Shown here: piece after piece, positions 1 to 64,000 of the stretch
How positions within the stretch are numbered: the first letter of the stretch is position 1
How the letters are laid out: each line of letters starts with the position of its first letter
From: Heliocidaris erythrogramma
Taxonomy: Eukaryota; Echinodermata; Echinoidea; Camarodonta; Echinometridae
Direction: 5' to 3'
DNA: 64,000 nt
NCBI GenBank assembly: GCA_025617745.1
Contig: CM046855.1
Location: 43,763,313 to 43,827,312, forward strand
Notes under the pieces: model-generated
Told to the model about the DNA's origin: nothing
What the model saw: only the letters and a program-made list of their open reading frames with translations
The model's database searches: none
Translations under genes and position numbers: made by a program

Positions 1-2935
1 AAGTACAGACCTACCATGTGTACCATGTATAGGGTCTCTCACCTGTCTTTCACCAGTGTCCTGAATAAGGTCAAGTTACAGAGGTCATGTGCAACAGAAG
101 AGTCATCAATAGATAGCCTTGGTGCATATAACCCAAAGAAGACTCCAAGCCAATTATATTCTGGACAACCATAGGGTGAATAGGATCTATAGTGTGCACA
201 CAGATCATCAATTTTAATTGATCACCAGAATTCCTGCATACATTCACTTCTCAGCAAAACACTGCTATTGAGATTTTTTTCCACCAACATACGTGTAGAA
301 ACAAAAAATACTGTTTGAATACACTGTAGGGAGATAATTTTCCAAGTTATATGTTGTAAATTGTTCAACTTTTACATCCAAATATAAATGATGCCCCCAA
401 ACTTTTAAAAGCTTTTGGAAAAAAAGTAAGTGTTTCTCCGAATGACATCAGTCCGTGTGGTAGTTAAATTCTATGTCTATATATTTGACATTTCCCCAAA
501 CTACAGATGTCGGCCTACATGATTTGGCCTGATTTAATATTTTTGGTATACCAAAAAGTTTAACATTTTAACTAGCAAATGGAGGCCAAGCTGCTAATCA
601 AAGTACTGGTATTTAATAATAAATTCATTATTTGGGGGAGGGATGAGTCCACAAAGAATACAAAAGTCAAAGATCTGGTTTCAAAATCCTGATGGTGTAC
701 AGGTAGTAATAAAAAAATGCAGAACACTTTAGTTTAAAAATCCAATATTCCTTGAAATATCATCATGATTCATAATACATGTAATTAAAACAGTCTTGGA
801 AGATATATATGTACACATGTACATCAACTGAGTGAGTGCGTCACAGGTGAAGGGGTCGACAGTGGTCAGGAAACCACTTGCAATTGTATGTAACCCACCT
901 ACCGCAGAGACGTGTCATGCGAGCATGAAGACACATGCTAAGATCTTGGCACAGAAACCTCTGCAGTGCATGGATTCTTGTCTGATTAATTCTGTTTAAT
1001 TTAATGCTCTCTGCTCAGTATTCTACATTATTATAAATCACAGTCATTACTAGGAAAGTTCCCCATATTAAGTGAAATGTAACTTCTAAATGCATAGTAT
1101 TATTAAGTGCAATTTTACTATCTCCCAAGACTCCCATCCCATTGATCTCTCTCTTTCTTTTGATCAGGTTCTACTTTTGAATAAAATATCAATTTTCGTT
1201 ATTAAAGCAGACCACACATTTTCAAGTTCCAACCTTATCAGCTGACCTGTACACGTAAGTGAAAATATTGGACTACATAGTGACAACAAATTTCTTTGCA
1301 AATCACAAGAACAAACATTATAACTATGCAATTTTGTAGGTCTTCATCAAGATGAATTGTAATCAAACACTAATGATGTAGACCTACTACAATGTGTGCC
1401 AGGGTAGTACACAATAGTATAGCTCCTGAACTTAAAGCTGATAATATGCACAAAAGACTTTCGGAAAAGGCTTCCTTTACAAGTTACGTAAACCTCCATT
1501 TGTTTACTAAATCCATTGCTACTACATGTAACTGTACACAGCTTCTGACCTCTAAAAGAAAAGACTGGATTATACCCTCACATTACAGGTAAATTTTACA
1601 TGATGTAGAGCATGGACCGCTTGGCAGCTCAAATTCAAACTGTTTATCATTGACCCGAGAATGACAAACAAAGACATCCTTCTTTCATTCCGTTTCCAGT
1701 CAGTCAGTCAATATGAGATCAGTCCCTTGCTCAAAAAATGTGTTTTTTCACTTTCACTGTGTGCTGATGATTGCTGACAGACTGAAGTATTATGATGCAA
1801 GACCGGGGAAACCCAGTGTCCGTATGATGAGTTTCGCATATTGACAGAAACTGCAGAATGCAAGATTTCATTAATTTCATACAGAAACGGGATAAACAGG
1901 AGTCTTTAAAGTTACTAACTTCGTATATTTCATATTGTTGTGTTTTCCTTGTAAGCTACCAGTATGCAAATATTCCATTGTACATGTAGGCTTCTAATTG
2001 CTGTCAACATTATACTGAAGACTTTTTATGTGGGCCTATTTACAGTGTATGCAAAATGTGGGCTTCTCCAATTACTAAATGAACAACAAAATAATTGTGA
2101 TGCGAGGTATTTGTTTACATAACATTTGGTAAATATCAAATTTTCATACGCCAAGTTACTAAGCACTCCACAATGCAACAACATCAAATTTAATAGCCAA
2201 CACTGATAATAAGTGCATTGTTTGCATTAATAGAATAGTGAATGTGAAGAAATACCAAAGGGGGCGGTTACAGACTGATCGCCCACCTTTGTTTCAGCTG
2301 GATACACATGGAGCAACCCAGTATATCATTTCCCACACATTTATAGGTAAATAGTCTATTCAATGCAACAGAAGCAGAGCTAAATAGCAGAAGTTTTCAA
2401 AATATAATGCAGGCAGCAATCTGAAAATTCTACAGGGAAAGTAAAGCGAAAAATTCCTGTATACTTGCAAAGTGTTACACCCTGCATTTTCATACTTCTT
2501 TCTTTTCTACATGTTTACCCTGCACTCAGCATTTGGGAAGGATGTGCCATGTACATACATGTAGTGTTGAAACACATATCTTTTAAATTATGCCCGGATA
2601 TATATATTTTTTGCTGAGTACAGGCAAAGTACAGACTTGACTGTTGATTCACAACAAACAATGAAGTATGATTATTTCAAGATAACAGCATTAAAACTGG
2701 AACATACATGTATACAGTGAAAACAATATTTCAGGTCAGATCAGTATTTAATGGATCATAAAATCTATTCAGCTGTTATCATACTATAATATACAGTGGT
2801 GTTTGACATTTCATATAACCTCTTGACAACCAGAATGTCATTAAGTCTCAATATATATGTACAAAGTCTAAAATATCCATGAATTTGACACTTAAAGGGA
2901 ACTCACAACCATGTATTAAATTATATTTATAAGCT
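1..2935. other. Presumed intron 2 of the kif16b-like gene
   Basis: AT-rich sequence without a convincing exon on either strand. Short open frames here have no recognisable motif. The third motor exon, expected to carry the P-loop region, was looked for and not seen, so it probably lies left of the window. Confidence 0.5.
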
Positions 2936-3294
2936 TTATAAAACGGGTCGGCAATATGATTATGAACTCTATAAAAATGGTTACGAACCCCATAGAAACG
3001 CCAAGAGTCGCACAGTCATGGAGGCTGCCATTTGCTTTCCTGGATGACATCACAGAAGCGCACCCAACAAAAGTCATGCGTGTTTCAGTGCGCGCATGTA
3101 ATCCCTGTGCTAAAATGACAATTAAACTACGCGATTTCATTGCGTTTTAAGTTTGCACGCACCAGAGGTACGTGTAAGCGCAGCTCAGCCGTGCTCTAGA
3201 GCCTTTTTGCCGTGCGTTATTGCTTTTTTTTTGCACGGTCATGTGGTGTTATTTGACCAATCAGGATGGCTACATTCTTGAACCCGTTTTATAA
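2936..3294. mobile_element. MITE with TTATAAAACGGGT termini
   Basis: The left end TTATAAAACGGGT (2936) is matched in inverted orientation by ACCCGTTTTATAA ending at 3294. The 359-bp interior has no transposase. It lies in the kif16b-like intron 2. An open frame on its minus strand is not supported as a gene. Confidence 0.6.
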
Positions 3295-3429
3295 TTTTTT
3301 TTTAAAGGTGCTTTGAGCAAAAGGTACATGTATATCTTTTACACTTTTTCCTCTCGGCACTGCAAACATTGGGGATAAATAGACCATTTTACCAATGTAA
3401 TTTAATTTTGTGAATACTTCTTTATTTAC

Positions 3430-3499
3430 CTTTAGATTTGTGATACTGGTCTTCTTATCCTCCATAGAAATGATACATGATGATCCAAGGTTGATTTCC
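3430..3499 (-). CDS. kif16b: kif16b-like coding exon 2
   Basis: Seventy bases between a tgcag acceptor and a gtaaat donor. The exon completes the split Arg codon and adds 23 residues containing CIISMEDKKTSITNLK. This is the strand-loop region just after the first motor beta strand. It ends in phase 0. Confidence 0.85.
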
Positions 3500-6400
3500 C
3501 TGCAATTGTAAAAGAATTTTTTTTTTAAATAGAGAGAAAATAAGGTTAACATAACTGAATTCCTGATTCTATGATGTCACTGGAATATCAGCAATCTAAG
3601 AATTAAAATACAGCTTGTGACACATTCAAGATTTTGCTGAAAATGTTGGACTTGCTTATTAATGAGGGTAAAATCCATAAATCTGTGAGCTACATACATG
3701 TATTTATGATAATAGACTATTTGCCAACGTCTTGGGATGTTATCAAGTTTTGCATTGCCACCTGTGCTGAAGAAATACCTCTGACAATGGTATGACAGAA
3801 TAATGATTTTTCTTTTTCAAGATGAGCCATATAAATTTTGAACACAAAGGGGCCAGTCGAGCTCATTGAAAAAGATATGGGGGGGGCAGTAATAGTTTGA
3901 GCGGTGGAAAGCTACATGTCTCACACAGAGGTGCCCAATTAAAGGCTGACCCAACACATCTTCACATCGCCCGAGAACAGTGCACCAACTACTGGAAAAT
4001 CTGAGATCTGAAAATCTGTCTGCAAGTCATGATGGGAAGGGAAACCATGAAGATGGCGTACAAGGGGAGAACAATGGCAGAAAAAGGATAAAGCCGCAGC
4101 GCACCTGTCGTCGTCTGATCAAGGTTCAAGCACTGCTCAAGACCTTCCTCATCCAACACAGAAAGCTCCAGCTCAGCATACTTAACAACCAATGTCCTCT
4201 GAAAGTGCCTGAAGATTTAACCCTTCATCTGACCTAGCTGTACGAGCTCCGTGGCTTATCAATCTGGTACTAGCCAACAGAGCTGTACATGGGATGCATA
4301 TCGTCGCTCAATTCATAAAGTGCCACAAATGACCACGGATATTTCAAAACGCATTTTTGCATATTTAAAACAGCAAATTTGACTTGTTGATACGAGTTAA
4401 ATTTCATATATCATGATAAGAACGAGAAGAATCTTGTCTACCCATTCATGTAGAAAAATAGTTCATGTGAAATGTTAACATTCGAATCATAAAAAATCAT
4501 ATGCGTAATCCGGTACGCACCGTATGCGCTTTTGTATTTGCAGTTGCCCAATTGCCTGCGTGCGCACTACACATTAATTTGCTTTCCACTTTTTTCACGA
4601 AACGACACATTGGATGCGTGCGTATACTGTGCGCGCTATTTATTCATATGTGCGCTCCATTCACCATAAAGTAAAAACATTGCGCGAACGTTTGTGTCAC
4701 TTCGTGAAGTAAATGGTTGGCCTTTTTGAGGTTCATGTTATTTTGATCATACCTTTTTTTTTTCAGAATAAATAAAAATTGATACTTGAAACTTTGTTTA
4801 TGTGATAAATGATGGAAAATAGATGCTAAAAATTGAAAAAAAATGAAAACTGATATTTTACGCTATGTTCGGCTTTCATAAATTCAACAACGATATGGTG
4901 TGTGGAGAAGGATATCAACAAAAACATCTAGATCTCCATAGCACCCACTGTAATATATGGACAACACGTGCAAGGTAAGAAAAACCTGATCACACCTGCC
5001 AATTTCTTTCGGTATTTTCCTTTTTCATTCATTCAATTTTTTTTTTTATTTTAGTAGAACCTGGAAGGAAACCCCTAAGCAAACTCAGAAGGTGGTCTGC
5101 ATGGCTCACAGTATGTGGGAATGGGTGATATGTATCTATCTAGATGTTTTTGTTGATATTCTTCTCCACACACCATATTTGCATCCCATGTACAGCTTCG
5201 TTGGCTAGTACCAGATTGGCTAGTACCAGATTGATAAGCCACAGAGCTCGTACAGCTACATGTACGTGACCAAAAACACCAGACATCTGGGGCCTGATTT
5301 TTTGAAACCGTCATTTGTCTATTTGACTACATGTAAGTCAGCGTTAGTTCGCTAGTTGTCCACTACGTGTTTCACGAAGCTGTCTTAGCTAAGATCAACA
5401 ACTAGCGAGACAACGACTTATGACGCCTCCAACCCTGTCATATCATTTTTAGTTGACGTACAGCGCCATCACATTATTTATTGGGTAAATTATGATTGAC
5501 AAAAAGGGACGCTACATACTTTTACAACTCTTTCAAAATTATCTTTCTACACATTCACTTAATCTGGAATTTATCCATGTTTATATTATGAAAATTACAT
5601 GAAAATACACAGTGTTTCTATTCAAGGCTTGTCTCCACAGAACTACAGTGAATCAACACTCTTTCAACATTCTAATGGATAAACATACCCAAAAAAAGAA
5701 GTTGGAATCAGGTCATTTCAATACAACATGAACTTTTTTCCTTCAAAATCATAAAAAATAAAGAAATGCAAAATGAAATTAGAACAATAATAGACTGCTT
5801 GACCTATATCGAAATGAGGTGGGATTTTTTTTTTTTTAAGTTAAACCAAAACTTCTAAAATTAATCCCATCATTAGAAAATGTAAACAAAATATTATACT
5901 ACTGACAAACAAACATTTGGCAAGAAAAAAAATGCCTACTGATTAAAGCAATGCGAAGTTTTATATTTTCTAGAAAAACTATAAATTCATAACTTGCTAT
6001 ATTATAAGATATATGTTATATTAAAATGGATTTAGTAAGTCTCTTAACTTCACAGTGATGGCAAGCTATTTTACGATATGGGTCTTTCATATCTGATTGA
6101 TTAGCATGAAACCGACGATACCATAATGAAAATCACATTTTGTTTTTTGTATCATGACAAGCGTGCATGTTATATGAAAACAAATAATCAAAAGATCTTC
6201 GTAAATAGTTTCTTTATAGAAGCCAGAGTCAAAGGCATATTCTGTGGTTTTTAGACCCATATCAGCGTAAAATTAAATTGTATCCATGTTGTGAAATACT
6301 TTGAAATATACGTGTTTAAACTTTTAATATATTTTGTCATTTCAATATCATAATCAAGCCTAAAAACATTGTGTAAAACATTCATAGCATCTTATTGTTA

Positions 6401-8025
6401 CTATGAAAATATATGGGTGTATTTTGATGAACTATCAAATGACGACATTCGGGGGGTAACTACATGTATCTAACGGGAAAACTGTCTCACCAATCATGAA
6501 ATCAATAACTCATATTTTTCAAATACATGTGAATCCATCGTATAATTTACATAAGTATATTAGTTCTTTCACTGCCATTTATTTGGCCAAATTCGTTATT
6601 ATGCCCAGCCACCATTAAATCCGTCTGACCAAGTGAATATTTAGTCAAGTTTCTTATGTTTTTGTTATTGAAATTCTGATCATTTTCAACGGAATATTGT
6701 TTGTGTCCAGGTTACAGTGCGGCTAGCCAGGATTAGCTTCGTGAATGTAGAAAAAAAAAATGGCTATACGCCTTCTACACACGAAGCTAGGCGTTATTAC
6801 CCAGCAATCAGATTCCGCACGGGGTAGTACGACATGAAAAATGCCCTGAAATCACACTTTTCTGATAATTTTTGATTGAGTATAATTTTGGAAATATATC
6901 CATAAAAAGATGATAAAAATTTCAGAAAACTCACCAGCGTTTGCGTATCCATGCCTCCGAGGTCATGCAGATCAAAATGGCGGCACGATCGCCGTAATCG
7001 AAATCATGAAAACTATTAGGCGCCGTTTGTAAATTTATTATTTAGCTCAATTATTTACATATAATTCACTATTTAGCTCTTTTCTACGATTATTATACGA
7101 TTAAATGACATAAAGGATACAATGTTTTATAAATAATGAATTTTGCAATTTCCATTTTTTTTAAATAATGATTTTACAATATTCATCATATATAAATAAT
7201 GAATTTTGCAGTTTCCATTTTTTTTAAATAATGATTTTACAAATTCATTATATATCAAATATTATGGAAATTGCAAAATGGCTAAGTGCGGCGTGCAATT
7301 CTAATAATTCATCTAAGTTAAAGTCCTTTCTAGCATGTCTAGTTGATTTTTAAAGGCTAGCGATGTAGGCCTACATGTATTTGAGTTTTTAGTTTCAGGG
7401 GACAAGTAGTTCCAATCTTTCATTGTATTGGGAAGAAAGCTATTAAGGTATGCTTTCGTACGGCATTGAAGAAGGGTATAGCAATCAGTGTCGCCCCTCA
7501 GAGGTCGTGATGCTTGTTTCACATACATGTACGATGGAATGTTAGAAAATACTAAGTTAGATTGAGACTTTTTAGAGTCAGACTCTCATGACTCTATCTG
7601 ATTTTCAATAACCTATTAAATTGTCAGAAACAATACCATTGCAACACCTCACATCTCTTCATTGGAAAATAAAAATTGACATATTTCGTACATTTAAATC
7701 TACTAATAGTGATACCACGTTGGATCAGCAGTCGCAAATTCAAAAAACAAAGTCAAACAAAGCACCCACCCGCACAAAGGCAAGCATCTTCAGCTTCAAC
7801 GGTATGGACATGGGTCAAGTACCCGGTGCGGGCGGCCTGGCGTGACCTTGCACAGCCGGTAAATATATTCAGCATGACCAGTCGCGGTATTCGTATTTGC
7901 ATGAATTTGATAAATATGGCATTTCTGAGAACTAAACAGTATATAAAAATTGTTCACTGCAATGTCTGTCTCACTCACCTTGCATTTATAGGCCGTACTC
8001 TTACAGCAACCTTCACAGAAGCCAT
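3430..8025 (-). CDS. kif16b: Kinesin-3 motor, KIF16B (SNX23)-like, 5' end only (2 exons)
   Basis: This is the start of a microtubule motor gene. KIF16B-type kinesins move early endosomes toward microtubule plus ends and bind PI3P through a C-terminal PX domain. Seen here: coding exon 1 (7979-8025) reads MASVKVAVRVRPINA, and exon 2 (3430-3499) reads REINLGSSCIISMEDKKTS followed by ITNLK. The junction splits an AGG Arg codon and keeps frame. Both introns have GT donors (gtgagt, gtaaat), and exon 2 follows a tgcag acceptor. The KVAVRVRP start is the first beta strand of the kinesin motor domain. The following ME.KKTSITNLK stretch matches KIF16B better than KIF1 or KIF13, as I remember those families. 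P-loop, switch, FHA and PX regions are not in the window. I found no exon 3 in bases 1-3429. Intron 1 is 4.5 kb. The gene is divergent from the HYR-domain gene. The family call is strong; orthology rests on only 38 residues. Confidence 0.85.
4238..5262. mobile_element. Foldback element with a nested TIR insertion
   Basis: The segment at 4238-4297 (AGCTGTACGAGCTC...) and the segment at 4891-4935 (ATATGGTGTGTGGAG...) are both found again, inverted, at 5120-5262. The two halves therefore form one arm of a foldback. That arm is interrupted at about 4303-4893 by roughly 590 bp whose ends (TCGTCGCTCAATTCATAAA and its diverged inverse) are themselves inverted repeats. No transposase is present. The right arm carries a small internal duplication of GGCTAGTACCAGATT. 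Confidence 0.6.
5325..5432. repeat. Small hairpin-type MITE
   Basis: TAAGTC..AGTTCGCTAGTTGT on the left pairs with ACAACTAGCGAGACAACGAC on the right around a centre reading GTTTCACGAAGCT. It is about 105 bp and non-coding. Confidence 0.4.
5433..7126. other. Intron sequence, nothing recognised
   Basis: AT-rich DNA within the large first intron of the kif16b-like gene. No exon, RNA gene or well-bounded element was recognised. There is a weak imperfect hairpin near 6720-6830. Confidence 0.4.
7127..7255. repeat. Two-copy tandem repeat, about 72-bp unit
   Basis: A unit containing ATAAATAATGAATTTTGCA, then TTTCCATTTTTTTTAAATAA, then TGATTTTACAA occurs twice in direct orientation with few differences. 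Confidence 0.6.
7305..7535 (-). pseudogene. Non-LTR retrotransposon fragment (RT C-terminus)
   Basis: Minus-strand translation includes SFLPNTMKDWNYLSPETKNS followed by SLAFKNQL. This matches the SF.P.ti.dWN.LP...Fk..L pattern at the C-terminal end of many CR1/L2/Jockey-type ORF2 proteins. No RT catalytic motif or endonuclease is present, so this is a truncated copy in the kif16b-like intron 1. Confidence 0.6.
7979..8025 (-). CDS. kif16b: kif16b-like coding exon 1
   Basis: Forty-seven coding bases give the first 15 residues of the motor domain plus two bases of an Arg codon. The start is chosen because ATGGCT opens the MASVKVAVRVRP family signature and has a good context (AATCATGGC). The donor is AAG|gtgagt. 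Confidence 0.85.
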
Positions 8026-8039
8026 GATTTCATCTCCAT
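8013..8039 (-). promoter_or_regulatory. Short uORF overlapping the kif16b-like start codon
   Basis: An upstream ATG at 8039 opens an eight-codon reading frame (MEMKSWLL, then TGA) in a different frame from the main ORF. Its stop lies inside the first codons of the kinesin. A second ATG at 8033 is in the same short frame. If the transcript begins upstream of 8039, this could lower initiation at the kinesin start. The transcription start is not known. Confidence 0.45.
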
Positions 8040-8465
8040 AAGCTTGTAAATGCTTTCCTGGAACTACTGCAGACCGTGAAAATTTTCTGTGTTGTTGTCA
8101 CATGATTTTACGCAAAATGAAATCATCCGCGCATATCATATCGACAAAGCATGCTAGATAGCTCTAGATGGCGCTCTACCAAACCTTCGTGATGACAAAT
8201 TTGGAGATGGTCAATTTTTAGAATGTTCATCTTCAAAAACTAGGCGTCGATCCGATATGTCTGCCCTCCCAATATTTTCTTGGGGGGAGCAACTTCCTCC
8301 CCTGCCACCCCATAATCGACGCCCCTAGGCGTAGTCGGAGGGGGGGGGGGGGGGGCACAAGAGGCCATACGATCCCTAAAAAGAAAAGGTTATCCACGGA
8401 ACTTTAATAGGGGTCAAGACCCTAACCCTACTCTACTTTTGGCGTTAAAAGGAGGGGCAAAACTT

Positions 8466-8700
8466 TGGTTTTGGTTTTGGTTTCTTTTATTTTCCACATG
8501 ACGTCTTTCAGTGTTTTACATAATATACGAATTGGTATAACATAATATCAAACAAAATTACGATAAGAAATGTTTACGTAAATGGAATTTATTTTTAAAA
8601 TCAAGTACAGTAATTACATAGTATCATAATTTCGGTAATATTACGCATAATAAAGAAACATAAATGAGGGAGATTATATTAAAAAGCACAGCTTGTATTT
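8466..8700 (-). mobile_element. Probable 3' tail of a non-LTR element
   Basis: A TTTTGG repeat at 8470-8490, followed by AT-rich sequence, looks like the 3' end of a minus-strand non-LTR retrotransposon, whose 3' tails are often short microsatellites. There is no coding part. Weak call. Confidence 0.3.
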
Positions 8701-8757
8701 TATAGACCCCTTGGATACAAATGCTCTAAATATATGGAAATGATTACTAAATATATA

Positions 8758-8969
8758 CAGCCCTGGAAAAAATTATTAGACCAAGCTTCTGTAATAAGGG
8801 CACCATAATACCTTTACAAAATTATAAAAATAATTTGTCATTGTATTTCATTAAATGAATACCAAATTCCAGCAATTATACCTAGCTTTTATGTAATTTT
8901 ATTTCCTTCTTACCACAAAAATAACACTATCGGTAACCATGCTTGGTCTAATAATTTTTTCCAGGGCTG
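8758..8969. mobile_element. Tc1/mariner-type MITE, copy 1 (212 bp)
   Basis: Starts CAGCCCTGGAAAAAATTATT and ends with the inverse AATAATTTTTTCCAGGGCTG. The TIRs are about 30 bp and TA flanks both sides. There is no transposase. A second copy, about 199 bp, is at 53400-53598 inside nup133. Confidence 0.85.
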
Positions 8970-9084
8970 TATATATATCCAACCTCCCCCCCCCCCCCCC
9001 CGCCCCCTTACACTACAAAACAGATTAGTTGTGACACTAGTATATGTGCAAATCATTATATTGGGAATAATAACAACGGTGATG

Positions 9085-9145
9085 AGTTCAGGAGAGAAGA
9101 AAGAGAGAGAGAGAGAAAGAGAAAGAGAGAAACAGAGAGAGAGAT
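9085..9145. repeat. GA-rich microsatellite
   Basis: A purine-only run of GAGAGA and AAGAGA units, about 60 bp, upstream of a possible SINE-like segment. Confidence 0.7.
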
Positions 9146-9459
9146 GGAGGATAACGTGTGTGTGTAATTGGGTTTTTACAGACGTGTATCAATCAGATAT
9201 GATTATTTACGTCAGTGGTACCGACCTTTAACGTCACCATCCGAAAGACGTGACTCAGTCTCGAACCTGGGTCCGCTGAATCAGTTTATAACTTCCACCA
9301 TGTCCACTGGTAGCTGGATTACAGGCGCACGCCACAACGCCCAGTTGTGGATGGGGACGTTAAACATTTTAATGCATTTTGCAATGTTTTTGTTTTCATT
9401 CTATACCTCAATGTTGGGTTAGAAAGGATATTTTCCCCATTGTTTTTGTCACTTAACAG

Positions 9460-9700
9460 TTATAGGCCTATCTATTCAGCAGGAATTTTCAGTCTACGTT
9501 TAAATTTAAAAAAAAATAGTGGGAGCTGATTTAATGTTATTATTTAAGGAGTTCCAGAGCTGTGGTCCGGTATATATTATAAATGTCTTTTGTGCAGTAA
9601 CTGTTCTGGTCATTAGTAGATGTTACATATTTGGTTGTCTCGTAGGGTATTTGTGTACTTCATTGGTTTTATTTAAATAAATATTTGCAATACATTTTCT
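9460..9700 (-). pseudogene. Non-LTR retrotransposon fragment (RT C-terminus)
   Basis: Minus-strand translation gives TGPQLWNSLNNN followed by IKSAPTIFFKFKRRLK and a stop. This resembles the GP.LWNsLP...FK.rLK end of non-LTR ORF2 proteins. It is truncated with no catalytic motif. Confidence 0.55.
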
Positions 9701-10618
9701 GACAACTTTTTTTTCTTCCAATTGGTACATAAAACAACCGAGATTGTACAAAATTTCAATTCATCAATTTTTAAGACCTTGTTATTTTAAAAGAGAATGT
9801 TAGTGTTGGAACAACTTTTTAAGGCACCTTCCATGAAATAGGCAAATCCAAACGTGAATCACCATTTCCATTTCAAAATCGGATATTTCTATTTTACGGA
9901 GGGGGGGGGGGGGGACACACCCCTCTAATAATGCCAGGGAGAGGCGTCCCCCTCCCCTTGAATTGCTGTCGCTGCAATATGTCCAATAGGGAGTTTACAT
10001 TGTCTATTGTAAAACACAGGGGAATCTCTATACCTAAATATTACCAAAGGTTTATCTTCTGCAACACTGTACAGTCTTAAGTTACTATTTTAAAAATATA
10101 TTACATAGTAAAGGTTTGCATTTTAGAGCACTTATTTCCACTACCCAGACTCGAAGAAAATAGCCCTTTCCCTCCATGTGGTATGATAAAGAGAGAGAAT
10201 GTTTCGAGTATCAATTTATTATTATTTGATCAATGAATATAGGTACTTGTATTTACATTTATAAAAGGTTCTATCGAGAGCAATCTATTATATATACTCT
10301 TTTTATACTCTAGATAACACATTTTTCATGAGAGCGGAAACATTCATCATCTTCGCATTGCATCGAGTGTTCTCGCAGAAATTGAATCGCCAATGTTTTT
10401 TTCTTCTTTTGGCGGGGATGGGGGTAATTTTCATATCAACTGTCCTTTCACTGACATGCAAGGACGAACTTTTCGGCAAAAGATTTCAAGATTACAATCA
10501 TGTAGGACCTATATCTTCCAAAGGAATAATTAAGAGCACTGCATAGAAAGGGCTTGTGAGTTTCCTATACCGAAAATTCGTTCGGGCATAAATATAGGTT
10601 CCGCTCTGTGAGACTATT

Positions 10619-10794
10619 GGGGTGTTGCAAGAAAGTTGCAATCAATTGTAAATTGTAAAGCAAATTAGAACAACCTTTCTGAATGGTTCAGGGTCTGCCC
10701 ATTCAAGAAGATGCGCTTGCAAAAATAATTTTGATTGGTCAGTATACCGATCAGTTGCAACTTGCAATCAATCGCAACTTTCTTGCAACACCCC
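10619..10794. mobile_element. MITE with GGGGTGTTGCAAG termini
   Basis: GGGGTGTTGCAAGAAAGTTG at the left is inverted at the right as CAACTTTCTTGCAACACCCC. The element is 176 bp, non-coding, and intergenic. Confidence 0.8.
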
Positions 10795-11099
10795 ATATGT
10801 CTGGATCCACTGCTTTACAAAAGTCTCAATAGGCCTGTATCATAACACTCCCAAGAGTCCTTAAACCAGATGGGCTTTTCTGTCAAAACAAAAGTTTCCC
10901 TACCATGAAAAACGCTGAAACCTCACTTACAAAGAGCGAACTTGTCTAGAAATTCAAAAGAAAGCGTATATTAGATCACGGGGCTTTGAGCATGCTGCTA
11001 CAAGAATAATGTCCCATACAATAATAGGTATGCTAATACAGAGCTAATTCAGAGCTCTCTGTGCACTGATTGTGACAGTTCCTTTGTTGGTAAAATGGG

Positions 11100-11378
11100 G
11101 AGAACATACACTATGAACATGGCAAACAAAGAAGCGGACAAAATATACAGCTCCTCATTGTACCTCCCACACTTGCTCTGGTAGACAATAGAACATCCCT
11201 CCACTGCTATTAAGTAAAAGTATGTAGAACAGGTGTCACATGCATATTCACCTGTTCTACTTATTTTATACAATAGCAATGAAGGGATGCTCTTTTGTTA
11301 CCAGAACAATTGTGGAGGGTACAATGAGGAGCTGTATATTTTGTCCACTTTCTTTGTCATCGTGTTCATAGTGACAGA
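11100..11378. repeat. Foldback with about 125-bp arms
   Basis: The arms include TATACAGCTCCTCATTGTAC on the left and GTACAATGAGGAGCTGTATA on the right. They close at GTAGAACAGGTG...CACCTGTTCTAC with a 13-nt loop. Overlapping open frames on both strands arise from the symmetry and are not genes. Confidence 0.75.
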
Positions 11379-11603
11379 AAGGATAAAAAGAGTTGTGGCT
11401 TTCACCAGAATTTACGATCACACAGAAAAGAAAATTAAAGAAACAAAAAGAACCCGCCCCCCAAAAAAAATCCTTTAAAGATTGTAGCTTTTGATGCACA
11501 AGTGAGTCGCTCCTTAGTAGATCAAGGCATGCAGGCTTCGCAGAAAATGAATATCATTTCGTATCAAGGAGGACTCCTTTTTAGTAGCGCCGCAAATGTA
11601 ATG

Positions 11604-11871
11604 CAGTGGTGGATCCAGGGCGTCGGAACGTGGAGCACGTGCCCCCCTCCCACAAAACTCATTCAGCAGTACATATCATCGAGTAAAACAGGAAAATGTG
11701 CTTCCCCAAACTTGGTGACTGACCTTTACTGTTTGTTTTTGTATCATTAGTAGTAGTAGTATCTTTTATTTATTTTTTCATTTTTTTAATGTTTTTTTTT
11801 TTGTTGGGGGGGGGGGGGGGGGTGCTTGTCACGAAATGTTCAGACTTGTGCCCCTCCTGGATCCGCCACTG
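11604..11871. mobile_element. GGATCCAGG-bounded element with poly-G core
   Basis: Begins CAGTGGTGGATCCAGG and ends with the inverse CCTGGATCCGCCACTG. It contains a run of about 18 G at 11806-11822. It belongs to the family also seen at 14074, 18076, 19431, 22919, 29456, 32955 and 35661. Confidence 0.65.
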
Positions 11872-11994
11872 AATTGATTCCTTCCTAAGATGCTTTGAAA
11901 GCTGGAAGAGTGAAACAGATTTGGAGGGAGAACGCCGACTTATTCTACAACTCCAGAACAGAATCTACAATACATTAAAGACCTGGGTGGTATT

Positions 11995-12195
11995 CTGAGA
12001 TTGATTTTATCTTGATTTTAGTGAAAAGATTTTATTTGTCATAACAAATTTTAAATTGCAACATTTCATTGGTGCTTGCACAGATGAATTCCGCATACGC
12101 AGTCATCAGTCAATGGTGCGCCAGAAGTGTACATTTTGTTATGACAATTAAAATTATTTCACTAAAATCAAGATAAAATAAATCTGATTATCAAC
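11995..12195. mobile_element. Palindromic MITE
   Basis: TTTATCTTGATTTTAGTGAA at the left is inverted at the right as TTTCACTAAAATCAAGATAA. TTGTCATAACAAA/TTTGTTATGACAA continues the arms inward. There is no coding capacity. Confidence 0.7.
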
Positions 12196-12249
12196 TGCTC
12201 TATAGAGTCAATGAATGAAAAACCTATAATTATGTTCCATTCCTGTCTC

Positions 12250-12291
12250 TTTGACCCCCTCCCTCTCTCTCTCCATCTCATCCATGTCCTC

Positions 12292-12348
<57 letters not shown>

Positions 12349-12450
12349 CCTCTTCTGTTTTTCTTTTCCTCTCTTCTCTTCTAACATTTCTCCTCTCAGA
12401 CTCTTCCTTCCTTCCTTCCTTTCGTTTTTAAGGGGGGGGGGGGGGGGGTA
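12250..12450. repeat. CT/CA microsatellite cluster with poly-C and poly-G
   Basis: Contains poly-C at 12290-12302, (CT)n, (CA)n, CTTCC repeats and an 18-G run at 12432-12449. The serine-rich and arginine-glutamate-rich open frames across it are by-products of the simple repeat. Confidence 0.8.
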
Positions 12451-12663
12451 GGTCCATATTTGCATAAACTTGCGTTGCATGATCTGTATACATTGATGAT
12501 CTAATCGTGGAAAAGGGAGAAGAGGCGACAGGCCGCGATACATAGTAGGCCTATGTTAAAATTGAAGGAAATGATGCACTCTTTGTTGTTGTTGTTCTTC
12601 TTCGTCTTCTTGTTTTGGTTTATTGGCGCTTATCTTCGCGTGTATGCCCCTAGCATTCAATCA

Positions 12664-12853
12664 AGGTGGCTGTGCTGCTCTGTCGATCTCCAGGTCGATC
12701 CTCGAAACGCTTGGAATAGTCCTCTGATTGCGCGGGAAGTCGACACAAGCGTGCAGCTTGCTGAGCAAGACTTCCCGTGCAATAATCAGAGGATGATTCC
12801 GCGAGTTTCGAGGATCGAAAAGGGGATCAACAGAGCAGCACTTCGCCTCGATT
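12664..12853. mobile_element. Foldback element upstream of the HYR gene
   Basis: GTGCTGCTCTGT, TCGATCCTCGAAACGC and CCTCTGATT on the left are mirrored on the right as AATCAGAGG, GCGAGTTTCGAGGATCGA and ACAGAGCAGCAC. It ends about 400 bp before the start codon of the HYR-domain gene, so it may sit in its promoter. Confidence 0.65.
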
Positions 12854-13259
12854 AGAGGCTAGTATGCCCCTTGTGCCCCCTATAACAAGTCTCAGAAACA
12901 GGATTTGTTCTTCTATTGTATGTGGCTTTATGGGCATACAGAATTATACTCAATTCTTAACATTGTTCGATTCGGGAAGCCACAACCCTTTTTCCCCTTT
13001 CTCGCTGTTATTTTCACATTTTCACGGTTTGGTGGCTAATTCTAATAGCAGCTTCACGGTGTTGGGCAATGACTGTGTTGTTGAGCTTTTTTTTTAATGA
13101 CCCTCAGAATAACACGCTCATGTGAGTACAAAAAAGGAGATTTGCGCAAGTATACAATTACTGCCCGGGTTAAGAAGCAGCAATCAGTTGGAGAAATGTC
13201 TTTACACGGAACTCCGGGTATAACAGTGAGCGTGTGATCGTGTGAAAACTCAGAACACC

Positions 13260-13344
13260 ATGGAAATATCAAGTTTTTTGTTTAAAGGGATTCTTCTTCT
13301 AGTTCTTCTCATTTTATCAAACAGTGAGCAGACTCTAGCACAGG
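13260..13344 (+). CDS. HYR gene exon 1: start and signal peptide
   Basis: ATG lies in a strong context (CACCATGG). Twenty-eight residues, beginning [10 protein letters not shown] and then [10 protein letters not shown], form a typical signal peptide with likely cleavage near SNS or LAQ. The donor CAGG|gtaagt gives phase 1, matching the next HYR exon. TATAAC at about 13219 is a possible but unproven core promoter element. Confidence 0.8.
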
Positions 13345-16300
13345 GTAAGTTGATAGAGTGCTCTGTTTAGATTGAATTACTCACAAATGTCATGCATACA
13401 GACCAGCATATTATAGTACGTGTAAATTTTGCACTGCAACAGCGATATGAATCATGGATTTACCCTTCAACTTTTGATGGTTTGAAACAGAAAATGTTTT
13501 CGGCAAAATTTGTACGTTTTGTAAAACACGGTATAGTGATATGCGCTTTTCTGCGATCATCGGAAAATGTACATGAATTTATTCATAATCATATTCTTTT
13601 TTTAAAAGCATGATAGTCCATTCGGAGCCACGATCGGTCCGCTTTATGCAAGGGAGCCCTGCGGTATTTTATCATTACAGCCGTCTATATTATCTATTTC
13701 TTATGTTTTCATCAGATCTCGTGTATGCAAAAGTTAGTGCATTATAGCCTAGGGTGGATTGGAGATCCAGTCCCATGAAGGAATACTACTACATGTAATC
13801 AATATATTCGCATATGAATTACCATCTGTTTTGAAAATATTCATCATTACCATGGGTTTATTATGCATGTCGAAGACTTGTCAATATCCCTTTTTCAGTG
13901 TAAAAAATATAATTATACAATTTGAGTTAAATGTTTTCCTTGATTTCAGTCATGTCCAATCACCTTCTAAACGTAACATCAGCAAAATATTGTCCTTCGT
14001 GGTGGGTGGGTGTGTAAGGTATATTTTGGGAAACTTCACCCCATTATGGAATTAACTGTAAACTATTTAGGGTATTGGCGTATCCAGGATTTCCCAATAG
14101 GTGGGGGGGGGGGCGCCAGGAATTATTGATCGCCGTCATTGGGGAGGGGTCTTTGGAAAATTTTTGCTTCTGAAGAAGGGCTGAGATGCAAAATAGTGTT
14201 ATATGTGACCAATTTTGAAGCCTATTTAATGAACAATATTTTCAATTGGTATGAGGTGTTGTTTTTTTTTGCTAGTTTTTTTATGACGGCCAATAGGGGG
14301 CGCGCGCCTGTTGCGCCCCCCTGGATACGCCCCTGATTTAGGGTATTATTCTGTCCATGATGAAAGGAAAACACACACACTGACACTCGCCCCTAGTAAT
14401 TGAGTGGATGCGCACTTGCTCTTGCAGCTCACGTAGGCTCATCAGTGGAATATGGAGGACCGGTGGGGGGGGGGGGGGGGGGGGGGGGGGAGGGGGGTGG
14501 AGGGGAGGGGATTGGGGCATGTGTCCCCGGCAAAACCCAATGCGGCATGCCTTAAGTACACAATAATGTGCCCTCCCCCCCCCCCCCCAATTGTGCCTCC
14601 AGCAGTAACTTTTATACCCAAAACAGAACTGTAACAATTTGATAACTTTCTGGTTACGTTTTCACTTTAAGAGATTTTTGTTGTTGACCACCAACAAAAG
14701 AGAATCCCGGATCCGAAAATGAGATCCTTAAAGAATCGGAATGAGTGTAAAATTTGTTAGTTACATTCGTACAACGAAACCATCTTTAGCCAGTAATCAC
14801 ATTTTAGGTGATTATAGCGTATGTTACGGTCTTAAAACCGCGAATTGGGCGTAGTTCCGGGGCGGGCACGAGTCTCCCCCACCGAATGGCCGCGAAAAAA
14901 AAGAAGAAGAAAAGAAGGGGAGGAAGGGAGAAAGTATCGATCTCTCCGTAAAGATCAGTCGGAGAAAGAGAAGGAAAGCGAGGGAAAACTGGGTGGAAGA
15001 CAACGTGAAAAGAAGATGATACGACGGCCCCACTCGCGGCCTTTTTCTCGTGTGTTTCATCCACCTTCATGGTAAGACCAGTGCCGAGTCCCACGTTATC
15101 AGGGGAACGTTTCATCAAGTGTCTTGTCAGTGATTTTTACTCTCCTATTACTTTGCTCTCAGCCAATCAGATGCAAGGATTTCAGTAGCTTATAACACTG
15201 ACAAAACACTTGATGAAACGCTCCCCAGTACTCCCTTAACGACTGGACCCATACTACGCTACCGTTTTGGCCGGGTAGATTCATCGTAGGACTGCATGTC
15301 AAAAAAAATCATATTTTAACGTGTTTAAACATAAAAGCACGAGTGCGTATTTGAGTGTTTTATCAGAAATATGGTGCAATATATGCTGTGAATCACCGTC
15401 AGGAATATTATAAAGGAAAACATGAGAAAAAAAAACAAAGGAAAGGAAGAATAGTAAGAAGGAAAAAAGAAGGAGAAGAAGAAGAATGAACTTTATTATT
15501 AAAGGATTTATGTCTTATAGTATAAGTATAAGTATAAAATCAGATATTACGAAATGATCCATCCCAGAAAAATAGAAAAATGTACATAAGCCACAATCGT
15601 CGACTCAAAATAGGGAAACATTTATGTCTATGATACAGCCCCCTCCCACACCCTACCGCAACTCGGGGCCCTGTTCTGGCATCTCATTTGCCAGCTATGA
15701 CCGATGGCCCCACCTGATGGCACAGATGCCCCATAAACGTCCAGACTGGAGCATGTCTTCAGAGAAACATTCCAACATGTGTCTGGAAACGTGTTCCCCC
15801 TTTTTTTCGTTTTTTTTTTAAACCAGAATTTTTCACATGTCCATGCTGCAGGACGCGTGATGCTTTCGAAGGATTCATTCAAAGAAAACTAAGCCTAATT
15901 CATGGGGCTATTAAGTTGTATTCAGACATTTGAATTATAATGTCATTTAATTGTACCAATGGCCACAAATAGTTTAGGTCCAGGCATTACTGAGAAGGAA
16001 CTGGTGTCATCGAGTGTGTGTGTGTGTGTGCGGGGGTATCATCTGCTTTTCACCTTGCATCTCCCATCTCCATTTCCTTCTTTCTCATTCCCTCCTTTCC
16101 CATTTTTTCTTTGTTCGTCATTAGATTAGGGGGGGGGGGGGGGGGGGCACGTGCCCCCACTACTACCTCAAGTAATGTTCCAATAACACATGTCTGGAAA
16201 CGTGTTTTTTAAAAACCAGAATGTCTCACATGTCCATGCTGCAGCTCGCGTGATGCATGGGGTTGTTCCCTCAAAACATTCGATCATTCAAAGCAAGCTA

Positions 16301-19300
16301 AGCATATAGTTCATAGGGCTTAGTACACTCTTAGAAAAAATGGTGCTTATGGGGTACTCATTAGCTCCAAACTGGTGCCGGATTGAAAAGGTGTCTACAA
16401 GTTCCATTAAAAGGACCTTAGCCATTGAGCTTAGATTTCTCCACCTTTTGTTATGCGTATTAGTCTTTATCATAATCTGTAGATATTATTTAAACATGTC
16501 CACGATAATATCTATCTACATTCGCCATGTTCAAAATACTTTTGTGTAGATCTTATGAAAACCATTGCCTTGTTCGTAGAGCTGTAGCAGCTTGGACTGG
16601 AACTTGGACCAGTTGCCAAATGTTTCTGGAATAAAATCGAGAAAGCCCTGAAACTCAGTGTCAACGCATATGGAGTTAATATTATAAGATAGAGAATAAT
16701 GAATCCTGTTTTATTGTTTACCAGAGTGTTCTCACATGTCCATACTGCAGCAAGTGTGAGGCATGTCCCTAATTCAAAGCATTCATTCAAAGAGAGCTAA
16801 GCCTAATCCATGGTCGTTAAGTTACATGTATTCAGACATCATATAGCTTAGGCCCAGTTGTTAAGGGGGTTCGAACTGGTTTAAAGGGGGAGTCGGATCG
16901 TTTTTACGAGGTACATGAAATGCGAGTAAACTAGATCATCGAGCTGGGGGTGTGGGAGTAGGGGGTGCGTATCATCATCTTTTCACGTTGCCTCTCTTTC
17001 TTTTTCTCTCTTTACCTCGGACCTTTCAATTATCTAATTGCTAGGAAGCACGTGTCCGCGCAGCTACCCCACTATATTCCAGGTATATAGTCTTACATAT
17101 AAACCTACATGCCTGCTACAATCAGTCAGATCGATAAATCACTCAGAGTTTTGAGGAAACAAGACACTGCATATATCATCATTTTACACGTATTTTCCCT
17201 TTCACACCTGTGTACATTGTGCAGATCTTATGTAATCCAGTGCCTTGTCAAAGGATGTTGGTGGCACTGCAGCAGCTTGGATAGGAACCTGGACCAGTTG
17301 CCAAATGGTTCTGGCAGAAAGTTATCCAGAAAATCTCGAAATCATTTGATTAAGATTTGAGAATAATGAATGATATTGATGTAATCTCGTTACAAGAATA
17401 TCAAGAAATATTCGCTTTACTTTAGACTATGTTGAATGACATAAGATCTGTTTTAACATCTACTGTAGATTATCGTAGAAAATTCTATTCACTTATTAAT
17501 TCTTATTAGAGAAAATGGCCCCTGTGACAGCCTAGGACACCGACAGCCCATACATGTGACCGAAAGTTACAAATAGTCCACGAGACCAACAACCCGTAAG
17601 ACCGACTGTCCAGTAGACAGATTAAACTTAAGCTTGAATTGAAAACGAAGACGTAAGAAAAAGAAAGAATCTAAGAAATTTGAGAGGACCCCAAAACACA
17701 AAAAACAAAGAAATTCATAAAGGGTAGAACGAGAAGATGAAAGGAATGGTACAATATAAATATAAATATAAACAAGGCTATAGAAATCTGATATAAAAAT
17801 GATAAGAAAAGGGCAAACAAAGTTACATATAAAGAGAAATATAAAGAGAAGAAGAGATAAAGAAAACAAAACCAGAAAAATTCACGAAGAAATTGAAATA
17901 TTATTGGTATCTTGCGCTGTCGGTCTTATGAAATCTCTGTAGAGTGAGAAGAAATTCCACGAGACGGACGATTTCGATCTCTTGTGCTGTAGCCGTCCGG
18001 TACTGCTCTCTTAGTGCAGAGGAGTGAAAATCCACTCTCACAGGAATAATATTAGCATGATTGGGGATCACTTTGCAGGCGCGTAGCCAGGGGGCGATGG
18101 GGGCGGTCGCCCCCCCCCCCCAAAAAAAAAAACCCCCCCCCCAAAAAAAAAAAAAAAAAAAGCGAGAGCGAAAAAGCGGGGGGAAGTGAGAGAAAAGAAG
18201 CCTAAAAAGTTGCTACGAGCCGTTAAATTATCTTTTTATCCAAATTTGATAAAACGGGAAGGGGATACTCTCCTTTATCTTTCTCTCACATTTGCCAAAA
18301 TGTCAAAAAAAAGAGGGAAACTCCCCCTCCCTGCGCGCCCACCGCTGTTAAATACAGTGCTTTATTGCGTCCAAATCCAAATAATTGAAAAGCAGTCAGG
18401 GCATCGAACTAACTTTTCACCTGAAAAGGGTGCAACACGAGCCGTCATCTTTCACTCGAATTTGCTCAAATGTCAAAGCTTTCGCGCTTCGCACTGGAAG
18501 GGGGAAACTCCCCCCCCCCCCCCCCCCCCCCCCCCCCGTTGTTACATATAGTGCAGTATTGCACCGAAATAATTGACAAGCAGTCAGAGCGTCAAACTTT
18601 CCTTCTAAAAAAAAAAGGTGCTACGAGCCGTTATCTTTCTCTCGAATTTGCTCAAATGTCAAAGCTTTCGCTCCCCCCTCCCTGCACCAACCCCTGGGGA
18701 GCACGCTTCGCGTGCTCATCAGCAATGCTCAACCGCACCCCCTAAAATGAACCCTGGCTACGCGGCTGTCACTTTGTGTATCAGTTGAATCCACTCCAGA
18801 TTGTAGTGGAATCTACTCCGAAGTAGTGATTTGAACTTTTTGAGAGTGGATTCCATAATTTTGAGCATGGAATTCCACTCCTAAGCGAAGTGATCCTTAA
18901 TATGACTCCCCACTTTCTCCATTCCTGTCTATTTAGGGAGTGTAGGGCATGCAAGATATGATTATTTTCATAAATATCACAAGGTTATATTATTCATCTC
19001 ACCACTTCTCCAGGTCCGTCGTTCATGGGATGTCCAAACGACAGAACAACCCTTATCAACGTTGGTGAGCAAAGGACGAACGTGGTCTGGGCTGACCCGC
19101 AGGTGACGGGCGGTCAGGGCCAGGTCACCGTGACGCCGTCGAGATCGCCCGGCTCATCGTTTGCACTGGGTGACACGCCGGTCACGTACCGGGCGGTGGA
19201 CGAGAACGGAGATGATGATACTTGCATGTTCACCGTCACCGTTCTAGGTAAAACGTTTGTGTTTTTCTTAATCAGTATATTTTTATTTTTTTGTTAATCT

Positions 19301-19382
19301 TCGTCATAAAAGCACATTTGGTTGTGGTAAAATGCAGAAGCGAATTGTTGTACTGCATTTTGTAAACAATGTAGTAGTAGAA

Positions 19383-19415
<33 letters not shown>

Positions 19416-22400
19416 AGTAGTAGTAGTAGACAGGGGCGGATCCAGGAATGAGTATAAGGGGGGGGGGGGGGCACACAAAAAGTAGGTTTGTCAACTTTTG
19501 GAAAAGGTAGACCGTATTTTTTTTGGCCTCTTCTCGAAAAGTCGCTCAGTGTCAGTGGGGGGGGGGGGGGGGGGGGGGGGAAGGGGGTTATGGGGGTGCA
19601 GTTCCCTCCATAATTCTCTGACAAGCAACAAAAAAAAATGCCTTCATTCTAAAGGGGGGGGGGGCACAATCGAGAAAATGGTGGATCGTCTATGGTCAAA
19701 ATGCATACTTTTCTTCAAAAGGGGGGGGGGGGGGCACAGAACCCCTGGATCCGCCAATGGTAGTAGAAACGGCAGTTTTACTATTTAGCCTATATTTATA
19801 GAAGGAATATACGGAGACATACATGTACATCCAAAGCTTGTTTAAAATATATTTATAAAGCAAATATTAACATCAGCTTTATTTCTGTACATTCCTAACT
19901 AAATGGTAACTAATTGGTAATGGAACTATTTAAGTGCTCCCGCCATCTTTTATTTTATACTCCAATAAAACCATGTCATCACACCGGGCTTTAAATATCC
20001 ATAATTATGTAGCTCCGACAATCTACGGTTGCCCTGATCGGACGATCGTCAAGAATACCGAACCTGGCCAAGGATTCGCTGATGTGACTTGGGTGGAGCC
20101 TCGTATACAAGATGCATCAAGCACCAGTTCGCTGACTTCGGATATTATGAGCGGTGATCGTTTCCACATCGGGGAGACGACCGTGACATACACACTGACG
20201 GACGACGGGCCGAACAGCGAGACGTGCGAGTTTACCGTGAGGGTCGTAGGTGAGTTTGTCTGAAGTAGTTTGGCTGAACTGAGTTACAGACAGTTTAAAG
20301 CACATGTACAGTGCTGGTCAAAAGTTTCCGTACACCCTGTGTTTTGGAATAAGTTTTTACTTCAGTGTGTATTCCCCACAAAATGAGCTTGTCCAGCCCC
20401 TAAAAAATATCCTAAAGGTTTGGTTATATATTACATGTTTAGTATAAGATTATATTTTGATACATTCAGCTGTCATTTACTTTAACGGTGCTTGGATCAT
20501 CAAAACTGACGAAAAATAACAAAACAAAATATGCAATTTTAGAGTACTTTTCTCTTCGAAATGGAAAGAAAAACAAAGAAGTGTTCACTGTAGTTTTCCA
20601 AAGTAGTCATACATTTGGTTATTCACTTCAAGTGTGACATATTCCCTTAATAAATGTCAGAACAATTATTACTTGAAATGCCCATTCAGTATTGTTGCAC
20701 AAAATTGTTCAGGGATGTTACTTAGACTTTCATATTCAACTCGTCAATCACAAGCTACACTCTTAGAAATGTTGGGTAAATGCCACTGGGTAAATGAAGA
20801 TTGGGCATAGGTTGGTTAAATCTTGCTCAACTTTTACATGCATTTACCCAACATTGGTCAAAAATAACAATGAAATTGGTAAAGTTTACCCAAAAGTTGG
20901 TCGGACTCATAAGGACCCTCATGTTGGGTAAAATTTTGTCCAATATTTCTAAGAGTGTATGTATGTGTCAATTTTGGACAAAAAAGGGTGTTAAAAAGCA
21001 AGTATCATTATATTAGGCTGCTTTTTGCCAGTTTAAATATTTAAGTCAAACACGGAGAAAGAAAAGTACACATGTAAATATAAATTTTTTTTCTATTTTT
21101 TCTTCTATTTTTTATGCCTCCGCCCACCGAAGGAGGTGCCGGAGGCATTATGTTTTCGGGTTGTCCGTCCGTCCGTCCCGCTTTATCGTTCTCGCGATAA
21201 CTCAAGAACCACATGAGGTATGAACTTCAAACTTGGTGCTAATATGTATCACCATAGGAAGACGATCTGATTAGATTTTGGGGTATGTAGGTCAAAGGTC
21301 AAAGGTCACAGAGGTCATTTCTGAAATTGCAGGTTTTAACCATGTTAACGTGATATCTCAAGAACCATTTGATCCATTAACTTCAAACTTGGAATTAGTA
21401 TGCATCACAATAGTGAGACGAACTGATTGGATTTTTGTTCACGTAGGTCAAAGATGACAGGTCATAGAGGTCATTATACAAGTGTATGTGAAATTAATGG
21501 GGTTTTTTTTTAACCTTTGTTATCACCATATCTCACCTATTTTGTATTCATGACTAGGAGTAGATAAAGTAATCAGATGTCAAATGTCAAAGAGGTCAAT
21601 TAACATGTAATTAGAGGCTTTTTATACTGGTTATCACAATATTTCAAGAACAGTTTGAGCCATCAGCTGAATTTAGGCGGAGGCACATAAGACGCAGTCG
21701 CATTCATCTTGTCTTTATATAGTATCCAAACCTGTAAACATGCTTTTGAGAGTCAAGAGAAAGTCATTACATCAAAAATCAAAACTGACGTAAGAACTCG
21801 TCACAAAATCCAGAGTGTACCGAAACTTTTGACCAGTTACAGTTACATCATGTACCTTCCAGTGTTATAAGCGAGACCAGAGGTCCCAAGACCCAAGACC
21901 AGGAGGAAAATTTACGATTATGTTCACTTTCATAAATAGGTCTGGGGTCGTGACACCAAAAAATCAATCAATGTTACCTATATAATGGAAGCAAGGCTTA
22001 CAGTTCTCTATAGCAAACGGAGAAAGTCAACAAAAATGAAGAAAAAGAAGACCCTTTTTGTTGTTCCGGGTATCAGTTATAGAATCTTATCATGGTGGAC
22101 GTGCAGTGAGATTGAGTATGTTGGTGAGGGAGATGGAGAGAGCTAGAGAAATGGGGGAGGAACGAGAGAGAGAGAGAGGGGGATGAAGAAAGGGAGAGGG
22201 GATCGAAAATAAGATCAAGAGAAGATGGAGGGAGGATAAGGAAAGGAGAAGAGGAAGGGAGAGAGAGAGAGAGCGGGATAGAGAGAGGGAGAGAGAGAGA
22301 GAGAGAGAGGGCGGGAGAGAGAGAAAGAATGAATTATGACCTGCTACATTGAGATACAAGTACAATGGTCATTTGGGCACAAATTGTATTGTATTGTTCT

Positions 22401-25400
22401 TGTTGTTTGTCATATTGCATGAAGGCCATACACAAAAGACAAAATCCAAAAATTTACGTTTCGGTGGAAGACGTTCGAGGTAATTATTGACCCGAATGAA
22501 TTTTTAAAATATTTTAAGATAATCCAGTCCACTCCTAATCCTAACCCAACTTACATTTCTTGCCAACAAATGCAAGGAAAGTCCTCACAATGATGCAGAC
22601 ATGGTGTATAATATAGCTAAGCTTATAATTTCAAAACACATCGCTGTTCAAAATGTCGGAGACGTCTAATTACTTCTGGCTTCTAAATATGAATACATTT
22701 TGTGGAGACAAAAGTCATGTCGGTGAGCTGTCACTTATTGTTCAGAGAGTTTTATCCAGCATATTGGAATTAATCCGATAGAATAGAATTTGTCAGGCAG
22801 ATATATGAAGGAAATTAGAGAAATTCCCTTCACGAGTAAATATTGACCTAGCCAAAGCCGATTATGAAAGAAATATTCGGCGTTCAAGTTTCGGCATTTT
22901 TCATCCTGTATAATAATCCAGGGGCGGATCGGGGGGGGGGGGATGATTCGGCCGCGGCTCCCCCTTTGAAACCTAACTGGCATACCTTAATACACAATTC
23001 CGGCTCTGTGTCCCCTCTTTTACAAAATCCTGGATCCGCCCTTGTAATCAGGACTGACCTTACATATTATCAGAAAATCATACTGCGAAATACCATGCCT
23101 TGTCAATATCCAAGCCACTGTGCATATTTGACTTTCGGGCACAAGTCACAAAAGGAAGTATAGGGTGATTCTGTTCTGTTTATCAATTCCAGCGCGAAAG
23201 TAAATACAATACCACCTAGCCTGACATGACAAATCCCACTTCCACACAAACTTGTGAATGGGGCCGAAGGTGGTATTAAATCTGTTTTGACACGCTGTGG
23301 AAATCACTGTATGAAATTTTATGACGAAAAATATGACAATGCCAACTGGACTAGCTTCTCGGTTATGTGTTGCTTCATTGTAGTTGGACAGACAATAAGA
23401 TTCCGGTCCTCTTTAACAGAAATATGGGGCCATATAAATGCCATGAATCATAAGATGTAGACAACTTCTAAGAACTTGTTAACTGGAAATTCATTAATTT
23501 GATTCATTCATTCGTCTATTATCATTTTCAAGTTATCATAGGAACATACACTTTGTGATGAGAATTATGTGTTTCATAGATTTGAGTAAACAATAGACAA
23601 ACGTCATGATACACAAGTTATGACCTTGGGGAAATTTAATAAAGTGGCATAAAAAAGTAAAATGTGCCCCTTTAAATTTTTGACCGCCAAAACGTATTTG
23701 GAATTATTATATTCATTTGTTTTTGCATTTTAGATTTTCTTTTGGAGACTATCATTTAGAAAAAAATATACGATAATTATTGTTTTGCTAGTCAGTATCT
23801 TTTGGGGGAATCCCCCCTTTACAAATACCCTGTGCATATAATTTATAATTCTTTTCGAAAACATAATGAGAATCAGTCACCATCACACATTACACACACA
23901 CACATGTACAATTAATTACAATTAATTACATGTACTGCGTTTCCCTTTGTATGATTTTGAAAGGAAACTGCAGGTTAGTTGTTGGCTATTTGTAAAGAAA
24001 CTGAATAATGCGACTGATGAATGACCAGTTTTTATGGCAACCCGAATATTGAATTCATGCTCTATATATTTTGCGTCGAAAATACAGAAAAGGATATTAA
24101 AAATCAATAATGAAAGATGAAATCGAACTAATGGTATGTTTACCATATGGCAATTTGGGATGCATTTCACGGACTCTGTATATCTATAAAACAAATTAGC
24201 CGTGAATGATAAGTAAATAAAACATATTAGCTAAAGCAAGTTCCTAAAAATAGTTTTGGTCAGGTGAATAGATCCATTAGCATTTTAGTTGTTTACTGCA
24301 CCTACTTATCCGTTATGACACTTCCTATAATAATTATATGCAGTCTTCAGGGGGTTATTTTCTTATTAAACTCTTTCGTGATGGGAGGGGGGAAGAAGGG
24401 GAGGGGATGAGGTCGCGCAACCCAAGAGCATGTGCCTACAAATAAAGAAGGAAATAAGAAGATTGACATTTTACCGACATAATTATTTCAAGTGTCGGAC
24501 GACATAATGTAACCAGAGAAAACGCTGTTTAAAAATGCAAACAGTTGTTTACAATATGACCTGAACAACCCGTTGTAAAGTTCATATTGTAAACAATTTG
24601 TTTAGATATTAAACAGGTTGTATAAGTTTTAAACAACCTTTTTAAACAGCGGTTTTACTGTGTAATATGATGACTAAATTACCAAATACCCATGGGGCGG
24701 GGGCATTATCCCTGCCCCTTCGTTTGGCCATTTCATTTCCCTTTGTTACCTTTATTAATTTGACTTCCCCAAAATAACAGTTTTAATTCAATATGACCCT
24801 TATGTCACATAATGCTAAAGCGAGATCTTGATAGGTATGAATATTGCCTATATTCATGTCTATTTCAGATCGTTTTTTTTCTGTCGGCAAACCCTCTTAT
24901 GGTGCAAACTATATGCATTGTAGCACAATCACATAACCTTAAGCTTTTACTTTCACGTTGTCAAGTTTAAGTTGAAATATTGGTACTTTGTGTACCCTTG
25001 TCGGCAAATTAACAAAAAAAAAACCCCAAAACAACCCCCCCCCAAAAAAAAAAAACTCTGAAGACCTTTGATTTGTCCTGTTCTGTTTGCAAATTTATTG
25101 CGTTACCACGCCCCGCCCCACTCTCATGTTCTAGCACCGTCTTCAGATATATTATGTGAATTTTTGTAAGCAATTGAAATTGTAAAAGGGACGGCCGGCG
25201 GGGGGGGGGGGGGGGGGGGGGGGGGGGAGAATACAATATTGTCTGGGTGATGCCATTTTGAATAAATGAACATTACAAAATAACAGTTTTAATTCAATAT
25301 GACCCTTATGTCACATTATGCTTAAGCGAGACTTCGGCAAATTTAACCCCCCCCCCAAAAAAAAAAAAAAAAAAAAAAACCTTTGGTTGGTTTTATTTGG

Positions 25401-27035
25401 CAGACCTCGATTTATATTTTGTTTGCAAAGTTATTGTGAAACCCTCCCCTACCCCACTCACAATGTTCCAGCACCGTCTTCAGTTATATTATGTGAATTT
25501 TTGTAAGTAATTGAAATTGTATAAGGGGACAACCAATGGGGGGGGGGGGGGAGATAAACAGGGTTATGCCATTTTGAATGAATGAACATTTTACTGTTTC
25601 TCAAGGATACACATAAAACCTGCTAAACTCGATCCCACAAGATGATAATAGTTAATCACGCAAAGAAAATTGGCTTGCAGAAAGGCAATTTAAAAGGGAA
25701 TTGGTTTGCAGAAAGGCAATTTAAAAGGGGAGGACTTTCTGGTGTTTCTTTTGTACAAATTTCACGAAAAACCTGTCTATATTTAAATGGAATGGTATGA
25801 AGTGTTCAGCATTTTTTAGGCCTCAGATTATATAGACTCGTCTCTGCTAGCAGAGCCCCCGTCTTCATCTGCCGTTCATATGCGAATTTCTGCAAGTAAT
25901 AGAATTGTTTTAATGGATGGGGGGGGGGGGGGGGACGGGTGGGGGGGGACAACAATACTGTCTGGATTATTTTATTCTTCTCATGCAAGGAATAAACACA
26001 AATCCTACTAAAAATGCCGGCTGAAACTCGGTCTTACAAAGCTAACAATTAATCACGCAAAGAATATGGGCTTGCAGAAAGGCGATTTAAAAGAGGAGGG
26101 GTCTTCCTTTATTTTGTTTATTTTGTAAACATTTCCTGAGATACTGTCGTTTTTATCGTTTTACTTTAACATGGACTAGTATAAAATGTTCATTGTTTTT
26201 CAAAACTTCAAGAAATATATGTGAACCAGTGATGGAAATGCATGGGATATAAGCACACTGTTATCCGGACGAATTCTCATCACAGCTATTTCAAATGTTG
26301 TGTAACCTTCAGAAGTTGTGTATGCGATTTCTCGATTTTGAAAAGCATTTGTAGTTTTCATCTTTTGTTAAGTAGACAGGTTGATCGCTCTACTACGTCC
26401 AGAACTAACGCAAAGTAGGGCTGAAATTTGCAAAGTAGCATGTATAATTGGATTAGAGCTTTGAATAGGGCATATCGAAAAAAGCTAGGCATTTAGCCTG
26501 GTACGCAGGAGAAATCCCACAAAACGTGTATGTGCGCGTGCGATGTGCTATGTTAGCATGACAATTTTTCCCACTTGACACTTTTACTTCAAAAGTACAA
26601 TTCATCTATGAGTTAAAGTCACTCTTTTTCTTCCCCTTTTCTAGTGCAGTTTTGTCTTTGTGCTGTCTTGTTTTTCTTGATTTCCCCCTTTTTCCTCTTT
26701 CTTTTTTTCTTTGTCTTGTTTTGTTCTGTGTTGTCCTGTCCTAGTTTTGTCCTGTTTTGTCTTGTATTATATCTTGTCAGTTTCTTGTTTTTCTTGGCTT
26801 TTGTTTGTCTGCTTTCCCCTTCTTCCCCCCTTTTTCCTCTTTTCTTTCTTTCTTTGTCTTATTTTGTCCCGTTTTGTCTTGTATTATCTTGTCAATTTCT
26901 TGTCCTCTGAGTCCTCCTGTCTTATCATTTGTTCTTCGGTGTAAAGCATCTTGCTATGAAAATTTCATTATAGATACAGGATTCATGACTACTTGATTAA
27001 TTATGTAATTATGAGAGATATGCCAATATATATGT

Positions 27036-27083
<48 letters not shown>

Positions 27084-27745
27084 AATGTGAAAGAAATTGC
27101 GAGAATAACGTTGCGTAGCTCAATCAAAGTTCCCCAGAGCTGTCCTCCCTGCCCTCACCTGCCCCCGACAAAGGAATTAATTAATAAGGTTGAGGATTTG
27201 TCAATCTGTCGGTCAATTGAATCTGGTGTCGCCGAAATCACTAGCCCGTCTCCGTGGTCTAGTGGTTAAGGCATTGGCGTTCTAAGCCAACGACCGGGTT
27301 CGATTCCCGGCGGAGACATTTTTTCAGCCTTTGCAAAATTTCAAAAAGGGAGGACAGCCCTGGGGAACTTTGATTGAGCTACGCAACGTTATTCTCGCAA
27401 TTTCTTTCACATTTGTATTTATTTCACGAGATTTGCCAAAGCTGTTGTATATGTTATTTCCTTACACTTATATATATATTATATATATATATACTTGTAG
27501 GGTGTTCTCCTTGTAGGACTGAGAGTGCTCGATGCGTTGCAGAGCAATATAGACAAAGACAAAGAATGCACACTAACACATGGTTCTATTTGCTACTCCG
27601 AGTTTCATGCTTTTAATAGCAATCTTCAGGCAAAATGTACTTCAATGTACTTCAATTGAAGTACATTTTGCCTGAAGATTGCTATTAAAAGCATGAAACT
27701 CGGAGTAGCAAATAGAACCATGCGTTAGTGTGCATTCTTTGTCTT

Positions 27746-27804
<59 letters not shown>

Positions 27805-30800
27805 TCAATATATATATATATATATATATGTATTCAAATATATATATATATATATATATATGTATTCAAATATATATATATATATATGTATTCAAATATA
27901 TATTTCACTTCCAATTTTCCATGATATAAAAGATAATTATGTTAATGTTATATTTATTCTTGGGAACCTACACAAACAAGCTATATGCTTTCCAGTAGGT
28001 TCCTTTTTCATTTCATGATTTTGTACATTGCCAGTCGATGGGGGGGGGGGGGGGCACGTGCCCCCTATATCTACGCCACCGTTCCTATAACTATATACAA
28101 TGTTCACATTGCAGCAAATGTGAAAACATTATTGAAAAATCATATAATGGGCGCAAGTCGAAGGGGGTGGGGAATTTTGGAGATATTTGGTTAGAAATTT
28201 CAAGTGAAACATCAAAATATCTAACCATTGTCAATACAAATTTGAGTACCCGATAAAAAAAAATCTCACGGTTGTTAGGCATTGCCCCCCCCCCCCCGCT
28301 CCGTATTAGATTTTGGCCATAGATGTAGATAGCCTAAGAACACCCAAATGACCGCAGTCGCACCGATAAAGGGAATCAAAACTCACTCTGACCGACCGAA
28401 TTTTGGCCATTTGGGTGGTAATGTAATTTTTTGTTCGGTCTGTCATCGATCCAACGGCGTAGCCGGGATTTAATTTTAGGGGGTGGGTGGTGCGAAATTG
28501 GTTATGAGCATCCGCACATACCCCCAACGAATCAACGAAGGACTAAATCTTGTTTGCTTCATGCTTTTGATTAATCATTTCAGACGTTGAAAACCCGACG
28601 TTCAACACATGCCCCAACGATATCGGCACAAGGGTGCTATCAGAAGCCGCATGCAACATCAGACTCGACTGGACCATCCCGACTGCGACAGACAACGATG
28701 GAGATCCGCAGATCGCTTATTCACATTTACCGGGTAGCAGCCTCTTCGACTGCGGTGTGACTGAGGTTAACATTACCGCCACAGATGAGTCCGGTAACAT
28801 CGCTTATTGCAAATTCAACGTCACCGTTGAAGGTAGGCTATATTAGGGTCTAAACGTAGGGGAGGGGTGAGGGGGTGTCACGGGGTCCGGACCACTTTCT
28901 TCACCTTGTTTTGCTTGTCAGATTTTTTTTGCGTTAAAAGGCATCCCCCAAACCGATGAGCTTTCAATAATATCACATTTCACGAATTATATTTGACGAA
29001 TCAAATCAACTCAAATTCTGATTTTGATCTCAGTTGGAGCTTACAAAAACTGCCCTGGCAACATCACCGGCGTCAACTCACCCGGCATGTTCACGGGGAT
29101 GGTTACCTGGACACCGCCGACCATCCTCGATCGCCAGCCCGACTGGGAGGAGACGGTGAGCCGTGAAGTTAACGACCAATTCATAGTGGGTACGACCAAC
29201 GTCACGTACACGCTGTCCGATCCTTCGGGCGCCGCCGATGTCTGCTTGTTTCTTGTCACAATCGTCGGTAAGAAACCGTGGTCGAAGCCGGTAAAACTTC
29301 GTGCTGGGAAAAATTCTCGGTGTAATAAATGCATACTGATAAAGAGTAGACCTAATGACTAATAAGCAAAGGAATATCCAGGATTGCTTGAAAGGGAAGG
29401 GCGGGCGGCGTGGGGGGCGGGGTGGACGCAAAAAAACAACAGCAAAGAATGTCCACAGGGGCGGCCCTCGGGGGGGGGGGGGGGGCAGGGGGCACAGTGC
29501 CCCACTTTTTGAAGTACCCCAAAATTGCCCTTTTTATTTCTGAAAAAAATTTCCTTTTCTTTCTGATAAGTGCCCTCCTTCTCCTTCGGATAAATGCCCC
29601 TTCCTTTTCTCATATGATAATTGGCTCCTTATCTCTAATAAGTGCCCTTTTCTCCTTCTGATAAATGCAAATTTACTTCGGATAGTGCCTATCTTTCTTA
29701 TAAGTGCCCTTTTCTCCTTCTAATAAGTGCCCTTTTCAAATACAATGATTCCCCCCCTTACTCCCTAATATGCCCTTTTTTCCCTTGATAAGTGCAATAT
29801 TACTTCGGATAGTGCTATCTTTCTTATGCGTGCCCTTTTCTCCTTTTAATAAGTGCCCCTTTTCAAATACAATGATTGTCCCCCCTTTCTCCCTAATATG
29901 TGCCCTTTTCTCCCTTGATAAGTGCATTCTTAATTTTGATATAGGTGCCCCTTTACATTTTAGTACCTATTTTCCCCTTCTGATAAGTGCTCATTTTCAA
30001 ATCTGATAAATGCCCCTGTTTTCTTCTGATAAGTGCTCTTTTCCTAACTAATATGAGCCCTTTCCCTCTTCTCATTAATGCCCATTTTCATCTCTTATAA
30101 GTGCCTCTTTCCATCTATGATAAGCACCACCCGTTCCTCTTCTGTTAAGTGCCTCCGTATACTTTCTTACAAAGAGAGGCATATCAAGCTTCAAAGAATC
30201 GGGGTGGCTTTATGTAGTAAAGGTATACTACGACTACAATGTAAGACAGTGGAGCTGGAGGCAAGAGGGGCACAATGCCCCTCACTCGAATGTGCCATAA
30301 CTTACACCAAGTATAAGGGCAATATTTTCTGAAGATTTTCCACAAAACTCGCTCGCTACGCTCGCTTGCTCTTATAGTTTAATTTAATGAAATCAAGCAG
30401 ATCACATAAAGTATGATGAGAAATCAGGCAGATCACATAAAGTATGATGATATCGATGTAATCATCATGGGGTTAATGTACGATTTAAAAGATCATTAGG
30501 CATTCCCAAAATTTAATTTGCTGTTGTCATTTTCATTATTATGGCTGTAAATAACAACCCAATCAGCATTAGAAAAAAGTCTGAATTGTTTTGTAATTGA
30601 CTGTAGGATTAATACCAATGATGTACCAATGTGACAAAATGGTCTCTGTTTTTTGCTTTATGTTCCCCTTTGTAAGTGCCCCTTTTTCTTCACTGGTGCC
30701 CTTTTGGCTGGTGCCCCCCACTTTGAAAGACGCTCCACCGCCCCTGAATGTCCATGATATATTAGTAGAGTAATATAAAGCGGCTATGTCAAATTTTGTT

Positions 30801-33800
30801 TCAATGAGGGGGGGGGGGGGGGGGGGGGGAGCCGGCTGACTTGTTCTTTATGTAAATGATAAAGAGAAGGTTGAGTTGTGGTAACAATGCAAAAATGGAG
30901 CTTTCTCGTTCCGCTCCTCATTTTAAAAATTCGTTTAAAGTTTACTATGAAAATGGTCAGATTTATGTCATCATAATCAATCACTTTCATCATTATCATC
31001 ATCACCCTCGTCATTACTTTTAAATTCAAAATATACTAAAAGGCCACGCTTATCATCCTTATTAACATCTATTTCATGATGATGATCATCGTCATGATCA
31101 TGATCTTGATCCTCATCCTCGTCATTTTCTTTTCTTCATAATTTGCAAATTATTAAAATCATTCTAAAATTCAAACCAGACGTGGAGCCTCCGACTATTA
31201 CATGCCCTGATGACATCGTTGCCATGGCAGCCAGTGAAGGGGGAGGAGCCATCGCGGGTTGGCCACAGCCCTTCCCCAACGACAACACGGTCGTCCATCG
31301 AATATGGAGCAACCACATGCCCGGGGAGGAGTTCCCCGTGGGCGACACGGTGGTCATCTACGGAGTCAATGACACGGCTGGGCTCACATCGTTTTGTAAT
31401 TTTACTATCACTGTCCGAGGTAGGTTTACTATTTTTATTGGCTGATACGCCAATCACACCAAAGAGACCGACGCTAAACTGAACACAGACCAAACAAAAA
31501 CAAAACAAACAACAAAAAAATACTCGCAGTGGTCAGAAATCGGTTGGTCAGGAGTCAGTTTGGAGTCGGTTTCGCGGTGTGACGGAGGTATGACTCTAGA
31601 TCGCATGGTAGATGGAGCGGTTTAAGGATGCGGCGTACGTAGCAACACAATAAGGGGAGGGGTGGGAGATACATTACCAAAATGCAAGAAAAAGGGAAGG
31701 TATAAAGTTATCGGGGAGGGGGAAAGAGATTGTGAGAGAAAGATAATACAACACTATACATTTAACTCTCCGCACCGGGTCACTGTGCTACCTCGCACTT
31801 CAATCTCCTAACTTTAGTTAGGCCAATGCCCCGCTTATGACCCTGAAACCAAAGACAGTATAGTTTTTGTCATGCTTTTTACACAAATTCTCCATATTCA
31901 TGTGATTTCCACATCAACGACAAGAAATATCTTCTCCTACCTCCCACATCAAACAGACTTCGTGCTGAGCCTCTTCACTCAAATCGATGGCTACACCTTT
32001 GTCGACAATGATGACGCAATCATCAACGCTTCCGATGTCGTCGAATGCCTTGATGCTTGCATCGATGAGGAGACGTTCTTATGTCGTTCAGCCGAGTTTA
32101 CGTCATCGGGAGAGTGTCGTCTGAGCGAGAACATCGCGAGAACCGACGACGATCTCCAACAACAAGATGGTGTCATCTATTTTGAAAAATTAGGAGGTAG
32201 GTGAAGGTTGTTAGAAAAAGGTCAAACTGAATACAGATTATAAGATGAGGATGTATAACATTCCCGTTGCACACGGGTTATCATTTTGACTGCGTTATTG
32301 CCTACGCTGATTTAACATAATATGAAAAGAAATAAGTGCATGTGCAAGTAATCAAGGCAATGGCTGCACTTTAAAAAAAAATATTTCACTTTTGCAGGGG
32401 ACATTCACATGACGCAGTCCTAGGTACGTCACCAAATGACGCATCGTGTAAAACGGGCATATAATAATTATGGAGATATAAATATTTTGTGAGTCGTATT
32501 TATTGGAGCATGTTCACTACCGTTGGCATGTAACGGCGGAACGTGCAGTGAGCCCGGCTTACACGATGCGTCATTTGCCGACGTAAGGACCGCGTCGATC
32601 AAGCTATGTTAAAGTTAAATAGGATTGCGAACGTGAACAAAAGGTCCGACGCTCGCGTTGGCAGTTGCCACCATTCTGTATGTGCATGCGTTGTTGCGCC
32701 ATTCCTACGCTGAGAAAAGGAAATCGAACCGGTTCGAATTTCTTTTCTCTATTCTCAATTGCGTTATGACCTGCGTTATGAGCTGCGTTAATCAAGTCCG
32801 TGAAGACATTGAGCGCATGCGCCAGTTATTCTAAGGAATGTTCATTTTACATTTCTTTTATGCATTATGCCACTTTCTGTCAAGGCGCCAGGGGTGTCGA
32901 TCCGTGTTCATGATTGGGGGGGGGGGGGGGGGATGACCAGCGAGGGAGCGAAACCAGTGGCGTATCTAGGGATTATGACGCCTAGGCAAACAACGATTAC
33001 GCCCACCGCAGAGTGCCCAAACCTTTTCTCTTTTTAATGATTTTTTTATTAGGTAGAGTGCCCAAACTTATCTACGTTACTGTACAAGCGAGGGAGAAAA
33101 GCAACAGAGCGGCAAAATTTTCAACTTCTTGTGCATTTTACCAAGGAAATTTTGCTATTGAGCGGTAGAGAAGCTCGCATTTCATACATTGCTAAACGGT
33201 TTTCTATTCACTCACTTCTACAATCGGGAGCAAAACTAATGAAAACCCTAAAGGCTTGAGAAAGAGTCGAGAAATTCAGCAAGGCTACGAGATACGAGAT
33301 CCTGAAAGAAAATAATTATGCGAGGGAGCAAAGCGACCGAGCTTTGGGCATTTCAAACTTCAAAAACTACATTTCTAGTGCATTTCCCCTGCGGATTTGG
33401 GGGCGCATAATCCGTAAGGATGATGATTTTTCTTCATTTCCCCCTTTTTTCTTTCTCTCCTCGTTTTTTTGCGCCCCCTCCAAGTGCCGCCCGGGGCACT
33501 TGCCCCCTGCCCCCTAGATACGCCACTGAGCGAAGCGACTGAGCGGGGGAAGGTGTGGAAAGGGGGTGTCCCCTCTCACACCAGGGACTTTTCTCAAATC
33601 TTTCTATAAAACTTGCATTTTAGAGCATCATAAAATGGTTTTCAATGAAAGGAAGGAATTCACAGATCTACGCCAATGGATGAAACCCCTTAATTTGATT
33701 TGATTTGATTTGATTTGATTTGAATTTATTCAGGCATTATAAAAACATGTCTGGGGGAAAAAAAAGGTATGACCAACCCATCTGTTTCCTGGATATAAAC

Positions 33801-36800
33801 CACACATATATTCAATATCATAAACATATTGCACAATGTAAACGATAGACAATAACGATGATTGCAAGTAAAATCATTGTAGTATTGCAGAGTATAAAAT
33901 TACTTAGTTGAGGTTAAGCATCTGTGAAATTAACTATGTGGGTCGAGATGGTTATTTCACGCTTTTTTAAACATGCTAAGAGTTTTCATATTGACTGCAT
34001 ACTTCGGAAGTTTGTTCCAATCATTTATGGTTTTAGGATAAAATGAGTCCATATAATAATCTGTTCTTGCGAAGGGTACATGCATCTTTAAGTTGTGATC
34101 GTTTCTCTAAATTCTGTTCGCAGGTGTGCGCCTGTTTTTATGTCCTATATCTATAATAAAACACAATTCGGAGGTACTTTCGTCTATTCTCTAATGTATT
34201 CATACTTAACTTTTGCAGTAAAGTATCATAACTAGTGCTCCAGTCTTTGCACATCATTCTTAAATAGCGTTTTTTAATTCGCTCGACGAATTATTTTTGT
34301 GAATTTCTATATGGATCCCATGCTATACAACAATAATCCAAACGTGAGCTTTTTAAAGATTCATAAAGATAAAGATTTTGGACAGTCAACAATTCTATTG
34401 CACTTCATTATTTATTCAGAACAATTCCAATTTCAACACCAGATTTAACATCAATCCATTAAGAAAATTCACCGTTAATAACAACTCTTTGCGATCTTTT
34501 TTTTGTAAAAAATTCATTATCCAATTTAAAATGCCCTAGCAAAATCAAGAAAATCAATATGAACACTTGAACCTGTTTCCAAAATATATGACCAATCATC
34601 GATAACCTCTATTATTGAGTTTCGCATGATATTTTTCACGAAAACCATGTTGGTTATCACATAAAATGTTATTATTGTTAAAATGTTGAGAAGGTATGTG
34701 CAGACTATTCTTTCTAAAATCTTACATGTAACAGACGTTAAGGATATTGACAGGTAATTACTAGCTTTGAGAATAACAATGCGAGCGAACGAATTTATAT
34801 ATTCGCATTGAAATTATGCCATTTCTTATTTCCTTACTTCTATAATCATTAAAGAATGTGAGGGTATTTCAAGATCCAACATAATGAGTTTGGATAATTA
34901 TTAGTTATTAAGTTAAAATATCATAATTCTTGTTTATTTTAAACAAAAATATGGGGGGGGGGGGGGGGTGATAATACGGCTCTCACCCACCTCAAATTGG
35001 GGGGGGGGGGGGGGGGTATACTCCATCCCGCGGGATCGACACCCATGCAAGACGCCTCAACTTGAGACCGCGCAAGTTCCTAACGCAATTCTGTGTCAGC
35101 AAAATGACGCCGATCATAAGTCCTTTTGCTGGCGTAGGACGGCGTCATCGACTTGAGCGCTCTGTTTGCGTCATTTCGAAATCGAAAGATTCCTAAGTTA
35201 CCAAACATAAAATGCATCATTTCATTTTTAGACAATACACCACCGACTATTTGGATCTGTCCCAACGATGTGAGTCGACCTGCGGATGATGGTCAGCGTT
35301 TCACCGTCATCGCCTGGCTTCCTCCCTTAGCTAGTGATGACGGCGGAAATTCTGTCACGCTGACGTCGTCGCATCAGCCTGGCGATGTATTTTACCTCGG
35401 CACCACCGAGGTCGTGTACACTGCCGTCGACGAGTTCTTGAATCGTGCAACTTGTATCTTTACTGTTACTATCATTGGTAAGTATAGACCTACTAGCAGA
35501 AGCAGCCCGTGGACATCCACGGGCGCTAGCTGTGTTTTCTGATTAATCACCGTACCGTTACAATATTTACCGTATTTACCGTATATGTTACAATAATCAA
35601 GTGAATAAATAAAAAAGTCGGGTAAAGTTATTTTTACCAAGAAGTATTTACAACATGTCCATTGACGGACCCAGGGGGGGGGGGGGGGTGCTTCTGGCCG
35701 TGCCATCCACCCCCCCCCCCCCCCCGTTCAATGGGAGGAAAGTATGCATTTTGACCATAGACGATCCGCCCTTTTGTTGATTGTGCCCCCGCCCCTTTTA
35801 GAATGAAACCTTCTTTTTTTTTGCTTGTCAGAGAATTATGGAGGGACCCCATAACCACCCCCTCCTGAGCGAATTTTCTAGGTCTGACGAAAAAAAAATT
35901 CTCGCCACCCCCCCCCCCCCCCCCAGGTCTGCCTTTTCCAAAAGTTGACAAACCTGCACTTGTTTCCCCGCCTTATACTAAATTCTGGATCCGCCCCTGA
36001 TCATGTGAATATGTCTTATTTATCCAAAGCTTGCATGAGTTCTGAAGAAAATTCCTTTTAATCTTGATGAAAATTGATGATATGGATATAATAATGTTCG
36101 AGTAGAATATCCATGCATAGACCTAGAGGGGGCGATTTGATCTTGCCATGTGTCTGTGGTTTATTAATACTCAGAGTAACATCCATAATTAGCTGTACGT
36201 CCCCTGTAAAGGATGCAATAATGAGAAAAAATGAATTTGTCATTTTATTTTCAGGGGGATTATGGCCCCCTTATATGGGTCTTGGGAGGACCGACGGATT
36301 GACTTCCCCCTACTACCCCCCCCCCCCCCCCCCTCCAGCTCCCCCATTCCATTGTCATCCCATCACCCCCAGGGCGAGGGGAGCAGGGATTAATATCATT
36401 ATACGTATTCATAATCATTATGGAAATATTTTCGAAGGAATTTTCTTCTTATCAGATTTTTTGATAAAGTGTCAAATTACCGGTAGCGAACGTCGTGAAA
36501 CATACAAATGATGTAACTCTATACCTGTATGATGACCTGTACACGTACGTGCGAACGATCTAACACGTGTGTATAATACTGTACTGTACACTGAAGCCAT
36601 GAGGATATATGGCCATGCTGTTCTTTGGCATAGCTCCCCTTCACAGGGAAAGGTATATGGGTTGGCTGGGCCTGAAGCTACAAACCCGCTTCATGGGTTG
36701 GTGGAATTATTAGGCCTACTCCCTGCGGAAATTCAATGTTTAAAAATGAATTTATGAAATATGGACGGGACGTCAGCCCTCAAGAAGTGCCTCCCACCAC

Positions 36801-39800
36801 CCTAAGAACCCTTCCCCACCCGTGGGTATCAAAAGGCGGGGACCGAAAGGGCCAGGGGAGGAGCCTATTTGAACCAAAAAAAGAGCCCGAAATCCTTAGT
36901 GTATTATATTATAAGATATTATCATTATCGCGAAAACTAATGCTGATCTAGGGGAGGTCGAAACTGCCACTGCCCCGATGAAAAAGCATAGGAAAGAAAA
37001 TCATTCGCTACGCTAAGAATTTTTATATTCTGGGGAAAAGTTCCACTGCCGCCTTTTAAAAAAAATTCCCATACATCTTGGAAAAATTCCTACTATAATG
37101 TTCCATAGATTAAAAGAAAATTGTCATGTTGTGGCATTTTTAACTTTAAAAAAATATTTTTTTTTGCGGGGACGGGGGGGGGGGGGGGGGGGGGGGGGGG
37201 AAGGCCCTATGAACTTCAGGAAATCATATTCGGGCGGCAAAAAGAAATGACGGGATATTTTCGGTACCCCATTTCAGACAATTCTTGATTTGACCCGTCC
37301 CTACTGCTTTATATATCTCTAAAATTTAGAATGTAAGCGAAAGAATTAAGAACTTATTGATTGAAATATTAGATGGGTCCTGTACGACATTAAGTCTTTT
37401 ATTAATTCTTGTCATCCAAAAGAAAAATATTTTGATGCTATACCATTAACAAATTTTTTTTATGGTCCCATCGAAAATAATATCAAGAGACTTTTCATTT
37501 TTTTATTAGTGAAAATGGGTAAAAGACTGATGTCGTAAGGGACATGTTGTGTGGAATCGCCCTTGCTGCTCCCAATGCGTTTGTTTTCTTAAAATTTAAT
37601 ATCTTATTCAATATTTTTTTTTGCAGATGATCAGGACCCGGTTATACAAGATTGTCCAGGCCTTACATTAGGTTACCTACACTCTGCGGACAAACAGTCT
37701 GTCGCGGTCTCCTGGGCGGCACCATCTGCCTTGGACAACTCTGGCATGGTGAGCCTGACCGCTTCCCATCAAACCGGCGCTATGTTTAGGAGAGGAGAGA
37801 CCGTTGTCAGGTACACGGCGGTCGATCCTTCGGGCAATGGAAAGACTTGCTCATTTACCGTCTCCGTTGTTTTGTTACAAGGTATGGGGTCTTACAACCT
37901 TCTTCAAATAAATCCAGTTCTTATTACAGTTCGAAGAAACAATTTGTTCATGAGCAGAAACCCAATGAGATAAATATCGCAGACGTGTTCCTGAAAGTCA
38001 TGTAATCATAATTGCAATCATTATTCGTAATATTATGCACCGACAGTGCTTTCCATAATACACAGCATGGGCGTCAATCCGAGTAGAGAATCTATTGTTC
38101 ATGGGGGGGGGGGGGACGGCTATTGTGTCGTCCCCCCCCCCCCATGATGAATAGAGTGACGTCACGATTACCGCCCATGATACACAGGTGGAAGTATTCT
38201 CAGTGGTGGATCCAGGAATTTGAAATAGGGAGGGGGCGCCAGTGGCGAGGGAGCAGAGGGTGTTGGAGGGGGTAAATCTGGAGTGGACCTTCTTCTCTAA
38301 AATGCGCAAAAAATAGGACCTCTCCATGTCTAAGAAGTTTGCGGATATTTATATAGGGTCATTTTGTTCCATATGCTAACTGCTAACTGGTCTATGATTA
38401 GTCCATTTCGCAAATGACTCCAAATATCCACGGCATTTTTAAACGTGGAGGAGTCATTTTGTAATAGCTATTTCCAAAGTAATACAGGTGCTTCGTGAGT
38501 AGCTTCTGCAAAAAAGAAAAAATTCTACTTCCACCAGAGTATCATGGGATGAGAGCAAGAAAATGAGAGAGAGGACGAAAAAGGAAGAAAGAGAGAAAGA
38601 GAAAACAGAGGGGGAAAAAGGAGATAAGGAATAGCTCTAATATTTTGAACTTGTCAAGATTTAATTCAATAAAATCTTTCTGATATCGTTATATTCCTAC
38701 AGATCAGAAGAGGTTCGCTTTGAGGATTTTGCTACCAAATCTTGTGTATTCAGATAGCCTAGCAGATAAGGATTCGCAACATTATCAAATGATAGATGAG
38801 ACCCTGCAAATAAAGGTGAGAGATATGTAGGTAATGATGCAGATTTATCCTGGAATTCAGGTAAAATCCTGGAAAATTAGTTCCCTGTTGAAAATGATCC
38901 TCAGTTGTGTATCGATCAGAATTTACCGGTATACTAATAAGTCAAATTGGTATTTTCCGCCTTGTTTCCACCCTTTGTAGGTGCTCCTTTTTGTTGTTGC
39001 CCCCCACTTTAAAAGATGCTCCACGCCTCTGATGATTGAATTGAGTGCGAAATGAACACCGTTACGTTAGGCTGTCTTGCCCCCCCCCCAGTCCGAAAAA
39101 CGGATCAACGCCCCTGTATGATAGTAATGTGTGGAATATAAAAATAATTGTTCTGGACCCTACCATATAAAAGAGTTGCAATTAATTGTATTTTATATCC
39201 TTCGCTTGATCGTATCTTTATAATCAGTAACGAATTCCTATCAACGTTATGTTGCAGATAGATACAAATCATTGTTAATTATACAATCAATTGTAGCAAG
39301 AAGGGGGATATATGAACAGCAAATTTTTTTTACAATTGATTGTAACGTTGATTTTTATTTTTGAGGGCCAGTTCTCATGACATGCTATGTGTTAAAACTA
39401 ACAAAAAACAAAAACAACATTGTGCTTCCTCTGAATTGGATGTAATATTTTTTTAAAAACATTATAAACTTTTCCATTTTGTGACCAAATCTTCATTTCA
39501 TTTTAACAGGTTGATGAAGCTTTTGCAATGGACCCTACGTTTGTAGACTATACAATCATTAACATCACGTGAGTATGATTATAATCTACCTTTAACCATG
39601 AAAAACAAAACCTTCAAATTGGAATTTTATATATAAGAATGGCATAGGGACATCAACAATTGCAAGTTTAGATTTGGTTCAGGGTTGCTCCTTTTGATTC
39701 GGGTTGCTACTTTCCAGCCTGTAATACGATATTATTTGTACATGTAATGTTCGAAAATTAAATCATAAAGCAAATCATTCCTTGAACCTATATCACTCTC

Positions 39801-42800
39801 CAGGCCAGAATAATTTGGTATTATTTGAAGAGTGTTTGTCATTGTTTGCCTGAAATGGCGGAGCGACATGAATGCCAGAATATCAACATTTTCAGCTTCT
39901 AAATTTTGTGTGAAAGAGCTAAGCGTTCCCCCCCCCCCCAAATAAATTATTTATCACTTTAAAATACATTGTAGTGACAATATAATTTTGCATCAAAATA
40001 TTCTAGATAAGATTAAAAAAAAAAATCCCCTTGTGTGTGTGTCTCTCTCGGTCTGTTGTCGTGTCCCTATGTAGTATGTCCGAAGGAGGTGGCGTAGAGA
40101 TTCAACTCAGTCTTGGTTTCTCCGAGAAGACATCACCCGATTCCAAACGCAGAGAGTTAGAGATTCTTCTCAACTCACTCAAGACAGATGGCCTGGTCGG
40201 TGCCGGCGTTGAGGCAGTTCAGGTGATTGATGATGACGGTAAGAATTTTTTTGATCGTCTGACTTTCAAAATACACTTTTGTACAGGTCCCAGTCTATAA
40301 CAGGATTAGTTACTTTTTGTGTCTACTAAATGTTCATAAGAGTTTGAAACATCCATTTTATCTGAATATCTAAACAAAATAGAGAGATAGAGGGAGAGGG
40401 GAAAAGAGGGAAGAAAGATAGAGATAGAGATATAGAGATAGAGAGAGAGAGAGAGGGGGAAATGGGGAAGAAAGATAGATAGAGAGAGAGAAAGAGGGGG
40501 AAATGGGGAAGAAAGAGAGAGATAGTGATGATGGAGAAAGAGAGAGGGAAAGAGGGAAGAAAAATAGAGATATAGAGGAAGAGATAGAGGTAGAGAGGGA
40601 AAAGAGGGAAGAAAGATAGAGATAGAGAGAGAGAGGGAAAATAGGGAAGAAAGATGGAGTTAAAGAAAGAGAGATAGAGGGAGAGAGAGAGAGAGGGAAA
40701 TGGGGAAGAAAGAGAGAGAGAGAGAGAGAGGGAAATGGGGAAGAAAGATAGAGATAGCAATGATGGAGAAAGAGAGAGGGAGGGAAAGAGGGAAGAAAGA
40801 TAGAGATATAGAGGAAGAGAGAGAGGTAGAGAGGGAAAATAGGGGAAAAAGATAGAGAGCGATAATGGAGAGAGAGAGAGGGAAGTGGGAAGAAAGATAG
40901 AGATATATAGAGGAAGAGAGAGAGAGATAGGAAAAGAGGGAAGAAAGATATAGATATTTATAGAGAGATATAGAGAAAGAGAGAGAAGGAGAGGGAGAAA
41001 GAGAGAGGAGAGGGAGAAAGAGAGAGGAGAGGGGGAGAGAGAGGAGAGGAAGGGAGAGGGAGAAAGGGAAAGAGGGAAAGGGAGAAAGGGAAAGAGGGAA
41101 GAAAGATAGAGATAGAGATCTAGAGTAAGATAGAGAGATAGAGGGAGGCCATAGGTCAATAGGGGCCACAGATACAGGTATTACATGATCACCGTGGACG
41201 TATGTTGTCTTGTCAGTCTCCTCTTCTGTAACGGTTACTTATTCCCTTTTGCAGGTAACATGATCTCCGTGGACTTGTGTTATGTGTTGCCGTGTCCCTC
41301 TGGCATGAACTGTACTATCCGGGATGAAACATGCGTTTCTTACTGTTCCAATAACCCCAGTTACTGTCTCAACGATGGATTCTGTGTGAGACCTAATGGG
41401 GATAAGCTTGTGTCATGTCTGTAAGTTAACCTATTTCAAAATAATTTCATTTTACCTTTTTCTAAGGGGGTCATCAGACCATTTTGAATGAGATGGGGGG
41501 GCAGGGGGGGGGCGGGGGGGGGGGGGGGGGGGGGGTGGTGGCTTTCAAAACCTAATTTGCTGACAGATATATATTTTTTTACCCCAACTTTTCTTCAGTA
41601 ATACTGGAGGGCTCCAGTTACAATTTGTTTTCAGATTTGCCGATAAGCTAAAAGATATTTGAAAAAATGTTCATCACAGAAAATTTTGCAAGGGGAAGGG
41701 TGTCCCACCCTTCATCCCAGCTAGCAATGCCCTGCCATTCTTGTATGCAGGAACGAATATTGACTTTAATCCTGTGTAGTGCTCTCGAGAAAACATTCTC
41801 CTAAAACAAGACAAAGTAAATATATAAATAGATACATTTGATAATACCCACATCCACTCACTACAAACATTTTCTCCTTGTTATTCTTTTTTGCTGAACA
41901 CATTTTAATAACAAACTGATATTGTAATCCTGATCATGGTATTTTCCTTTCAGATGTTCCACTTATGCATACTATGGAACAAGATGCGAATTGGAAGACC
42001 TTGTGAATGGTAAGATTATATTTTCATTGCATCATCAAGTGAACAGTAGTAAGCCATGCAAAAGTAATACGCACTAAAAAATATAAACAATAACTTTCAC
42101 CTAAACTTCCATAGATGTCAAGGTCTTTAAGCCCCAAACAATAGGCCGATTAGGTATACTGTAGATAAATGTTGAAACAATAATACAATTTGAAAAACAA
42201 AGTGCTAGCATCTACACGTATATCAAGTCCCATTAATTTAATAATAATAAAATGTACACATTGGCTGCCTAGTGCTAATGATAATGATGCACCAACGTTA
42301 CATTTCTTTTCTTAGCATGATGTATGAACTGGAAAAAAAGTTCCATTATTTTGTAGGAACATGCAAAACAACTGTGAAATCTGAATGTTGAAGAATGTTC
42401 AGTAATATACTAAGAAAGAGTTTGATATTTCAGAAGTAATTCAAATTGATTAAACTTGAACGTACGTCACATATTCTTCATTTCCCTGAAATTCTCATTC
42501 TCTCATTTGTCGTCACTCAACAGAACCTAAAACCCTAGCAGTTATTGTTGGTAGTGTCTGGGGCGTTATTTTGTTCTTACTCCTTGCACTGTGTTTCCCC
42601 ATCTGTGTACGCCGATGTCAACAGTCCAAAAATGAACATCATGGGTAAGAAATTATGATTTGATTGTAGCCATATCCACATTTAAAAAGAGAATTAAAGA
42701 TATGAAATGGTCACGAAGGCTACTGTACAGTAACTACAGTACAAACAATGAAATCAAAGAAAATCTAAGTGCTTTCCAATAATATGTTATCATATAGTCA

Positions 42801-43773
42801 TCGGATTCACCTGCTTGGAAGCGACTCATCTGTAGGTTCGCTGCAGGACTCCGTAACACAAAGCTCAGAAACTGATCGTATGATCATTCAGTCAATCATA
42901 CAATTGATACTTTGCGATCAATTGCATACACATTATATAATGACATAGCGATCAATCCCGAAATAGCAACAAATTGCTAACTTAATTGAAATTTATTTCA
43001 ACTCTATACTTGTTTAAATCAATGTGTGTACCATTTTGAGGTCAATGCAAATTTTATTCCCGTTATCATTCATATGCAGAAGCAACGCAGAACTGGTCAA
43101 ACCAGATGTGTTCTATCACAGCGACAGTGACGATGACAATGATGGAGGCAACGACGAGCACGATGGAAGTGCTTATCCAGACACGAAAAAAGTCATATCT
43201 CCCGATCCAGTGCAAAATGGCGGAAAGATCAATCCAGCTTACATTAATGATGAACTAGAATTTGAAGGCGATGAACAAGAAACTTTGCACACCAGCAATG
43301 GATCAAACGGATTCATTCTTAATGCAGACTCAAAAACTAGGTCACAGGGAGATGGCAAATCCAATTTGTCAGACGACACGAACGAAGCTATTGATATGTC
43401 GATAATGAGCGACTCTCACGATCCAACATTAACAATAGAAAACGAAATGACGACGTCAAATTTACTTGATTTGAACGAAGCAGAAGCGAATGGTGAAATA
43501 GTCTCTAATGACGACATGCTAAGCGCTCCAATTGAAATGGGTTCTTGTGGCGAGGTTCCCGATGTCCGTTTCGCTGATCCCTCAAACGGCAGTACTGAGC
43601 AACAGGCGGTTACAGCCGTTGTTCACAGCAGCGGAGATGGAAACTTTACGGTCCGATCCTCACTTGGGGCCATTGAAGAAGAGGAGGAAAATAACGAATT
43701 CCAAGTTGATTCTGAAACCAGCAGCACAGGTGAAAGAGGGTCTATTGCTGACAGCATTGATGGAATCTATTAA
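13260..43773 (+). CDS. HYR/PAN/SEA/EGF single-pass membrane protein (16 exons, 1130 aa)
   Basis: Not recognised as a named gene; probably a cell-surface adhesion or receptor-like protein. The spliced CDS is 13260-13344, 19014-19247, 20013-20249, 28584-28832, 29034-29267, 31180-31419, 31957-32196, 35232-35477, 37627-37881, 38703-38815, 39510-39568, 40075-40238, 41255-41420, 41954-42009, 42524-42644 and 43080-43773. It totals 3393 nt, and every junction has GT-AG ends and keeps frame. Residue layout: signal peptide 1-28; HYR1-5 29-426; PAN/apple-like 427-506; HYR6-7 507-673; SEA 674-785; EGF-like 786-859; membrane span about 864-888; cytoplasmic tail to 1130 with NPAY at 951-954. All exons from the first to the last HYR are phase 1-1, typical of shuffled extracellular modules. 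HYR domains adopt an Ig-like fold and occur in sea urchin hyalin. Further phase 1-1 exons in the 5.7-kb and 8.3-kb introns cannot be excluded. No close homologue was tested. Confidence 0.85.
14074..14335. mobile_element. GGATCCAGG-family element
   Basis: Starts GGCGTATCCAGG and ends with the inverse CCTGGATACGCCCCTG, with a 12-G run just inside the left end. It is in intron 1. Confidence 0.6.
14464..14516. repeat. Poly-G tract (27 G) and G-rich tail
   Basis: An uninterrupted run of about 27 G at 14464-14490 is followed by G-rich sequence up to about 14513. It can form G-quadruplexes and is likely to be length-variable or mis-assembled. Confidence 0.8.
15102..15226. mobile_element. MITE with GGGGAACGTTTCATC termini
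   Basis: GGGGAACGTTTCATCAAGTG on the left is inverted on the right as CACTTGATGAAACGCTCCCC. The core has CTCAGCCAATCAGA and GGATTTCAGTAGCTTATAAC. Both core strings recur in the element at 45852, so the two are one family. Confidence 0.75.
15818..17350. repeat. Diverged direct duplications in intron 1
   Basis: A block beginning near CACATGTCCATGCTGCAG occurs three times (about 15835, 16228, 16734). A block with ACCAGTTGCCAAATG occurs twice (about 16608, 17293). The copies have diverged by substitutions and small indels, which points to an old tandem segmental duplication. No coding potential was found. Confidence 0.6.
18076..18768. mobile_element. GTAGCCAGG-family element with internal repeats
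   Basis: Begins CAGGCGCGTAGCCAGG and ends with the inverse CCTGGCTACGCGGCTG. Inside are two or three diverged copies of a segment with AATTTGCTCAAATGTCAAAG, plus poly-C and poly-A runs. It lies about 250 bp before the first HYR exon. Confidence 0.6.
19014..19247 (+). CDS. HYR gene exon 2: HYR domain 1
   Basis: A 78-codon phase 1-1 exon flanked by a ctccag acceptor and a gtaaaa donor. It has the HYR pattern: CPND near the start, [33 protein letters not shown] and C.FTVTV at the end. Confidence 0.88.
19370..19432. repeat. (TAG)n trinucleotide repeat
   Basis: A TAG/GTA repeat of about 60 bp with small interruptions abuts the left end of the GGATCCAGG-type element. Confidence 0.85.
19431..19758. 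mobile_element. GGATCCAGG-family element (poly-G type)
   Basis: Starts CAGGGGCGGATCCAGG and ends CCTGGATCCGCC. The interior has four poly-G runs. The segment with ACCGTATTTTTTTTGGCC, the G run and ATAATTCTCTGACAAGCAA is found inverted at 35700-35930, so the two elements share one ancestor. Confidence 0.7.
20013..20249 (+). CDS. HYR gene exon 3: HYR domain 2
   Basis: A 79-codon phase 1-1 exon after the acceptor TTATGTAG. HYR landmarks: [35 protein letters not shown] and CEFTVRVV. The donor is gtgagt. Confidence 0.88.
20758..20957. mobile_element. 200-bp MITE nested in the 20309 element
   Basis: CACTCTTAGAAAT... and ...ATTTCTAAGAGTG are inverted ends flanked by TA. Internal motifs include GTTGGGTAAA in both orientations. 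The same end sequence (CACTCTTAGAAA) appears at about 16327 in intron 1, where no right end was found. Confidence 0.75.
21114..21713. mobile_element. Non-autonomous element with CCTCCGCC hairpin end and ~150-bp internal repeats
   Basis: Begins TGCCTCCGCCCACCGAAGG, folding back on GGAGGTGCCGGAGGCA, and ends GGCGGAGGCACATAAGACGC. It has (GTCC)n near the left. The interior is diverged units of about 150 bp carrying TCAAGAACCA, AACTTCAAACTTGG and GTCAAAGGTCA. It is non-coding. Confidence 0.6.
22130..22330. repeat. GA-rich polypurine tract
   Basis: About 200 bp of mostly purines with GAGAGAGA cores in intron 3. The complementary serine/leucine open frame is a by-product. Confidence 0.8.
22919..23044. 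mobile_element. Short GGATCCAGG-family element
   Basis: CAGGGGCGGATCG followed by a G run; the right end is TCCTGGATCCGCCCTTG. It is about 126 bp. Confidence 0.55.
24511..24664. mobile_element. Foldback MITE
   Basis: GAAAACGCTGTTTAAAAA at the left is inverted at the right as TTTTTAAACAGCGGTTTTA. TTGTTTACAATATGA/TCATATTGTAAACAA continues inside. It is about 150 bp. Confidence 0.65.
25010..25960. repeat. Three diverged direct copies containing poly-G
   Basis: A unit with GCACCGTCTTCAGATATATT, then ATGTGAATTTTTGTAAG.AATTGAAATTGTA and then poly-G occurs at about 25134 and 25471. A more diverged copy is at about 25857. Each copy carries a run of 12-27 G, the longest at 25200-25227. Confidence 0.6.
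27017..27077. repeat. (TA)n microsatellite
   Basis: About 55 bp of near-pure TA dinucleotides, adjoining the left arm of the tRNA-bearing foldback. Confidence 0.9.
27248..27318 (+). tRNA. tRNA-Arg (anticodon TCT)
   Basis: Seen directly: a perfect 7-bp acceptor stem (GTCTCCG with CGGAGAC). The D arm is GTCT/AGGC with a box A match (TGGTCTAGTGG). The anticodon stem TTGGC/GCCAA has the loop GTTCTAA, so the anticodon is TCT. The T arm is CCGGG/CCCGG with box B GGTTCGATTCC, followed by an unpaired A. A run of six T follows at 27319-27324, a Pol III terminator. The variable loop appears to be only 3 nt, shorter than usual. It could be a functional gene or a tRNA copy carried by the surrounding foldback element. 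It lies in intron 3 of the HYR gene, same strand. Confidence 0.8.
27319..27324 (+). terminator. Pol III T-run terminator of the tRNA
   Basis: Six consecutive T residues directly after the tRNA discriminator base. Confidence 0.7.
27548..27753. repeat. Near-perfect palindrome, ~100-bp arms
   Basis: The arms meet at ACTTCAATTGAAGT with almost no loop. GCACACTAACACATGGTTCT on the left mirrors AGAACCATGCGTTAGTGTGC on the right with one mismatch. The left arm has one extra 10-bp unit (ATGTACTTCA). The flanking sequence is TA repeats. Confidence 0.85.
27751..27905. repeat. (TA)n array with periodic TGTATTCAAA
   Basis: About 150 bp of TA repeats interrupted four times by TGTATTCAA, a minisatellite with a unit of roughly 30-35 bp. 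Confidence 0.85.
28584..28832 (+). CDS. HYR gene exon 4: HYR domain 3
   Basis: An 83-codon phase 1-1 exon (acceptor atttcag, donor gtaggc). It has [43 protein letters not shown] and FNVTVE. It carries two cysteines beyond the usual pair (EAACNIR and FDCGV), which could form an additional disulfide. Confidence 0.9.
29034..29267 (+). CDS. HYR gene exon 5: HYR domain 4
   Basis: A 78-codon phase 1-1 exon only 201 bp after exon 4. Landmarks: [41 protein letters not shown] and VCLFLVTIV. Confidence 0.88.
29456..30746. mobile_element. CAGGGGCGG-bounded element with minisatellite core
   Basis: CAGGGGCGGCCCTCGG followed by poly-G on the left, and CCACCGCCCCTG on the right. From about 29560 to 30150 the interior is a degenerate array of about 20-30-bp units resembling CTGATAAGTGCCCTTTTCTC. 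Confidence 0.55.
30808..30829. repeat. Poly-G tract
   Basis: An uninterrupted run of about 22 G in the intron before HYR domain 5. Confidence 0.85.
31180..31419 (+). CDS. HYR gene exon 6: HYR domain 5
   Basis: An 80-codon phase 1-1 exon (acceptor aaaccag, donor gtaggt). It has [44 protein letters not shown] and [16 protein letters not shown] replaces the common VTYTA.D. Confidence 0.88.
31957..32196 (+). CDS. HYR gene exon 7: PAN/apple-like domain
   Basis: An 80-codon phase 1-1 exon. It reads [16 protein letters not shown], then [29 protein letters not shown] and DGVIYFEK. The spacing C...C...C.S.....C.L and the closing Y.FEK fit the PAN/apple fold, a protein- or carbohydrate-binding module. 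It interrupts the HYR series and shares its phase, consistent with exon shuffling. The domain call is by pattern only. Confidence 0.8.
32955..33528. mobile_element. GGCGTATCTAGG-family element
   Basis: CAGTGGCGTATCTAGG on the left and CCTAGATACGCCACTG on the right are inverse copies. The interior is non-coding. Confidence 0.65.
33690..34700 (-). pseudogene. Degraded non-LTR retrotransposon (CR1/L2-like RT)
   Basis: Minus-strand frames with stops and frameshifts give recognisable reverse-transcriptase pieces. From high to low coordinate these are [76 protein letters not shown] and MFKK. The YADD-type motif and an endonuclease were not found. The 3' end is a (TTTGA)n tail at 33694-33722. It is inserted antisense in an intron of the HYR gene. 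Confidence 0.7.
35232..35477 (+). CDS. HYR gene exon 8: HYR domain 6
   Basis: An 82-codon phase 1-1 exon (acceptor tttttag, donor gtaagt). Landmarks: [59 protein letters not shown] and FTVTII. Confidence 0.9.
35661..35999. mobile_element. GGATCCAGG-family element, inverted relative to 19431
   Basis: It ends TTCTGGATCCGCCCCTG. The inner segment (CTTGTCAGAGAATTATGGAG and flanks) is the inverse of the element in the first HYR intron. It has G and C runs at 35674-35688, 35710-35725 and 35909-35924. Confidence 0.65.
37177..37201. repeat. Poly-G tract
   Basis: An uninterrupted run of about 24 G about 430 bp before the HYR domain 7 exon. The rest of this intron (36000-37626) shows no recognisable element. 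Confidence 0.8.
37627..37881 (+). CDS. HYR gene exon 9: HYR domain 7
   Basis: An 85-codon phase 1-1 exon after a long T-rich acceptor (ttgcag). It has [59 protein letters not shown] and FTVSV. Confidence 0.9.
38091..38170. repeat. Short foldback with G and C runs
   Basis: TCTATTGTTCATG followed by a G run pairs with a C run followed by CATGATGAATAGA. It is about 80 bp and could form a stable hairpin. Confidence 0.5.
38703..38815 (+). CDS. HYR gene exon 10: SEA domain, part 1
   Basis: A 113-bp exon, phase 1 to 0. It reads [20 protein letters not shown] and then [15 protein letters not shown]. This is the F.L.i....YS..L.D..S..Y......v pattern of the first SEA strand and helix. Confidence 0.82.
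39510..39568 (+). CDS. HYR gene exon 11: SEA domain, part 2
   Basis: A 59-bp exon. [20 protein letters not shown] continues the SEA helix and second strand. The donor ATCAC|gtgagt splits a Thr codon. Confidence 0.8.
40075..40238 (+). CDS. HYR gene exon 12: SEA domain, part 3
   Basis: A 164-bp exon (acceptor tatgtag, donor gtaaga). It reads [18 protein letters not shown] and ends with [16 protein letters not shown]. The position where self-cleaving SEA domains have GSVVV is GGGVEI here, so autoproteolysis is not expected from the motif. Confidence 0.82.
40381..41140. repeat. 760-bp GA-rich polypurine tract
   Basis: Almost all purine, with many AGAGAG, GGGAAGAAAGATAGAGATA and AGGGAAA units. 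It lies in the intron between SEA and EGF exons and ends about 110 bp before the EGF exon acceptor. The 277-residue leucine/serine frame on the other strand is a by-product. Confidence 0.9.
41255..41420 (+). CDS. HYR gene exon 13: cysteine-rich / EGF-like, part 1
   Basis: A 166-bp exon. It reads [20 protein letters not shown] and continues [18 protein letters not shown]. The cysteines at about residues 816, 823, 829 and 840 are the first four of an EGF-like module. The earlier four (794-812) look like a partial second module. The acceptor is ttttgcag. Confidence 0.8.
41508..41535. repeat. Poly-G tract
   Basis: A G-rich run of about 28 bp with a single C, in the intron between the two EGF exons. 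Confidence 0.8.
41954..42009 (+). CDS. HYR gene exon 14: EGF-like, part 2
   Basis: A 56-bp exon. [19 protein letters not shown] supplies the last two EGF cysteines in the C.C...YYG..CE pattern. It leads straight to the membrane-span exon. Confidence 0.82.
42524..42644 (+). CDS. HYR gene exon 15: transmembrane segment
   Basis: A 121-bp exon. [20 protein letters not shown] followed by FPIC is a clear hydrophobic span. It is followed by the basic stop-transfer VRRCQQSK, placing the C-terminus in the cytoplasm. The exon ends GG|gtaaga, phase 2. Confidence 0.85.
43080..43773 (+). CDS. HYR gene exon 16: acidic cytoplasmic tail and stop
   Basis: A 694-bp terminal exon after the acceptor atgcag; it gives 230 residues and TAA. 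The tail is rich in Asp, Glu, Ser and Asn (for example [17 protein letters not shown] and EEEEENNEF). It has one NPAY at residues 951-954. NPxY motifs bind PTB-domain adaptors or clathrin adaptors in many receptors; the role here is inference. No catalytic domain is seen. Confidence 0.85.
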
Positions 43774-45058
43774 TCCACTGGTCGAACCAAAAACATGTCA
43801 GGACTACTACTATTGGTGATTTGGAAAGCTACTCCAATTAATGTAGCTGGAAGTTTAATCAACATTCTTAAACTGGAAGTTTGGTCCACAAAGCAAATAT
43901 TCTTGCGTAAAGCTGCAAAAGAAATTATTTACGTTAATATCAAATCAAAACACTATCAAAAAATTCTTTAGAAATCTGTTTGATGTTAAAGTGCCATTCT
44001 ATGTCGATCAGGTATAAGAGATTGGAAGGGAGTTAGCATTCCTGCCCCCCCCCCCCTTCCCTCCAGAGTTCAACAACTATATCGTCTCCAGTCACTGTTT
44101 ATTGGAATCTAAATCTAACATGAAAATATTACATTTGGAAAATTTTTCTAATTATCTTTTTCAGTTCTTTTAAGTTAGAACTGGTGAGAAGGTAAAAACG
44201 GGTATTCTTCATAGGAAATTGTGGACATTGTGGTTGCTCCTATGATATGTACATAATTTTGTTTACCAGAGGTGAAAGTATTTTATTCAATTTACATACC
44301 AGAAGGGATGGTATTTATGTATGGTGGAGGAAAGATTTAATCAAAACTGGAATTTATGAAGATAAAATATAGACAGGGAGAGACAGCTGGTTAAGATATT
44401 TCAACTTTTTGAAGGGGAAGCTGCCCCTACACCCTACTAATACTGCTCCGATTTTGCCTCCTCTCTGTTAATTTATTGATACGCCATTTGACAACATAGA
44501 TTAGAAAGAGAGGGGAAAAGAGAGAGAGAGAGAAAATAGAAAGATAGACCCTAGAACTAAGATTTATCGTGTTTTGCTTGCTATGTAATATGTTGAATAT
44601 GTGTACTTTCTTGGAATGATACTACATGTACATGTATTTAATAGAAAACAGTGTGTGCTACAAAGCATTAGATGACACCCTCATTTTATAAGAGTGGTGT
44701 GTTTTATTTATGTCTTATTAAATTCTCATATATTGAATGACCATGTTCTTTTGTCTAGGACTTACTAACTCTTGCTTGCAAAAGATATGAAAGTTGGGTC
44801 TGGATGAGCATTCAAATGACCGAGAGTAGTATGTCACAGCCCCCCCCCCCCCCCCCAAATGAAATATAGTCAGCATATCCCAAGTACATGAATATACAGG
44901 TGCAAAAAGAAATTATGCCCCCTTCCCCGCCATTTTAGACCACCCCTAAAGGACACCTGAAAATATGATACCTTTTTTCTTTTGGGGGGGGGGGGGTTTT
45001 GAGAGAATTTTAGAGTGAAAGGGCACCCACGAATCTAACGACCTTCTTTCTTAAAATG

Positions 45059-45247
45059 CTTATCTGATCATTTCTGGTCTGGAAACTCGTTATAACAAAC
45101 TCCTTGGGCCAAGGAAATTATATATCGAAACATTGTTATATTAGGTCTGGAAAACAATAGAATACAAAGAAGTGGGACTGGCAAAGTAACCTTGTTATAA
45201 CGAGAATTTGTTATAACAGTGTTTTTTATAACAAGGTTCCACAGTAC
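45059..45247. mobile_element. Probable MITE (TTATAACAAGGTT end)
   Basis: The right end reads GAATTTGTTATAACAGTG... and AACAAGGTTCCACAGTA. The left has ACTCGTTATAACAAACTCC and other TTATAACA copies in the opposite sense. The left boundary is unclear. Confidence 0.4.
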
Positions 45248-45851
45248 ATATGTAGAACATTCAATTTCAGTATCCAAGTGGTCACAACAGATGCACTACA
45301 AATAAATCGTTAAACACATTTCCTTATACAGTACAAAATGATCATTTAATGTCACATATAGGACATGCTCAGTAATACACAAATTTTACATTATTAGACA
45401 AGACAAGAAACGCTTCCTTCACCACATAATTTCATCCATAAAACTACACTGAAAGCTACAGTCTTTTATTGATGGTTGTACCATTGAGACCATGTATGCC
45501 TCCAATGAAAAATTATTAAAGAATTCCCCATAGCAGACGGTTATTTCTGTCTGCAACGAAGCCTGCTATCTCAGTAAGTTTGATTTATTCTTCTTTGAGC
45601 CATTTTATTGATTTGAAATAACCTAAATTAAAGTGAGAACTCCAAATGGACATAACAAACATATGTACCTGGAGAAAATCCTTTATTCTATTGAGTTTTT
45701 GTGTCAATTATTGCATCAAAAGCTAATGCCTTATGTAGCTAATAAGGCAGATTCTCCATCTTTCTCTTTGCTTCCCCGCCATTAAATGTAGTTATGCCAT
45801 TTGCTCAAAACATTCCTCCCTTATAGGAGATACAATGCGAGGTATAAACCA

Positions 45852-45970
45852 GGGGCCCCGTTTCATAAAACTTCTGATCAATATTAAACAACTCAGCTCT
45901 CAGCCAATCAGACGTAAGGATTTCAGTAGCTTATAACAATAATTGCAATTTGTTATTGATAACGGGGCCC
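45852..45970. mobile_element. MITE with GGGGCCCCGTT termini
   Basis: GGGGCCCCGTTTCATAA on the left, AACGGGGCCC on the right. The core CTCAGCCAATCAGA and GGATTTCAGTAGCTTATAAC is shared with the MITE at 15102. Confidence 0.65.
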
Positions 45971-46099
45971 AGTTCTGTTATAGCATTCTCACACTGTGTC
46001 AAGTCAGAATGACATTCAAGATGGATGCACAACACTGGGAGGATTTACAGTTTTGCCATTGTTAGCTAGCACTAGACATCATGTCTATCAGTTATCTTT

Positions 46100-47935
46100 A
46101 GAAACTAGAAATGTGCATTGCTGGGGCCGCGCAATGCTAAATGTATCCCCCGGCACTGGCAGCGATTTGAAGGAGGGACAAAGACCCTCCCCCATCCCCT
46201 CCCTCAAACAAAAGGATGGTGTAGAAATTAGATGTGTAGGTTTCACTAAGATACATCTCCATACAAAATTTGAAAGAAATCCATCAAGAAATGTGGCCTG
46301 CAGAGTGCACTCACGCCATGCCCTGAAGTATGACCTTTGACCCTATAAAGGACGGAACAATGAGGGCAGCATCACCAAAAATTAAATATGTGTAGATTAT
46401 ACCAAGATACATCTCCATACAAAATTGGAATGAAATCCGTCAAGAAATGCAGAAGTAAGAGTGCACAAAAGGGACAAATGAGCTTTGACCCTATAAAGGA
46501 TGGAACAATGAGGGCAGCATTACCAAACAGTAAAGATGTGTAGATTATACCAAGATACATCTCCATACAGAATTTGAAAGAAATCCATCAAGAAATGTGG
46601 CCTGCAGAGTGCACTCACGCCATTCCCTGAAGTATGACCTTTGACCCTATAAAAGACGGAACACTGGTGGCAGCATCACCAAAAACTATAGGTTTTTAGA
46701 TTACACCAAGAAACACCTTCATGCGAAATTTGAACGAAATCCGTCCAGAAATGCAGAAGAGTGCAAGAAATGGAAAAATGACCTTTGACCCTATAAAGGA
46801 CGGAACAATGAGGGCAGCATCACCAAAAATTAAATATGTGTAGATTATACCAAGATACATCTCCATACAAAATTGGAATGAAATCCGTCAAGAAATGCAG
46901 AATAAGAGTGCACAAAAGGGACAAATGAGCTTTGACCCTATAAAGGACGAAACAATGAGGGCAGCATCACCAACCAGTAAAGATGTGTAGATTATACCAA
47001 GATACATCTCCATACAAAATTTGAAAGAAATCCATCAAGAAATGTGGCCTGCAGAGTGAACTCATCCCATCCCTTGAAGTATGACCTTTGACCCTATAAA
47101 AGACGGGACACTGGTGGCAGCATCACCAAAAAGTACAGATTTTTAGATTACACCAAGGGACACCTTCATGCAAAATTTGAACAAAATCCGTCAAGAAATG
47201 CAGAAGTAAGAGTGCAAGTAATGGAAAAATGACCTTTGACCCTATAAAGGACGGAACAATGAGGGCAGCATCACCAAAAATTAAACATGTGTAGATTATA
47301 CCAAGATACATCTCCATACAAAATTTGAACAAAATCCGTTGAGAAATGTGGCCTGCAGAGTGCACTCACGCAATGCCCTGAAGTATGACCTTTGACCCTA
47401 TAAAAGACGGAACACTGGTGGCAGCATCACCAAACACTATAGGTTTTTAAATTACACCAAGAGACACCTTCATGCAAAATTTGAACGAAATCCGTTGAGA
47501 AATGTGACCGCCAGAGTGCACACAAGAGTAGACACAAGACATCTATCAAAATATGACCTTTGACCCTATAAAAGACGGAACACTGGGGGCAGCATCACCA
47601 AAATCTATAGGGTTCCAGATTTTACCAAGAGACACCTCCATACAAAATTTGAACAAAATCCGTTGAGAAATGTGACCGCTAGAGCGCACACAAACTATCC
47701 CAAAAATATGGCCTTTTTCCCTATAAAAGACGGAACACTGGGGGCAGCATCACCAGAAACTATAGGGGTCCAGATTTTACCAAGATACACGTCCACAGGA
47801 AGTTTGAAAAAAATTCGTCGAGAAATGTGACCGCTAGAGCGCACACAAGAATGTGACGCGGCGGCGGCGGCGGCGGCGGCGAAACGCTGCTGAATCCAAA
47901 GTATCCTCCGGCATACTGCCGGGGGATACAATAAA
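46100..47935. mobile_element. Hairpin-ended element with ~10 x 150-bp internal array
   Basis: The left end has ACTAGAAATGTGCATTGC, pairing with GCAATGC, then GTATCCCCCGGCACTGGCAG. The right end is a hairpin GTATCCTCCGGCA/TGCCGGGGGATAC. Between them TTTGACCCTATAAA recurs about every 145-170 bp (46338, 46486, 46642, 46786 and on). A (CGG)n run is at 47859-47881. No transposase or Rep/Hel is present. The structure resembles non-autonomous Helentron/HINE elements. Confidence 0.6.
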
Positions 47936-48744
47936 CAGTTGATTCTTCATGGAGTATAAAGCCATTGCAGAGAAACAGAAAATTATTCTGGAATGTCTTT
48001 CACCAACAGATTACATGCAATGTTACCACTTACTATATTGCATGGTTTGTTTCAGGTTAAATGAAGGAGGAGAAAAAGTCCAGATCTATGCATTTTTTGG
48101 TAAAATCACAATCATAGTGGAGAATCTCTGAAGATCACACACTCAAGATATCATCATGCAATACCCCAATACTTTTTGCTGCTAAATTATGTGAAAGTGT
48201 ACACATGTTTTGAACAGTTCATAGAATAAAAGGAGGAAGGGGTTGGGTGGTTTAGGTGCCTACATATTACATTTACTTGCAAAAGAAAACAACTGGACAA
48301 AACTCCAAGATCAATATGTAAATTGAATGTTATTCGGCCACTACCGTCCTTAAAGACCTTCCCAAAGAAAGCCGCTTTGATCCTGCAATTTCTTCTAAAC
48401 AGTCATTCCAGCCCTTTGAGAAATAAAATGCCAAGATGGACCTTAGGTCCATTCTCTATAACTATTAAAGCTCAATCAGTCCCCTCATTTCAAAGAAAAC
48501 TGCCCACAATGTCATTAATTTCAATGAAAAAAAAACCATAAGTCTGGAATGTTTTGTTAATTGTCTGATGTCTTCAATTCCATCCCTTTGCAAAAGCAAA
48601 TGCATAGATGTACCCTAATCTCACTCTGTATGTTCCTCTGCTGTTACTAGATTTCTCCCTATCTGCTCAAATCCAGTCCAAAGCAGACAAGCCTTTATTT
48701 CTTTCATTCAAACGATTCGCTAGACCCAAGGACTGTGGACTATG

Positions 48745-48890
48745 TTACTCAGCTGCAACTAGACTCCTCCCTATCTGTTCAAAGCCAGTCCTGAGGAGAT
48801 ACTGGAACTGTGCATTGTCTCTCATTCCTTCCAGTTCATAGTTCTTTAGCAGTGTGTCTGGGTCTGGGAGGCACTCCGTCAGATCAAGAC
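48745..48890 (-). CDS. nup133: nup133 terminal exon with stop
   Basis: 146 bp. It encodes [40 protein letters not shown] and RSLVAAE, then TAA. The LSEYLPEV..LL...L..L..N..F.. pattern of the vertebrate C-terminus is recognisable. A possible poly(A) signal lies at 48694-48699. Confidence 0.9.
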
Positions 48891-51800
48891 CTGTCAAAAC
48901 ATGGTATTATTCAGTACTCTCAAGTCTCAATCATAATGATATAAACTTCACTGTAACCATTAGAAATACCAATATCTATAAAAAGTTTAGATGTTCTACT
49001 ACAAAAACTAAAAAATGACAGAGACAGAGACATAGGTATACAGAGACAAAAAGCAAGAGAAAGAGACAGGGACAGTTAAAAGACAAGAAATAATATAAAA
49101 GAAATATTTACCAATGCTGAGAAAAATATGAAATGGAACAAGTAATCGATAGAGCCATACTGAAATCACTACACCAATATACTCTATACTCTTTCAAAGT
49201 GGCAATGCTCAGGGATTCTCTCTCTGTTATGGGTAAACTGTTTGAAGAGATATGCACCGCAGAAATGAGATCCTCTCAAATTAATTTCTTCTTTATACAA
49301 GAACTTCGTCAAAATTTGATCATAGAAATATGATCTCGGGGGTGTTTCACAAAGAGTTAAGTTGGACTTAGAGACATACGTAAGCGTTTAAGTTTAAGTG
49401 CCACTTTAAGTCCAACATAACTCTTTGTGAAACACCCCTAGGTTTTCTAAAGGCACGTTCACATATAACATGGTAGACCATAGTTAAACTAGAAATATCA
49501 CTGAAGATGATGATTAATACCCCCGCCCCGTGACAACAGCCTTTCTTGACTTTTGGTCGAAAACTGAGAAAGTAGTTCGATCCGCAAGATTTTTCCCTGA
49601 TTTACTGCCATAGATATGCCATTTCCATGGCAACGCAGCTTCCGACACATCAAAAAAATATGTTGTACACATCTTCCAGTAAGAACAATGTATGTACCAA
49701 ATTTCATGACTTTCGGTCAAAAACTGAGGAAGTAGTTCGATCCGCAAGGCGTTTCCTTGATTTTCTGCCATAAATATGCCGTTACCATGGCAACGCAGAT
49801 TCCGACACATCAAAAAAATATGTTGTACACATCTTCCCAGTAAGAACAATGTGTGTACCAAATTTCATGACTTTCGGTCAAAAACTGAGGAAGTAGTTCG
49901 ATCCGCAAGGCGTTTCCTTGATTTTCTGCCATAAATATGCCGTTACCATGGCAACGCAGATTCCGAATCATCCGAAAAATATGTCTTGCACATCTTCCCA
50001 CCAAGACCAATGTGTGTACCAAATTTCATGACTTTCGGTCAAAAACTGAGGAAGAAGTTTGATCCGCAATGTGTTTCCTTGATTTTCTGCCATAAATATG
50101 CCGTTACCATGGCAACGCATATTCCGACTCATCCGAAAAATATGTCTTGCACATCTTCCCATCAAGACCAATGTGTGTACCAAATTTCATGACTTTCGGT
50201 CAAAAACTGAGGAAGTAGTTCGATCCGCAAGCTGTTTTCCTTGATTTTCTGCCATAAATATGCCGTTACCATGGCAACGCAGATTCCGACTCATCCGAAA
50301 AATATGTCTTGCACATCTTCCCATCAAGACCAATGTGTGTACTAAATTTCATGACTTTCGGTCAAAAACTGAGGAAGTAGTTCGATCCGCAAGCTGTTTT
50401 CCTTGATTTTCTGCCATAAATATGCCGTTACCATGGCAACGCAGATTCCGACTCATCCGAAAAATATGTCTTGCACATCTTCCCACCAAGACCAATGTGT
50501 GTACCAAATTTCATGACTTTCGGTCAAAAACTGAGGAAGTAGTTCGATCCGCAAGATTTGCAACGGACCGACCGACCGCCCGCCCGACCGCCCGCCCGAC
50601 CGACCGCCCAACCATCGACTGATTCCAATATACCCCCTTCAAACTTCGTTTGGCGGGGGTATAAAAAAAAAAAGAACCAAACATTCTATGCTTACCTGTG
50701 TGTTAAGAGATAAACAAATGTGAAGCGCAATGCTTATTTTGCTTTGGCAGTTTACCTCGCCATGTGCGAATATGTGAGAATGTAAGATACTCAGGGAAAA
50801 TATTCATCATCAAAGCATCTGCAAAAACGCAGAAGAAATAGTGACAATTTAAAAGAGAAAGTCTTTACCTTCATGTCTTGCCTTAGCAGCTGTCTTAAAG
50901 AAGATGGAGTCTTTGAAGTAATCCCATGGGTCCACTCCCTGCATCTCATTCCACCTACAGAATATCAGGGTACATGGAATGTTACACTTGATCAAATTTT
51001 ACAGTGCCTACTTTACTACCCCTTATACAGTAAAAGCACATATTTCAAATTCCATGAATAATCCTAATCATAACGATGTTAAAGATAGAAATTGCATGTC
51101 TCGTACATATAACTATTATCAGTGTACACATTTTCGGATACTGTATTGAGGTTCCAGGACATATTAAAGGCACTTTAATTTGATTTGATTTGATTCATTC
51201 AATAATATTTAATATTGCAGCTCTAAGGTTATATTAAAAATTTACAAATTAAAAATAAATACATAAAAGAGTACATGTAACACCAATCAAAATAAATAAA
51301 TAAACTGAAATCTTGATAAGATATACATGTAGTTTCTTAGGTGACTATGATTTAGAGACATAATATATAGTGGTAATGGACGACAGATTAGAAAAAAAAA
51401 ATTATTGAGTGATATTCAATTGATAGAATACACAACAAATTAAGTTTCGATAGAGAAATAATTCTGTATCGTTATGTACTCTCCTAAAAAAAGTTGATAC
51501 CGTTTTTTTTAAATCTCAAAATATGAAAAATTACAGCCAGGATTACTCACTCGTCTTTAAGAATAGCTCTGCACCATATTCTCACCATCAGGTCTTTATA
51601 GAGGGAACCATCCTTGAGAAGGAAATGCACATTCAAACAAATTGAAATCACTCAGAAATACAATTCAAATTTTTGGCAAAAGGAAAGGGAGAGTGTGTTA
51701 TTTAAGTGTTTTTTACAGTCTATTCATTAACTAGTGATTATTAAAAAGTAAGTTTAACAAGGGATAATTTTACATGTACTTCTCTCTCTCTCTCTAAAAA

Positions 51801-54800
51801 AAAAAAAAAAAAAAAAAAAAAATGAAATGAAAAACGAGACCCCCCCCCCAAAAAAAAAACATGCAAGAAAAGTTAGGTTTTAGGTTTGCAGGCCATGTGT
51901 AGTAATAGCAAGCACCATAATAAGAGGGAAATAAATGGTGAAGTTGTTCATTTTTTTTATATAGAAAATTTTCCTAAAAAGAATTTTCAAACCACAATAT
52001 CAAAGTATGAGTGACAAAATAAAGGTTGCAAAGAGCTAATTAACTATTCCGATAACGTCTACAACTACAGAGTGTATGACACATGTTCCTGCACCTATTG
52101 CTCCAAGATCAACATCCGACACTAATAAAATTCTCCTACACCAAAAAAACATTTTGCTCTGTATGTTACAGGTCGTTATACTATATTCAAAATATGGGCT
52201 TCAAATATTAATTCTATAAAGAGATATAGCAATCTTAATTACACTCTCTATAAGAATAAAAGCGACTCGTGAGTAGACGACTCAACGCACCTTAACGCGC
52301 ACGCCAAGATAAGGGCTCGCGCAGAACCAAACTCAAAGTTCAGTTCCGCCCGAGCAGTTTCAAGTTATCCTTTACTTCCTTCATACTCCTTAACTGTTGA
52401 CCTATAGAATGCTAGGCAGATAAAGTTCTTTGAGGTTGATTTTATACTTTCTAGCTGCATACAATTTATTTTTATCAGGTGATTGGTACACTGTAAATTC
52501 AACTCTGGACCTAAGACTATATACTTAAAGGGATAGTTCACCCTGATTACAAATTGGTGTGAGAAGAAGCAGAAAAATTGAAAAAAAAAAGATCAGTGAA
52601 CGTTTCAGCAAAATCCGTTAAGAAATAAGAAAGTTATGAATTGTTGAAGTGGTAATCAATCAGACACAAATTGGCAACTCCATGACATATCTTCCAAGCT
52701 CCTCTCCCATCTGCCCTGTACCCCCAAAATCATCAATTTCCATTTTCTCTAAAGAAAATATTCAATCATACATGCACCTTAGATATAATCATTGCTCATA
52801 TGTTTTTACACAAAACCTGTATGAAACAAATATATTTCTTCATCAAAAAGTAAGAAAATGAAAATTTATGAAATTTTCTGTATTGAGCAAATGGAAGAGG
52901 AGCTCGCAAGATATGTCACGGAGTTGCCAATTTGTGTGTGATTGATACAACTTCAAAAATTTGTAACTTTCTTATTTCTTATCGGATATTGCTCAAACTT
53001 TCACCGATCTGTTTCTTTAATTTTCCTGCTTCTTTTAAAGCCAACTTGTAATCAGGGTGGACTATCCCTTTAAGCCCAACCCTAACCCTAAACCTAAACC
53101 TAAAACCCCAACCCTAACCCTACATCTCCGACAAAACAAAGCCTGACGCAATTGTTGATGGAGCAAATCTCGGAGCACCCTGTAAAAGGTTTGTGCTTAC
53201 CTTGTGTAGGTATTGCAGTAAGTCCAGCGCCTTCTTGAAGTCATACTCATTGGAATTGGTGTTCTTGTCACTGATGTAAAGCTGAAAGTAAAGAAATGTA
53301 ATTGGGAAAGATATGTAATCCATCCATTTTTAACTTTAGTGAATGTTAAATGATGCTGGTTTCAATCTGTATATAAAGTGTGGTATACGTGTACATGTAC
53401 AGCCCTGGAAAATATTATTAGACCAAGCTTCTGTAGTAACGGTACTATAATATGCATACAACATTTTAAAAATGATTTGCCTTTGTATTTCATTGAATGA
53501 ATACCAAATTCCAGCAATTATACTTTGTTTTTATGATATTTCATTTCCTTCTTACCACAAAAATAACACTATCAGTAACCATTTTTTTTCCATGGCTGTA
53601 TATTGTCTGTTTGGAGCCAGAAGGGCTTTAACTCGGTACAAAAGATCTGAGTAACGCCTTTCTGGCTCCAAACAGCCGATGTACATTTTTTCAAGTGTAC
53701 CTAATGCATATTTAGGAATATATTCAGAGCAACCCAAACCCGCGTTTTTTGCATGCCACGAAGTTTCACTAAGTTACATAAATGACATCAAAAATAGGGA
53801 ATACCTTGGACTTGCACAAGTACGGACCAAAAAACAGAAAAGCTGTGATTAAACAGCAATTATGTTTTTTTTAATGATTTCATAAAGACTCACCTCAATC
53901 AGCTGTTGTGGAGTCATGCATGGTAGATCATCCTCGTTCAAATTCAATTTCTGCAACAGGACAAATTGAACTGAAGTTAAGGCACAATAGATTTAATATC
54001 ACTAGTGTTCGCATGCGTTTGGTATGCCTATTGTTCTGCTAATCCCTAAGACGAACGGGTTCGAAAGCCCTCGCACACACCCGAACGCAGGGATTAATAC
54101 CTGACAAAGGAGTATATAGAAATGAGCTGAATTAATTTGATTCATCTGTCATTATACTAGAAATTTTTCTTCCATTGGAACATAAGTATAACAAAGCACA
54201 TTTCACAACAAAATAAAACATAACAATGAGGAGTAACATTACAATGTAAACAAAATATCAGAAGCAAATGCAAATGACGCTTGAAAGAAATTACAAACCA
54301 AGCAGTGTAATGAAATGACTACGGCAACTCTTCCGATTGTGCTAAGAATCAGATGATCTACGTATTATATGTTGAATTCAGGTACTACTTTTATGAAGAA
54401 AAAAAAATTATTTTTCAATCAAATGTTATTCTGTCTAGAAAACATCATATTTTCAATCAAGATGGTTTATAAAATCTCACCAGGATGAGGTCCCTTGGCA
54501 GCTGTTCATGATGAGTGATGATGTCCAACTCTGCATTGATTTCTACAGAAGGATAAAACAAGTTTCATTTATAGAAACTGATAATTATTTCATTGTGGTC
54601 CACAAATCATGGAAATTTGCTTCCATCAGCATTAAAACAAAGAAATACTTGTGCATCAATCTTTTTATTCACAAATAATGCAAAAATTGGGATTTGTTCA
54701 ACAGCTCAACTTTTTTTGTTCTATTTAGTCAATTTTATTCTTTTCAGTCTCCTTCCCATCTCCTTTTTCTTTTTCTTGTATAATACATGTACTAAAAAGG

Positions 54801-57800
54801 CACTGAAAACAAATCACAGTGTTAAACTCAGACAAGAGGTAGGTTACTCCACATGTTTTAGGTGAATGTAAAGTAATTGTCATTTGGAAGTTTGTATGTG
54901 ATTTGAGGGTCTTGTTCACACTCACCAGTAATCTCTCTTTGATGAGTGTTGTCTGACGCTAAAGCAGCAAGCTTGCCCATGCTCAGCAGAGTCTGCAATC
55001 AACACAAAAATTCTGATATAATTTCTCGAACTTATACCAAATCTTTTTCTTGAATGTTCTTGTACACTCATGATACTCAAGGACTAGTAAATTTCTTGCT
55101 CAAAGAGGTGGTGAAATATTGCATATAGATGGACCAGAGCTATTGGATTAACAGAGTCGAGACAGAGAAAGTCGCTTCTGGTTGGTCAGTTACTTCATGG
55201 AGCTCCGAATAGTTCCCTTCCTTAGAAATTTAACATATGAGGAAACTATTAGGAACTCCAATAATTTAACCTATGACTTTGCCTGGACTCTGCATGGTCT
55301 GCGCTCGTGTATCATGTCAAACTTGCATGTATCTCTTTCAATACGCTAAGAGATGAATAACCTAACTCAAAAAATATTACAAAAATAAGAGCTAAAATAC
55401 AGTCTTGTTATCATCATACTTGCTCACTCAATTAAGAAGTTCTTTTTTTTTTTTTTATTTCTTTTTTTTTTTACTCATTTTGATGGATTTTAAACACATG
55501 ATTATTATTTACCTTCTTTTTAGAGACTGAGAAAGATTCTCTGGCTGCAAGTTTTCTCAATGTGTCCTGTGCCTGTAAAGAAAAGCATGGACATACCATG
55601 AAGTAAGAAAATATGACAATTCAATCATACTTATTCATATTGGTTTTCAGAAGCATCACCAAAGTATATAATCAATGCCTTTATGCTGAAATCGTACTTA
55701 GGTAGCTTAGCGAAATGTTGTGTAACTGTTCAGAATCACAACTTTATGATAAAGGTTTGATATTACCTTAGCTCCTCTTTAGATTTGTTAAATTACATCT
55801 TTTAATTCACTGATTTCACCAAGTACGTTTCCATGTAATATTATGCCTTTAGCGTTCTGGATCCGTCTTTCATTTTCATTTCATTTGTTCTTTATTCGCT
55901 TTAAAAAGCACATATACAAATACAGAAATATATAAATATATGCATGTACAAGAGAAACATAAACAACAACAATAACAGTATATAAAGACTTCTACACAAA
56001 GGCACATTCACAATACTATGTACATGTATTATTAGAAGAAAAAATATGGGACTACATTTCGCTAAGCTACAATGAACCTTACAAGATATTCTGAGCTGGG
56101 TATGACCTGAACAGACCTTGGAGTCGTTTATCCTGAATAGGGAATAGTCTCCACTGACCTGGGAGTAAAAAGTGCTGACCTGGGATCGATCAGTACTGAC
56201 TTGACCTGGGAGTAAAGAGTGCTGACCTAGTGCTGACCTGGGACTGATCAGTACTGACCTGTGACCTGACCTGTGACCTGACCTGGGATTGATCATTACT
56301 GACCTGTGAGTAGTTATTGGTGTGGATGTCCTGTAGCCAACCCAGGTGATCATGAGGTTGTAAGAATTCACTCAGCTCTGGACGATGGGCAAAATGGGTC
56401 AGGAGCTTCCCACGTTGACCTATTGACACAAACAACACACAGCGTAAAGTCTAGTCTAAAAGACTGATGTAACTTTCCTAAACTAGAGAGTTTCTTTCCG
56501 TACAATAGCAACCCGTAAAGTGTTGTACATAATGAATAAGAATCTCTAAGTTGGTATAAATATCAATGTGTTGTCGATTTTTTTTCTTTCTTTTGAAGTC
56601 AGAAATAAAATAATGAAAAAAGATTAAATAATGAAAAAAATTAACTATTTTGATCATCTTAACTAAAACCACAAGATCCGCTTCATATAAACAATTATTA
56701 TAAAATACAAATATACTTGTATCATATCATAGAAGAAGAAGAACTTTGAGTTGTTTGATGCACTGGACATTACACAACAAAGCATCTCTTTTTATCAGAT
56801 TGAATGAATAAAAATACACTGAACTCACCTCTGTCAATGTAGTATTTGAAAACAAAGTCAGAGAAGCCCTGTGAGCACAGAAACAAAAGAAACAAAAGAA
56901 ATACATACATTTTAGAATTTTAAAATGTAGAGCTTTGATAAGAATTGGAAATGTAGCCCATGACAAACAGACCTAGCCATTCAAAAGAAGAGACATAGAG
57001 ATGTTACAAAAGCTGTATGGGGTGAAAGTGAATATCATGTTTCAAATGAAGAAACTAAAACACAATTTGAAAGAATGGCCGAGATGAATTTGTCATTTAG
57101 AAGTACTACATGACTCAGGGAATTGACATGAAGGGCAAATAACATTAGATAAAAAATTCAGATGCAATAGCTAAGAAAAAACAGGAAATAAGTTAGGAAA
57201 TGAAGGACTAAGGCAAGAGATGCGTCAGAATCAACTTGAAAGGCATCATGAAATTCTTTTCACATTTGATTTTATACATCTTGTAAATAAGAAATAATAT
57301 AAGCATAATAATAACATAATAACAATAACAACTGCAATAAACAACAACAGTAACAACAACAGCAATAATAATAAAAAGCAAAAGATACGACTGCGTCTTC
57401 AATATGCCTTAGCCTCTTGTCGAGGCCCTGGCGCTGTTGAAATCCTTAGCGATATGGAGGCAAAATTTCTGGCTCGCTTCGCTCGCCAGAAAAACCGAGG
57501 CGCTTGCGCCGAAGGCCTCTTGACACCCGATCTGAATTTCTTTTGTATTTCATTGTTTTGACGAATATTCCGACCAAATTTTGGTCGGTGAAAATCATCC
57601 AATAAGCGCGAGCTACCATGACGTAATGTTAAATATTCATGACTCGACTGTACGCTATTTCTTACATATTAATTAATCGCAGCCCAAAATGGCGTTCAAC
57701 GTTTCTTCCACGATGAGTGATGACGATATTTGTAAGAGCTTAGAATACTGTATAAGCTGATATTTTCGCGAATGACGACCTCTGCCACATATTCGCGTGT

Positions 57801-60800
57801 TGTTAAATTCGCGGTCACCACCACACAACAGATCTAGGGAAATTCCCTGACATCAACCAGTGTACGATCATGCTGTTTGTAAACACTTTCGCGTGTTGTT
57901 AAATTCGCGGGGGATCTTTCATTCGCGAAATTAAACCCTCGCGAAAATAACAGCTTATACAGTATGCCGCTAGAATGTTGAAGATTGACAGATTCAAAGA
58001 TTTGCAAGTTGATGCAATCAAATCTGCACTTTAAAAGGACAAGATGTTTTTGTGAATCTGCCTACTGGCTATGGAAAAAGTGTTATTTTTCACGCGCTAA
58101 CGCTCTGTGCTGATTACATGTACCTCCGTGGGCCAGGGATGGAGAGTGAGACTGCTGCTAGCTCGCGAGGACCGGCCGCCAGGCGGATCCCCCGGGGCCT
58201 TGCCGGGAACAGTGCTAAAAACCAAGAATTTCATGTAATTTCATGTAAATTGACCTCTGTGACCTCTTTATCCCAAAATCTAATCAGTTCATCTTCGTAT
58301 ACATACTAGTACAAGTTTGAAGTTCTTACCTCAAACAGTTCTTGAGATATCGCAGTAACGAGGCTAAAAACCAGTAATTTCATGTAATTTCATGTAAATT
58401 GACCTTTGTGACCTCTGACCTTTGACCTACTTACCCCAAAATCTAATCAGTTCATCTTTCTATGGGGATACATACTGGTACCAAGTTTGAAGTTCTCACC
58501 TCGGATAGTTAATGAGATATCGCGGTAACGGTGCTAAAAACAAGTAATTCCATGTAATTTCATGTAAATTCTTGTAATTTCATGTACATTGACCTCTGAC
58601 CTTTGACCTCTTTACCCCAAAATCTAATCAGTTCATCTTCGTATAGGGATACATACTAGTACCAAGTTTGAGGTTCCTAATCATAATCAGAATAGGAACC
58701 TTTTCAAAGTGAAACTAGAAATGTCCATTGCCGCGCAATGCGAATGTACCCCCCGGCACTGGCAGTGATTTTTGCATCATCCTTTTGTTCGTCGGAGGAA
58801 CAAAAAAACTATAGGTGCATAGATTCTACCAAGATACACTTTCATACAAAATTTGAAAGGAATCTGTCAAGAAATGTGGCAGTTAGACCGCACACAAGAG
58901 TGCACACAAGACATCTATCCAAATATGACCTTTGACCCTATAAAAGACGGAACACTAGAGGCAGCGTCACCAAAATCTATAGGCTCGTAGATTATACCAA
59001 GATACATCTTCATTCAAATTTGACCAAAATCTGTTGAGAAATGTGGCCTAAAGAGTGCACACAAACCATCTACAAAAATATGGCCTTTTACCCTACAAAA
59101 GACTGAACAATGGGGGCAGCATCACCAAAACTTTTAAGTGTGTAGATTACATGTATAACAAGATACACCTCCATACAAAATTTGAAAGAAATCCGTCAAG
59201 GAATGTGGCAGTTAGAGCGCACAAAAGAATATGAGGTGGCGGCGGCGTAACGCTGGTGAATCCAAAGTATCCTCCGCATTCTGCCAGGGGATACAATTAA
59301 AGAGGAAGATTTGGAGAACAAAGTACCTTATTTGAGAACTGGTCCATGTAATGCTGGAGTCTGTCCTTGCGTCCTGTTCCAGACTCACAGAGATTAACGA
59401 GGATACTAAAGTCACAGTACTTCTCAGCAAGGACAGCTGCTCGCTCATACTGACCATGCTCCACTTTGGAGATGTAAAGGGAAGAAAAAGGGAAGCTTGT
59501 TTATCTATAAATCACAGCATAAGCTAAATTAAATATTTTCACATTTATATTTATAAAAATACTTTTTCCGGATGACAGGGACAGACATCTTCATGAATTG
59601 TTATTTTCAAGACTGAACACAGGCTACTTACAGCACATATTTGCACTTACATTGCCAGCTTATTCCCATGTGTTTATGACCCTACAACATGTGAAATTCA
59701 TGAAAATAACGGCTTCTTTATTTCAACCCTACACCAAACACTATACCTGAACCAAACATAAAATCCAGTTGTAACCCTGACCCTACCCTTTTGACGAATA
59801 AAGCCCCCCCCCCCCCCCCCGCCAGATCACCTCCACCTAGGAAAGATTCGGACAGGAAAAGACTCGGACAGGAAAAGACTGCACCACTTACAGAATGGGG
59901 AGATGAGGGCAGTCCTCTCCTGGGTGTACCTCTGCTCCAGCTCGGCATACTGTACGCTGTCCTCCCCCTCGGCCTGCATGGAAGATTCCAGCTGGGCTAT
60001 GTAGCCTTCCAGCAGGAGATCAGTGATGGATTGGAGCTGCTGAAAAAGACTGGAGCGAGACTGGGCGTCCTCTGCATTAGCTACTGCCCTGCTTACCGTC
60101 AGGTTGTGCTGCAGTAAAAAGCAAATACAGTGAAACCTTCTTTAGCAACCACCTGTATAGAAAGATCATCTGTCCATAAAGACTACATTTTTTTGTTTCC
60201 CTATAATAAACAGTGTTTTTTTAGCTGAAACCTGAACAAAAATATCCTGTACATAAAGACCACTTGACTATAAAGACTGCAAGTTATTGTCCACCTTGAG
60301 TGGTCTTTATATACAGGTTTCACTGAATACATAGACTTATGCTTAGCATTGCCGGTTATGAGAGAATCATAAACCAAAACTTTTGATTCTTAAACTCATC
60401 GAAAACTGACCAAAAATTTACACAGTATCTATTAAACCCATCAAAACTTTTATATGAAAGTGAAATTCTCTCTGTTGACTTAAATTGTGCATAAAAAAAT
60501 ATAATCTCGACATTTTTGCAAACCAAACCAACATTTCTGGCATTTGTAAATGCATTAAAACTTGAATTAGAGGAAAAATAACAATTAAAGGATGCACATA
60601 CAACTTCTTTGCCCAAGAAGGGGGGGCAGCATAATAATGTGTATTAGTTTCAGGTTTGAAGTGCATGATCTAAATTGTTCTTGTGATATCACGGTAGTAC
60701 AACACATGCTCCTGCAACGATTGCTCCACGGTCAATTTCCCACAATAACCAAATTCCTAACCTCAACCCTTGACCCAACACAATACCTAACCCTAACCCT

Positions 60801-63800
60801 AAACACAACCTAAAACCTGATTTCACCCCTCATGCTAACCCTATACGCTTGATTAAATAAAGCCAGAAGTAATCGTTGCCAGAGCAAATGTTGGCTCACT
60901 GATATCACACCGATAAGATAGCCGGACTGAATGAAGTTTATTGAAAACCCATATTACCTGTTGCACAAGCAGCATACGGATACCCTTTGGACCGGAAGAG
61001 GCTGTTGAATGGGGAAAATAAGATTTGGTTATCATTCTATCATACCAGATACAGAAATAAACGTAAGGAAAAAGATCCATACTTTTTTTCTAAAATATTC
61101 ATAAATGTTGATTTACATGATTGTAAATTTTTTTTTTTCAAATTCAACTGAAAAGATATGCATCATTCGCTCCAGTGCTAATAATGACCTTGTTTTACAA
61201 AACCTCTGGAATACATATAATTGTTTTACAGATTGAAAGGCCCAAGCTTTTGACTGATGGAAGCAACTTTTGGGTGCTCCTTGTAGGCTAACCGGTAAGA
61301 AAATTGATATCAGAACTGAAAGATATCTAGTTCAAGTACCATGACTCGTACTGGACTAGTAACTCGCATACGTACTGTCTGCACCTGAACAACGTGCAGT
61401 ATACCGGAACAATGGCAGAACTTCTAATTGAAGCAGACGGCTCACTCAGTGAACAAGACATCCAGACGGAGGCAACATCAAACCAAACCAAATTTGAATT
61501 TTTGGACTCACCAATCCATGGAATGAATGGCAGTGATGTCCCTGTGGCCTCGTTGTGAGACTGATAGACCAGAGCCCTTGACTGGTGGAGTCGCCAGGCT
61601 TCCTGGAGGATACTCTGAATGATAATGTTGATGCTGGAGATAAGACTCACAGTGTCCTGGGGAGTAAGTCCACTCGATAGAAGATCCTGCCCTTCCTCCA
61701 TCAACGCATCCACAACGTCTTCAATCTTAGACACCTTTCAGTGAGCAAAAAGAGAAACAGAAAAACTAAGATTTTTAAATATGATGTGCAGGAGAGAAAA
61801 AGACAGTAGATTCACATACATGTAATTAATGTGCTGGCGAAGAGGAACATTTACAACATGATAGCTTTAAATTACATATAAAATGAATGGAATCTCCTTG
61901 TTATGTCAATGGAAACTTATCGTGGGTAAACATTAAATGGTGCAAGAACCTTTACAACTGGCAATGGGATGACGATGCTAAAGTGTAAAATCTGCCAATA
62001 CTGTTGCTATTCACCTCATTTTACTCTACATGAGATATAACCCACATGAAAAAGAGCAATGTGGTATACTGATGAAGACTCAATAACTCTCATATGAGAG
62101 GTCCTGGGTTCAATTCCTCTTCGGTGTTAAATGTACATCCTTGGACAAAGCATTTTACCAAAATTCTCCTTCTCGACCCAGGTTTATTAAGTGGGTACCT
62201 GGCCATAATAATTACAGGGCCCTCAGGAAGAGCAGTGTTAATACTGAAGAGGCTACCCTTGGTAAAGTAAGACCATTATTATTAATTATGACCTACCTCT
62301 CGATAGAAGATGTCTCTAGGAGTGAGTCCTGGAGGGGCTGCATCTTGCTTTCTCTTCCTCAAGGCACGAGATACCGCTGTGTCTATCAGTCCCTGAAATC
62401 TGGGAGGAGTATGACCAAGAAATGGTGGGTGTGTGGGTCAGATTAGGATTTGATTTACACATACATGTATTAGCCCTGTTTATATCTGCCTCTTATCAGA
62501 GGGAGAGAGGGAAAGGGGGAGGAGGAGAGAGGGCTGAGAGAGAGAGAGAGAGGAGAGAGAGAGGAGAGAGAGAGGAGAGAGGTCTGAGAGAGAGAGAGAA
62601 GGGAAGAGAAGAGAGGAAGAGAGAGTGAGAGAGGGGGAGAGAGAGGAGAGAGGAGAGAGGAGAGAGAGAGAGAGAGAGAGCAGAGAGGAGAGTGGAGAGT
62701 GTGAGAGAGGGGGAGGGGGAGAGAGAGGGGAGGGGGAGAGAGAGGGGAGGGGGAGAGAGAGGGGAGAGAGGAGAGGGGAGAGAGGAGAGAGGAGAGAGGA
62801 GAGAGGAGAGAGGAGAGAGGAGAGAGAGGAGAGAGGAGAGAGGAGAGAGGAGAGAGGAGAGAGGAGAGAGGAGAGAGGAGAGAGGAGAGAGGAGAGAGGA
62901 GAGAGGAGAGAGGAGAGGAGAGGAGAGAAGGAGGGGAGAGAGAGAACTAAGCAAGACAAAGAGAATAACGGCTCAGCCTGGTAAACTTACTTGACATGTT
63001 GGTTACATAGAGCTCTAGCAGCAGCTAGCTTCTCAGCATGTTCACTAAGAAGGTTGTGTGTGGTCTGGGGTAGGTCTCTCACCGTCACTGAATGAAGCTA
63101 ATGAGAGAATCAGCAGAATGTCATCAAAATATCTAAAGGAATCACAGTCAACCTTTCTCCAACAACAGCATGATCTTATAAAAATCACAGATGAACTAAA
63201 AATGATGAATGAATTTCTAAATTTTGAATCAGAATACAAATCTTCAAATATTTGCTGAATCAGTTTCATTAAAATCTCATACAACTGGGTGTCTTTGTCC
63301 AAAATGAATGCAGTAGATGTAAGTGTATCTTACTCTGATAAATCTACACGATTCAACTTTAATAAATCCAAAACTGTGTTAAAGAATCCGTACTAAAGAT
63401 ATGTTTGGTTTACACGGGTCGCTACACTGAATATCTTTACAGTTTTGTATAACAAGAAAGAGAGAGAGTGAGAGAAAGAGAGAACAAGAGAAAGAGAGGG
63501 AGAGAAATAGAGAGAGAGAGAAGGAAGGGGAATAATATATGAGTTATGATGAAATATTGTGATTTGTAATCTTTCTAAAATCTGCTAGCATTTCATGGCA
63601 ACACTGAGAGAAATTGAAAATTTGTAAGATTTTCAAACCACTGTGTGACCATTGAATACAATACCCCAATGATCCAACTTCATATGCAGCTTGTAATCTC
63701 ATCTCTTTATTCACCATGGATTGACACCCTGGACTGCCATATTGTTTGGACATGTGAATTGAGTGTGTGACCTGTGGCAGTACCCCGTTTGCTAAATTGG

Positions 63801-63940
63801 TTGACAAAAGTGGGTAAAGAGTTAACGTACCATGTCCCAGATGCCGACATCTTTGATGAATTTGACGAGATGTTCGTGGGCTTTCATCTTGTCCTCCAGC
63901 TGGTGCAGGAGGATGAGGGATCCGGTGGATGCCACAGAAT
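48745..63940 (-). CDS. nup133: Nucleoporin Nup133, C-terminal half (17 exons, 3' complete)
   Basis: Nup133 is a scaffold protein of the nuclear-pore Y-complex (Nup107-160 complex); its C-terminal helical domain binds Nup107. In gene order the exons are 63831-63940, 62991-63097, 62297-62399, 61512-61734, 60958-61001, 59892-60108, 59327-59463, 56829-56868, 56304-56419, 55513-55572, 54926-54992, 54481-54542, 53894-53950, 53201-53281, 51551-51612, 50869-50954 and 48745-48890. This is 1718 nt, about 572 residues. All junctions are GT-AG and in frame, and the last exon ends in TAA. Stretches such as [45 protein letters not shown] and [15 protein letters not shown] match my memory of human Nup133. 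The beta-propeller half lies beyond the right edge. The gene converges on the HYR gene. Its introns carry several MITEs, a SINE and a helicase pseudogene. Confidence 0.93.
49338..49438. mobile_element. Small MITE with GGGGTGTTTCACAAAGAG ends
   Basis: GGGGTGTTTCACAAAGAGTT on the left and AACTCTTTGTGAAACACCCC on the right give a 101-bp hairpin-like element in the last nup133 intron. Confidence 0.8.
49488..50662. mobile_element. Hairpin-ended element with ~6 x 158-bp internal array
   Basis: The left end has ACTAGAAATATCAC, then TACCCCCGCC; the right end is ACCCCCTTCAAAC...GGCGGGGGTATA. The unit contains GACTTTCGGTCAAAAACTGA, GAAGTAGTTCGATCCGC and GCCGTTACCATGGCAACGCA. It repeats at 49705, 49864, 50027, 50187, 50345 and 50510. 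A (CCGA/CCGC)n run precedes the right end. Repeated short open frames in the array reflect the repeat only. Confidence 0.65.
50869..50954 (-). CDS. nup133: nup133 exon
   Basis: 86 bp. It encodes [20 protein letters not shown] and TAAKARHE, parallel to vertebrate W....GKDDPIEVSKDSIFVK. The acceptor is tctgtag and the donor gtaaag. Confidence 0.9.
51175..51310 (-). mobile_element. Truncated non-LTR 3' tail with (TTTGA)n
   Basis: AATTTGATTTGATTTGATTC followed by AT-rich sequence resembles the tail of the element at 33690. No RT part is present. Confidence 0.35.
51551..51612 (-). CDS. nup133: nup133 exon
   Basis: 62 bp. It encodes [20 protein letters not shown], in the place of vertebrate INDLKLEILCKALQRD. 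The acceptor is tctcaag and the donor gtgagt. Confidence 0.88.
52524..53074. mobile_element. 551-bp foldback element
   Basis: CTTAAAGGGATAGTTCACCC on the left is matched on the right by GGGTGGACTATCCCTTTAAG. Long inner arms continue (TTAAGAAATAAGAAAGTTA and TAACTTTCTTATTTCTTA; AATTGGCAACTCC and GGAGTTGCCAATT). There is no coding capacity. Confidence 0.8.
53076..53125. repeat. Interstitial telomere-like CCCTAA repeats
   Basis: CCCTAA and CCTAAA units in irregular tandem. Similar arrays occur at 60765-60845 and, weaker, at 59725-59795. All three are in nup133 introns. Confidence 0.7.
53201..53281 (-). CDS. nup133: nup133 exon
   Basis: 81 bp, phase 0-0. It encodes [20 protein letters not shown] and [19 protein letters not shown] is near-identical to the vertebrate protein and was the clearest anchor for the gene call. 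Confidence 0.95.
53400..53598. mobile_element. Tc1/mariner-type MITE, copy 2 (199 bp)
   Basis: Same family as 8758-8969: it starts CAGCCCTGGAAAATATTATT after TA. The right end is eroded (CCATGGCTG then TA). The shared interior includes ACCAAATTCCAGCAATTATA. Confidence 0.85.
53894..53950 (-). CDS. nup133: nup133 exon
   Basis: 57 bp, phase 0-0. It encodes [19 protein letters not shown] (vertebrate: KQLNLSAMPVLTAPQLIGL). Confidence 0.9.
54481..54542 (-). CDS. nup133: nup133 exon
   Basis: 62 bp. It encodes [20 protein letters not shown]. The H.E.LP..L pattern is conserved. The acceptor is tctgtag and the donor gtgaga. Confidence 0.9.
54926..54992 (-). CDS. nup133: nup133 exon
   Basis: 67 bp. 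It encodes [20 protein letters not shown], matching [14 protein letters not shown]. The acceptor is attgcag and the donor gtgagt. Confidence 0.92.
55513..55572 (-). CDS. nup133: nup133 exon
   Basis: 60 bp, phase 0-0. It encodes [20 protein letters not shown]. The acceptor is ctttacag and the donor gtaaat. It corresponds to the vertebrate [20 protein letters not shown]. Confidence 0.9.
56105..56303 (-). repeat. CAGGTCAG minisatellite at a nup133 5' splice site
   Basis: On the minus strand the intron begins with degenerate units GTCAGTAATGATCAATCCCA and GTCAGGTCACAG. They continue for about 200 bp, each containing CAGGTCA. The coding frame stays open for 38 codons into the array. Confidence 0.85.
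56304..56419 (-). CDS. nup133: nup133 exon bordering a splice-donor minisatellite
   Basis: 116 bp. It encodes [20 protein letters not shown] and [18 protein letters not shown]. The donor CACAG|gtcagt is the first of at least five in-frame CAG|GTCAG sites in the adjoining repeat (56236-56303). The exact exon end is therefore the shortest likely choice, not a certainty. Confidence 0.9.
56829..56868 (-). CDS. nup133: nup133 micro-exon
   Basis: 40 bp, encoding [13 protein letters not shown] (vertebrate: FSDFLFRWYLEKG). The acceptor is gctcacag and the donor gtgagt. The preceding intron is 2.46 kb and repeat-rich. Confidence 0.9.
57689..58135 (+). pseudogene. RecQ-like DEAD-box helicase fragment, disrupted
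   Basis: Plus-strand frames read [20 protein letters not shown] (57689 on). After a 215-bp MITE they resume as [20 protein letters not shown]. One frameshift later (about 58030) they read [23 protein letters not shown].....[13 protein letters not shown] is the helicase Q-motif region and Walker A of RecQ-type ATPases. Nothing downstream of motif I remains. It lies antisense in a nup133 intron. Such helicase fragments could come from a mobile element or a multicopy host gene. Confidence 0.7.
57748..57962. mobile_element. MITE inserted into the helicase fragment (215 bp, TA target)
   Basis: CTGTATAAGCTGATATTTTC on the left is inverted on the right as GAAAATAACAGCTTATACAG, and TA lies on both sides. 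Removing the element and one TA rejoins the helicase frame at codon level. That proves insertion after the helicase copy arrived. Confidence 0.88.
58130..58690. repeat. Three-copy ~165-bp tandem array
   Basis: Units with GTGCTAAAAAC, TTTCATGTAAATTGACCT, CCCCAAAATCTAATCAGTTC and ACCAAGTTTGA occur three times. The unit is distantly like that at 21180-21640 (TCAAACTTGG, GTCAAAGGTCA). Confidence 0.6.
58709..59297. mobile_element. Second copy of the 46100 hairpin-ended family
   Basis: The left end is ACTAGAAATGTCCATTGC...GCAATGCGAATGTACCCCCC; the right end is GTATCCTCCGCATTCTGCCA. It has about three internal units with TGACCCTATAAAAGACGGAA and GAAATGTGGC. It abuts the nup133 exon at 59327. Confidence 0.65.
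59327..59463 (-). CDS. nup133: nup133 exon
   Basis: 137 bp. It encodes [20 protein letters not shown] and [32 protein letters not shown] is strongly conserved in Nup133. The donor is gtactt. Confidence 0.93.
59892..60108 (-). CDS. nup133: nup133 exon
   Basis: 217 bp, from [20 protein letters not shown] to [10 protein letters not shown]. It includes [17 protein letters not shown], the amphipathic helix region just before the Nup107-binding part. The acceptor is actgcag and the donor gtaagt. Confidence 0.92.
60128..60325. mobile_element. MITE with CAGTGAAACCT ends
   Basis: CAGTGAAACCTTCTTT near 60128 and AGGTTTCACTG at 60315-60325 are inverted ends. Internal TATAAAGACC-type motifs recur in both orientations. 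Confidence 0.6.
60680..60900. repeat. Repeat element with telomere-like core
   Basis: CTCCTGCAACGATTGCTCC at the left and AATCGTTGCCAGAGCAAATG at the right are partly inverse. Between them CCTAACCCTAACCCTAAAC forms a TTAGGG-like array. Related pieces are at 52085 and 53080-53170. Confidence 0.5.
60958..61001 (-). CDS. nup133: nup133 micro-exon
   Basis: 44 bp. [15 protein letters not shown] aligns with TSGPGGIRTVIIRQH of the vertebrate protein. The acceptor is tcaacag and the donor gtaata. Confidence 0.88.
61512..61734 (-). CDS. nup133: nup133 exon
   Basis: 223 bp. It begins [19 protein letters not shown] and ends SLPFIPWIG, corresponding to the vertebrate VSQVDTICECLLEHEEQ...YVPWTA segment. 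The donor ATTG|gtgagt leaves phase 1. Confidence 0.93.
62040..62285 (+). mobile_element. tRNA-derived SINE
   Basis: GGTCCTGGGTTCAATTCCTC contains a Pol III box B. It is followed by CTTGGACAAAGCATTTTACC and CTCGACCCAGGTTTATTAAG, then GGTACCTGG, a body typical of invertebrate tRNA SINEs. It ends in an ATT-type tail (CATTATTATTAATTATG). It lies just before the nup133 exon at 62297. Confidence 0.6.
62297..62399 (-). CDS. nup133: nup133 exon
   Basis: 103 bp. It encodes [20 protein letters not shown] and [21 protein letters not shown] is a conserved Nup133 helix-turn. The acceptor is ctcccag and the donor gtaggt. Confidence 0.92.
62497..62945. repeat. 450-bp GA-rich polypurine tract
   Basis: Long runs of GAGAGAGGA and GGAGAGAGGAGA units in a nup133 intron. 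Serine/leucine and arginine/glutamate frames on the two strands are by-products. Confidence 0.92.
62991..63097 (-). CDS. nup133: nup133 exon
   Basis: 107 bp. It encodes [20 protein letters not shown] and [14 protein letters not shown], matching the LLCEHAEKLSAA region of the vertebrate protein. The donor gtaagt is 46 bp from a long GA tract. Confidence 0.92.
63098..63830. other. nup133 intron, little recognised
   Basis: Apart from a short GA-rich run at 63455-63530 I recognise no element or exon. A 142-residue open frame on the minus strand overlaps the 63831 exon out of its reading frame. Confidence 0.5.
63831..63940 (-). CDS. nup133: nup133 exon (first in window)
   Basis: 110 bp. It contains [20 protein letters not shown] and [11 protein letters not shown]. 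The acceptor is cttccag and the donor gtacgt. It begins two bases before a codon boundary, so at least one upstream exon is missing from the window. Confidence 0.92.
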
Positions 63941-64000
63941 CTGGAAGCAGGTAACCATGGTAACCAAAACATGAATGTAACTTCTGCATTTTAGCACGGT

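What the first reader, a model, noticed from the sequence alone, without database searches (positions are those of the whole stretch)
56236..56310. A minisatellite multiplies the 5' splice site of a nup133 exon, in frame
The donor of the exon ending at 56304 is CAG|GTCAGT. The intron then continues as a degenerate repeat in which CAG|GTCAG recurs. Reading the minus strand, sites with the same phase lie 21, 33, 45 and 66 nt further on, and no stop appears until about 114 nt. Using any later site would add [11 protein letters not shown]-type residues without breaking frame. This could be an in-frame alternative-donor ladder, with length varying between individuals, in a conserved pore scaffold protein.
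Basis: partly seen in the sequence, partly recalled or inferred. Interest (0 to 1): 0.72.

Follow-up and report, generated by a model that had tools for sequence, protein, structure and literature searches.

The report
Repeated splice site beside nup133 exon
A short tandem repeat has copied the splice signal at the end of one nuclear-pore gene exon several times; this is a known kind of repeat, the copies are probably mostly ignored decoys, and their staying in frame fits chance.

Summary
On the minus strand, nup133 exon 56419-56304 ends CAG|GTCAGT. A degenerate 12/21-nt array begins 6-9 nt inside the exon, with in-frame donor copies at +21, +33, +45 and +66 and the first stop at +111. The unit has no other match in the assembly within 3 mismatches.

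The first donor gives an ungapped join to human Nup133; the +66 form loses 22 bits. Copies after +66 are out of frame. Permuting the spacings puts the first four in frame in 180 of 840 orders.

The kind is known: amphioxus "mirages" (PMC3087553) and the human ABCA7 VNTR, whose next-unit donor carries 2 +/- 1% of transcripts (PMC5954066). In this genome, 13 of 22 donor-motif arrays examined lie at or just after an apparent exon donor. With nup133 added and two paralogues merged, 4 of 13 have spacing divisible by three, as chance predicts. One array, on contig C17, stays open for 1,407 nt. Transcripts and length variation could not be tested.

The parts
56304..56419 (-). nup133 exon whose donor is copied; reads [38 protein letters not shown] after the split first codon, ends in phase 0
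56298..56303 (-). authentic 5' splice site GTCAGT (CAG|GTCAGT); the only one of 14 nup133 donors with C at +3
56154..56309 (-). core of the degenerate 12/21-nt minisatellite, from 6 nt inside the exon into the intron; weaker copies may run on to 56091
56237..56282 (-). in-frame donor copies, first intron bases 56282, 56270, 56258 and 56237 (offsets 21, 33, 45, 66)
56190..56192 (-). first in-frame stop of the read-through (+111)
56153..56158 (-). copy at +145, GTCAGT with the same 9-mer as the real donor, out of frame and past the stop
55573..56303 (-). the 731-nt intron that holds the array
55513..55572 (-). next nup133 exon ([20 protein letters not shown])

Best explanation
It is a short, degenerate 'mirage': a minisatellite born at an exon-intron boundary, whose unit contains the 5' splice site and a few bases of the exon end. 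Slippage or unequal exchange multiplied the boundary (inferred). The spliceosome most likely uses the first donor for nearly all transcripts (inferred), and the later copies are decoys used at most at the level of a few per cent (inferred from the ABCA7 case). Four decoys keep the frame by chance, because the first unit lengths are 21 and 12.
For: Array similarity crosses the boundary: 6 nt of exon in the 32-nt family, 8 of 9 exon nt against the +145 copy. Local birth: 3 of 3 unit matches in the assembly are in this array. First donor preferred by conservation: ungapped junction at 133 bits against 111 bits and a split match for the +66 form. Frame by chance: 180 of 840 orders of the spacings, and 18.7% of base shuffles stop-free over 111 nt; 4 of 13 loci divisible by three, P(X>=4) = 0.68. 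Same architecture at other exons of this genome and in the literature.
Against: The exon part shared with the array is short here (6-9 nt), unlike L047 or L058, so an array that merely abuts the donor is not excluded. Good donor copies are truly concentrated: 2 at least as strong as the real donor in 200 nt, against 4 in 8,549 nt of 12 other nup133 introns (recalled human weights), so some use is plausible. In ABCA7 the VNTR length does change splicing (exon 19 skipping), so such arrays need not be inert. No transcript was seen.
Confidence: 0.8

Rival explanations
1. A working in-frame alternative-donor ladder: later copies are used regularly and give Nup133 forms with 7, 11, 15 or 22 extra polar residues.
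For: Four in-frame copies without a stop; the +45 copy equals the real donor; in ABCA7 the next-unit donor is used at 2 +/- 1%.
Against: The two nearest copies score 3.2 against 8.2 for the real donor by a matrix from 13 other nup133 donors; an equally strong copy at +145 would break the frame; the insert interrupts a conserved alignment; no frame bias across loci. Human tandem sites are reported to be selected against in ordered regions (PMC2279118, abstract and one section; the study concerns 3-9 nt shifts).
Confidence: 0.08
2. An intronic minisatellite of independent origin that drifted against the exon; its likeness to the donor is secondary, through overwriting of the ancestral donor.
For: The real donor is the only one of 14 with C at +3; exon similarity is only 6-9 nt; residues YSQ at the exon end are not shared with human Nup133.
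Against: No other copy of the unit in the assembly within 3 mismatches; other arrays in this genome plainly carry exon ends.
Confidence: 0.1
3. Recursive splicing or exon-creating use: CAG|GT copies with a pyrimidine tract serve as combined acceptor and donor.
For: CAG|GT sites at +98 and +145 have 65% pyrimidine upstream.
Against: Weaker than the real acceptor at 75%; the intron is only 731 nt.
Confidence: 0.02

Closest known systems
'Mirages' of amphioxus (Adh3; globin genes BflGb6 and BflGb9), PMC3087553, passages seen
   Different: Length instability and normal splicing were shown there and are untested here; here the exon part is only 6-9 nt and the first copies keep the frame
Human ABCA7 intron-18 VNTR, PMC5954066, passages and two sections seen
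   Same: The array starts at the donor of the exon; each unit brings a donor; the next-unit donor lies one unit downstream
   Different: 25-bp unit that breaks the frame, 12 to about 427 units, length known to vary and to correlate with exon 19 skipping
Human internal tandem repeats at exon-intron boundaries in segmental duplications, PMC2812944, passages seen
   Same: Minisatellites at exon-intron boundaries altering gene structure
   Different: Reported as a source of new introns; no new intron is inferred at nup133
Tandem alternative splice sites and GYNGYN donors, PMC8055015 (abstract) and PMC1779574 (listing only)
   Same: Closely spaced competing donors
   Different: Those are pairs a few nucleotides apart with transcript evidence; here the copies are 12-21 nt apart, come from a repeat, and have no transcript evidence

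Membership tests
Mirage (exon-intron boundary minisatellite) | Tandem repeat spans the exon-intron boundary | tested here: met
   32-nt unit 56278-56309 crosses 56304/56303 by 6 exon nt; the exon part is short
Mirage (exon-intron boundary minisatellite) | Repeat units carry AG/GT splice signals | tested here: met
   CAG|GT recurs through the array
Mirage (exon-intron boundary minisatellite) | Length varies between haplotypes or somatically | not testable with these tools
   one haplotype, no reads
Mirage (exon-intron boundary minisatellite) | Regular splicing is kept | not testable with these tools
   no RNA; conservation across the junction is indirect support
ABCA7-type donor VNTR | The authentic donor belongs to the first repeat unit | tested here: met
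   donor copy is 31-32 nt of the family at 94%
ABCA7-type donor VNTR | A next-unit donor is used in transcripts | not testable with these tools
   no RNA
In-frame alternative-donor ladder | Two or more donors used in transcripts | not testable with these tools
   no RNA
In-frame alternative-donor ladder | Frame preserved beyond chance | tested here: not met
   180 of 840 orders; 4 of 13 loci divisible by three

The most novel reading that the evidence does not exclude
Boundary minisatellites ('mirages') recur widely in this genome and act as natural libraries of near-identical 5' splice sites. Most copies are ignored, but arrays whose unit keeps the frame leak length-variant proteins. nup133 would be a weak case; the contig C17 array (about 27 units of 51 nt, open for 1,407 nt, a 17-residue repeat VSHHELDATSKQLADTK) would be a strong one.
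Probability: 0.25. Interest if true: 0.6.

Novelty: new member of a known kind. Interest (0 to 1): 0.32.

Why it matters
Arrays that copy a real donor many times, often with part of the exon end, ask directly how the spliceosome picks one of several near-identical 5' splice sites. The published cases seen here are amphioxus genes and human genes. A dozen or so arrays in one genome, with unit lengths from 19 to 68 nt (12 and 21 in nup133) and up to about 35 copies, would make the question testable with ordinary RNA-seq. The nup133 case by itself changes little.

Tried and rejected
Dispersed mobile repeat: rejected for the array itself. The unit pattern has no match elsewhere within 3 mismatches, and the 271-nt region matches only itself (that search skips very common words). 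A 20-nt inverted repeat in the same intron could mark an inserted element; the window holds only the two arms as exact matches, and my genome search for it did not complete.

Donor arrays enriched as such: not seen. Match counts are below those of the reversed control pattern: 7 against 14, 79 against 271, 185 against 251, 71 against 165. These count overlapping matches, not places. In the window 4 of 4 AGGTRAGT sites look like donors: two are nup133 donors, one ends an ORF with a HYR domain, one is by eye only. So arrays of this motif sitting at donors need no special mechanism.

Accessibility by folding gave no clear preference: mean unpaired 0.46 for the real donor and 0.22-0.67 for the four in-frame copies. 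The human donor weights used there were recalled.

Literature: 10 searches were answered. No title or abstract start in their listings reports this locus; listings were capped and most listed papers were not opened. The original Adh3 mirage paper was tried by a recalled DOI and not held; Hicks 2010 was not held. Two further papers were opened for background and not used in the argument: PMC6783452 (passages) and PMC11830802 (passages).

Host taxon: not settled. A cytochrome oxidase search did not complete. 'Echinoderm or near' is a guess from HYR-domain content.

Limits of the comparison set: Pfam above cut-off supports 3 exons (L046 Rap1 Myb and L050 AIG1; L062 myosin head); hits are below cut-off for L047, L052, L061 and L066; L058, L059, L060 and L063 gave none, and L012 none, so these rest on reading frame and splice sites. 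L053 was not scanned; it is a close copy of L052. In L050 the array starts inside the intron. 'No exon visible' means about 240 nt before the first triple (arrays) or 401 nt, partly array in some. C1:39402845 was not examined, one search listed only part of its places, and two further places (L005, L006) were looked at but not classed.

Full report
What is there. The window is G000:C3:43763313-43827312 of an unnamed assembly of 1,064,227,859 bases in 26 contigs. Its minus strand carries nup133. Fourteen exons, chosen by splice sites, join into one open frame. The translation matches Pfam Nucleoporin_C at 74.6 bits, cut-off 25.9, and the 161-residue part around the finding matches human Nup133 at 133 bits. 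The exon in question is 56419-56304, followed by a 731-nt intron and exon 55572-55513.

The repeat. After CAG|GTCAGT the sequence runs on in steps of 21, 12, 12, 21, 11, 21, 5, 21 and 21 nt between CAGGTC-like starts (each 12 is printed there as 5 + 7). TRF reports overlapping arrays between 56154 and 56306. The 32-nt unit at 56278-56309 is 94% identical to the one at 56233-56264, so similarity begins 6 nt inside the exon; against the +145 copy 8 of 9 exon nt match. A 16-mer of the unit has 5 matches in the window, 4 of them in the array, against 0.32 expected. In the whole assembly the 29-nt unit pattern with up to 3 mismatches has 3 matches, 3 of 3 in this array. So the array most likely arose here.

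The ladder. Offsets 21, 33, 45 and 66 are in frame and the first stop is at 111. By a weight matrix from the 13 other nup133 donors the real site scores 8.2, inside the 5.5-12.7 range of the others; the four copies score 3.2, 3.2, 8.2 and 5.8. The copy at +145 also scores 8.2, but is out of frame and past the stop. By human-like weights (recalled), the first 200 nt hold 2 copies at least as good as the real donor, against 4 in 8,549 nt of 12 other nup133 introns. Donor-like decoys are truly concentrated here.

Is the frame special? Permuting the observed spacings between GTCAG copies, 180 of 840 distinct orders put the first four in frame, and 18.7% of base shuffles have no in-frame stop in 111 nt. 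After +66 the copies are out of frame. This is what first units of 21 and 12 give.

Which donor is used? The 56303 donor gives an ungapped junction ([14 protein letters not shown] against EINSQELEK|AHATL; human 948/949 by my count from the alignment). With the 22 extra residues the best score falls from 133 to 111.2 bits and the match splits in two. That speaks for the main form, not against a minor one.

Wider view. I searched the assembly for three donor motifs in tandem: CAGGTNAGT with gaps 3-33, AGGTRAGT with gaps 4-34 and 35-65 (list cut short), and AGGTAAGT with gaps 35-65. Searches list 23 distinct places (11 + 8 new + 4 new), and I read the heads of 22. In 13 of the 22 an apparent coding exon ends at, or just before, the array: L046, L047, L050, L052, L053, L012, L058-L063 and L066. 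In 9 none was visible in the short stretch read: L048, L049, L051, L054, L055, L057, where the array covers the end of a last coding exon, and L064, L065, L067. Pfam supports three of the exons above cut-off: Rap1 Myb in L046, AIG1 in L050, myosin head in L062. In several the unit plainly carries the exon end with the donor: 22 nt at L047 and 33 nt at L058 counted with up to two mismatches, longer by eye at L060, L061 and L062. Names such as dynein or ABC-C for some of the others rest on weak hits or memory. Against any special mechanism, the match counts do not exceed the reversed control (7 against 14, 79 against 271, 185 against 251, 71 against 165).

Frame across the class. Taking the spacing to the next copy, with L052 and L053 as one and nup133 added, 4 of 13 are divisible by three: nup133, L046, L012 and L066; P(X>=4) at one third is 0.68. 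For L047 and L050 I used the unit length (35 and 19), because their first spacing is disturbed. L012 reaches a stop within three codons in its exon frame, so frame and openness hold in 3 of 13. There is no sign that frame matters. The exception in scale is C17: exon MKKTKGKM...QLADTK, then about 27 units of 51 nt reading VSHHELDATSKQLADTK, open for 1,407 nt past the first donor. Whether that is intron or exon cannot be told from DNA; the units are so alike (5 of 51 columns vary among 23 units) that codon-position counts have no power.

What is known. PMC3087553 (passages) describes tandem repeats spanning exon-intron boundaries in amphioxus Adh3 and globins, called mirages, with unstable length, somatic instability at Adh3, and data suggesting that regular splicing is not disturbed; it proposes them as a source of new introns. 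PMC5954066 (passages; two sections) describes the ABCA7 intron-18 VNTR whose first GT is the donor of exon 18. There the next-unit donor gives a frameshifted transcript at 2 +/- 1%, its share did not change with VNTR length, but exon 19 skipping rose with length. PMC2812944 (passages) reports human repeats at exon-intron boundaries linked to new introns. So the kind is known, and nup133 is a new, short member of it.

Verdict. The proposed in-frame ladder is better read as chance frame in a boundary minisatellite. Shown: anatomy, uniqueness of the unit, frame statistics, recurrence of the architecture. Inferred: birth by slippage or unequal exchange, near-exclusive use of the first donor. Not testable here: transcripts, polymorphism, relatives.

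Noticed in passing
G000:C17:10069359-10070743 (L069): About 27 copies of a 51-nt unit start exactly at an exon donor and stay open and in frame for 1,407 nt (repeat VSHHELDATSKQLADTK); the clearest in-frame donor ladder or coding repeat found.
   Followed up: partly
L046 near 4863 (+): Exon of a Rap1-type Myb domain followed by an array of about 42 nt; read-through stays open over two extra units.
   Followed up: partly
L058 (C3:44957080-44957978): The apparent real donor is GTAAAG, while the array copies downstream are GTAAGT, closer to the consensus than the real one.
   Followed up: no
L065 (C16:42859616-42860343): A 45-nt unit carries both an acceptor-like TTCTTACAG and a donor-like GTAAGT around a 17-nt core, repeated many times.
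   Followed up: no
L057 (C3:10092089-10092606): A 51-nt array built on the last coding codons and stop of a Trm112-like gene.
   Followed up: no
window 55702-55721 and 56051-56070: 20-nt inverted repeat, 95% complementary, arms 329 nt apart in the same intron just past the array; possibly an inserted element. The genome search for it did not complete.
   Followed up: partly
window about 18974-37970 (+): Several exons with HYR domains (5 of 9 ORFs scanned) and one with a PAN domain: an HYR-repeat gene or genes on the plus strand.
   Followed up: partly
window 27248-27318 (+): tRNA-Arg (TCT), found by Rfam and ARAGORN.
   Followed up: no
window 46230-47848 and 49542-50555: Longer tandem arrays, about 155-156 nt (10.4 copies) and 161 nt (6.3 copies, 95%).
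   Followed up: no
L012 7413-8345 (-): Tc1/mariner-like transposase reading frame upstream of the 42-nt donor array.
   Followed up: no
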